DNA of 35,237 nucleotides from positions 1 to 35,237 of IMG/VR virus record IMGVR_UViG_3300033149_005356; one strand, written 5' to 3'. Shown piece by piece: positions 1 through 35,237 of this stretch. Under the pieces are notes generated by a model that was not told the origin of the DNA, did not search any database, and saw nothing but the letters and a program-made list of their open reading frames with translations. Origin of the DNA: a virus. A program made the translations under genes and the position numbers. Numbering within the stretch: position 1 is the stretch's first letter; each line of letters begins with the position of its first letter.

Positions 1-41
1 ATACCAGAACTCTCCAGCAATACCCTTTTTAAATCCTCCAT
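1..41 (-). CDS. Start of a gene running off the left edge
   Basis: An ATG at 41 opens a frame that stays open to the window edge (13 codons, beginning M-E-D-L-K-R-V). A GGAG motif lies 8 nt upstream of it, within the 23-nt spacer after the preceding tail gene. An ATG slightly upstream (position 53) runs into a stop after eight codons and is rejected. Position after the tape measure and a distal tail gene suggests another tail protein, but too little is visible to name it. Confidence 0.45.
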   Translation of the reverse strand, partial: MEDLKRVLLESSG

Positions 42-64
42 TCCGATATCTCCATACGCCCAAA

Positions 65-565
65 TTAACTAAATTGGATGTCGTATGTTATCTGAACATT
101 CTGATTCGTATCGCAGCTTGATGTCGTATAGGTATTCCCGGCAAATAGAGACGCATTCGTTCCCGAAGCATCGTACAGACCGATATTCCGAAGCGTCGAA
201 GCCCCACCCAGAAACGAATCCGACGAGTAGAACGTCGCCGTAAACCGAACAGTCTTCGACCCGCTCACGGATACGGTCACGGTCTGCTTCTTCGTCGATC
301 CCGAAATCTCCCCGTTGAGGGTCGTATCTCCGGCGCCAGGTGCCGTTCCCGTTCCGAGCGCGACATAGGAAATCTGCTTTGACGACGCTTGAGCCGCGAT
401 GAGTCGACAAAGGAAATCATCGAATCCTTCGTTTGGAATAGCATTTCTCTTCCATCCAGAATCGCCAACGATGCGGTCATTTTCATCGCCCTTACCTTCT
501 GTTAGACGAAGACGGAAAAAACCATGAACAGCGATTCCATCCCGTGGGCGTTTAGATTGTCTCAT
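65..565 (-). CDS. Distal tail structural protein (putative)
   Basis: This 166-residue protein directly follows the tape measure gene. AGGAGG lies just before its ATG. The N-terminal ~45 residues are polar and basic. The C-terminal ~110 residues are rich in Thr, Ser and Gly and alternate like a beta-sandwich: a segment with ALGTGTAPGAGDTTLNG (about residues 69-85) is followed by repeated short beta-like strands and an LRNIGLYDAS segment near residue 126. Segments of the type LGTGTxxPxxxDTxL and RNIGLY are typical of small phage tail and structural proteins that I recognise by pattern only. It is probably a tail-tip or fibre-base component; an exact role cannot be assigned. Its expression is likely coupled to the tape measure operon. 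Confidence 0.75.
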   Translation of the reverse strand: MRQSKRPRDGIAVHGFFRLRLTEGKGDENDRIVGDSGWKRNAIPNEGFDDFLCRLIAAQASSKQISYVALGTGTAPGAGDTTLNGEISGSTKKQTVTVSVSGSKTVRFTATFYSSDSFLGGASTLRNIGLYDASGTNASLFAGNTYTTSSCDTNQNVQITYDIQFS

Positions 566-585
566 CTTTTCCTCCTATTATAAAT

Positions 586-3500
586 TTATGTACCCCGAAC
601 GGCCGTTGTCGGCACCCTAATATCTCCTCTTTCAAGTTTCTTTACGACAAACTTGATAATATGATCCGTTTCTCTCGGAATGACGACCGGCTCTATGACG
701 ACATTCACGTCCGATGATTGAATGGACTCAATAAGGGATGCGAGGAGTGCGTCGATCGATCGCGTTTCCCTTGCCGTCGTGACTCGAACCTCTTCGCCTC
801 TATGCGCAACGAAGGCTTGTCGATCTCGTGTCACTCGAAACGTTCCTCCTGTCTGAGCAGAGATGACGCCGCCTTCCATTTTATCCTCAATCCGAGAGAT
901 GCTAACGGGAATCTTGAAATTGGTTTTCTGCACCTTTTTCTCAAGATCACGAATTCCAGTAATCGCAGAATCGATGCCTTGTCCCAGAAGTTTGAATGTC
1001 GATGAAACCTTCGTATTCATCGTTCCAAATGTGTCAACGGCGGCTGTCTTGACCTTATCAAGGGCGCTCACAACGCCAGAGCCGGCCATACTTTCCTCAA
1101 GCTCGTGCATCTTATCAACACTTTTCTGCATCGCTTCCGGAATATCGACTCCCAAAGCGTCGAGAAGCATCCCGAATCCGGCCATCATCGTCTCTTGCAT
1201 ACTCATCTGCTCTTCCTCGATAAGACCCTGCTCTTTCGCCATATCAATAAGGCCCTGTGTGGTTTTGTCAACCTTGAGTCCATGCTCCTTCTGAAGAAAC
1301 GCGAGCCGCTCTAACGTCGGCGCCATCTGAGCGAGGGCTTGATTCGAATCCAAACCCGCCCTCATGAGACGATTATAATAGCCCTTCGTTTGCCGTGCGG
1401 CATCTTGAAACGATTGCTGTGTCAGTGAACCCGTATTGGCTAAAGCCTCTAAAACGGCCTTATTTCCTTCGATCGCGTTAAAAAGTCCTTGATGCTCCTG
1501 AGTCACCTGACGAATCTTCAATAATTCCTGAATTCCGGCTCCTGCCGTCGTTCCAAGAGCCTCATGTCTCTGCGCTATAATATCCAGCGTTCCGCCAATA
1601 GAATTCATAGCCTCGATATAGGAGGCGCCGTTTGCAATCATCGCATTAAAGACCGACATGGCTTGGCTCTCCAAATTAGCCAAAGGTCCTCTTCCCTCCG
1701 CGACGGCCGTTTTCATTCGATTGAGTCTATCATTAACATCTCCCAGCTTTTCCTGCAATTTATCCCATTCTGGGGTCCCTTCTTTGACATTTTTCAATTC
1801 ATCATTTAATGCTTTCTGCCTTTCTAGCAATTTATTTAATCCAGGAAGAGTATCTTGAGCAATGGCCTCAAGTCCTTGTGCGGCATTCATAGAGGAAGTT
1901 TTTGTTATTCCTAGCTGCTCGTTGATATAATCCGTGACCTCTCGAACTTCAATTCCGGAATCTCTAACCTTATTTATGAATTCAACCATAGCGGCAGAGC
2001 CCTCTTTTCCCATTCTCCGGGTTCCCTCAATCAATTGAGTGAAAGAATCTCCGAGCGCCTCCGCACCAGATTGGGCATCTAAGAATCCCTCAGTCACGTG
2101 CTGAGTGATATCCCCGGCTCTTCGCCATAGATCGTTTATATTATTCTGATTGACACCAACGTCTCGAATAACATCCCCAAAATATTTCGAAACAGCAGCG
2201 AATCCAGTCATCGATTTATCTGCCTCTGCTATCTTCTTGGCCGTATCTTCGGAGATTTCTCCAAATTTTTTCATCGCGCCGGTCACGGACTCAACCGCAG
2301 CTTTTAGCTCTCTTGCCGCCTTCTCTTCTGGAGTCTCTTTCTTCTTCTTCTTGAATAGTCCTCCGACAAGACCTCCTAAGAGTCCTCCAACGGCCTTTCC
2401 AAGCGGACCAAACATCCCACCTATCGTAGAGCCAATCGAAGCCCCTAATGAGGCAAATGATTTCTTTGCTCCAGAAATCATTTCTCCTATCTTTCCTCCA
2501 AGTTGTCCAACGAGTCCAGAAATCGAACCAAGAATTGGGCCAAGCCCTTTAACGCCTTGTTTTATAGATTCGGAAACTTGCTGAATTCCAAGACCAATGA
2601 TATTGACAATCTCTCCGAAAGAGCCACTTATTTCATCTCCAAGAACGGTAAATAATTGTCCAACGAATCCAAGAGATTTCTTCCAATCATCAGCAACCTT
2701 TAATGAAGCCTTTTCATTCTCTTTCAATAGAATTTCATATTTCTCCGGAACTTCTTTTCCAAGACGTTCATATTGGCTAATGATATCTTCAATGGCCCTG
2801 ATCGCCGCGTCTGGAGTCAATTGACCTTTTAGCTGTTCGAATGCCTCCTCGGATTTTTTCAAAGAATTTTCCATTTGAGGAATCGTTTTGACTCCTAAAT
2901 GCTCCGCAGCCTCGCCAAATTCCTTTAAATCTTTAATCCCCTCCATAACGGCAGGGACGAAAATTCCTCCAATAAGAGAAGAGGCTTTTCGAACCGCCCC
3001 ATCCCAAGTATTTATCGAAACCGTCTGCGCGTTGATATTCTTACTCGCGGCAGGAAGAGCAACGTTCAGATTATCAACTCTTGCTTTTAATTCCTTCAAT
3101 CTTGATGGCATGGATTTCCCATACATCTCCTCAGCCTTTTTTCCCTCCTCATATAATTTGATGATCGTATCCTTGAAGGAAAGAAGAACGGCCGAGGAAT
3201 CGGCTCCCTCCTTTTTCAATTCATCCATGGCCTGAGTCATGGCCTTGAAATTCTTATCCAATATCGTCATCGAAGGAGCGATTTCTTTGAATTTATCGAC
3301 TAATTTCCTCCATTCTTCCGTCTGTTCTTTGGCGGCTTGTTTCGAAGCGGCGGCCTCCTCATCTATGGCATCAATAATGTTCTGCAAAGATTGAGGAATC
3401 TCTTTGCCGGCGGCTTGATATTCGGCGACCAATTTTATTGCTTGCGATGTTAAGGCTTTTCCGGATAATTCTCCAGAATCCTTCGCGGCAAGAAAATCTT

Positions 3501-5292
3501 TCAAAAGAGAATCAAGGGTTCCAGATAATCCGGAATTTGTTCGAATCAATTCCTCCGTTCCATTTCTGACAGCTTCCAGCGCGGCAGTATAGCTTCCATA
3601 TTTAGCTTTTAATTTAACGATAGATAATTCTGAACCGGCGATTTCCGCCCTCAATTTTGCCATGGCCGTTGTTTGTTCTACCTGCGCGCCCGTGACTTCA
3701 TAGGTTCCAACAATCATTTTTTGCATGGCCTTTCCAAATCCCGTTGCCTCATCGATTGCCTTTCCTAATTGCCATCCCGCAACGGCAGCCCCAACGACGG
3801 ATATTCCTTTTCCTGCCAGGCTAGCGGCCCTCCCAGCCCCACCGATGGCTCCTCCAAACATTCTCGATTGGGCGGCGGCTTTAACCATTGCCGCGTTGAA
3901 TACTCCAGACCATTGCTGAATTTTTTTAATAGCCAGAAAAGCGAGAAGCGCCTTCAATGCATATTCAATGGCTTTTCTGAAATCAATAATAAATTTAATA
4001 GCCCTCCCAATAGTCTCTCCAATATCTCTTCCGGCATCTATAAGTCTATTTGTTAATTCGGCCATCTTCTTTTCAAAATCGGCAGAATTTTTAATATTTT
4101 CTTTGAAAGGCTTCGAAAGCCCCTCCCAAATAGCAATCTTAAATTTCTTTATCGCGTTCGAAATAGTCTTAATCCAGAAATCCAGAGATTCCATCTGCTT
4201 TCTGAAGGCTTCTTCCGTCTGTCCTCCCTCTACGAAGGCGTTATTCATGAGGTCCAAATCTCCGGCAAATTCCGAAGCGGCCTTTCCTGCTAATCCCATA
4301 ACTCCAGTCAGCGCGCGAACATTCCCAAAGAGGGCAGTCAATGCCTCGGCATCATCTCCCGCCGCCTCCATAACCATATGCAAGAATTTCTGAAGACCCA
4401 TTGATTTCAGAGTCGCCGCATCAAATTGAATTCCCAATCTCTTTGCGGCTTTCTCTGCATCAGAGGTTGGTTTTAAGACAGAAACCATGAGCTGTCTTAG
4501 TTGAACGGTTGTCGTATTGACATCGACCCCCTGGCGAGTCAAGGTAGCCATTGCCGCGGCGACTTCTTCGAATCTTATCCCAACCTGAGCGGCAATCGGA
4601 GCGACGGTTCCAATAGCGCCGGCCATTCCTTCATAGGTCAGTTTTCCTCTTTTGACCGTCTGAAACATGATATCGGAAACTTGCGCGACCTCATAAGCCC
4701 CTTTTCCATATGCATTCATAATGGTCGTCAAAGCATCAACCGACGTAGCTACGTCGGTAACGCCCGCCTGGGCGGCCTTGGCAGCCGTTCCAAGAAATTC
4801 AAGAGCATTTGCTCCATCCAATCCCGGCTCAACGGAGGCCGAGAGGACTTGGTATAATCCGCGGGTCAATTCGGTCGTATCTCCAAGAACAGGATTCATT
4901 CTGAGAAGGGAATCCCTCATCCTCTCCTGATTGACTTGAGTTTCATCGAGCATCGTTCGAACGTTTGCCCATCCCCGCTCAAATTCTCTTCCCGTTTGAA
5001 TCGTCGACGTTATGGCTCTAGAAACCGCACGGAAGGCCCCCTGAACACCAATCATGATCCCCATTCCGGCAGCCATCTGAACAGCGGTGGATTTCATCAT
5101 CGATTTAAATTTCGACATCCCCCCTGCGGATTTATCGACATCCTTCTTTAATTTATTGAACCCCTTTCCAGATTTTTCGGCTTCTTTTCCAAGACCAGAA
5201 AGTTCGCCTTTTACGTCCTTGACGACTTTCTTAACCTTTGGAGTTCCTTTATCATCGAACTCCAGGATAAGAATTAAATCTTTTTTAGCCAT
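586..5292 (-). CDS. Tail tape measure protein
   Basis: This is the longest gene in the window (1568 residues), as expected for the protein that sets tail length and is ejected with the DNA. Residues ~95-330 match the TP901-type tape measure core, with the characteristic stretch containing FERGWANVRTMLDET and later GTVAPIAAQVGI and NTTTVQLRQL. Hydrophobic segments occur near residues 75-95 and 440-455, and a long Gly/Ala/Ile-rich amphipathic stretch lies around 915-985, ending in a run of lysines. The remainder is largely helical and coiled-coil, with many Lys and Glu. The start ATG overlaps the stop of the chaperone extension (TAATG), so the two are translationally coupled. No lysozyme or peptidase domain was seen within it. 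Confidence 0.96.
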   Translation of the reverse strand: MAKKDLILILEFDDKGTPKVKKVVKDVKGELSGLGKEAEKSGKGFNKLKKDVDKSAGGMSKFKSMMKSTAVQMAAGMGIMIGVQGAFRAVSRAITSTIQTGREFERGWANVRTMLDETQVNQERMRDSLLRMNPVLGDTTELTRGLYQVLSASVEPGLDGANALEFLGTAAKAAQAGVTDVATSVDALTTIMNAYGKGAYEVAQVSDIMFQTVKRGKLTYEGMAGAIGTVAPIAAQVGIRFEEVAAAMATLTRQGVDVNTTTVQLRQLMVSVLKPTSDAEKAAKRLGIQFDAATLKSMGLQKFLHMVMEAAGDDAEALTALFGNVRALTGVMGLAGKAASEFAGDLDLMNNAFVEGGQTEEAFRKQMESLDFWIKTISNAIKKFKIAIWEGLSKPFKENIKNSADFEKKMAELTNRLIDAGRDIGETIGRAIKFIIDFRKAIEYALKALLAFLAIKKIQQWSGVFNAAMVKAAAQSRMFGGAIGGAGRAASLAGKGISVVGAAVAGWQLGKAIDEATGFGKAMQKMIVGTYEVTGAQVEQTTAMAKLRAEIAGSELSIVKLKAKYGSYTAALEAVRNGTEELIRTNSGLSGTLDSLLKDFLAAKDSGELSGKALTSQAIKLVAEYQAAGKEIPQSLQNIIDAIDEEAAASKQAAKEQTEEWRKLVDKFKEIAPSMTILDKNFKAMTQAMDELKKEGADSSAVLLSFKDTIIKLYEEGKKAEEMYGKSMPSRLKELKARVDNLNVALPAASKNINAQTVSINTWDGAVRKASSLIGGIFVPAVMEGIKDLKEFGEAAEHLGVKTIPQMENSLKKSEEAFEQLKGQLTPDAAIRAIEDIISQYERLGKEVPEKYEILLKENEKASLKVADDWKKSLGFVGQLFTVLGDEISGSFGEIVNIIGLGIQQVSESIKQGVKGLGPILGSISGLVGQLGGKIGEMISGAKKSFASLGASIGSTIGGMFGPLGKAVGGLLGGLVGGLFKKKKKETPEEKAARELKAAVESVTGAMKKFGEISEDTAKKIAEADKSMTGFAAVSKYFGDVIRDVGVNQNNINDLWRRAGDITQHVTEGFLDAQSGAEALGDSFTQLIEGTRRMGKEGSAAMVEFINKVRDSGIEVREVTDYINEQLGITKTSSMNAAQGLEAIAQDTLPGLNKLLERQKALNDELKNVKEGTPEWDKLQEKLGDVNDRLNRMKTAVAEGRGPLANLESQAMSVFNAMIANGASYIEAMNSIGGTLDIIAQRHEALGTTAGAGIQELLKIRQVTQEHQGLFNAIEGNKAVLEALANTGSLTQQSFQDAARQTKGYYNRLMRAGLDSNQALAQMAPTLERLAFLQKEHGLKVDKTTQGLIDMAKEQGLIEEEQMSMQETMMAGFGMLLDALGVDIPEAMQKSVDKMHELEESMAGSGVVSALDKVKTAAVDTFGTMNTKVSSTFKLLGQGIDSAITGIRDLEKKVQKTNFKIPVSISRIEDKMEGGVISAQTGGTFRVTRDRQAFVAHRGEEVRVTTARETRSIDALLASLIESIQSSDVNVVIEPVVIPRETDHIIKFVVKKLERGDIRVPTTAVRGT
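4739..4758. repeat. Perfect 20-bp palindrome inside the tape measure gene
   Basis: ACCGACGTAGCTACGTCGGT reads the same on both strands, with no spacer. It encodes T-D-V-A-T-S within the conserved N-terminal part of the tape measure protein. Coding constraint does not explain ten perfectly paired positions, but the function is unknown and chance is possible. Confidence 0.6.
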
Positions 5293-5741
5293 TAACGTCG
5301 TCTCGTTCCGCCGCCCATTCTGGAAAATGACTTCTTAGCCAATCCATGAATATCTTTTTTAGCTTTTTTTTCTAATAATTTGCGTTGTTTTTCTGCCTCC
5401 CTCATCAATGAATCATGGAAGAACATCAATCGATGATAATAATCGAAATACAATTCCTCCGGCACATCATAGATTTTGAAAAGAAAAAGGATATCGGATG
5501 CGGAAATAGTCCTCACTCCGCTGAATCCATCGATATTTTTCGGCAGCGCTTCATAAAGAGTAATGATATTTTCATTATCCTGACTCGGGCGAGATAAGTA
5601 ATTCTCGCATTTCGCACAATCATAGACTTCGGCAATTCTGACCCTCACGCCTTTAGCGAAATGGCCTCCCGATTGTTTGGCCAGCTTATCGCAATCTTCG
5701 CAGGATTTTGTCGATTTTCCCTTCGCCGCCCACTCCGCCAC
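5292..5741 (-). CDS. Tail assembly chaperone, frameshifted C-terminal part
   Basis: This 149-codon frame lies between the upstream chaperone and the tape measure, the position of the T part of the lambda G/GT chaperone pair. Its only apparent independent start is GTG, whose first base is the last base of the upstream TAG stop. The frame is -1 relative to the upstream gene and remains open back to an AAATTTA heptamer, so it is more likely made as a fusion by ribosomal frameshifting. The N-terminal part has CEDC (about residues 14-17), a His near 27 and CAKC (about 42-45), which could bind zinc. The middle is hydrophobic and the C-terminal end is very basic (R-M-G-G-G-T-R-R-R). It is expected to help assemble tube subunits on the tape measure. 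Independent initiation at GTG cannot be excluded. Confidence 0.82.
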   Translation of the reverse strand: MAEWAAKGKSTKSCEDCDKLAKQSGGHFAKGVRVRIAEVYDCAKCENYLSRPSQDNENIITLYEALPKNIDGFSGVRTISASDILFLFKIYDVPEELYFDYYHRLMFFHDSLMREAEKQRKLLEKKAKKDIHGLAKKSFSRMGGGTRRR

Positions 5742-6208
5742 TATTCTAAATTTTCCTGTTCCTTCTCCTTTTGCTCGGCAATGTGGGAATAATTCTCAAC
5801 ATTCGTGCAGATATCAATGACCCAATTCTCGAATTCCATCGATACCTCTAGAAGAGAAATCGCCACTTCCTGGGTATAAGGAATCTCCTTATCAAGATCG
5901 GATTTTTTAATCTCGATTCCAGGAACGAGTTTTTGAAGCTTCTCGCCAGTCAGCCCCCTCCAATTGACAATAATTTGTCTCGCGTATTCCTTTCTCAGTT
6001 TGTCATCATCTAATCTTTCCTCTCTTTCTCTCGTTCTGAAATTCGTCTGAATGGTTCGAGAAACTTCCCGAATTTGATTCAAAACGAATTTCGAAGCATA
6101 GGCGATCGTGACATAAAACTCTGGGGCAAAGGGGCAAAGAAATTCTGCCACTCGTTGAGATTTTCCCGCCTTTCTTATGAGGCTTGCCAAGTCTTTTGTT
6201 TGCTCCAT
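5741..6208 (-). CDS. Tail assembly chaperone, upstream frame
   Basis: A 155-residue acidic and helical protein lies between the tail tube gene and the tape measure, the conserved place for the short tail assembly chaperone (lambda gpG equivalent). GGAGG sits 7 nt before the ATG. The last codons are CAG GAA AAT TTA GAA TAG, and the AAATTTA slippery heptamer lies only three bases before the stop codon. The short form would therefore be the usual product and the frameshifted long form the minor one, as in other siphophages. Family assignment rests on position, size and the frameshift architecture; chaperone sequences diverge quickly and no motif is diagnostic. Confidence 0.85.
   Translation of the reverse strand: MEQTKDLASLIRKAGKSQRVAEFLCPFAPEFYVTIAYASKFVLNQIREVSRTIQTNFRTREREERLDDDKLRKEYARQIIVNWRGLTGEKLQKLVPGIEIKKSDLDKEIPYTQEVAISLLEVSMEFENWVIDICTNVENYSHIAEQKEKEQENLE
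5747..5753 (-). promoter_or_regulatory. Programmed -1 frameshift slippery site
   Basis: The minus strand reads A-AAT-TTA in the zero frame of the upstream chaperone gene, an exact X-XXY-YYZ heptamer. After a -1 slip the next codons are AGA, ATA, GTG, GCG, continuous with the downstream 149-codon frame and without a stop. A GAA-TAG follows the heptamer in frame zero. Such sites are established in tail chaperone genes of many tailed phages. A downstream stimulatory structure was not identified. Confidence 0.8.
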
Positions 6209-6244
6209 TATGGAACCTCCATTAAAAAATTTTACCCTCCGGCC

Positions 6245-6274
6245 AGAAGGGAGAGGAAAAATCCTCTCCCTTCT
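6245..6274 (-). terminator. Perfect 13-bp hairpin after the tail tube gene
   Basis: AGAAGGGAGAGGA and TCCTCTCCCTTCT pair perfectly around a four-base loop, starting 9 bases beyond the tube gene stop. On the minus strand the stem is followed about 14 bases later by a T-rich tract (AAAATTTTTT). It may be a partial terminator or a 3-prime stabilising hairpin that separates abundant tube mRNA from the chaperone and tape measure genes. Confidence 0.7.
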
Positions 6275-6282
6275 TCATAGCC

Positions 6283-7434
6283 TTATCTGAAGGTAATTTT
6301 GAATTCGTCATTCAAGGTTGCCGAAGCAACTGCGATGAAAGGAACCGTTTCCGTAAATTCCTCATCTCCCGCAATCGTCGGAGTCCGATATTCGGCATAA
6401 GGAATTGAAAGCTCCATGATTTTTCCATCGACATTTCCAGCGGGAATGATCAAAGCATCAGATTGCTGCCATTCTGCCCGATAGAAATAAGAAAGACCCT
6501 TTTTCAAGAAATAGAGCTCCAATTCTCCCTCGATTTCCCTTTTTCCCGGCCGTCCAAATCTCTCAGCAACCCATGAATTGTTCTTCTCATCGAGATAATA
6601 TTTAATGTTATTCGCCATTGTCACCGAGGCCGTCAAGACGACACAATTGGCTCCTCCGACGGTAACCATCCCGATTTTTCCGTGAACGGGCTCACCGACC
6701 TCTGCAGAGGAAGAAGGCCACCATGGAGTGATCAATTGGACCCCAGAAGGAGAGGGAGTTCCTTGAACGGTAATAACGTCGGTTGTGTAATTGACTCCAG
6801 TGATGAGAAATCCTGCTCCTGAATTATCATCCAATCCGACGTTAATATACATTCCCTCTCGATAGAGTTGGGCTCCTCCGGTTTGGAGCGTGATATCAGA
6901 GCCAGAAATCGAGGCCGAGTAGGTTGTTCCCGCCCAAAGCTGCTCCATGTAATTTCCATCCCACGAGATTTGAGCAATCTCCGCTCCAGAGATAGAGAAA
7001 CTTGCGCCCTGAATCGTCGCGCCCCTAAAGGCGAAAACCGAATGGCCTTTCTTGACCCAAATGGAAAGCGAATCGAGCGAATCAGCAAGGGAATATTCAA
7101 CCTTTGTCCCTGCTGTTATCGCCTCTGTTCCCATTAAGGCTTGAAATAAGGCTGCGTGTTCGGGCGGCGTTCCTTTTGTTCCGCTCGGCTTCACGTAGGT
7201 ATCGAAAGAAAAATCTCCAGGATTCTTCCTTCCCTTAATAGGAGAAGTCCGAGATGCGGCGGAACGAATCTGCTCATCATCTAAGAACTCCTGTTCCTGG
7301 GAGAAATCAACCGGACCAACGGTATACATTCTGTCATCTGCCGTCATCTTCTTCAGGGTCCCGCAATTATCTTCGATAATTGCGAACATTTCTTCTTCAT
7401 TCGCTAAGGCTAATCCCGTATCGCAATTTGCCAT
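6283..7434 (-). CDS. Major tail tube protein (putative)
   Basis: This 383-residue protein lies immediately upstream of the chaperone pair, where the tube gene is expected. AAGGAG lies about 8 nt before the ATG. It is beta-rich, with many Gly, Ser and Thr and few lysines, unlike its helical neighbours. An early stretch (about residues 56-85) contains SAASRTSPIKGRKNPGDF, then TYVKPSGTKGTPPEHAALFQ, a pattern I associate with tail tube or major tail proteins of siphovirus-like phages. A region around 165-225 looks like an additional inserted beta-domain (Ig-like decoration). The gene ends at a strong hairpin, as expected for a highly expressed structural gene. A tail sheath is not seen next to it. 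Confidence 0.8.
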   Translation of the reverse strand: MANCDTGLALANEEEMFAIIEDNCGTLKKMTADDRMYTVGPVDFSQEQEFLDDEQIRSAASRTSPIKGRKNPGDFSFDTYVKPSGTKGTPPEHAALFQALMGTEAITAGTKVEYSLADSLDSLSIWVKKGHSVFAFRGATIQGASFSISGAEIAQISWDGNYMEQLWAGTTYSASISGSDITLQTGGAQLYREGMYINVGLDDNSGAGFLITGVNYTTDVITVQGTPSPSGVQLITPWWPSSSAEVGEPVHGKIGMVTVGGANCVVLTASVTMANNIKYYLDEKNNSWVAERFGRPGKREIEGELELYFLKKGLSYFYRAEWQQSDALIIPAGNVDGKIMELSIPYAEYRTPTIAGDEEFTETVPFIAVASATLNDEFKITFR

Positions 7435-7447
7435 TTTTTAATCTCCT

Positions 7448-7642
7448 TCAAATCTCTTCATAACCATAACCCTCTCGAATTTTCCAATTTTTGGAACTTC
7501 GGAGAGCATTGGCAATTTTCTCAGAGACTTCGAATTCTTTTCCGATATGGACCCTACCCACACCGGATAATCGGATATTCTTTTGTCGACCTATATAGGT
7601 CACAAAATATCTCTTTATTCTTCTTCTTCTTTTTCTAACCAT
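7448..7642 (-). CDS. Small basic hypothetical protein, tail region
   Basis: A 64-residue protein starts with the strongly basic MVRKRRRRIKR and continues with a compact beta-like part. It lies between the second tail-terminator-like gene and the tube gene, 13 nt before the latter starts. AGGAGAAT precedes the ATG. The segment GKEFEVSEKIANALRSS (about residues 33-49) resembles small proteins in phage head-tail modules that carry a short F-x-V-x-x-x-x-A-x-x-L motif, but I cannot name a family. It is likely co-expressed with the tail genes. Function unknown. Confidence 0.75.
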   Translation of the reverse strand: MVRKRRRRIKRYFVTYIGRQKNIRLSGVGRVHIGKEFEVSEKIANALRSSKNWKIREGYGYEEI

Positions 7643-7654
7643 TCATCTATTCTC

Positions 7655-8080
7655 CTATGTAGCCAATTGGTTCAAACAATACAACATTCTAAGCGTCATC
7701 TCATACCAGAAGAGGGGCATTATTCCCTCAATTGGAGAAATGCCGGTGATCCAACAGGCTTGTATATATCCGCCGAGATGAAATTCTTCGCCGATTTTAT
7801 CTCGAATGGCCTTCATCAATGCCTCATAGGTTGGGGTTGGATTCTCACCCCAATTAATAAACCAAACTTTTATCTTCATTTCCAAAGACATGATGGATCG
7901 CCGTCCAGTCATCTCCTGTTCCGTTGCTTCCTCCGGCTCCCGAATCTCGATCAGCGGCAAATCTGAAGAGGAATATTGTGTCATATCAATATTCATATAA
8001 GTTCGGACGACGGTCTGGATTCCAGAAACCTCCCTCAATTTCGTCTCAAGCGTATCCAAAATATCTCTTCTATTTGCCAT
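7655..8080 (-). CDS. Tail terminator-like protein, copy 2
   Basis: A 141-residue protein begins MANRRDILDTLETKL and is clearly related in its first part to the preceding gene (shared I-L-x-x-L-E-T-K-L-x-x-x-S-G-I pattern, then a P-L/G-I-x-I acidic loop and a hydrophobic strand ending in W). The chosen start has GGAG 5 nt upstream; a GTG two codons earlier is in frame but less favoured. It lies between gp10-like and tube genes, the usual place of the tail terminator, a small alpha/beta protein that closes the tail tube (lambda gpU type). The role is inferred from position and fold pattern. It could also be a neck or joining protein if the other copy is the true terminator. Confidence 0.78.
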   Translation of the reverse strand: MANRRDILDTLETKLREVSGIQTVVRTYMNIDMTQYSSSDLPLIEIREPEEATEQEMTGRRSIMSLEMKIKVWFINWGENPTPTYEALMKAIRDKIGEEFHLGGYIQACWITGISPIEGIMPLFWYEMTLRMLYCLNQLAT

Positions 8081-8082
8081 TT

Positions 8083-8511
8083 TCACTCCGAACTAAAGAA
8101 AATCACCTGAATCGCTATGATAAACATTCCTTGCGGATGTCTCGTTCCTCCATCCGTTTGGATTGAAGTGATTTTCGTATCATAAGCCTTCGAATTTCTG
8201 GTCGGGTCCGTTCGAATCGCGTCTTTAACATCCTCAATAAAAGAATTCATTTTCGTTGCCAAATCCTCTCTCGCAGAGGCAAGAACCCAGCCAACAAGGG
8301 CGATAGAAAAGGTATTACGAACGATATCCGAGAGAAGATATTCCTTATCCTCTCGAATATCATTTATATAAATTCCTGGATATTTATCGATATCTGCTCC
8401 GGCAAAAAGAACCCTCTGATAATCGACGAATTTTATTCCAGAAATCGCCGACAATTTTGTTTCTAGATCGGCCAAAATTTCTTCTTTCGTTCCGAGTCCA
8501 TAATATGACAT
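8083..8511 (-). CDS. Tail terminator-like protein, copy 1
   Basis: A 142-residue protein contains EILADLETKLSAISGI near the N-terminus, a tyrosine-proline step (D-K-Y-P-G-I-Y-I), a central hydrophobic strand and a C-terminal I-x-I-Q-V-I-F-F segment. This pattern and size match minor tail/terminator proteins of siphophages. Its ATG overlaps the stop of the preceding gp10-like gene (TAATG), and its stop is 2 nt from the start of the related next gene. The two probably arose by tandem duplication. Which one caps the tail, and whether they form a hetero-oligomer, cannot be told from sequence. Confidence 0.8.
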   Translation of the reverse strand: MSYYGLGTKEEILADLETKLSAISGIKFVDYQRVLFAGADIDKYPGIYINDIREDKEYLLSDIVRNTFSIALVGWVLASAREDLATKMNSFIEDVKDAIRTDPTRNSKAYDTKITSIQTDGGTRHPQGMFIIAIQVIFFSSE

Positions 8512-8990
8512 TATGACATTCCTCTGCCAATCATGCTTAGAGTCTGCTGAATATATTGATTCAGCAAAACTTCTGTCTCTCTCTCTCCTTGCTCAATCAT
8601 CCTATAAGCCGGCGTTCCCGGATGGCGAACAAGGTAAGCGAACATGTGTGCTCCAGTATCCTCATCCAACCAATGAAGAGGATATCCCGCTTTCCTCGGT
8701 CTTATTTGATGCGGCTTCGTGCCGACTTCGAAGAAAAGAATGACATCTTGATTCTCATAAAGATTATGAATTATATATTCTTCAATCGTTCCTCTAGATG
8801 AATGCTCAATCTCCCAAAGCTCTCTAATATTAGTTCCTTTCGTCGGCGGCGTATATGCCTTCACTCGCCGACGCGCCTCATCGGCCAATTGCGCAAACGT
8901 CACCTTCGCATAAGGAATCAGTTTCGTTCCCAAATTGCCCATTTTTGACGTGAATATCGAAGCATCCCATCTAAATTTCGCGTTTATCAT
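8511..8990 (-). CDS. HK97 gp10-like head-tail joining protein
   Basis: This 159-residue protein carries the pattern typical of the HK97 gp10-like family: a glycine-threonine-proline-histidine step (EVGTKPHQIRPRKAG, about residues 88-102), then a leucine-tryptophan step, F-A-Y-L-V-R-HPGTPAYRMI near residues 117-131 and a C-terminal helix. Family members sit at the neck between connector and tail. The start ATG overlaps the upstream stop (ATGA), consistent with a coupled operon. The order connector, gp10-like, terminator, tube is the standard siphovirus arrangement. Confidence 0.88.
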   Translation of the reverse strand: MINAKFRWDASIFTSKMGNLGTKLIPYAKVTFAQLADEARRRVKAYTPPTKGTNIRELWEIEHSSRGTIEEYIIHNLYENQDVILFFEVGTKPHQIRPRKAGYPLHWLDEDTGAHMFAYLVRHPGTPAYRMIEQGERETEVLLNQYIQQTLSMIGRGMS

Positions 8991-9670
8991 TGACTATAGA
9001 GCAGCGCCTTTACGTTTAGCTCCTGATAAAAATCCTTCTTCTTATCAGCAGCGATTTTATGAATTTCCGTCGCAGGATAGGTAACCATCCCCCCCTCCCT
9101 ATGGATTCCTCCAAGATTGCTTCTCTTCATGGCAATAATATCGAGGCATTTCCACGTCGTTCCCGTCACAAGCAACGATTCAAAATTGGAAGGAAGTTTA
9201 CTCAGCGTCCAATTCGATTTTTCGACAGAAACATAATAATATTTGGTTCCATCCTCTTCCGGCATCGGGTCTATTTTTAATTTTTTCTCAACAGGATTGA
9301 ATTGAAATTGTACTTTTGGAAGACCTCTTTTCCTCCTCATCATTCGAATCGTCCAGAGAGAAGGAAAATCATAATATTCATTTTCTGTGCCCCCCTCGAT
9401 CGTCGGGTCTCCCAACTTCATTATATCCTCATCTATTCCCTCCCAAGTGATCACCTCCTGAACTCGAATAGTATTTGCATGAACATCATATTCTCTTTTA
9501 TCTGCTTCTGATGTTATATATCGAAGATTTTTCTCCACGATTCTCTCGGCAATTTTATCCAAAATGAAATTTCCTTCTCTTATAATATCCACATCTTCTA
9601 ATTCGATCGAATTATCAACCTTACCACATTCTGCTCTAACGGCCTTTACCAAACTTGCTTCTGTCATCAT
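8987..9670 (-). CDS. Head-tail connector/adaptor-like protein (putative)
   Basis: A 227-residue protein precedes the gp10-like gene. It has an N-terminal helical part, several W and Y residues in beta-like strands (about 140-165, with IDPMPEEDGTKYYYV), then a helix-rich C-terminus. The placement directly before gp10-like and terminator genes matches the adaptor (gp6/gp15-like) protein that attaches to the portal ring. The start is supported by GGGGAAG upstream and a second ATG follows immediately. Sequence alone does not prove the family; a structural neck protein of another type is possible. Confidence 0.72.
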   Translation of the reverse strand: MMTEASLVKAVRAECGKVDNSIELEDVDIIREGNFILDKIAERIVEKNLRYITSEADKREYDVHANTIRVQEVITWEGIDEDIMKLGDPTIEGGTENEYYDFPSLWTIRMMRRKRGLPKVQFQFNPVEKKLKIDPMPEEDGTKYYYVSVEKSNWTLSKLPSNFESLLVTGTTWKCLDIIAMKRSNLGGIHREGGMVTYPATEIHKIAADKKKDFYQELNVKALLYSQ

Positions 9671-9812
9671 TCTTCCCCTTTGTCAAAACCACCAATTCTT
9701 TTTCTTCCTTCGGAAAAAGAAGATGTTCATTTCCAAAAGCATCTCGAATCAGAACATCATAATCTTGATTATTCCGATATCGGATTCTTTTGAGATGAAG
9801 CTTTTTTACCAT
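9636..9812 (-). CDS. Small hypothetical protein joining cassette and tail genes
   Basis: A 58-codon frame starts MVKKLHLKRIRYRNN. Its ATG overlaps the stop of the fucose-synthase-like gene (ATGGTAA) and its 3-prime end overlaps the start of the connector gene by 35 nt. It fills what would otherwise be an empty 135-nt stretch. The product is mixed basic and acidic, with a compact core D-Y-D-V-L-I-R-D-A-F-G around residues 17-27, reminiscent of small beta-strand-rich phage head proteins. No family was recognised. Confidence 0.65.
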   Translation of the reverse strand: MVKKLHLKRIRYRNNQDYDVLIRDAFGNEHLLFPKEEKELVVLTKGKNDDRSKFGKGR

Positions 9813-10759
9813 CTTTCAATTGCTTTTTGATAATTTTTATCAAACCACTCAATCGTTCGCCGCAATCCTTCTTTCAAAGAAATCTCAGGAACCCAATTGA
9901 GTTCTTTTTTCATTTTAGATATATCGAAAATTTTCTTCGCCTGACCATCTGGTTTCGAAGAATCCCAGATGATCTCCCCTTTAAAATCGACGATTTCGGA
10001 AATCATCTCGACTAATTCTCGAATCGACGTTCCTATTCCTGTCCCAATATTCAACGGTTCCGTATCATCATATAATTCCGTGGCCTTTATGATCCCATCG
10101 GCCGCATCGCCAACGTAAAGAAATTCTCGGATCGGGCTCCCCGTCCCCCAGACCTCAACCGAAGGGGCGTTGTCCTTTTTCGCCTCGACAAATTTCCTTA
10201 TCAACGCGGCCACAACATGAGATCGCTCCGGATTATAGGAATCCCATTCTCCATATAAATTGGCCAGAAGCAGATGAATCCCGTTAAATCCATATTGCTT
10301 TTTATAGGCTTCGCATTGAATCTGCATCATCTTCTTCGTCATTCCATAATTTCTCACGGATTCATGGCATGGACCATCCCAAAGATTCTCCTCCTTCAAT
10401 TCTCCCTCAAGATACCCAGGATAAGAGCACGCGGTCCCAATTCCGACAAACTTCTCAACTCCGTAATCCTTCGCGGCCTCGATAATATTCGCACCCATGA
10501 TAAGATTTTGGAAATAGATGTCGGCAGGATATTTCTTATTAATCCAGATTCCCCCATAATAGGCCGCGGAGTGGATGACAATATTTGGCCGATGTCTATC
10601 CATCATCTCTCGGACTTTCTTTAAATCTGTCAAATCATATCCTTTTTTTCTAGGAATAAACATAAACGATGGCTTTTTTGCCCACACTCTCTCCGCGATC
10701 CTTCTTCCAAGAAATCCAGCGCCGCCGGTAATGAGAACTCTTTTTCCTTTAATTTCCAT
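9806..10759 (-). CDS. GDP-L-fucose synthase-like NAD(P)-dependent epimerase/reductase
   Basis: This 317-residue extended short-chain dehydrogenase makes or modifies an activated sugar in the cytoplasm. The Rossmann motif GGAGFLG lies near residues 11-17. The segment YYGGIWINKKYPADIYFQN and the later GTACSYPG closely follow GDP-L-fucose synthase, and the catalytic Tyr-x-x-x-Lys is YGMTK. The start with GGAG 7 nt upstream (residue sequence MEIKGKRV) is preferred to an ATG seven codons earlier. The gene overlaps the preceding 73-residue gene by 11 nt. GDP-mannose dehydratase, which would supply its usual substrate, is not in the window, so the host may provide it or the substrate may differ. Confidence 0.88.
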   Translation of the reverse strand: MEIKGKRVLITGGAGFLGRRIAERVWAKKPSFMFIPRKKGYDLTDLKKVREMMDRHRPNIVIHSAAYYGGIWINKKYPADIYFQNLIMGANIIEAAKDYGVEKFVGIGTACSYPGYLEGELKEENLWDGPCHESVRNYGMTKKMMQIQCEAYKKQYGFNGIHLLLANLYGEWDSYNPERSHVVAALIRKFVEAKKDNAPSVEVWGTGSPIREFLYVGDAADGIIKATELYDDTEPLNIGTGIGTSIRELVEMISEIVDFKGEIIWDSSKPDGQAKKIFDISKMKKELNWVPEISLKEGLRRTIEWFDKNYQKAIERW

Positions 10760-10970
10760 TTTTATTCTCCAAAACGGCAAAAATTCTAATTTCTATATTA
10801 TCCGGATTTTCCTTCATTTCTCGTCTAAGGGCTGCTTCTGCCGCCTTGATAAGATTATTCTCCATTTCATTTCTTGGCATAATTCCTATTCCAGTAATCA
10901 TTTCAGAGGGGCATAGAACGGTAGCTTCGATTATTGCTCTTATGATTTTTTTGTCGAATTTCTCAGACAT
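10749..10970 (-). CDS. Hypothetical protein between two epimerase genes
   Basis: A 73-residue protein begins MSEKFDKKIIRAII. It overlaps the upstream epimerase stop by 8 nt (ATGTCTGA) and AGGAGAG precedes the chosen start; an alternative in-frame ATG eight codons earlier would lie before that ribosome site. It has two helical segments, one around a conserved-looking M-P-R-N-E-M-E-N-N-L, and ends in a beta strand (N-I-E-I-R-I-F-A-V-L). It is inside a sugar operon, but no catalytic motif is visible and I do not recognise the family. Confidence 0.75.
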   Translation of the reverse strand: MSEKFDKKIIRAIIEATVLCPSEMITGIGIMPRNEMENNLIKAAEAALRREMKENPDNIEIRIFAVLENKNGN

Positions 10971-11895
10971 TTGAATATTCTCTCCTAATTTCAAATGATT
11001 TGAATAGACCGATAAGTCGGTCTATCGATGCATCCAAATTCATGATCGTATTAAATCCGACTCGTTTTATTTTCTGATATGAAACCTCATAATCTCGTTT
11101 ATCCTCATCATGTCCGATATCTGCGTAATGGAGATAAAAATCCGGAACCTTTTCTTTTATTAATTCGCAAATATCTTGTTTAGAAAGATTCATTTCTTCA
11201 GAGCCGACGTTGAAAATACCATCTTTCATCTTTTCAAATTCTTTTAATCCATAATGAAACGCCCGCGCCATATCCAAAACGTGAATAAATGTTCTTCTGA
11301 AATGCCGCTCATAAACGACGAGATTTTTTTCCTTGACGGCCTTGAAGCAAAAATCATTTATCATCAAATCAAGTCGCATTCTCGGAGATATTCCATATCC
11401 CGTCGCGAATCGATAGATAATAAAATTTCCCCGCTTCTTAATGGCTTCCTCTGCATCGGCTTTCGATTTTCCATAAATCGTCAACGGCCGCAATGGAAGC
11501 TCCTCATGACAGATGCCTTCGACATTTCCATAACAAGAGCCGGTTGAGGAGAAAATAATAGGAATATTTGAAGAAACGGCCTCTGTGATCGATTGTGTTC
11601 CATTTTTATTAACCGACATAGCCAACTGCTCATCCTTCTTGCAGATTGGATAGCCAACGAGCGCTGCGAGGTGAATAATAGCATCACAGCCTTTCGCGGA
11701 ATCCCTAAGAAGAGAAATATCCCTAATATCTCCCTTTATGAATTCAAAATTTGGATGATTGAAGCAGCCAAATAGCCCATTGATCCCATAGAGAAGAGAA
11801 TCATAGACGCGGACTCTATAGCCTCTATCTAGGAGATAAGGAATGAGGACCGATCCAACAAATCCAGCCCCTCCGGTCACGAAAATTTTATTCAT
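10963..11895 (-). CDS. NAD-dependent nucleotide-sugar epimerase/dehydratase
   Basis: A 310-residue extended short-chain dehydrogenase starts MNKIFVTGGAGFVGS, with the NAD-binding GGAGFVG at residues 8-14. An F-I-K-G-D-I-R-D segment follows at about 50-57, then L-A-A-L-V-G-Y-P, a Ser near SSTGSCYG and the catalytic Y-G-K-S-K. The C-terminal part (FNVGSEEMNLS) fits substrate-binding regions of UDP-glucose-4-epimerase-like enzymes. I chose the ATG that overlaps the cupin stop by 8 nt and has a purine-rich ribosome site; a longer frame extends into the cupin gene and is unlikely to be translated. Substrate specificity cannot be read. Confidence 0.88.
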   Translation of the reverse strand: MNKIFVTGGAGFVGSVLIPYLLDRGYRVRVYDSLLYGINGLFGCFNHPNFEFIKGDIRDISLLRDSAKGCDAIIHLAALVGYPICKKDEQLAMSVNKNGTQSITEAVSSNIPIIFSSTGSCYGNVEGICHEELPLRPLTIYGKSKADAEEAIKKRGNFIIYRFATGYGISPRMRLDLMINDFCFKAVKEKNLVVYERHFRRTFIHVLDMARAFHYGLKEFEKMKDGIFNVGSEEMNLSKQDICELIKEKVPDFYLHYADIGHDEDKRDYEVSYQKIKRVGFNTIMNLDASIDRLIGLFKSFEIRREYSNV

Positions 11896-12247
11896 TCTCT
11901 TCCCTTCCGTAAAAATCTTTAACACGAACCGAATCCTTCGGATAAGGAGATGAAACTTCGAACAAAACAACAGCCTCTTCAGGCAAAGCCTCAAAATTAT
12001 GGATCATTCGAGGATAGATATGAACGCGCTGTCCTGGAGAATAAATTCTTCCAGTTTTTCGCTTATTGCATTTCATCTGACCAGAATAAAGGAAGAGCGT
12101 CTCCTCCTTCTTCTCGTGATAATGAAGAGAGACCTTTTCATTCGGATTTATTCGAATGACCTTTCCAAGATAATCCTCCGTCAACGCGAACCAAAGCTCT
12201 TCTCCCCAAGGCTTCTTAACAATTTTAATTTGCTGCAATTTTTGCAT
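11888..12247 (-). CDS. Cupin protein, phosphomannose isomerase type II-like
   Basis: A 119-residue single cupin domain carries the K-P-W-G-E-E-x-W motif (residues 12-19) of the type II phosphomannose isomerase / GDP-mannose pyrophosphorylase C-terminal domain. Metal ligands are visible as H42, H44, E49 and H83, in the order H-x-H-x4-E ... H. Alone, without the pyrophosphorylase domain, it may isomerise a sugar phosphate or act on another sugar nucleotide. The ATG is directly adjacent to the upstream TGA (TGAATG), so translation is coupled to the sulfotransferase. Its neighbours make or use activated sugars, which fits. Confidence 0.85.
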   Translation of the reverse strand: MQKLQQIKIVKKPWGEELWFALTEDYLGKVIRINPNEKVSLHYHEKKEETLFLYSGQMKCNKRKTGRIYSPGQRVHIYPRMIHNFEALPEEAVVLFEVSSPYPKDSVRVKDFYGREENE

Positions 12248-12967
12248 TCATCCCTCCCGATGATATCCTAATTTTTCCATCTCCTCCCCGGCATAATCCC
12301 AAATTTTTCCCAACATTTCTTCTGAAAAAACTTCTTTCCATCCTCCGGATTTTCCCCGAAGCCCCAATATCTTCCGATGGACTCCATCTTTCTCGGCAAT
12401 CGATTTCAATCTATCAAACCTCGTTCTCTCAATCGCTTCCTCGATGACTTTCTCCTCATAATGCAAGTTCAGAAATTCGAAAACTTCCATTAAACATTCT
12501 TTCGTATTGATGAGAAAATCTTCATATTTGACAGGATAGAACGTCAGCGAATTCTCTTTTATCAACCAATAATTGATATGCTCTTTCCATCCTCCAAATG
12601 GCTCCTTTCCAGGAATAAATTTCTTTTCGAGATATTCTTCGAAGGATAAGCCCGCGTTCTCTCTATAATGAAAATGGAAATAAGAAATCGCAACATCCCG
12701 GACATCTCGATAAATATAAATAATTGGAAACATCATATAAGCAGGATGAAAGCAAAAATGAGATTTAACAAAGATAGGACTCCAATCAAATTCCTTCTTT
12801 TCCATTTCTTCCCAAGTATAATGCTGGTGAATATCGGGAACCATTTTATCTCTATCAATAAAATGATACGTCCTAAGCTCCTCCGGATGCTGGATATTCG
12901 CTATCAGCAAACGAAACCACGTATTTCCCGATCGAGGATAAGAGACTAAAAAGACGAAATCGGTCAT
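12248..12967 (-). CDS. PAPS-dependent sulfotransferase
   Basis: A 239-residue protein has the sulfotransferase 5-prime phosphosulfate-binding loop YPRSGNTW at residues 10-17 and a 3-prime-phosphate motif of the type I-Y-I-Y-R-D-V-R-D-V-A-I-S around 82-94. The length is typical for the family. It transfers sulfate from PAPS to a hydroxyl or amino group on a glycan, lipid or small molecule. GGGAGGAGAG lies just before the ATG. It is in the glycan operon, so a glycan acceptor is likely; the true acceptor is not visible. The host must supply PAPS, because no ATP sulfurylase or APS kinase is seen here. Confidence 0.9.
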   Translation of the reverse strand: MTDFVFLVSYPRSGNTWFRLLIANIQHPEELRTYHFIDRDKMVPDIHQHYTWEEMEKKEFDWSPIFVKSHFCFHPAYMMFPIIYIYRDVRDVAISYFHFHYRENAGLSFEEYLEKKFIPGKEPFGGWKEHINYWLIKENSLTFYPVKYEDFLINTKECLMEVFEFLNLHYEEKVIEEAIERTRFDRLKSIAEKDGVHRKILGLRGKSGGWKEVFSEEMLGKIWDYAGEEMEKLGYHREG

Positions 12968-13007
12968 ATTCTCTCCTCCCAGAACGCCTCCTCATCTTTA
13001 TTAAAAA

Positions 13008-14036
13008 TCAATAAGGAATCTCCCTCTTGATGAAAGAATCGGCGATTCTTACCTTTATCTCCGGCATTTCGGAGTCAATCGCATGTTTCAATTTATGAAA
13101 TCCATCCGCCAGCATCATAGTATTTCGATTATAGATGAGAGGAAAAAACATGAATGGAATAAACTCATTTTTGAATTTCCAAGCTTTCATCTTATCCTCT
13201 TCTCTAATCTTTTTCATTTTATCTGGAATTTCCCGATCTTTTCTTCTCCTATTTTCTTCCCAGATATCAAGCCATTTCCTTAATTCTGGATGTCTCGTCG
13301 GCGCGATTAAAATCGTATCTGAAGGATAATCCTTCAAATCATCAGATTCTGATATTTTAATCTCTGGCATCTTTTTGCCAATTATTATACCTCTAATATT
13401 TCTTCTTTCTGGATTTGAATGATAGGAGAAATCTTTCGATACGATTCTTATTCCAACAAATTCGAAAAAATATTGAATCACGCCGATGGAGGCGGCATAA
13501 ACGGATTTGAGATTTGGTATAGGAGAATTATCATTCGGCCGCCATTCAACGATTTTCAATTCTGGGGTATTCAAAAAATATCCTTCAAGAATAACCGCCT
13601 CTCTGCAAGAATAGGCCAATTTGAAAATAAATCTTCTATAAGAAGAAGAAGGCACGTAATGAGCAACCCCAAGGCAGATGATGAAATCGAACGCGCGCGC
13701 TTTGAAATCGAAATTGAAAATATCCTTAGATTCAAATCGAATCGTCTTCTCATCCAGACCCAGCTTATTTCTGACATCTTCTCCTATTTTTATAATTTCT
13801 TTCCTTATATCAAATCCATGAACGAAACGCGCCCCGCGCGCCCAGGCTTCAATCGATGAATATCCCGCGGCGCATCCGACGTCCAAAGCAGATTTGTTTC
13901 TCAAATCGATTTTATCTCCGAATCTCTCCCATTTCTGGGCGGCAAAATCGCAAAGATGATGCTCCCTCCCTCCACGTGCGCCTCTTCGATATCCAAATTG
14001 ATTTAGAGATTCATGAAATAAATTCTTATGCACCAT
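13008..14036 (-). CDS. Class I SAM-dependent methyltransferase (342 residues)
   Basis: The SAM-binding motif ALDVGCAAGYSSIEAWARG lies near residues 49-67, followed by an acidic motif II (H-G-F-D-I-R) and motif IV F-D-F-I-I-C-L-G-V-A-H-Y. The segment R-G-A-R-G-G-R-E-H-H-L-C-D-F precedes the fold and resembles the N-terminus of DUF1698-type and carboxymethyl-uridine methyltransferase-like proteins. The C-terminal ~120 residues are a separate helical part of unknown function. The start overlaps the upstream methyltransferase by 11 nt and GGAAGAAAG is upstream. In this operon it is likely to O- or N-methylate a sugar. Confidence 0.85.
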   Translation of the reverse strand: MVHKNLFHESLNQFGYRRGARGGREHHLCDFAAQKWERFGDKIDLRNKSALDVGCAAGYSSIEAWARGARFVHGFDIRKEIIKIGEDVRNKLGLDEKTIRFESKDIFNFDFKARAFDFIICLGVAHYVPSSSYRRFIFKLAYSCREAVILEGYFLNTPELKIVEWRPNDNSPIPNLKSVYAASIGVIQYFFEFVGIRIVSKDFSYHSNPERRNIRGIIIGKKMPEIKISESDDLKDYPSDTILIAPTRHPELRKWLDIWEENRRRKDREIPDKMKKIREEDKMKAWKFKNEFIPFMFFPLIYNRNTMMLADGFHKLKHAIDSEMPEIKVRIADSFIKREIPY

Positions 14037-14742
14037 CTTTCTTCCTCCTCAATAGAATCCATCCCTCCGCTTGTTTAGACAAATCATAAGAATTCCAAAT
14101 CTCGCAGAGCCAGAAATCAAACTTTCCTATTTCGACAAATCTTTTAACCCAGAAATTCCAAGGATAAATCGAAACATGTTCCCTCGTATTCGTTTCAATA
14201 GATAAATCCGATAGCCAAGGTTCGGAATCCCAACTATGAACGGGAGATCGAATTAAAATCACCTTCGAAGCAATTCGATTTATTTCTCGTATCGCATCCA
14301 TGAATTCCTCAATATAAAGATGTTCAAGAAGATCAAAGGCCGTGATCATGTCAAACTCATTATCTTTCCAATCTGACATATTTCTAACGTTCATAATCTT
14401 CAAAAATGGACGAACATTCGGAGAGGATTTCTCGATTGCCTCTTTCGAAATATCGCATCCCCAAGCTTTTATATTGTTTCTCCTCAAAAGAGAGACGAAA
14501 AATCCCATCCCACAACCGACATCTAAAAGAGAAGAAGGATCAATTTTATATTTTTTTATGAATCCTAACTTTTTTTCTGCCTCTCGTTTCACGGTTTTAT
14601 TCTCCTCATCTGGTTTCATATTGAAACGCCATTCCCAGGCCCTCCAAAAAGCATCATCATAAAAGCAAGAAGTCGAGCGGTCCTTCCTGGACTGCTTCTG
14701 CTTCTCTATTGACCATTGCTGGAATTCTTCTTCTCTATTCAT
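14026..14742 (-). CDS. Class I SAM-dependent methyltransferase (238 residues)
   Basis: A compact methyltransferase has LLDVGCGMGFFVSLLRRNNI at about residues 92-111, motif II WGCDIS and motif IV M-I-T-A-F-D-L-L-E-H-L (D-x-L-E-H). The N-terminal ~85 residues contain W-R-A-W-E-W-R-F-N-M, a short aromatic segment common in sugar or small-molecule methyltransferases. It overlaps the preceding glycosyltransferase fusion by 4 nt (ATGA). It probably methylates a glycan made by the neighbouring enzymes; the exact target cannot be inferred. Confidence 0.87.
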   Translation of the reverse strand: MNREEEFQQWSIEKQKQSRKDRSTSCFYDDAFWRAWEWRFNMKPDEENKTVKREAEKKLGFIKKYKIDPSSLLDVGCGMGFFVSLLRRNNIKAWGCDISKEAIEKSSPNVRPFLKIMNVRNMSDWKDNEFDMITAFDLLEHLYIEEFMDAIREINRIASKVILIRSPVHSWDSEPWLSDLSIETNTREHVSIYPWNFWVKRFVEIGKFDFWLCEIWNSYDLSKQAEGWILLRRKKDGA

Positions 14743-17480
14743 ATTCTTTCCGTTTGATGGAATCTATCAAAAAACAATTCCTCCACCGCCTCGACTTTTT
14801 CGAGCATCTCCTCCAGAGATAATCTTTTTAAACATTCCGGAATATCAATATTTTCTTTTGCCCGATGAGGCCCGCCACCCATGCAGGGGACGAAGAAATC
14901 GCAATAATTCTTATCATCATAAAATGGGCAATGTCCTTGAATAGAAATCATTGAATCAAACATTTTCTCAAAAATTTTGCCGTTTCGATTCGAGAATATC
15001 GTCAAAACCGGAATATCAATCGTTCCCGCAAGATTTGAGATTCCCGTATCAGGAGATATCACGAAATCGGCCGTCGATACGATTGCCGCCGCCTCCCGAA
15101 ACGAATGTGGCGCGTTATCATCATCATCATAAACAATATAAACTGATCCTCCATTTTTTCTCTTAGATAATTTATCAAATAAAGCCCGCATGTGTGGCCA
15201 GACCTTTAACTTATTGCTTCCCTTCATGACCATCGCTATTCTTGGACGACGAGAATTCGGCCAGATTGTCTCCGCCCATTCTCTTTCCTCATCAGTAACG
15301 AAATAATACGGCTTGAGGCTCCCATCAAGTCCAATCGTATTCAAATAGATTTCTGTCCTTGCTGATCTAATCTCTCCAAATTCTCTCATCTCTTGAAGCT
15401 CGACGCGAAATTCTAAATCCGTCAAATCGATCCTAAAATCCGAAGAACCCCTTGTGCCTACAGGAAAGACGTTATCGATATATGGATTCGGATTCAAAAG
15501 AGAAACGAATTTATCCGGAACATAATAATTTATCTCAACATTATCATTAAATTTTTCCCTAAGAGCCCTAGCTAAAACCGTTGTAAAGAGAATATCTCCA
15601 TATCCCCCCATTCTTCTCTCAATTCTGATGACCGCTTTTCCTTGTTTATCGATAAAATCCTTTATTGATTCATACGAAACATCGCGACGCCACTCCAAAC
15701 CCAGCTTTTCTAATTTCTGATCTTCGTGAGGATGGATACCCCAAATCTCCTTAAATATGCCGACGTTTCGATTCCAATTCTCATCATATTTAGCTTTTTC
15801 TCCTTCGACCATCTTGACGACGCCGCCGAGAACGTGGAAATAAATAGCCCCCTCCGCGCGGACGAATCGTCCTCCAGCCAAACGCAATCGAAGCGTATAA
15901 TCATTATCCTCAATATATCGAGGCTCAAATCTCTCATTGAAGAATCCGGTCTTCTCGATCGCTTCCCTCGTAAATAGAGTGCAGGAATAAGAGCCGGCAG
16001 GAATATTTCTTATCTCTTCCCATCCAAGTCCCCTCGGTTTCGCGGCATCGACGCCCCAGGGCGGTGTGCCGGGGATTTCCGTCGACATCGCGGCCCAGGC
16101 GCCGGAATTATCAAGACACCGCACTAATTGATCGATCGTATCATATCTCAAAACTAGATCATTATTCAGGAGGAGAAGATAATCATAATCTCCAGATAAG
16201 AATTTCTGAAGGCCGATGTTTTGGGCCGCGGCTACGGAGGTTTTTTTCGAGATAAAATCGAAGCCTTTTTCTCGAAGCCATTCCTGCGTCCCATCATCCG
16301 ATTCATTATCGACGATGAATATATCGTAATCATGAAAGGATCGAATCGACGCGAGCGCTTTCTTCGTCATATCCAGAAGATTATAAGTCAGCATCAAAAT
16401 CAAAATCTTTTTGGAAGGATTCAATTGCTCTTCGACCTTTTCGATTATCTTTTCCGGCTCCAATAGAGATAAACATTTCGAATATCCAGAAGAGGCTTTC
16501 TCTTCATAACTCTCTCCAGGAAGACAAGGAACCGCCCACCAACAAGGCGATTTTTTATAAGGGCAATCGGCTTGGATGAAAACGGCTTTCTCATAGGCTT
16601 CAGTGAATATCCGTCCGTCCGTATGACCAAAGACTCCGACGATTTTTTTCTTCAACGCTCCTGCCAGATGGAGGATTCCAGAATCGGCCGTCAAAATAAC
16701 GTCGCATTCGCCGACGATCGCGGCCATCTCTCGGAATGAAAATTGATATTCCCCATTATCATCTCTATCATCTAGGATGATAATTGAATATCCTTTATCT
16801 TTCAGAAGTCTTGAAACGTCTCCCATTCTCGGATATGTTCTCGCTTGGGCCGCAGACTCCAAGCCGATGCCGATAATAGGTCTTTTCATTTTTCCAATAT
16901 AGGATTTAGCCTTCTTTTTCTCTGATTCTTTTATTTTATAAATGGGAGTTTTATTGACGAGCGATAATTTTGATCCATGGAGGAGAATATCGATGCAGCT
17001 TCCTTGCCCACAATCGAATTTCATTTCAAGATTATCGACAGAAAATTGGACATCATATTCTTCTGAAATCTCAGATTCATCATTGAAAATATTTCTGATA
17101 TACGTATTTCCTTCCCAAATTAAATTCATGGATTTTGGGATAAGAATATCGAAATTGACGGCCTCGATGCCATATGTCTCAACATAAGCGGCCGGAATAA
17201 CGGTTATCATTATCTGATCCCCGAATTTATCGATCCTCCCTGCCTTCATGAGAATATTTAAATGTCCTTTCTCATTAACAACCTTCTGCGCAGCCAACCG
17301 CGCGTCCCAGAACTCGGGAGCAGAGAAATAGGTTTTAATATCCAGACCTTTTATGCTTCCAACAAACCGCGCTTGTCCTGGTTTCAATTCGAACGTCCCC
17401 GAATGATCCATAATGATCTTCGTAATGTCAGATTTATTGACATAGATAATTCCATGCGGCAATCGATATTTTTTTACCAA
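14739..17480 (-). CDS. Multidomain glycosyltransferase: GT9-like, GT2 and GT9
   Basis: A 913-residue fusion. Residues 1-195 are of unknown fold. Residues ~200-350 look like the nucleotide-binding half of a GT9 heptosyltransferase (I-G-I-G-L-E-S-A, then DVILTADSGILHLAGALKKK and a Cys-rich P-Y-K-K-S-P-C-W-W). Residues ~357-590 are a GT2 family inverting transferase (I-L-M-L-T-Y-N, I-V-D-N-E-S-D-D-G-T, L-L-L-N-N-D-L-V-L near 436-444 as metal-binding motif). Residues ~615-905 are a complete GT9 domain (M-G-G-Y-G-D-I-L-F-T near 624-633, later DTGISNLAGTIDIPVLTIF). The frame starts at TTG, with GAGG 5 nt upstream, 7 nt after the preceding GT9 stop; no better ATG start is near. It is probably cytosolic and adds several sugars in sequence. 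Confidence 0.9.
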   Translation of the reverse strand: MVKKYRLPHGIIYVNKSDITKIIMDHSGTFELKPGQARFVGSIKGLDIKTYFSAPEFWDARLAAQKVVNEKGHLNILMKAGRIDKFGDQIMITVIPAAYVETYGIEAVNFDILIPKSMNLIWEGNTYIRNIFNDESEISEEYDVQFSVDNLEMKFDCGQGSCIDILLHGSKLSLVNKTPIYKIKESEKKKAKSYIGKMKRPIIGIGLESAAQARTYPRMGDVSRLLKDKGYSIIILDDRDDNGEYQFSFREMAAIVGECDVILTADSGILHLAGALKKKIVGVFGHTDGRIFTEAYEKAVFIQADCPYKKSPCWWAVPCLPGESYEEKASSGYSKCLSLLEPEKIIEKVEEQLNPSKKILILMLTYNLLDMTKKALASIRSFHDYDIFIVDNESDDGTQEWLREKGFDFISKKTSVAAAQNIGLQKFLSGDYDYLLLLNNDLVLRYDTIDQLVRCLDNSGAWAAMSTEIPGTPPWGVDAAKPRGLGWEEIRNIPAGSYSCTLFTREAIEKTGFFNERFEPRYIEDNDYTLRLRLAGGRFVRAEGAIYFHVLGGVVKMVEGEKAKYDENWNRNVGIFKEIWGIHPHEDQKLEKLGLEWRRDVSYESIKDFIDKQGKAVIRIERRMGGYGDILFTTVLARALREKFNDNVEINYYVPDKFVSLLNPNPYIDNVFPVGTRGSSDFRIDLTDLEFRVELQEMREFGEIRSARTEIYLNTIGLDGSLKPYYFVTDEEREWAETIWPNSRRPRIAMVMKGSNKLKVWPHMRALFDKLSKRKNGGSVYIVYDDDDNAPHSFREAAAIVSTADFVISPDTGISNLAGTIDIPVLTIFSNRNGKIFEKMFDSMISIQGHCPFYDDKNYCDFFVPCMGGGPHRAKENIDIPECLKRLSLEEMLEKVEAVEELFFDRFHQTERI

Positions 17481-17487
17481 TTGATCC

Positions 17488-18507
17488 TCACCTCATCATG
17501 GATTCCAATTTACGGCAAATTTCTTTATATATTCTTTCAGGAGAGATTTTCAGACAAGAAATCTCATCATGACATTTTTCCGATACTTCGAAACAGCTTT
17601 TGCATTTTATCGTTCGATTCAATTGAACGGCCATCGCCGCGTCTGGATAGAATGGATGGAGAGATATTCTTTCAGAAGGTCTCGATGGGCCGAGAATAGC
17701 AATGACGGGAGTTTCCGTAAAATGGGAAATCCAAAGAGGAGAAGAATCCATTGAAATCAATAAATCTGATTTCCCTATGAGCGTGAATAGCTGAGATAAA
17801 GATAAATCTCGGAAGAATAGCCGTGACATTTCTCCATCAATGCCCTCGGCTGAGAATTTATTACCGATGAAGGCCACTCGAATTCCGTTCTCATTCAATT
17901 TTCTTATAATGAATCTTATCGCATCATCTTGAAGGCTCTTTTTTCGCCCGGAACCTTTTCCTTGAAAAACGATATATGGTGACTCTATGAATTCATCTTC
18001 AATCGATTTGAAATTATTAAGATCACAACTCCAATCGACTCTTCTAGGCAGATTATCGATCCCTAGAGCCATCATATAAATATGAACCCTATGAAATTTT
18101 TGAAGCGTTTTTCGAACATGATCCCGCTCGACCGTTCCATCAAGAATCAACCCATAATCGGAATATCTTTTTCCCTCTATCGACATCACCTCTATTCCCA
18201 GCGCGTGGAGAACTTCGTAAAAAACCTTTGAAGTGACAATATATGGAGAATATCCAAGCGTGCGAAGATAGCGAATGACGGGAACAACCATAAGAACATC
18301 TCCGATAGAAAAGGAGCGTTGAAGATAGAATCTCCGTATTCCTTTCCTATCCATCTCTTCCAGAAAATTTCCAATCGGCCTCAACGATCTCGTATGAATG
18401 TGGGAGATATCAACCGCAACGTTTTGTTCAACCGTCCACGCGACGCCCATTCCATCGAAGAAGGTTTTCGTCACTCCGGTCTCATTAATCGCTAAATTAA
18501 ATGCCAT
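17488..18507 (-). CDS. GT9-family glycosyltransferase (heptosyltransferase-like)
   Basis: A 339-residue protein has the GT9 layout: an N-terminal S-I-G-D-V-L-M-V-V-P-V-I-R-Y-L segment near residues 65-80, and a C-terminal half with LLISMDSSPLWISHFTETP, then ILGPSRPSERIS and a Cys-rich R-T-I-K-C-K-S-C-F-E segment. The D-S-S/T-x-x-H and P-x-R-x-x-x-R patterns belong to ADP-heptose LPS heptosyltransferases and relatives. The first ~55 residues are additional. AGGAG precedes the ATG. It is the first gene of the glycan cassette, only 77 nt after the major capsid gene, with a perfect hairpin between them. Confidence 0.88.
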   Translation of the reverse strand: MAFNLAINETGVTKTFFDGMGVAWTVEQNVAVDISHIHTRSLRPIGNFLEEMDRKGIRRFYLQRSFSIGDVLMVVPVIRYLRTLGYSPYIVTSKVFYEVLHALGIEVMSIEGKRYSDYGLILDGTVERDHVRKTLQKFHRVHIYMMALGIDNLPRRVDWSCDLNNFKSIEDEFIESPYIVFQGKGSGRKKSLQDDAIRFIIRKLNENGIRVAFIGNKFSAEGIDGEMSRLFFRDLSLSQLFTLIGKSDLLISMDSSPLWISHFTETPVIAILGPSRPSERISLHPFYPDAAMAVQLNRTIKCKSCFEVSEKCHDEISCLKISPERIYKEICRKLESMMR

Positions 18508-18534
18508 TCTTAACGCTCTCCTTTGAAATCAATG

Positions 18535-18562
18535 CTGGAGGAGGCCGTAGGGCCTCCTCCAG
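18535..18562 (-). terminator. Perfect 12-bp hairpin after the capsid gene
   Basis: CTGGAGGAGGCC pairs perfectly with GGCCTCCTCCAG around a 4-base loop, 22 bases beyond the capsid stop. There is no strong T-tract after it on the minus strand (CATTGATTTC), so it may attenuate rather than fully stop transcription, or protect the abundant capsid mRNA from decay. Confidence 0.72.
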
Positions 18563-18584
18563 ACATCGATAATCATCTCCTCCA

Positions 18585-19811
18585 TTAAGAGGTTGTGAGA
18601 GTCACGGTTGCTAAACCGTTATTCTTGACGGGGCTTTGGGTCGAAGACTCTGGAAGGACTCCATACGCGTACCGAGTCATTGCCCCTCTTGCGAATTGAG
18701 TGAAATCATCAGAGATGATGTATTTCTCGCTCACGAAAAGAGGAATATACGGCGCGTAATATCCCACCGCGTATTTCCAATTCTCACCTTTGACCCCGAG
18801 AAGAATCTTATTGGCCGTGAACCAAGGATCAACATAGACTTTGAAGATATTGCCGATGACGCCGACATATCGTCTTCCGATTTGACCCGCTTGCGCGATG
18901 GCAAGAGGATCGACGTTGAATTCCTCCAACGATGCTAATCGGGTGTAGACGGCCGGCGTGGTCACGAGCCAAGAGGCGTTGACGAATTTCTTTTCAACAA
19001 TTTTCTGATTCGCTTGGAGAATCGCCTCATAGAGCTTTCGATCATAGGCCCGTTTATCCGCGGTCGTGGTATCTCCCACCGGATATGACGTGTTCCATTC
19101 AACATCATTCGCGGCTCCGGCCAACAGCGCGGCAAGAATCTTTCGATCGACCTCTCGGATGACCTCTTCGGTCAGCTGCGGCATCAGCTCAGCTTCCAAA
19201 TCTAATTTCCATTGACTTCGAAGGTCCTGCTCCGCTTCGATCGTCCAATCTGCCTTCAGCTTTTTGGTTTCGCATTCAATGAGCTTCTTGGTCAATTTGT
19301 ACTGGATTTCCCGGATCGTTCCCTGCTCAGAAGAATCCGAATACGTATCCGAATCCTGATGATCCGAAAGAAGATCGCCGGATGAAATACCATCCGCCGC
19401 GTGCGCGGACGTGTAGACGTGATCGAGCCAATAGATATAGCCCGTCGGCCCAGACAACGGCTGGACCGAAACCAAGTCCATTGCGATCAGAGACGAATAG
19501 ATTCTTCGAACGGCCGGCAAGAGAGAAGTCGTGAAGGTCGCGACCGCAGTCGACAGCGTATCCTCATGAAGAACTCCGGGCTGAGAGAGCTTCAAGAATT
19601 CATTCTGCAGAGTCTTATTTGCCTGAGAGCGAATCCAATCGAGCGTATTGATATAGAGCATCTCCCTCAATCCAATCTCCCTTCCGGTCTTCGGATCAAT
19701 GGTTGAGAAATCTCCCCGCTGAACCTGGCGGGAGTTGACGCCCTCGACCTCATCCAGTCTCAGCATTTCCTGCTTCTGCAATTCTAGAAATCTGAAAACT
19801 TTTTCGAACAT
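18585..19811 (-). CDS. Major capsid protein (HK97 fold, T4 gp23-like group)
   Basis: A 408-residue protein follows the prohead protease gene. It contains TAVATFTTSLLPAVRRIY, then SGPTGYIYWLDHVY (about residues 119-132), E-L-M-P-Q-L-T-E-E-V-I-R-E-V-D-R (about 209-224) and a K-L-Y-E-A-I-L-Q-A-N-Q-K-I helix, all in the order seen in gp23-type capsid proteins. Residues after ~290 fit the domain that ends with a beta-rich K-Y-I-I-S-D-D-F-T-Q-F-A-R-G segment. AGGAG lies before the ATG, overlapping the protease stop (CAGGAGTAA). The N-terminal ~60 residues could be cleaved during maturation. It should be the most abundant virion protein. Confidence 0.92.
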   Translation of the reverse strand: MFEKVFRFLELQKQEMLRLDEVEGVNSRQVQRGDFSTIDPKTGREIGLREMLYINTLDWIRSQANKTLQNEFLKLSQPGVLHEDTLSTAVATFTTSLLPAVRRIYSSLIAMDLVSVQPLSGPTGYIYWLDHVYTSAHAADGISSGDLLSDHQDSDTYSDSSEQGTIREIQYKLTKKLIECETKKLKADWTIEAEQDLRSQWKLDLEAELMPQLTEEVIREVDRKILAALLAGAANDVEWNTSYPVGDTTTADKRAYDRKLYEAILQANQKIVEKKFVNASWLVTTPAVYTRLASLEEFNVDPLAIAQAGQIGRRYVGVIGNIFKVYVDPWFTANKILLGVKGENWKYAVGYYAPYIPLFVSEKYIISDDFTQFARGAMTRYAYGVLPESSTQSPVKNNGLATVTLTTS

Positions 19812-19814
19812 TTT

Positions 19815-21227
19815 TTACTCCTGAATCCCTAGAACTTTCTCTTTATATTCTTTGAGAGAAAGTTTGCTTCCAGTCTTCTGGGCTTGTCGCCATCGGACTT
19901 GAATCTGTTCCTCTGTTAGAGGCTTCTCCCCTTTTTCGGGGTCGGGAACAATGCCTTTTTCCTGGATTTCTCCAGAAATGATCTTCTGACGCTGCGCCTC
20001 TGCAAGGGTGGATGAAATCTTCTCCTTCGTTCTCTGAACGATGGATGCGACATCCTCTGGCTTATCAATGAGAATTTTTCCTTCCTCAGAGACCAATTCC
20101 TTCCGGATAAGGCTCTCATAAAGGCGATAATCCTCCTTCTTCAGCTCTTCATCCAAAGAGCTCTTGATCTTCGATTGATTCTCCGCTTCCTCTCGCGCTT
20201 TCTTCTCTTCCTCTTCCTTCGCGGCAAGTTTCTGCTCAAGCTCTTTGTTTTTTGCCTCAATCGCCGCGATCTTCTTCATCAACGTCTCATCAGTTTTCGT
20301 CTCCTCCTTATTTTCGATCTCATTTTCCTCTTCTTCCTCATAATCAACGACGCCGTCGATTTCCGAAAGCGCGACGATCGCCTCCCGAATTCCATCGATG
20401 GTTTTCTTTCTCTGCTCTTCTAGCGCGGCAATCTTCGGTTCCATCTCTGATTCGATTTCCTTCTTCCATTCCTCTTTTTTGGACTGGAGGACTTCATCGA
20501 CCTTTTTCTGAATTTCATCTTCCAGGGAATCTTCGACGGCCTTTTTCGCGGCATCTTCGATTTCCTTCACGAATTCAGGATAAGCCTTGCGAAGCTCATC
20601 AACGTTGGCAAAGTCTTTCATTGCCGTCTCCTTTAAATTAAGCGTCTCTCTTGAATCTTCAATTTCCTTAAATTGAGATTCTATTAATTTCCTGACTCCT
20701 GCGTCTGGGACCGAGGGCGTGAGCACAAAGTCCCCAGGAGAAACTAATTTAAAATCCTCATTCACCTCGTCGAAGGTGACGGATTTTCCTTCGATTTCCT
20801 CAGTCTTCTCCGTTGTCGTTCCAAATCCTCTGGAGGATAATCCGAGGCGTCCGTGTTTGATCAACACCTGAGCGTTCTTTCCTCTCTCCGTCGGAAGAAC
20901 CTTCGCGATGCCGAGACAGGAGCCGTCGCTTTCATCCATCCAGATTTTCTCCCAAATATGAGAGACATCATCAACCTCCGCTTGGCCGGATTTCGGATGA
21001 TAGGACGCGCCGTAGACCTTTCCCTCCTTGACCGCTGGATTAAGTCTCTCGATCTCCCTCTTCAACAGCTCCTTTCGATATCTCCTTCGATTATCGTTGA
21101 TGATATCCGCGTGCTGCCATTTCGCTTGAACGCGCATGATCTTATCGCCCGTTTTCTCATCAATGACTTTCTCTTCCAGGATTTCAAAATCCGGCTGGAA
21201 AAACTCAATTTTAGCTGGAATCTTCAT
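19815..21227 (-). CDS. Prohead protease fused to scaffold
   Basis: A 470-residue two-part protein. The first ~200 residues fit the T4 gp21-type prohead serine protease: VYGASYHPKSG near 71-81 with His77 and another His at 90 (D-D-V-S-H), and GRLGLSSRGFG at 126-136 with the presumed catalytic Ser131 or Ser132, then D-F-V-L-T-P-S-V-P-D-A. The remaining ~270 residues are very charged, mostly Glu and Lys coiled coil, with many A-A/E-E heptads, as in a scaffold core. The chosen ATG has AGAAGGAGGG before it; a longer frame of 15 codons lacks such support. It should be digested with its own scaffold after shell assembly. Confidence 0.88.
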   Translation of the reverse strand: MKIPAKIEFFQPDFEILEEKVIDEKTGDKIMRVQAKWQHADIINDNRRRYRKELLKREIERLNPAVKEGKVYGASYHPKSGQAEVDDVSHIWEKIWMDESDGSCLGIAKVLPTERGKNAQVLIKHGRLGLSSRGFGTTTEKTEEIEGKSVTFDEVNEDFKLVSPGDFVLTPSVPDAGVRKLIESQFKEIEDSRETLNLKETAMKDFANVDELRKAYPEFVKEIEDAAKKAVEDSLEDEIQKKVDEVLQSKKEEWKKEIESEMEPKIAALEEQRKKTIDGIREAIVALSEIDGVVDYEEEEENEIENKEETKTDETLMKKIAAIEAKNKELEQKLAAKEEEEKKAREEAENQSKIKSSLDEELKKEDYRLYESLIRKELVSEEGKILIDKPEDVASIVQRTKEKISSTLAEAQRQKIISGEIQEKGIVPDPEKGEKPLTEEQIQVRWRQAQKTGSKLSLKEYKEKVLGIQE

Positions 21228-21912
21228 TTTCCCTCCTTCTCTTAATCCTGGCCTCCATCTCCGCGAGGTCAATCAAATCGCCCGTCGATAATTTCTTCTC
21301 ATAGCTGATTTTTTGCTGCACCGCCTTGGGCGCGCCTTTGAACGTGACCTCTCCTTTCGCCGAAATCGAATATCCGACGATGAAATAATTGTTATCCACG
21401 TTATCTTCGGGGCAAAAGACAATCTCCTTATTGGAATAATCAATGATCCAATTAGATTTTCCAAACGAGTCCTTGACCGCACGCTCGAGCGCCCTTCGAA
21501 GAGAGAAGAATTTTTCGAAAATCGATAACCTCGAATTTTTTTCGCTTTTGACCCAAGATTTCTTAAGAGAAGGCATCTTCTTCCTCCTCTTCTTTCCTTT
21601 TATCTTTTCGATTATTTTTTTGAGACTTCCTTCCACGCTCTCTCCTTTCGATGCTGGCTCAAAAGAAATATATTTGATCTTATTGTCTTTTAGCCATTTC
21701 TTCGCCGCGGCCGCGGTCCAATTCTTCGTCGGAAATCTCAATGCCTGAGGAATGGCCGCTTTCTTCGGACCGCCCTTCGGATGACCCCAAATTATCGCAA
21801 TCGTCGAAGGAACCTTCTTCCTCCCATAAATCGTTCCTCCTTTCGTCCTCCCAAAGGAATCGAATCCTTTAGGGTCCTTCAATCGGGCAGCGTGTTCGTT
21901 CGGATACGGCAT
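21211..21912 (-). CDS. Putative capsid-assembly accessory protein
   Basis: A 233-residue protein starts MPYPNEHAARLKDPKGFDSF. A further segment QALRFPTKNWTAAAAKKWLK (about 75-94) is followed by F-E-P-A-S-K. I recognise the P-Y-P-N-E-H-A-A-R-L and A-L-R-F-P-x-x-x-W-T-x-x-x-A-x-x-W-L patterns from prohead protease-associated and DUF-type proteins of phages, where they may form the N-terminal part of the protease gene. A basic linker (KIKGKKRRKK) and a C-terminal alpha/beta part follow. GGAG 8 nt upstream supports this start over an earlier ATG. The 17-nt overlap with the protease gene fits a shared role in capsid assembly. Confidence 0.72.
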   Translation of the reverse strand: MPYPNEHAARLKDPKGFDSFGRTKGGTIYGRKKVPSTIAIIWGHPKGGPKKAAIPQALRFPTKNWTAAAAKKWLKDNKIKYISFEPASKGESVEGSLKKIIEKIKGKKRRKKMPSLKKSWVKSEKNSRLSIFEKFFSLRRALERAVKDSFGKSNWIIDYSNKEIVFCPEDNVDNNYFIVGYSISAKGEVTFKGAPKAVQQKISYEKKLSTGDLIDLAEMEARIKRRRENEDSS

Positions 21913-22002
21913 CTCTAACTCTCCTTTATCATCACAAGTCTTCCACACACATTCATCTCTCCAGTCCATTCACCAAAGAAATGAGATATCTCAAATCTCT
22001 TC

Positions 22003-22374
22003 TCATATGATCACCTGTTCTTCGATTTGAAACGTATCTGTCTCCATATCATCTATTTTCAAAATCGCCTCATATTTCTCCGTTTCTGAAAACGTTATCT
22101 CAAGCGCCATGACGTAGTAATCCTCAGCGATATTCGTATCCGCCGGCAGCAGCGATATCCGAATCCATCCATCCGACGGCGCGTTGATCTCAATCTCCGC
22201 GTCAGATAATTTCTTCTCGATCACGGCCGACGCGGCGTCTCTCGTCGCTTTGACCTGGAAGATGATCTCCGTCGCCGACGCGAGCTTCGCTTTAGTCAAC
22301 AACGCGCCGTCTCTATCATAGATCGGAATATCTTGAATCGACGCGTTGCCTTTCTTGACTCTCCATTTAGACAT
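22003..22374 (-). CDS. BppU-like Ig-type structural protein (putative)
   Basis: A 123-residue beta-rich protein starts MSKWRVKKGNASIQDIP. The pattern D-x-D-G-A-L-L-T-K-A-K-L-A-S-A-T-E-I-I-F-Q-V-K-A-T, an acidic strand, G-W-I-R-I-S-L-L-P-A-D-T and later D-Y-Y-V-M-A-L-E-I-T-F is typical of the N-terminal domain of phage baseplate-upper/tail proteins (BppU type), or of neck decoration proteins. GAGGGAAGA precedes the ATG; a GTG four codons earlier is in frame. Its place is before the capsid genes rather than after the tape measure, so it may decorate the virion elsewhere. Confidence 0.68.
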   Translation of the reverse strand: MSKWRVKKGNASIQDIPIYDRDGALLTKAKLASATEIIFQVKATRDAASAVIEKKLSDAEIEINAPSDGWIRISLLPADTNIAEDYYVMALEITFSETEKYEAILKIDDMETDTFQIEEQVII

Positions 22375-22391
22375 TTCTTCCCTCACCTTCT

Positions 22392-22529
22392 CTATTGATC
22401 AAATTCATCACCCAATTTCGCGGAGATTTGAATCGCTTCCTGGAGATATGCTTTGATTTCCATATCTTCCTCCAAGAAGGCTTTTTTCTCAGAGGATTCT
22501 TCGAGATATGATTTGATATCAATCGACAT
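22392..22529 (-). CDS. Small acidic hypothetical protein
   Basis: A 45-codon frame begins MSIDIKSYLEESSEKK and continues with two similar short helices (Y-L-E-E-S-S-E-K-K-A and Y-L-Q-E-A-I-Q-I-S-A-K), so it may be a small helical hairpin. AGGAG lies about 12 nt before the ATG. It ends 17 nt before the BppU-like gene and starts 24 nt after the preceding coiled-coil gene, in an otherwise empty stretch. The function is unknown. Confidence 0.6.
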   Translation of the reverse strand: MSIDIKSYLEESSEKKAFLEEDMEIKAYLQEAIQISAKLGDEFDQ

Positions 22530-22553
22530 ATGATCGAATCTCTCCTCTCGCCA

Positions 22554-22790
22554 TCATCGCGCGTCCGTCGCGCGTTCGATATCATCATCCTTTTTCTCTT
22601 GCGCATAGATCACGCGATCTAACGCCTCGATAGCCTGCACGAGATTACGTCTCTGCTCATGAAGGCTTTTCATACGAGCAACGATGTGTCTATACAATAT
22701 CTCCGCTTTCGCGATTTCTTCCTCCACATCCGCGTGTCGTTCCATCAGATTATCGATCGCGTCTCTCACTCTTGTATCCGCCGCCATCAT
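22554..22790 (-). CDS. Small coiled-coil hypothetical protein
   Basis: A 78-residue protein starts MMAADTRVRDAIDNL. Almost the whole chain is helical with heptad-like spacing of Leu, Ile and Ala, charged Glu and Arg between, and a Q-E-K-K-D-D-D-I-E acidic tail. Two ATGs occur in tandem; the first overlaps the upstream stop by 4 nt (ATGA). Such small coiled-coil proteins are common beside capsid genes of phages, but no family is recognised. Confidence 0.7.
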   Translation of the reverse strand: MMAADTRVRDAIDNLMERHADVEEEIAKAEILYRHIVARMKSLHEQRRNLVQAIEALDRVIYAQEKKDDDIERATDAR

Positions 22791-23086
22791 GATATCTCTG
22801 ATTCTATGATCTTCAGAATCCGTTTGAATTCTTCGAAAGATTCAGGAAAATCAATAATTTTTTCCTCGAAAAGACGTTTGAGGACGCGGAACGCCCGCGA
22901 CGCGCTGCTGCTCTCCTCCGCGTTGGACCGCACATACGTCCACGAATCCGGAGGACCATAACAAACGTGCGGCGCTTCGCTCGGCACCCATTGTCGGCAA
23001 TCCGGGCACGTCCAGCCGTCCGAACAACTTTTTTCAATCAAATAATTTAGGTCCGACGTATAACCCAGCTCTTCCGCGTCGCGCAT
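22787..23086 (-). CDS. Small zinc-binding hypothetical protein
   Basis: A 99-residue protein starts MRDAEELGYTSDLNY. The segment C-S-D-G-W-T-C-P-D-C-R-Q-W (about residues 21-33) followed by H-V-C (about 40-42) gives C-x2-C and H-x-C pairs that could hold a zinc ion. AAAGGAGG lies 6 nt before the chosen ATG, much better than that of an upstream in-frame ATG which overlaps the previous gene. The C-terminal half is a charged helix ending L-K-I-I-E-S-E-I-S. It may be a small nucleic-acid- or protein-binding adaptor. Confidence 0.74.
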   Translation of the reverse strand: MRDAEELGYTSDLNYLIEKSCSDGWTCPDCRQWVPSEAPHVCYGPPDSWTYVRSNAEESSSASRAFRVLKRLFEEKIIDFPESFEEFKRILKIIESEIS

Positions 23087-23102
23087 CAAATACCTCCTTT
23101 CC

Positions 23103-23330
23103 TCATTTATTGATTCTCTCTCCATCTCTCGTGACGAAATGCGTCGCGGATCGTCCCGTTATATAGAGTCCGGAGAGGCCGACGATGAGCGCGGCCATCT
23201 TATAAAGAAACATCACGTCGATATCGGAAAAGATGGAGAGGAGGAGACAGAAATCGATATGCAAGAATCCAATCAATAGAGAGAAGAACCGCGTCCTCCT
23301 CATCCCTCTCTCTTTCCGATCATTCGACAT
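23103..23330 (-). CDS. Two-helix membrane protein, holin-like
   Basis: A 75-residue protein starts MSNDRKERGMRRTRFF, with a basic N-terminus and two probable membrane segments: F-F-S-L-L-I-G-F-L-H-I-D-F-C-L-L-L (about 15-32) and F-L-Y-K-M-A-A-L-I-V-G-L-S-G-L-Y-I (about 41-57). GGAG with a 9-nt spacer supports this ATG. Together with the next upstream gene, also a small membrane protein, and the spanin-like gene, it suggests a lysis block. A holin or antiholin role is inferred from topology only. Confidence 0.7.
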   Translation of the reverse strand: MSNDRKERGMRRTRFFSLLIGFLHIDFCLLLSIFSDIDVMFLYKMAALIVGLSGLYITGRSATHFVTRDGERINK

Positions 23331-23502
23331 CTTTCTCATCTCCTTTTTTGGAAATCATCTCATAGATGGAGTAGATGAGCGCGATGCCGCCGCCGATGAG
23401 CGCAAGCCATCCGACGTAGAGGACAATCTTCGGAATCAGAATGATGCCAAGACCGATGGCGAGCGCGGCGGCCGCGTAGAGAGTCAATCGTTTATTCATC
23501 AT
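23320..23502 (-). CDS. Small two-helix membrane protein, holin-like
   Basis: A 60-residue protein starts MMNKRLTLYAAAALAIG. Two membrane helices (about residues 7-23 and 26-46, with I-I-L-I-P-K-I-V-L-Y-V-G-W in between) are followed by a charged tail (M-I-S-K-K-G-D-E-K-D-V-E). This is the size and topology of class II-type holins. AAGGAG lies before the tandem ATGs. It overlaps the upstream 57-codon gene by 11 nt and the next gene by 11 nt. The holin call is by topology and by neighbourhood; another small membrane protein is possible. Confidence 0.7.
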   Translation of the reverse strand: MMNKRLTLYAAAALAIGLGIILIPKIVLYVGWLALIGGGIALIYSIYEMISKKGDEKDVE

Positions 23503-23665
23503 GTATTTTCTCCTTCTCTTTCTTCTTTTTTTCTCCCATCTCTTTCATTCTCCCTCGAATCGCGCGGATTCTCTCCTCCGCGCGATTCCTCCCCTCGTTC
23601 TTTCTCCTCCAAACGTCGTAGAATTCCTCAAAACTCCTGAATTTCATTCTCTTCTCATCTTTCAT
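23492..23665 (-). CDS. Small highly charged hypothetical protein
   Basis: A 57-codon frame begins MKDEKRMKFRSFEEFYD. Its ATG overlaps the stop of the coiled-coil membrane gene (ATGA) and its end overlaps the holin-like start by 11 nt. The product is extremely rich in Arg, Lys and Glu and ends K-E-K-E-K-I-H-D-E. No family is recognised. It may help regulate the lysis genes around it, but nothing in the sequence proves this. Confidence 0.62.
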   Translation of the reverse strand: MKDEKRMKFRSFEEFYDVWRRKNEGRNRAEERIRAIRGRMKEMGEKKKKEKEKIHDE

Positions 23666-24387
23666 TTAACGACCGCTCCAGACAGGAGACGGAGGATAAG
23701 GATGATGCCGCAGCCGACGGCCGCACCCTTCAGAAATTCTCTCAATCGCGCGGATTTAAACTCCCGCTCCAATCGGATCGTCGAACGTTTCAAATCCGAA
23801 TACGCGCGCTCCCTCGCCGCGATGATTCGATCCTTCTCCGAGGAGGATTCAATCAAAAGAGAATTCTCATTATAGAGAGATATGATTTGAGCTCTCAGCT
23901 CTTCCATCTCCTTCTTATCCTTCTCTCTCATCTCGATACATTCCTCTCCGCGAATGAAGAGCTTCAACGCGCTCTCCGCACCGACGCGTTGGAGAGAGAA
24001 AATACCCATCCGTAGAAGTTTTACCTGGTTCTCCCCGATACGTGCGTTTATCGCCGCGGCGAGAGCATCATCCTCCATCTCTCGGACCTTCTCCCTCTCT
24101 CTCAGGTAATTCCGTCTTATCCTCTCCTTCTCTTCGATGATCTCACGGACGCGACGCTCCGAAATCATTCTCTTCTCTTTCTCCTCATCCATCTCTTTTT
24201 CCAGCGCCGCGATCCTCAGACGCGATTCTCTCTGAATCTCCTCCGCGCGCGTCTCCGCGCTCTCCGCGCGGGCTTTCATCTTCAGATATTCTTCCGATAA
24301 TTGATCCTTCTTGATGAAGGCCCAGAGAAAACCCGCAATGAGGAAGAAAATGATAAATTCCGTCCAATTATCTCTCAACCATTTCAT
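23662..24387 (-). CDS. Coiled-coil membrane protein, spanin-like
   Basis: A 241-residue protein has an N-terminal membrane anchor (F-I-I-F-F-L-I-A-G-F-L-W-A-F, about residues 12-25), a very long coiled coil of Glu, Arg, Lys and Ala, and a second hydrophobic helix near the C-terminus (A-V-G-C-G-I-I-L-I-L-R-L-L-S, about 223-236). The single anchor and coiled coil resemble i-spanins, which link inner and outer membrane during lysis, but the second hydrophobic end is unusual. Its start overlaps a small upstream gene (ATGA) and its stop overlaps the next gene. The context of small membrane proteins fits a lysis or virion-anchoring role. Confidence 0.72.
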   Translation of the reverse strand: MKWLRDNWTEFIIFFLIAGFLWAFIKKDQLSEEYLKMKARAESAETRAEEIQRESRLRIAALEKEMDEEKEKRMISERRVREIIEEKERIRRNYLREREKVREMEDDALAAAINARIGENQVKLLRMGIFSLQRVGAESALKLFIRGEECIEMREKDKKEMEELRAQIISLYNENSLLIESSSEKDRIIAARERAYSDLKRSTIRLEREFKSARLREFLKGAAVGCGIILILRLLSGAVVK

Positions 24388-24524
24388 CTGCCTTTTCTTC
24401 CTCTTCCTCCAGGAAGTCCGCTCCCTCTTCCGACCTTTCTCGTCGAAGAGCAGCCGCCCCTTCCTCTATTCGCGCGGCGGCCTCTGCCGGAGCCGTCTCT
24501 TTTAGGAATTCCTTTCGATGACAT
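24384..24524 (-). CDS. Small Gly/Arg-rich protein
   Basis: A 46-residue protein is almost entirely Gly, Arg, Lys and Ser. Its opening, up to a first Cys near residue 25, contains P-K-R-D-G-S-G-R-G-R-R-A-N-R-G-R-G-G-C, which resembles the start of small Gly-rich DUF5320-type and phage proteins of the D-G-T-G-x-x-G-x-G type. The ribosome site is excellent (AAAGGAGGTGATTCTCTC before the ATG) and the stop overlaps the next gene by 4 nt (ATGA). It probably binds nucleic acid or polyanions. It is distinct from its acidic neighbours. Confidence 0.7.
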   Translation of the reverse strand: MSSKGIPKRDGSGRGRRANRGRGGCSSTRKVGRGSGLPGGRGRKGR

Positions 24525-24541
24525 GAGAGAATCACCTCCTT

Positions 24542-26191
24542 TTATTTTCCAAAAACCTCATCATATGCGCGATTCACCGCCGCGAAACGGCTCCAATCGA
24601 TCCACGCGTCGCGGCGATAATCCGCGCGATAGAGGCCATCAACCCACCGCAACGTCTCGACCGGAAAGGAGCCGAGAATGATGCGTTTCTCTCTCCTCCC
24701 GCGTTCTTTCTGACGACGCCAGATGAACTGAGCTGCCTCATAACGCTGCGCCGCGTTCGCGAATCGATATCGCGGCCTCTTCCCCGTCTCTGGAGGAGGA
24801 AAGACCGCGCCGAGGCCATCTCCATTCCTGCCGCCGGCGTCTTCCGTAAACCGCCGCGCGCGATTCGCGGAGCCGAAATAGGGATCGATGTTATCGACCC
24901 ATTCCCCGCGTCGCGCGTTCCAAATCCTCGGACGAATCCAATCCATTTTCGTCGAATATCCATGCACCTCCCCCACCGCGAGACGATCATATTGATCTTT
25001 TCCATGACCCCCCTCCCGGCAGAGCGGCGATCCGCGCTTCGGACACCTCTCCCGCGGCTCCCATTCCTTCAATTCCCCGATTGAGCCCTCGCAGCCGGAA
25101 ATATCGATGATGAGATGAGAGATGTCGGTCGACGCCGCCAACGCGCGTTCGAATACGTCCTGATGAAAATACATGATCCGATGAAAGAGGTCCGCGTCGC
25201 CGTGATGCGCGGGTTCGTTGCAAATCTTCACGAACGGGCGATAATCGTCGCCATAAACCTCGCGGTAGGTCTCCATCGTCCGCCGCGCGAGCGCGAGCTG
25301 ATATTCTCTGATCCTCTCATCCCAGATTTTCCGCGCGCGAATTCCTTGTCGATTATTCTCGAATGGATATCGATTATAGCCGAATGCCATGAAAAGCTGC
25401 GGCGCGTAGTCGAGGTCAAACATCCGATGAATTTCAAGCCATATCTTGAAAAGCTCCCAAAATCTCGGCTCCCATTCCTCCAGATCAAAAACCCGGTCCT
25501 TCACCCGCCACGGCGTGCGCCAATTCAAATGTCTATGCTCCGGCCGTCCGTCGGAAAGCCAGAAGAATCCATCATGAAGAGAGAATCGATAGATTCTCAT
25601 CTCCCGGATTAATTTGATCGCCTCATCGATCGCGGCCGTCTCGTTCCGCGGGTCCCACGCCTCGACGCGGAACCAATTCCAGGAGCCGAGAAATTGCGCA
25701 TGATGCAGCGGATTCTTCCTCTCATATCCCCCCACCGGCGCGCTGTGGTGCGCGATTCCACACCTCCGCGGCTGATTTTCCATCTCTTTCTTGGATAATT
25801 GGAAACAATATCTCGAAGGCCGTTGATCGGATAGCCGACAAACGGAACCGGACCATTTCTTCTCCTTATGGATCGGGCACCGCTCCTCCGGCGCTTCCCA
25901 TCTCTTGAATTCCTTCTCAATCGTCGAAGGACATCGATCCGTCGGAAGAAGGAAGGAATCCTTACAGACGCGGAGAGAGATGGTCAAATGCGCGCGACAT
26001 GTCTCCTTCGGCTCAGTCCCCGCGATGAACTCCCTCCATTCCCTATTTGGACAATATTGGGATGCTAGGAGGCCGGAATCGAGACAGATGAGGACGGGAC
26101 GTTCGTATCTCACACAATCAGCAAGACGGTAGAGAAACGAACCACGTCGGAAAAGGCGCCGACAAAAGAATTTCCGAAAATTAATTTTCAA
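24542..26191 (-). CDS. Glycoside-hydrolase-like protein with N-terminal Cys repeats
   Basis: A 549-residue protein starts with TTG, preceded by GGAGG at 5 nt. Residues 30-150 hold repeated Cys units: C36-x-D-S-G-L-L-A-S-x-x-C47 ... E-P-x-x-x-C65-x-x-H, then C76 ... C87 ... C105-P-I-H, then a shorter third unit (C118, C129, C144). This resembles the C-terminal Cys motif of many class A penicillin-binding proteins. Residues ~165-549 fit a TIM-barrel clan-A glycosidase: N325-E326-P327 is the usual acid/base motif, and E408 in V-G-E-V-H-G may be the nucleophile. An inserted Cys-rich loop occurs at about 377-392. It may digest or bind a surface polysaccharide. GH family uncertain. Confidence 0.72.
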   Translation of the reverse strand: MKINFRKFFCRRLFRRGSFLYRLADCVRYERPVLICLDSGLLASQYCPNREWREFIAGTEPKETCRAHLTISLRVCKDSFLLPTDRCPSTIEKEFKRWEAPEERCPIHKEKKWSGSVCRLSDQRPSRYCFQLSKKEMENQPRRCGIAHHSAPVGGYERKNPLHHAQFLGSWNWFRVEAWDPRNETAAIDEAIKLIREMRIYRFSLHDGFFWLSDGRPEHRHLNWRTPWRVKDRVFDLEEWEPRFWELFKIWLEIHRMFDLDYAPQLFMAFGYNRYPFENNRQGIRARKIWDERIREYQLALARRTMETYREVYGDDYRPFVKICNEPAHHGDADLFHRIMYFHQDVFERALAASTDISHLIIDISGCEGSIGELKEWEPRERCPKRGSPLCREGGHGKDQYDRLAVGEVHGYSTKMDWIRPRIWNARRGEWVDNIDPYFGSANRARRFTEDAGGRNGDGLGAVFPPPETGKRPRYRFANAAQRYEAAQFIWRRQKERGRREKRIILGSFPVETLRWVDGLYRADYRRDAWIDWSRFAAVNRAYDEVFGK

Positions 26192-26221
26192 GATTTCCTC
26201 CGATTCTTTTTTCCATTTTTC

Positions 26222-26569
26222 CTAAAAAGGATATTTCTGCGTCGCCGCCGCGAGTTCCATCATATGGTTGAGCAACATCTCTTCCTCATGTCTGAATTTC
26301 ATGATAAGAGGAAGAATCGCGTCTTTTATCTCATCGACGCTCTTGCGATTTCTTTTTACCTCATTGATAATCGATTCGATAAGCGAGAGAGAGGATTCCG
26401 ATTCTCCTATCATCATCTCCAGATGTTTCTTGTTCCTCAATCTGATTTCCTTCGCAAGCTCTTCGCATTTCTGGAGAAAGAACGACATTTGATTCTCAAT
26501 CATCTCTCTCAGAATCTTATTCTCCCGCGCAATCGCCTCTATCTTGGAAATCAATTCTTTCTTTTTCAT
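26222..26569 (-). CDS. Coiled-coil hypothetical protein
   Basis: A 115-residue protein starts MKKKELISKIEAIAREN. It is nearly all helix with heptad-like Ile, Leu and Met positions, many Glu and Lys, and ends A-A-A-T-Q-K-Y-P-F. No membrane segment or catalytic motif is seen. It is followed 30 nt later by the glycosidase-like gene. A structural or adaptor role is likely, but not further defined. Confidence 0.72.
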   Translation of the reverse strand: MKKKELISKIEAIARENKILREMIENQMSFFLQKCEELAKEIRLRNKKHLEMMIGESESSLSLIESIINEVKRNRKSVDEIKDAILPLIMKFRHEEEMLLNHMMELAAATQKYPF

Positions 26570-26590
26570 CTTCTCTCTCTCTCTCTCTCC

Positions 26591-26842
26591 TCATCCAAGC
26601 AATAAGCGAACGCCTCTCGCGTCCCGCTCCGCGGAGAACCGCAAAACAGAAACAGAGGAGACGTTTATCTTCGATTTGACAAACGCGTTGTGGAGCATCC
26701 GCTCCAACGCATCGGATAGATTTCCTATCTCCTCATTCGAATCATCTTCGATTGAGAATGATAGAGAGAAAACCGCGCGGACGCGCCATCCCGACTCACC
26801 CTCCTGAGGGGCTTTCGCCGTCAGATTCGATTTTTCCTTCAT
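26591..26842 (-). CDS. Small hypothetical protein
   Basis: An 83-residue protein starts MKEKSNLTAKAPQEGES. It has a beta-alpha-beta pattern: V-R-A-V-F-S-L-S-F-S-I-E strand, an acidic helix (N-E-E-I-G-N-L-S-D-A-L-E-R-M-L-H) and a final V-S-V-L-R-F-S-A strand. The overlap with the upstream gene is 47 nt. GGAGAG precedes the ATG. The fold pattern is similar to many small single-domain proteins; no family is recognised. Confidence 0.68.
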   Translation of the reverse strand: MKEKSNLTAKAPQEGESGWRVRAVFSLSFSIEDDSNEEIGNLSDALERMLHNAFVKSKINVSSVSVLRFSAERDARGVRLLLG

Positions 26843-27125
26843 ATCTCTCTCCTCTCTTTCTGATAATCATCAATCTCTCCCGGGAGTATTTCGATCCACC
26901 ATATCCGAAATATTCGATGATGAACCAGAGAACCGATTCGATCGCGTTCAACGGCTCATCCTCCGTCCCCATCATCTCTTCCATAGAGTCTTCGAAAACC
27001 ATCTCCCGATTCTCCATTAACGCTTTTACGATGAAGCCGTTCTCCACGCGGCGGATTTCGACGCCGAATACCTCTCTCTCCTCCTCAAACTCCCGCGCGG
27101 CCGATGATCCTCTTTCTCTTTCCAT
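26796..27125 (-). CDS. Hypothetical protein with acidic helix
   Basis: A 109-residue protein starts MERERGSSAAREFEEER. A beta strand (E-V-F-G-V-E-I-R-R-V) precedes F-E-D-S-M-E-E-M-M and a hydrophobic helix A-I-E-S-V-L-W-F-I-I-E-Y-F-G-Y-G-G-S-K-Y, followed by basic residues. The phrase L-W-F-I-I-E-Y-F-G is reminiscent of small phage accessory proteins that I recognise only loosely. GAGGAG occurs upstream at a rather long distance. Function unknown. Confidence 0.7.
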   Translation of the reverse strand: MERERGSSAAREFEEEREVFGVEIRRVENGFIVKALMENREMVFEDSMEEMMGTEDEPLNAIESVLWFIIEYFGYGGSKYSRERLMIIRKRGERYEGKIESDGESPSGG

Positions 27126-27381
27126 TGAATCCCATCTCCTCTAAATCAGGGTCCCACAACCACCGCCTTTCCTTTATCGTTTTCCTCTTCCTCCAATTCC
27201 CAAGACGTAATCGATTAATTCTCCCATTCTTTCTCAATTTACGATCCCATCCCATCCTTTCAAGAATCTCCGTATTAGAATCGATCCTACAGGGGAATAT
27301 CTTTTGAAATTCATCAAATAACAATAAAATCCCTCCGAGAGCGAAAGTCGAATGGAGGCGCAAACACCACATTCCGGACAT
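27085..27381 (-). CDS. Doubtful basic ORF
   Basis: A 98-codon frame with a very basic middle (R-K-L-R-K-N-G-R-I-N-R-L-R-L-G-N-W-R-K-R-K) overlaps the next gene by 41 nt and a competing 40-codon frame by 68 nt. GAGG lies about 9 nt before the ATG. The basic content may just reflect AGA/AGG-rich DNA read in another frame. A shorter start (M-G-W-D-R-K-L) is possible. Listed because the interval has no better gene, but it is weakly supported. Confidence 0.3.
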   Translation of the reverse strand: MSGMWCLRLHSTFALGGILLLFDEFQKIFPCRIDSNTEILERMGWDRKLRKNGRINRLRLGNWRKRKTIKERRWLWDPDLEEMGFNGKRKRIIGRAGV

Positions 27382-27436
27382 ATTTCACGACCTCACCGAT
27401 CGCGTTTCCTGGAATCCTCAATGTTTTCAGTCTCAT
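27314..27436 (-). CDS. Doubtful small ORF after the phosphoesterase
   Basis: A 40-codon frame opens MRLKTLRIPGNAIGEVV and overlaps the end of the 492-residue phosphoesterase gene by 44 nt. Its amino-acid content (V-V-K-Y-V-R-N-V-V-F-A-P-P-F-D-F) looks more protein-like than the competing 98-codon frame. Only GGAG at about 11 nt could serve as ribosome site. A second tiny frame of 26 codons follows with TGATGA overlap. One or none of these alternatives may be real. Confidence 0.33.
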   Translation of the reverse strand: MRLKTLRIPGNAIGEVVKYVRNVVFAPPFDFRSRRDFIVI

Positions 27437-28871
27437 TACCGATGGAACTCCATTCTGGGGCATCTCTTTGGGATTCTTTTCGTTCCAAAAACTCCCTCAT
27501 ATATTTCGCCGCGTCTAGGTCCATCCTAAACTCATAAGGTTCGACCTCCTCCACCTCCGGTAAATCCAATCTCAGAGGATATCGCCAGGAGACGCCGATA
27601 TCTTTATGGATACCGAAGAAAAGCTGCGTGGGGCGATCAAACTCGAACATCGCGCCGAGAGAATATTCAGAGCCGCCGGAGAAGGAGCCGTTGATGAGAA
27701 TCTCCCCCGGCGCGCGATCCAATTCTCCCGTTTTATGAAAATGACCGAGCACGCGGTAATGGATTCTCACCCCCTTTCCTTGAAGAAGGTCGCCGAGACG
27801 CCACATCGCGCGCTCGATCCCATACCATGGGATTCCAAACCAAGAGCGGATGTTATCGCCGTGGAGGACGAGAAAATTCCAATCATAAATCTTTTTCACC
27901 AGGAAGAATGATTTCGGAAAATTGCATTTGATTCTCTCGTTCGAGGAGAGAAAGGTGCCGAGAAATTGATAGAATATGAAATCCCAATTCGTATAACGTC
28001 TTTTATAATATCTCTTCTTCGAAATGCGTCCGTGGTTCCCGAGCACGCCGTCGATCGAGATTTCCTGGAACAACTGCGAAAGCTCAAGAATGAATTGCGC
28101 GACGACATAGGCGCCGTTGATGATCTGAAACATCAAACTCTCCGCGTTTTCCTTCAATTCATCATGAATGATGCCGGAGACCATGTCACCAAGCCCCAGC
28201 ACGTGAAGGCGATCCACGCGATATCCGGTCAATTTTCTGATGGTTATGTTTTTTATCGTCCTGGCTAAAAATTTTATCCTCTTCGTGAATATCTCGAAAT
28301 TATATTCTCCGAATCCATGAACCTCATCGCGTGAGATTCTTTCTCCTAGATGAAGATCACCGAGGAGAAGGGATGCTTCTTCGGAGGAAACGCCACCGGA
28401 CGGCGCCTCCCATTTCATCTCAACTCTCGGCAACGCGCGACATTCCTCACGAATCGCCGTCAACACTCTATCCTCCAACGATCTCTCCCTCACGAGATAT
28501 TGGTATTTCGTCCGATATTCTCCCAATTTCTGCTGCAGCTTCAAACGCTCGACGTCTTTTCTCACCTCCTGGATCATTTTCTTCGACGGCCGCGCGTCTC
28601 CCATCTCCTTCAATCTCTGGATTTCTTTTTTCGGGATGAATTCGTGAAAAGGGAGACCCAGACGCCGCATCTTCCTATCGATCATCGAATGATTTCTCTT
28701 CAGATCGAATCGCGCGTTGTAGGCCTCGACGATATCGATCGGATGCATGCGTTTCTTCCAACATTCGATCAAGAATTTCTCTTGCTCTTCCGTCCAAGGG
28801 ATTCGAATGATTTTCCTCATATCGCTCCCGTCTTTCTTTCGCCGCAAAAAGACTATGCCTTCGTCTGACAT
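27393..28871 (-). CDS. Calcineurin-like metallophosphoesterase with N-terminal DNA-binding-like segment
   Basis: A 492-residue protein. Residues ~26-75 (W-T-E-E-Q-E-K-F-L-I-E-C-W ... R-N-H-S-M-I-D-R-K-M-R-R-L-G-L) resemble a Myb/SANT or GcrA-like helix-turn-helix. A coiled-coil linker follows to ~150. Residues ~165-450 carry the metallophosphoesterase motifs in order: D172-L-H174, G228-D229, G278-N-H280-G, H337-G-D, G376-H377-F-H379. These bind two metal ions and hydrolyse phosphodiesters, so nuclease or phosphatase activity is likely. Start is uncertain: ATG at 28871 has a weak ribosome site; ATG at 28820 has GGGAG 4 nt upstream. It may process DNA or RNA at specific sites. Confidence 0.85.
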   Translation of the reverse strand: MSDEGIVFLRRKKDGSDMRKIIRIPWTEEQEKFLIECWKKRMHPIDIVEAYNARFDLKRNHSMIDRKMRRLGLPFHEFIPKKEIQRLKEMGDARPSKKMIQEVRKDVERLKLQQKLGEYRTKYQYLVRERSLEDRVLTAIREECRALPRVEMKWEAPSGGVSSEEASLLLGDLHLGERISRDEVHGFGEYNFEIFTKRIKFLARTIKNITIRKLTGYRVDRLHVLGLGDMVSGIIHDELKENAESLMFQIINGAYVVAQFILELSQLFQEISIDGVLGNHGRISKKRYYKRRYTNWDFIFYQFLGTFLSSNERIKCNFPKSFFLVKKIYDWNFLVLHGDNIRSWFGIPWYGIERAMWRLGDLLQGKGVRIHYRVLGHFHKTGELDRAPGEILINGSFSGGSEYSLGAMFEFDRPTQLFFGIHKDIGVSWRYPLRLDLPEVEEVEPYEFRMDLDAAKYMREFLERKESQRDAPEWSSIGNETENIEDSRKRDR

Positions 28872-28898
28872 ACTCGGAAAAATTCCTCGCCCCCCCGG

Positions 28899-28979
28899 AA
28901 AAAATGAAGAGAGAGGCGGCGGAAAAATCCTCCTCCTCCTCGCGCGCGCGTGGAGGATGCTCCGCCGTCTCTCTTCTTC
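28899..28979 (-). terminator. Composite hairpin with T-tract upstream of the large phosphoesterase gene
   Basis: On the minus strand GAAGAGAGACGGCGGA pairs with TCCGCCGCCTCTCTCTTC (a 2-base bulge), and inside the loop ATCCTCC pairs with GGAGGAT. The outer stem is followed closely by ATTTTTT. This has the shape of a strong intrinsic terminator, placed between the small HTH-like gene and the metallophosphoesterase gene. A strong outer stem and T-run make this more likely than a chance repeat, although the sequence is also low-complexity. Confidence 0.6.
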
Positions 28980-29005
28980 TATCGTTCAACCGCCGCCGTG
29001 AGAGA

Positions 29006-29182
29006 TTAGCGGCGAATTCCTCTCATTCCCTTATATTCTCCTAGAATTTCTTCGAGCTTTCTGGCTTCTATTCCAAACATCTTTTCCAATTTACACCATC
29101 TCATGCCGATTCCCCGATAATAGAGAAGACGTCGTCCGAGTTTCTTAATCTCTTCCGAAGAGAATTCTTTCTTCACGACCAT
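29006..29182 (-). CDS. Small HTH-like hypothetical protein
   Basis: A 58-codon frame begins MVVKKEFSSEEIKKLGRRL. Its ATG overlaps the amidase stop by 10 nt. A helix (E-E-I-K-K-L-G-R-R-L-L-Y-Y-R-G-I) is followed by M-R-W-C-K-L-E-K-M-F-G-I-E-A-R-K-L-E-E-I-L, which could be a helix-turn-helix with the turn at F-G-I. The end is basic (K-G-M-R-G-I-R-R). It could bind DNA. It is followed by a large hairpin terminator and then by the next transcription unit. Confidence 0.7.
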   Translation of the reverse strand: MVVKKEFSSEEIKKLGRRLLYYRGIGMRWCKLEKMFGIEARKLEEILGEYKGMRGIRR

Positions 29183-29769
29183 TCGGAATTGATGAATCTC
29201 TCGACGCTGCGGACAATCGCCGCCGCGATTGCCCTCTGATTTCTCTCTTGAGAGAGAAACGCCGCCTCCTCATCGTCGGAAATAAATCCCAGCTCAGTCA
29301 ACGCGGCCGCCGCGCGCGTCTTTCTCAAGACGTAATAATTCGCGCGTTTGATGCCGCGATCGATGGCGACCATCGTGGAGTCTTTCGCCAGATATTCCGT
29401 CGAAATAATCAATTCCCTCTGAATTTCCTGGGAAAATCGAATCGCCCTCTGGCTGGCGTTCATATGATGAAACGTCTCGATCTCGATGCCGAGGATTCCT
29501 TCTCTTTTCCTCGCGTTGCAGTGAATTGAGAGAAATAAATCCGCGTCCAAATCGTTCGCGAGCGCGACGCGTTGAGAAAGGCTGACGAACGCGTCCTCTT
29601 TTCTCGTCAGATATGGTATAATCGGAATCTCCTCTCTTCTCGCAATGAATCTACGGGCGTATAATCCGACGGCAAGTGTGATCGTCTTTTCCAAAATCTC
29701 CCCATTCCGACTCACTGCGCCGGAATCTCTTCCTCCATGCCCCGGGTCCAGAACCAAAATCTTTTTCAT
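29173..29769 (-). CDS. N-acetylmuramoyl-L-alanine amidase (Amidase_3 family)
   Basis: A 198-residue enzyme cleaves the amide bond between muramic acid and the peptide of peptidoglycan, as a phage endolysin. The zinc and catalytic residues are visible: H11 in L-D-P-G-H-G-G-R-D-S-G-A, E27 in G-E-I-L-E-K, H83 in L-F-L-S-I-H-C-N-A and E159 in L-T-E-L-G-F. No signal peptide or cell-wall binding domain is visible, so release needs a holin. A promoter with a perfect TATAAT box lies 35-40 nt before the ATG; the leader is A-rich with only a distant GGGAG. It is several kb from the holin-like genes. Confidence 0.94.
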   Translation of the reverse strand: MKKILVLDPGHGGRDSGAVSRNGEILEKTITLAVGLYARRFIARREEIPIIPYLTRKEDAFVSLSQRVALANDLDADLFLSIHCNARKREGILGIEIETFHHMNASQRAIRFSQEIQRELIISTEYLAKDSTMVAIDRGIKRANYYVLRKTRAAAALTELGFISDDEEAAFLSQERNQRAIAAAIVRSVERFINSEWS

Positions 29770-29803
29770 CTAATTTTTTCTATTTTTCTCCCTTTATATC
29801 TAT

Positions 29804-29831
29804 ATTATACCTCGAAAACGAAATCTTTAAA
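29804..29831 (-). promoter_or_regulatory. Sigma70-type promoter for the amidase operon
   Basis: On the minus strand, TATAAT (29809-29804) is preceded by AGG and, 16 nt further upstream, by TTTAAA (29831-29826). A TTGTTT at 20 nt is an alternative -35. The exact -10 hexamer and the location in the AT-rich gap before the amidase make this a good candidate. Transcription would start near 29797, giving a leader of about 28 nt. Confidence 0.7.
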
Positions 29832-29881
29832 ACAATTTCTCATTTTATGAAATCCATCAAATAAAAAACGAGAGAAAAGAT

Positions 29882-30018
29882 GGCGCCCGGAGGCTTATCA
29901 ATTAAAGGGAATTGATGGTGGGGTTTTGTGGGTCTGTCCGGGTCTGCCGCCGTCGCGAAGACTTTCGTCTCTTCTCACGCGACGCGCGCGCGTCCCATGA
30001 AAGGTTCCTCCGGGCGCC
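29882..30018. ncRNA. Candidate structured RNA closed by a perfect 12-bp stem
   Basis: GGCGCCCGGAGG (29882-29893) pairs perfectly with CCTCCGGGCGCC (30007-30018). Inside, ATCAATT/AATTGAT (29897-29916) forms a 7-bp hairpin, and TTTTGTGGG (29924-29932) can pair with CCCATGAAA (29994-30002) using two G-U pairs on the plus strand. GTCGC (29952-29956) pairs with GCGAC (29979-29983), enclosing GAAGAC/GTCTcTTC. On the minus strand that last hairpin has a C-GAAA-G tetraloop with purine bulges. The strand is uncertain: wobble pairs favour plus, the GNRA tetraloop and all neighbouring genes favour minus. No protein gene fits here. It does not resemble a riboswitch, tRNA or tmRNA that I can recognise. 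Confidence 0.55.
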
Positions 30019-30071
30019 GAGAGACGGTAGAAAACAAAAAACTAGGAGGATATCATGGACTTTCCGGAAAC

Positions 30072-30260
30072 TCATTTGGGAATCCATCCATCATCGCCTT
30101 CGAAATATCGTTCTCTCCAGAGAATCCAAGCCCGCTCTTCCGGAATTTTTGATCCTTCTTTGACGGCCTCGTCATAGAGAGCGCAGAATTCTCGATAATG
30201 CGCGCGATTTCCATGGAACAGCTTCATGAATAATTTCCGATTCTCTCTTGGATTCGACAT
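30072..30260 (-). CDS. Small hypothetical protein
   Basis: A 62-residue protein starts MSNPRENRKLFMKLFHG, with aromatic residues in a helical pattern (R-A-H-Y-R-E-F-C-A-L-Y-D-E-A-V) and a conserved-looking end (A-W-I-L-W-R-E-R-Y-F-E-G-D-D-G-W-I-P-K). There is no clear ribosome site. Upstream is a candidate promoter whose start point falls almost exactly at the ATG, so the transcript could be leaderless. A later in-frame Met at residue 12 is an alternative start. No family recognised. Confidence 0.65.
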   Translation of the reverse strand: MSNPRENRKLFMKLFHGNRAHYREFCALYDEAVKEGSKIPEERAWILWRERYFEGDDGWIPK

Positions 30261-30267
30261 CTCTAAT

Positions 30268-30296
30268 AATTTAATATTTTAATTCAAAAAAATCAA
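30268..30296 (-). promoter_or_regulatory. Candidate promoter in an AT-rich gap
   Basis: On the minus strand CTTGATTTTT contains a TTGATT -35 (30296-30291) with TAAATT (30273-30268) 17 nt downstream. The -10 matches only 4 of 6, but the -35 and its T-run match the strong promoter at the right edge of the window. Transcription would start close to 30261, at the ATG of the 62-residue gene. Confidence 0.45.
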
Positions 30297-30302
30297 GCCC
30301 TT

Positions 30303-30482
30303 TTACCTCCGATCGCGCGATTCAAGAACGGCCCGCATCTCGGAGGTCTCCGACGCGAGGACATCTATCGCTATATCCATCCTCTTTCTCTCCTCCTCCG
30401 AAAGGCAGGCTCCTCTGCGAATTGCTCGCAAAATCGAAAGAGCATAATCAATTCTCCCATCTCTCGAATCCAAGGCCTTCAT
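30303..30482 (-). CDS. Small hypothetical helical protein
   Basis: A 59-codon frame begins MKALDSRDGRIDYALSI. AGGAGGGAGGGAGGGG directly precedes the ATG, an unusually long purine ribosome-binding tract. The product is two to three helices (A-L-S-I-L-R-A-I-R-R-G, then E-E-E-R-K-R-M-D-I-A-I-D-V-L-A). It starts 26 nt after the nucleotidyltransferase stop. No family was recognised; a small regulatory or adaptor protein is possible. Confidence 0.68.
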   Translation of the reverse strand: MKALDSRDGRIDYALSILRAIRRGACLSEEERKRMDIAIDVLASETSEMRAVLESRDRR

Positions 30483-30508
30483 CCCCTCCCTCCCTCCTTT
30501 TATTTTAT

Positions 30509-31435
30509 TTAGAAAATCTCATCAACGAGACGGCAGATATAAATCTCGTCGATTTTTTCTTCTTTCTCCGCCCGCAGGCGATTTATCAAATCCATCATAT
30601 AGGCAACGTCGACGCCGATCAGCTGATCTTCCAGAATCGAGATATCGAGGAGATTCATTTGACTGATTTGAAGCGCGATCTTCAAAATCTGTCCCGCGTT
30701 TATCGTCCATCCTTTCTTGATGAATTTTCTCATCCTGAACAATGAGCAGAGAGGATATAATGATCCCGAATATCTCAGCTCTTTCGTCAAGATCGATTCC
30801 AACGCCGCTTTCGGCAAAACCAACTCCCCGTCCCAAGATTTCCAATAGCAGGTGCAGTGAATAAAATCAAAATTCTTGTGAATCTCTTCCGCCTCACCAT
30901 AGAATCGCGTTATCAATTGAAAATTATCCGAAAGAGAGATCGCATTCGAGCTCAGAAAGATCGGCAAATATTTTCCCTTCAATTCTTTATGGAGGCGGCC
31001 GGCTCTAAACGCGCCCTCAATAAATTCCTCTTGTTCAGGCGATCCAGGTTCCAGGGATTCGAAATACTGATAATTGTCCGACTTCGTAGCAGAAGCAATG
31101 CCTGCGGATTTTATCACGATCCGAATTCTTCCCTCTTCTCCCTCCATGGCGTGAATATCCGCAACGCGGCCGCCTCCTTCAAATCTCAAATCTTTATTAT
31201 TTTCCTTGAATAATGAGACATAATATTTCGCCACCGCCAGCGCGGTTTCTTTCGTCCGAAAATAGACGTCGAAATCCGAGACCTTCGTTCCCTGAAGCAT
31301 CGAAACGATCGATCCTCCGGAAATAATGGAATTCTCTCGAATCAGCTTCCTTAATTTTCGCTTTTTTCTAGGAATTGAATCATGCCAAGCGTCGAACTCA
31401 CGACGCAAAATCCTTCGAATCGTCTTGATCTTCAT
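30509..31435 (-). CDS. Nucleotidyltransferase-like protein
   Basis: A 308-residue protein has the polymerase-beta-type signature G40-G41-S42 ... D54-F-D56-V-Y-F-R. The first two acidic residues of the metal site are visible; a third is not certain. G-G-S followed by D-x-D is typical of enzymes that add nucleotides to RNA, proteins or small molecules. AAGGAG precedes the ATG, inside the last codons of the preceding methyltransferase-like gene (38-nt overlap). The rest of the protein is unfamiliar, with a helix-rich C-terminus. It may modify a host or phage target, or take part in RNA repair. Confidence 0.75.
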   Translation of the reverse strand: MKIKTIRRILRREFDAWHDSIPRKKRKLRKLIRENSIISGGSIVSMLQGTKVSDFDVYFRTKETALAVAKYYVSLFKENNKDLRFEGGGRVADIHAMEGEEGRIRIVIKSAGIASATKSDNYQYFESLEPGSPEQEEFIEGAFRAGRLHKELKGKYLPIFLSSNAISLSDNFQLITRFYGEAEEIHKNFDFIHCTCYWKSWDGELVLPKAALESILTKELRYSGSLYPLCSLFRMRKFIKKGWTINAGQILKIALQISQMNLLDISILEDQLIGVDVAYMMDLINRLRAEKEEKIDEIYICRLVDEIF

Positions 31436-32090
31436 TCCCTATTTCTCCTTTTCGGGGATTTCGATTTTTTTTATAATAACCGATTAGAAGTCTATCATAA
31501 ATGCCATTCCAGGAAGGAAAAGAAAATCGAGGATGCGGCTCAATCCTCTCAAACTTCGTAAAAAATTCTATGGGGGCATTGCAGCCACCAATCTCTCCTA
31601 TATAAACGATGGGCTTTTTGTCGCCCCATTTCCCACAGGCTTTGAAAATCGTATAATCATTAAATGGAGGCCAAGAAATGAGAAGAATCTCGGCCTTCCT
31701 ATATTTTTCAACAGCGCCGACAGCATCTAGCTTTTCAATAGGAAATACGGGCTCATACCCTTTATATTTCTTCTTCTTTCGAGCGATTGACCAAGAAAAA
31801 TCATCCGTTGGAATAATATCAACTCCATGATGATTCAACGCTTTTGCGATCCATCCCGCGCCCGCCATAATTTCTAGGACTTTTCTCTTTCTTATCCATT
31901 CGGCCAATTCCCCGGTCCATCTCAAATCGACGATGGCCCACATCCCGCGATTCACGCACTCGATTCTGGCCTTGACGCCCTGCATGAATAAATTATGATC
32001 ACGCCAAGAGTCGTGGTTGAGAAGATGCGCCGGCGATCGGGGAGGAATTTCCTTCCTTTTTACATAAGAGAGATATTCTTTAATATTCAT
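31398..32090 (-). CDS. SAM methyltransferase-like protein
   Basis: A 230-residue protein starts MNIKEYLSYVKRKEIPP. A SAM-binding motif V-L-E-I-M-A-G-A-G-W-I-A-K-A-L (about residues 70-84) is followed by an acidic position (I-I-P-T-D-D-F). The motif L-L-I-S-W-P-P-F-N-D near 137-146 resembles the S/D/N-PP-Y/F motif of N-methyltransferases that act on adenine or glutamine amino groups. The ATG overlaps the preceding phosphoesterase by 11 nt, without a clear ribosome site; an ATG eight codons earlier is also in frame. The substrate could be DNA, RNA or a protein. Confidence 0.72.
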   Translation of the reverse strand: MNIKEYLSYVKRKEIPPRSPAHLLNHDSWRDHNLFMQGVKARIECVNRGMWAIVDLRWTGELAEWIRKRKVLEIMAGAGWIAKALNHHGVDIIPTDDFSWSIARKKKKYKGYEPVFPIEKLDAVGAVEKYRKAEILLISWPPFNDYTIFKACGKWGDKKPIVYIGEIGGCNAPIEFFTKFERIEPHPRFSFPSWNGIYDRLLIGYYKKNRNPRKGEIGNEDQDDSKDFAS

Positions 32091-32619
32091 CGTAATAGGA
32101 ACCGACAAAATCAAAATTATGCGGCCTCCTCTTCATCTTTGATTTTATATCAAGCCAACTCAAAGGATAAAAATCATGCACATCAACGCCAACATCGAGA
32201 GATTTTCCAATAGGCTCCAATTTTCCGTGAGAATGCCCGAATAAATGCCAAGAGCCATAATAAGATTGTGGCCATGTGCGCATACAATAATGAGAAAGAA
32301 CAACATGCTGTTTCTCGTGTTTCAGATTATAATAAAGAGGAAGAATTTTCACAGACTTGATGAAATAATCGGCTCTCAATAGATGAGAATCATGACTTCC
32401 CGGAATGAAATAAATTTTGCCATTCAATTGATTAATAATATCTTCGCAATTCCCAAATCCGAAATCCCCAAGATGAAAAACAACGTCTCCAGGAAGGACA
32501 ACCTCATTCCATCTTCGAATCATTTCCAAATTCATATCATCTTTAGATTTGAACGGCCTTCCGCAATATCGAATTATATTTTCATGATTAAAATGCGTAT
32601 CAGCTGTGAAATAAATCAT
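32080..32619 (-). CDS. Small calcineurin-like metallophosphoesterase
   Basis: A 179-residue enzyme starts MIYFTADTHFNHENIIRYC. Metal-binding motifs follow the family order: D7-T-H9 and H12, G-D-V-V-F-H-L-G-D-F, G-S-H-D (in place of the usual G-N-H-D/E), a later S-H-Y, and G-H-S-H-G. It hydrolyses phosphoesters, possibly cyclic or RNA 2-prime phosphates, but specificity is unknown. The longer frame with GTG at 32715 is rejected because the conserved core starts at this ATG, just after the stop of a small membrane ORF (TTGAATATG). Translation coupling to that ORF is likely. Small phage phosphoesterases of this type are common. Confidence 0.82.
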   Translation of the reverse strand: MIYFTADTHFNHENIIRYCGRPFKSKDDMNLEMIRRWNEVVLPGDVVFHLGDFGFGNCEDIINQLNGKIYFIPGSHDSHLLRADYFIKSVKILPLYYNLKHEKQHVVLSHYCMRTWPQSYYGSWHLFGHSHGKLEPIGKSLDVGVDVHDFYPLSWLDIKSKMKRRPHNFDFVGSYYDEY

Positions 32620-32621
32620 AT

Positions 32622-32711
32622 TCAACCCAGAATAATATATAAAGCCAAAATCAAAAACGCAAAAAACCAAATCCAATTCCAAGGAAGATTCGGAATATTT
32701 AACTTTCTCAT
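32622..32711 (-). CDS. Tiny single-pass membrane protein
   Basis: A 29-codon frame starts MRKLNIPNLPWNWIWFF and continues with a hydrophobic helix (F-A-F-L-I-L-A-L-Y-I-I-L-G). Its stop is followed after 2 nt by the phosphoesterase ATG, and its ATG overlaps the preceding 18-codon frame (ATGA). GGGGG precedes the start. The compact hydrophobic segment after an N-terminal basic tip fits a real tiny membrane protein, although size alone leaves doubt. Confidence 0.5.
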   Translation of the reverse strand: MRKLNIPNLPWNWIWFFAFLILALYIILG

Positions 32712-32764
32712 ACACCCCCTTCTTTAAATAAATCCTTAAAAAGAGTAATCGGCTCTTTTATCAT
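32708..32764 (-). CDS. 18-codon upstream ORF of the membrane/phosphoesterase unit
   Basis: MIKEPITLFKDLFKEGGV, with GGGAGAGAG before the ATG and an ATGA overlap with the next tiny gene. It could be a leader peptide for translational coupling. A minus-strand hairpin AAAAGAG/CTCTTTT (32738-32759), followed by T residues, lies inside this frame, so the same DNA may instead be a weak terminator or an attenuator. Confidence 0.38.
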   Translation of the reverse strand: MIKEPITLFKDLFKEGGV

Positions 32765-32844
32765 TCTCTCTCCCTGATAACAAGGCCGTGTAATCGAGTG
32801 TAAGGGGCGAACTCAATGCTAGCAATATAACACCATTAACCAAA

Positions 32845-33204
32845 TTACACGATAAATTTTGCATTATCCTCCAAACGATCTCTAAATCTTTCAGGAATCG
32901 TTCCATTCAGCCAAAGATTTGTCGTCTTGATTCGTCCTCTTTTTTTATCAAAAAATTCGATAATGAATTTCTTTCCATAATATCCGCGTTGATTGTTAGG
33001 AGTAGATGGGCTCTCTTCTCCTATCCAATAATGACAACCATCAATTCGAACAGCCCGCGGCTCTCCTCTTTCCGCCATTCGGACCTTCTCCATCCAGAAA
33101 TTGCAGGAAAAGCATTCCTTCCGGAATTCCAATTTCCTATTCAACATATCTGAATATTTGAATTCTATCTCCGCCCCACATTCTCGGCACTTAATCTTCT
33201 TCAT
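32845..33204 (-). CDS. Zinc-binding hypothetical protein
   Basis: A 119-residue protein starts MKKIKCRECGAEIEF. A zinc ribbon is formed by C6-x2-C9 and C32-x2-C35 (C-F-S-C-N-F-W). The rest contains H-Y-W-I-G-E-E near 58-64 and a K-K-F-I-I-E-F-F-D strand, then basic R-G-R-I-K-T-T. Such fusions are often small nucleic-acid-binding phage proteins. The stop is followed by a 120-nt gap that holds an 8-bp inverted repeat (32787-32794 with 32844-32851). Confidence 0.75.
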   Translation of the reverse strand: MKKIKCRECGAEIEFKYSDMLNRKLEFRKECFSCNFWMEKVRMAERGEPRAVRIDGCHYWIGEESPSTPNNQRGYYGKKFIIEFFDKKRGRIKTTNLWLNGTIPERFRDRLEDNAKFIV

Positions 33205-33214
33205 TTGCCTCTTT

Positions 33215-33499
33215 TCATATCATAATAACACGATTGGATTTTAGAAGTTCGACACAAGATGAAAGCTCCTCCTCATCAATTGTTCCATCTAGCCGTAGGC
33301 ACTGCCATCTGAGAAAATGAACGATGGCCTCTTTCCGAACCATCTTTCCTTTTTCGAAATCAGGCAACGCCAAACCTTCTAGGGGCGCCATCAATTCGAA
33401 TATCTGATCCATATATCGCTCTGGAGGAAGAGAAGAATCAACATAGGATTTTCCTTGTCTCAGATCATCGATGATGGATTGAATTTCATATTTCGTCAT
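33215..33499 (-). CDS. Hypothetical helical protein
   Basis: A 94-residue protein starts MTKYEIQSIIDDLRQGK. It is mostly helical, with I-V-H-F-L-R-W-Q-C-L-R-L-D-G-T-I-D-E-E-E-L (about 59-79), a short beta-like end and no clear catalytic or binding motif. GAGG is found about 8-10 nt before the ATG. It ends 10 nt before the zinc-binding gene. No family recognised. Confidence 0.75.
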   Translation of the reverse strand: MTKYEIQSIIDDLRQGKSYVDSSLPPERYMDQIFELMAPLEGLALPDFEKGKMVRKEAIVHFLRWQCLRLDGTIDEEELSSCVELLKSNRVIMI

Positions 33500-33544
33500 T
33501 TTATCATCCTCTTCCTTTCAATATCCATCCCATAATCTTCGCTT

Positions 33545-33979
33545 TCATTTATAACAAACGTCGCCTCTACGATCAATTCTTTTTGCTCTGAAATATCCCC
33601 GTCTTCGAAGACGCCCCAACCACGATAAAAGGAAAATATTCATTTCTCGAATCTCCCGCTCATCATATGAATTGCCGTCTTTGGCCGATTCATAAACATC
33701 GCTGTAGTCGTCCCGATACGTCACCGCTTCTGCTTCTTCCTTTTCCATATTGATTCGAATTTCCATGTCAGGATCAGCCATCAGCTCATCATTTCGAACG
33801 GTAATATGAGTCATTGCGATCCGATGCCATCCATTTCTTTCCCCTCTTATCCACGTCTGATCAAACATCCGCAGGTCCGCGTAAGGGGGGCACTTGATCC
33901 TCAGATAACCAGAACCCCGAAAGAAAGATGCAAGACCCCCGGTCAGCGCGTTAAGCTGACGATAAATTTCCTTTTTCAT
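33545..33979 (-). CDS. DUF6908-like hypothetical protein (tentative)
   Basis: A 144-residue protein starts MKKEIYRQLNALTGGL. Residues ~50-75 contain W-H-R-I-A-M-T-H-I-T-V-R-N-D-E-L-M-A-D-P, followed by D-M-E-I-R-I. The pattern I-x-x-x-H-x-x-x-x-N-x-x-x-M-A-D-P-x-M-E resembles the DUF6908 family found in phages and plasmids; this assignment is from memory and is tentative. The ATG follows AAGGAAGGAG closely; an earlier in-frame ATG lacks a ribosome site. A basic C-terminus (R-L-R-R-R-G-Y-F-R-A-K-R) may bind nucleic acid. Confidence 0.7.
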   Translation of the reverse strand: MKKEIYRQLNALTGGLASFFRGSGYLRIKCPPYADLRMFDQTWIRGERNGWHRIAMTHITVRNDELMADPDMEIRINMEKEEAEAVTYRDDYSDVYESAKDGNSYDEREIREMNIFLLSWLGRLRRRGYFRAKRIDRRGDVCYK

Positions 33980-34220
33980 CTCCTTCCTTCCATTTCTCAT
34001 TTATTTCTTTAAGTTTCCGTTCACAATGCTCCAAAGCACGATTTTTGGCTTTTTCATATTCCAACTCATTAGTAAATCCAGAAAGAAGAAAAAACGAACG
34101 TCTTGGATATTGAATCTCCGCATGATATCTCCAACCTTTAAAATTTCCCATATACGTGCTCGATCTGATTATTAATTTAACCATTTCTCCGGCAATGGTC
34201 TTTGTTATTTGTTTTCTCAT
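33951..34220 (-). CDS. Small basic hypothetical protein
   Basis: An 89-residue protein starts MRKQITKTIAGEMVKLI. It has a beta-rich start (L-I-I-R-S-S-T-Y, F-K-G-W-R-Y-H-A-E-I-Q-Y) and a helical, charged end (Y-E-K-A-K-N-R-A-L-E-H-C-E-R-K-L-K). It overlaps the preceding gene by 4 nt (ATGA) and the next by 29 nt. An alternative start at M13 exists. No family recognised. Confidence 0.72.
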   Translation of the reverse strand: MRKQITKTIAGEMVKLIIRSSTYMGNFKGWRYHAEIQYPRRSFFLLSGFTNELEYEKAKNRALEHCERKLKEINEKWKEGDEKGNLSSA

Positions 34221-34552
34221 TTTTCTCTTCCTTCTTTCAAATCAATATCCTCAATCCATGCATCAAGAATTCTCGGAATCTTTCCATTCCAGAGGCCGCC
34301 CCACCGTCTGACTGTTCCGTGATCAATATCCCAAACAATTCCTCCTTTAAGCTCTTTTCCGTCTTTCAAATCTTCTAGACGCAAATTAGGTCCCCCACTT
34401 CTCCAGTGATGAAAAGAGACCCCAAGCATTATCCAAGAAGGATTCGGTAGAGGAAATTTGTGCTCCCCATACGTCATAAAATGTCCAAGAGTTTCTTTCT
34501 CCAAAGAAACCCTATAATCCTTTCCTCTATAATGAAAAGCCAGAGTTTTCAT
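34217..34552 (-). CDS. Hypothetical protein, aromatic-rich
   Basis: A 111-residue protein starts MKTLAFHYRGKDYRVSLEK. GGAGG lies 5 nt before the ATG, which overlaps the upstream stop (ATGA). Aromatic and glycine residues are frequent (S-W-I-M-L-G-V-S-F-H-H-W-R-S-G-G-P, then R-R-W-G-G-L-W-N-G-K-I-P-R). The last part (P-R-I-L-D-A-W-I-E-D-I-D) is beta/alpha-like. The start 29 codons earlier is rejected because it lies inside the preceding zinc-binding gene. No family is recognised. Confidence 0.75.
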   Translation of the reverse strand: MKTLAFHYRGKDYRVSLEKETLGHFMTYGEHKFPLPNPSWIMLGVSFHHWRSGGPNLRLEDLKDGKELKGGIVWDIDHGTVRRWGGLWNGKIPRILDAWIEDIDLKEGREK

Positions 34553-34734
34553 TTTTCCTCCAATATTAATTTCTGTCCCCTTCCCAAACCCAAGCCGATG
34601 CCATAAAGATTGAAATGATTCTGGCACATATAAGCCCAATCCCCGAATTTCGTCTTACCATCATAGAGCGCCTCTTTGGAGCAGAAATCACAATTTGGCA
34701 AATGCGGAACCTTTACCTCTTTATGCTTTTCCAT
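34549..34734 (-). CDS. Small zinc-finger protein
   Basis: A 61-residue protein starts MEKHKEVKVPHLPNCDFC. C15-x2-C18 and C37-x2-H40 form a likely zinc site. The pattern C-D-F-C-x-x-x-A-x-Y-D-G-K-T-K-x-G-x-W-A-Y-M-C ... Y-G-I-G-L-G is one I know from small zinc-binding proteins of many tailed phages. GGAGG lies before the ATG. It may bind DNA or a host regulator, but the function is not known. Confidence 0.82.
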   Translation of the reverse strand: MEKHKEVKVPHLPNCDFCSKEALYDGKTKFGDWAYMCQNHFNLYGIGLGLGRGQKLILEEK

Positions 34735-34744
34735 TTCGCCTCCT

Positions 34745-35077
34745 TCATCCTATCTGAAGAATATCTCCTGATTCATCATCAATCCAGCCATGAACTCTCC
34801 GTTCTTTCTTATCTCCAGGAAACCGAACAAGAAAATCATAATATCGATAATTCTCCAGAGGAACAGAATCAGGAGAAGGATGAAACTTGCCGCTCACAAA
34901 GATTCTGTATTCTTTGTAATCGGCCGTCCCGTGGATCGCTCGACAATTCATGCAGACGAAAAGCTCCCTTCCCTCCACGATTCTTGCGGATTTCTCACAT
35001 CCACATCCGGGGCAAGAAACGTCTTCCGCCAGATTCCAGACTTTTTCGGACATCCGCGGTCTGGGCCTTTCTCTCAT
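34745..35077 (-). CDS. Zinc-binding hypothetical protein, first gene of the right-end unit
   Basis: A 110-residue protein starts MRERPRPRMSEKVWNLA. A zinc ribbon is visible at C-P-G-C-G-C (about residues 22-27) and C-M-N-C (about 42-45). The C-terminal half has a beta-rich R-Y-Y-D-F-L-V-R-F-P segment and D-E-S-G-D-I-L-Q-I-G. AAAGGAG lies 8 nt before this ATG; the longer frame, starting at 35185, would begin upstream of the promoter. It leads the accessory unit driven by that promoter. Confidence 0.76.
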   Translation of the reverse strand: MRERPRPRMSEKVWNLAEDVSCPGCGCEKSARIVEGRELFVCMNCRAIHGTADYKEYRIFVSGKFHPSPDSVPLENYRYYDFLVRFPGDKKERRVHGWIDDESGDILQIG

Positions 35078-35119
35078 TTCTCTCTCCTTTCTCTCTCTTT
35101 CCTTTCTCATTCCAATATA

Positions 35120-35148
35120 ATTATAAAAAATTAAAATATAAAAATCAA
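35120..35148 (-). promoter_or_regulatory. Strong sigma70-type promoter at the right edge
   Basis: On the minus strand TTGATT (35148-35143) and a perfect TATAAT (35125-35120) are separated by exactly 17 nt. The predicted start near 35113 leaves a leader of about 36 nt before the ATG with the good ribosome site at 35077. The upstream sequence is a long A/T tract that could act as an UP element. Confidence 0.8.
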
Positions 35149-35237
35149 GGGTTTTTTCAATTTTTTTTAAAAAAAGTTTTTTCATAACATATTCAAAATG
35201 AATAAGTTAGGTTTTTTGATGAAAAAAATTTCTTGTT
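35149..35237. other. A/T-tract region with a palindrome at the right edge
   Basis: The last 89 bases are poly-A and poly-T tracts (for example TTTTTTTTAAAAAAA) and include TATTCA-AAA-TGAATA, a perfect 6-3-6 inverted repeat at 35190-35204. It could be a regulator operator or an upstream control region for the nearby promoter. A plus-strand ATG at 35219 starts a frame that leaves the window, but only six codons are visible. Confidence 0.45.

Follow-up and report, generated by a model that had tools for sequence, protein, structure and literature searches.

A conserved cassette of predicted glycan-building enzymes lies between the capsid and neck genes of an uncultured phage lineage

Why would a phage keep a set of sugar- and glycan-modifying enzymes among the genes for its own particle, and what would the resulting glycan be attached to? 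These questions are raised by IMG/VR record IMGVR_UViG_3300033149_005356, a linear fragment of 35,237 bases that was analysed whole and is referred to here as the window. The phages of this lineage are uncultured, and annotation of the 35-kb record recognised neither a portal nor a terminase. A head-maturation protease gene (phrog_207) precedes the gene for a Gp23-type major capsid protein (18585-19811, minus strand; PF07068, 1e-51), which is the 5' neighbour of the cassette. The cassette itself comprises nine minus-strand open reading frames at 9806-18507, running from a GT9 glycosyltransferase to a WcaG-like enzyme. Profile searches against Pfam, PHROGs and NCBIfam confirmed the gene families, and these and the coordinates agree with a sequence-only reading made earlier.

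The first gene on the capsid side is GT9a, a single-domain GT9 protein (Glyco_transf_9; 17488-18507) that resembles TibC and the heptosyltransferases. It is followed by a 913-residue GT9-GT2-GT9 fusion glycosyltransferase (14739-17480), assigned from its domain profiles and carrying an N-terminal beta extension of ~50 residues. Two SAM-dependent methyltransferases come next, recognised by family profile and containing the motifs LDVGCGMG (methyltransferase 2, 14026-14742) and LDVGCAAG (methyltransferase 1, 13008-14036), and then a PAPS-dependent sulfotransferase (Sulfotransfer_1, PF00685; 12248-12967; 106 bits against a cut-off of 22). The neck-side half contains a cupin that is mannose-6-phosphate-isomerase-C-terminal-like by family profile (11888-12247), an SDR protein resembling sugar-nucleotide C4-dehydrogenases (10963-11994), a small frame of 81 residues with no family match (10749-10994) and a protein resembling WcaG/GDP-fucose synthase, a C3/C5-epimerase and C4-reductase (9806-10780), all on the minus strand. 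Some of the listed frames begin too early; ATG starts at 11895 and 10759 are likely for the dehydrogenase-like and the WcaG-like protein, respectively, and one at 10970 is possible for the small frame. The genes had been described as mostly overlapping by 4-11 nt; with these three starts moved this holds for five of the eight junctions, and the remaining three are spaced at 0, +7 and +40 nt.

The count of nine genes is correct for those listed but overlooked a conserved gene for a 58-residue protein at the junction of cassette and neck genes (9636-9812, minus strand). The location between the capsid gene and head-tail connector genes is confirmed on the capsid side by PF07068, while the connector label is partly interpretation. 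The 3' neighbour (8987-9670, minus strand) is called adaptor-like by position and conservation only, and its protein gave no HMM or PDB match. Beyond it lie an open reading frame (8511-8990), a match to a tail terminator (8083-8511; 4e-5) and the major tail (tube) protein, identified by position (6283-7434, minus strand) and 60-64% identical in the closest relatives, and then a tail-assembly chaperone and the tape measure. Both the capsid and the tail-tube protein are candidate acceptors for a glycan.

Relatives were sought in IMG/VR with the capsid or tail-tube protein as query, not with the glycosyltransferases; additional contigs obtained through a GT9a query are not independent. In all ten contigs that contain the capsid gene and the DNA downstream of it, GT9a and then the GT9-GT2-GT9 fusion follow directly after the capsid gene, at capsid identities of 41-60%. 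These ten include two near-twin pairs, leaving eight that are clearly distinct, and fewer if closer kin are merged. A recent insertion absent from relatives, the outcome that the sequence-only reading had set against itself, is contradicted by this synteny, and the cassette is instead a lineage trait with exchanged contents. Because every relative open to testing independently of the cassette keeps the block in this position, the arrangement reflects more than chance, and the block belongs with the virion genes rather than being a passenger. Two distant relatives (~30-36% capsid identity) have no such genes beside the capsid gene in the available sequence. Contig 047586_336 has its GT9a gene elsewhere, and in this contig the capsid gene is separated from the start of the fusion gene by a homing endonuclease. 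We found no tblastn match to GT9a, the fusion glycosyltransferase or the sulfotransferase among 50,697 phage records, and on these searches the lineage appears to be absent from that collection. Scans of 84,980 genomes with the capsid and fusion proteins likewise recovered no phage of the lineage, only unrelated matches to the GT2 region.

The ends of the cassette are conserved, with the two glycosyltransferases at one end and usually the WcaG-like enzyme at the other, and the middle is exchanged. Like the window, most relatives that retain the neck-side end have the WcaG-like gene ahead of the adaptor gene; it is missing from 032053_3738, 031999_6 and the cut-off contig 035158_315. In seven other contigs a homologue of the 58-residue protein lies directly ahead of the adaptor gene. 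The middle genes of the relatives encode sulfotransferases of two Pfam families, methyltransferases, radical SAM/SPASM proteins, LicD-like enzymes together with a cytidylyltransferase-like enzyme, DUF2284, DUF362, asparagine-synthase-like and GFO/IDH/MocA proteins, a hexapeptide acyltransferase and extra GT2, GT1 and GT4 enzymes. The dehydrogenase-like gene is absent from 033150_1135, 024432_1659, 031999_6 and 032053_3738, and homologues of the window's cupin sit outside the cassette in two relatives. In 024432_1659 the block extends to ~18 kb and includes deacetylase-, formyltransferase- and ATP-grasp-like genes, recognised by eye only. The capsid-neck interval of 031999_6 also contains DUF2341 genes, so not all genes in this place are glycan enzymes. 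In several contigs, though not in all, the cassette is 1-5 points lower in G+C than either flank. The swapping of decorating genes between relatives suggests that varied particle surfaces have been selected, for example for adsorption, shielding or stability.

GT9 enzymes are classically LPS heptosyltransferases. An AlphaFold2 model of GT9a, built with 14 sequences, reached a pLDDT of 89.5, and comparison of this model identified a GT-B fold of the GT9/heptosyltransferase type. The top Foldseek group in the PDB consisted of TibC and 3tov, a GT9 protein of unknown role, with further structural matches to the LPS heptosyltransferases WaaC and WaaF. The VIA Z values for the model (TibC 20.0, WaaF 20.5, WaaC 18.8) do not separate TibC from WaaF and WaaC, and as modelled GT9a resembles the LPS heptosyltransferases, which have a glycolipid acceptor, as closely as it does TibC. 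The alignments differ in extent, beginning at residue 8 of the model for TibC (4rap_L, one chain) and only at residue 58 for WaaC and WaaF. GT9a has an N-terminal beta domain of ~57 residues that WaaC and WaaF lack, and the barrel of TibC occupies residues 1-97. Four C-terminal cysteines, C302, C305, C312 and C318, are invariant in 14 of 14 sequences. TibC is a protein O-heptosyltransferase that requires its N-terminal beta-barrel for activity on protein and builds an iron finger from four cysteines (PMC4358343). By model and alignment GT9a has the GT9-like GT-B fold of the TibC/AAH (BAHT) enzymes, and its N-terminal beta domain and four conserved C-lobe cysteines may correspond to theirs. Unlike in those enzymes, however, the N-terminal domain is shorter, the cysteines are spaced CX2CX6CX5C rather than the CX2CX15CX11C of TibC, no autotransporter partner was seen nearby and the neighbour is a capsid gene. 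The model is consistent with a putative role for GT9a as a TibC-type protein glycosyltransferase, with membership of that family short of established.

The N-termini of GT9a and the fusion enzyme are also alike, as judged by hhalign (94%) and by an hmmsearch match in one fusion glycosyltransferase (2.8e-5); a direct BLASTP comparison of the two window proteins gave no match. This likeness suggests that the two enzymes may use a common docking part. The active-site residues of the glycosyltransferases are kept in the relatives.

The activities of the two sugar-nucleotide enzymes were predicted from their families and conserved catalytic residues. The best solved match to the 10963-11994 protein is 6vo6 (290 bits), which we take to be Cj1427 of C. 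jejuni. Cj1427 is a C4-dehydrogenase that acts on GDP-manno-heptose (PMC10680097). The WcaG-like protein matches GDP-fucose synthase (1bsv) at an E-value of 8e-62, and its C118, Y145, K149 and H188 correspond to the catalytic Cys109, Tyr136, Lys140 and His179 of that enzyme, in which the cysteine and histidine have roles as the epimerase dyad (PMC7949155). Both this dyad and the Tyr/Lys reductase pair, the feature set of GDP-L-fucose synthase, are therefore present; the score remains below the NCBIfam equivalog cut-off for GDP-L-fucose synthase (277.8 versus 500 bits), and by sequence the protein is best described as GFS-like. Acting in sequence, the pair could produce an L-galacto-type sugar from GDP-manno-hexose or GDP-manno-heptose.

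The sulfotransferase has PAPS-binding and catalytic motifs (YPRSGNTW, KSH, YRDVRDVAIS and GKSGGWK), and its active-site motifs, like those of the WcaG-like enzyme, are retained in most relatives. Neither an APS kinase nor a GmhA-type SIS_2 protein was found in 11 records of the lineage, and the supply of PAPS and heptose is thus assumed to come from the host. Literature phrase searches for phage-encoded sulfotransferases, and for phage heptosyltransferases acting on virions, returned nothing relevant.

The cassette is separated from the capsid gene by a strong, GC-rich RNA hairpin with a 12-bp stem (18535-18562, minus strand). All 15 contigs tested have a hairpin 3' of the capsid stop codon; the sequences are unrelated and the shapes similar, with z-scores of -3.5 to -7.4 against mononucleotide shuffles. 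Similar hairpins occur 3' of the tail-tube gene in most close relatives. The capsid-cassette hairpin appears terminator- or attenuator-like, and terminator-like or stabilising hairpins downstream of both bulk structural genes would permit high capsid output alongside little enzyme.

Where, then, might the glycan go? Absence searches covered 11 records of the lineage, four of them of 92-101 kb; all are fragments, so absence is short of proof. A thymidylate-synthase-type base hydroxymethylase, a membrane-bound initiating glycosyltransferase (PF02397) and a flippase (PF01943) were each found in none of these 11 fragments, and were detected in 9, 9 and 13 of 14 control genomes, respectively. Hydrophobic stretches occur in 7 of 126 cassette proteins, several of which are soluble SDR enzymes. 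DNA modification and a secreted surface polysaccharide are both disfavoured by these results, which leaves a cytoplasmic, protein-linked glycan as the simplest reading. Phage glycosyltransferases that act on DNA are well known, yet hypermodification, in which the cassette enzymes would glycosylate modified bases of the phage genome, is very improbable here, given that no thymidylate-synthase-type enzyme was found in the 11 fragments, the location among virion genes and a complement of sulfo-, LicD- and WcaG-type genes and heptosyltransferase-like folds that is ill-suited to the task. A cassette that remodels surface glycans of the infected host (LPS, capsule or S-layer glycan), whether to block superinfection or to change the host, would parallel what has been suggested for the LPS-type gene clusters of some cyanophages. 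The classical function of GT9 enzymes, the related WcaG-type genes of large marine phages and sugar-nucleotide enzymes that could serve host glycans would all fit such a role, and the host surface was among the targets suggested by the sequence-only reading. We nevertheless consider it unlikely, as the 11 fragments contain no initiating glycosyltransferase or flippase, membrane proteins are few and the cassette has a fixed place in the virion operon of all testable relatives.

It is also possible to imagine the glycan on a specific minor virion protein, such as a fibre, a neck protein or the 58-residue protein, serving as an adsorption ligand rather than a coat. Conservation of the 58-residue protein at the end of the cassette would fit this, as would its small beta motif, weakly like that of the glycosyltransferase N-termini, and the DUF2341 genes in the interval of one relative. 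The adjacency of the capsid gene, however, favours a bulk acceptor, and the hhalign probabilities between the 58-residue protein and the glycosyltransferase N-termini are weak (0.5% and 45%), making this placement distinctly doubtful; the grouping of these proteins in one family was not retained and is left as a lead. That the genes are passengers in a cargo hotspot between the capsid and neck genes, with no virion role, would account for the lowered G+C of several contigs, the exchanged middle and the homing endonuclease at one junction. This is scarcely credible: with capsid identities of only 41-60%, every testable relative still has both glycosyltransferase genes, and their active-site residues are kept.

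The evidence supports the original claim that the virion operon contains a cassette for building, sulfating and methylating a glycan, and we think it likely that its enzymes act in the cytoplasm during late infection to assemble such a glycan on a virion protein. The displaced GT9a of one contig stands against this. In the pathway we propose, GT9a would start the glycan by adding a sugar, probably heptose drawn from the host nucleotide-heptose pool, to serine or threonine of an abundant virion protein, either the capsid or the tail tube, and the GT9-GT2-GT9 enzyme would lengthen the glycan by up to three sugars. The C4-dehydrogenase-like and WcaG-like enzymes would convert a GDP-manno-sugar, presumably a hexose or heptose, into an L-configured sugar nucleotide, and the sulfotransferase and two methyltransferases would cap the glycan using host PAPS and SAM. 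The hairpin after the capsid gene could allow large amounts of capsid to be made and only catalytic amounts of the enzymes. By analogy with the mycobacteriophages the capsid C-terminus was considered as the acceptor; it is Ser/Thr-rich and conserved in most relatives but not discriminating, being partly missing in some contigs that carry GT9a, and Ser/Thr richness is also seen in a distant capsid that lacks the cassette.

A fuller and more tentative version of this proposal, plausible to us without being the outcome we would expect, is that a TibC-like O-heptosyltransferase primes the virion protein and exchangeable sulfo-, phospho-, methyl- and acyl-modifying enzymes then create a phage-specific coat. 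The head operon of this tailed-phage lineage with T4-type capsids would in that case carry a serotype-like locus, much as O-antigen loci diversify bacteria. If true, fixed glycan genes combined with exchanged decorating genes would imply that phages vary the surface of their particles in the manner of bacteria, phage-encoded sulfotransferases would gain a role and protein O-heptosylation would enter phage biology.

Parts of this arrangement have counterparts in known systems. The pairing of a C4-dehydrogenase-like enzyme with an epimerase/reductase recalls the modification of capsular GDP-heptose in C. jejuni by Cj1427/MlghA and C4-reductases (PMC10680097, PMC7949155). The WcaG-like enzyme of the cassette retains a Cys/His epimerase dyad as in GDP-fucose synthase (1bsv). 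In the cassette, however, no separate RmlC-type epimerase was seen, and the gene order is phage-specific. Cyanophages such as P-SSM2 have LPS-type gene clusters, and the WcaG-type enzymes of marine phages are 37-39% identical to that of the window, but nothing in the phage collection matched the window's sulfotransferase or glycosyltransferases.

Glycosylation of phage particles is known experimentally mainly from mycobacteriophages, and Che8, Corndog and Myrna likewise have glycosyltransferase and methyltransferase genes in the virion operon beside capsid genes. In Corndog an O-methyltransferase and glycosyltransferases lie between the portal and protease genes (PMC4351075), in contrast to the capsid-neck position in the window. 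According to PMC12619734 and PMC12363180, Freeman 2023 reported mycobacteriophage glycans at the C-termini of capsid and tail-tube proteins. The glycosyltransferases are also different, and the window adds sulfotransferases, heptose-type sugar-nucleotide enzymes and a middle that is exchangeable across the lineage. In its conserved ends and exchanged middle, its similar enzyme families and, in several contigs, its lower G+C than the flanks, the cassette resembles the O-antigen and capsule loci of bacteria, but it sits between capsid and neck genes, and no initiating glycosyltransferase or flippase was found in the 11 fragments. The principle of virion glycosylation is therefore known, and what is new is the enzyme set, its fixed place in the lineage and the O-antigen-like exchange.

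The putative tail-fibre protein encoded at 65-565 of the window shares 93% identity with 22749-23348 of contig 3300033149_004834, whereas the tail-tube proteins of the two are just 48% identical, indicating that a fibre gene was likely exchanged recently. Strong hairpins lie on the minus strand directly 3' of the capsid gene (18535-18562; equivalent in 15 of 15 contigs) and of the tail-tube gene (6209-6282; equivalent in most close relatives). Alike in shape and unrelated in sequence, they probably act as attenuators or stabilisers.

At the junction between the cassette and the neck genes, a conserved 58-aa protein is encoded at 9636-9812, overlapping the start of the adaptor gene. It weakly resembles the motif at the N-termini of the two GTs. 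A possible 108-aa version is present at L025:18977-19303 in a related phage. The 549-aa protein at 24542-26191 had no PHROG match; it has a 30% homologue in the related phage G003 (60280-61830) and appeared glycoside hydrolase-like by eye. Trypsin-like protease genes sit close to the lysis/cupin region in two relatives (G001 7162-8091; G003 74600-75532), both with a GPGDSGG motif recognised by eye.

The cassettes of the relatives also vary. In one, an HNH/NUMOD3 homing-endonuclease gene (L024:19900-20748) lies between the capsid gene and the fusion GT start, and the single-domain GT9a lies away from its usual place, at L024:9986-11029. The sulfotransferase gene is broken into two ORFs in contig 3300033150_001135 (L021:15902-16646) and unbroken in its near-twin, 3300033156_000195 (L028:15525-16310). 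G003 carries a second Sulfotransfer_1 gene (L012:4778-5488; G003 22.8 kb) outside the cassette, amid small early-type genes. Small helical proteins of ~80 aa with the pattern SLVDKL..NLK..RN.L..EID recur in the cassettes of relatives (L016:7991-8242, L017:13651-13884, L021:18247-18501, L030:1134-1385 and L034:2348-2599) and are absent from the window. They appear to resemble DUF4254 proteins, which occur beside GT9 genes.
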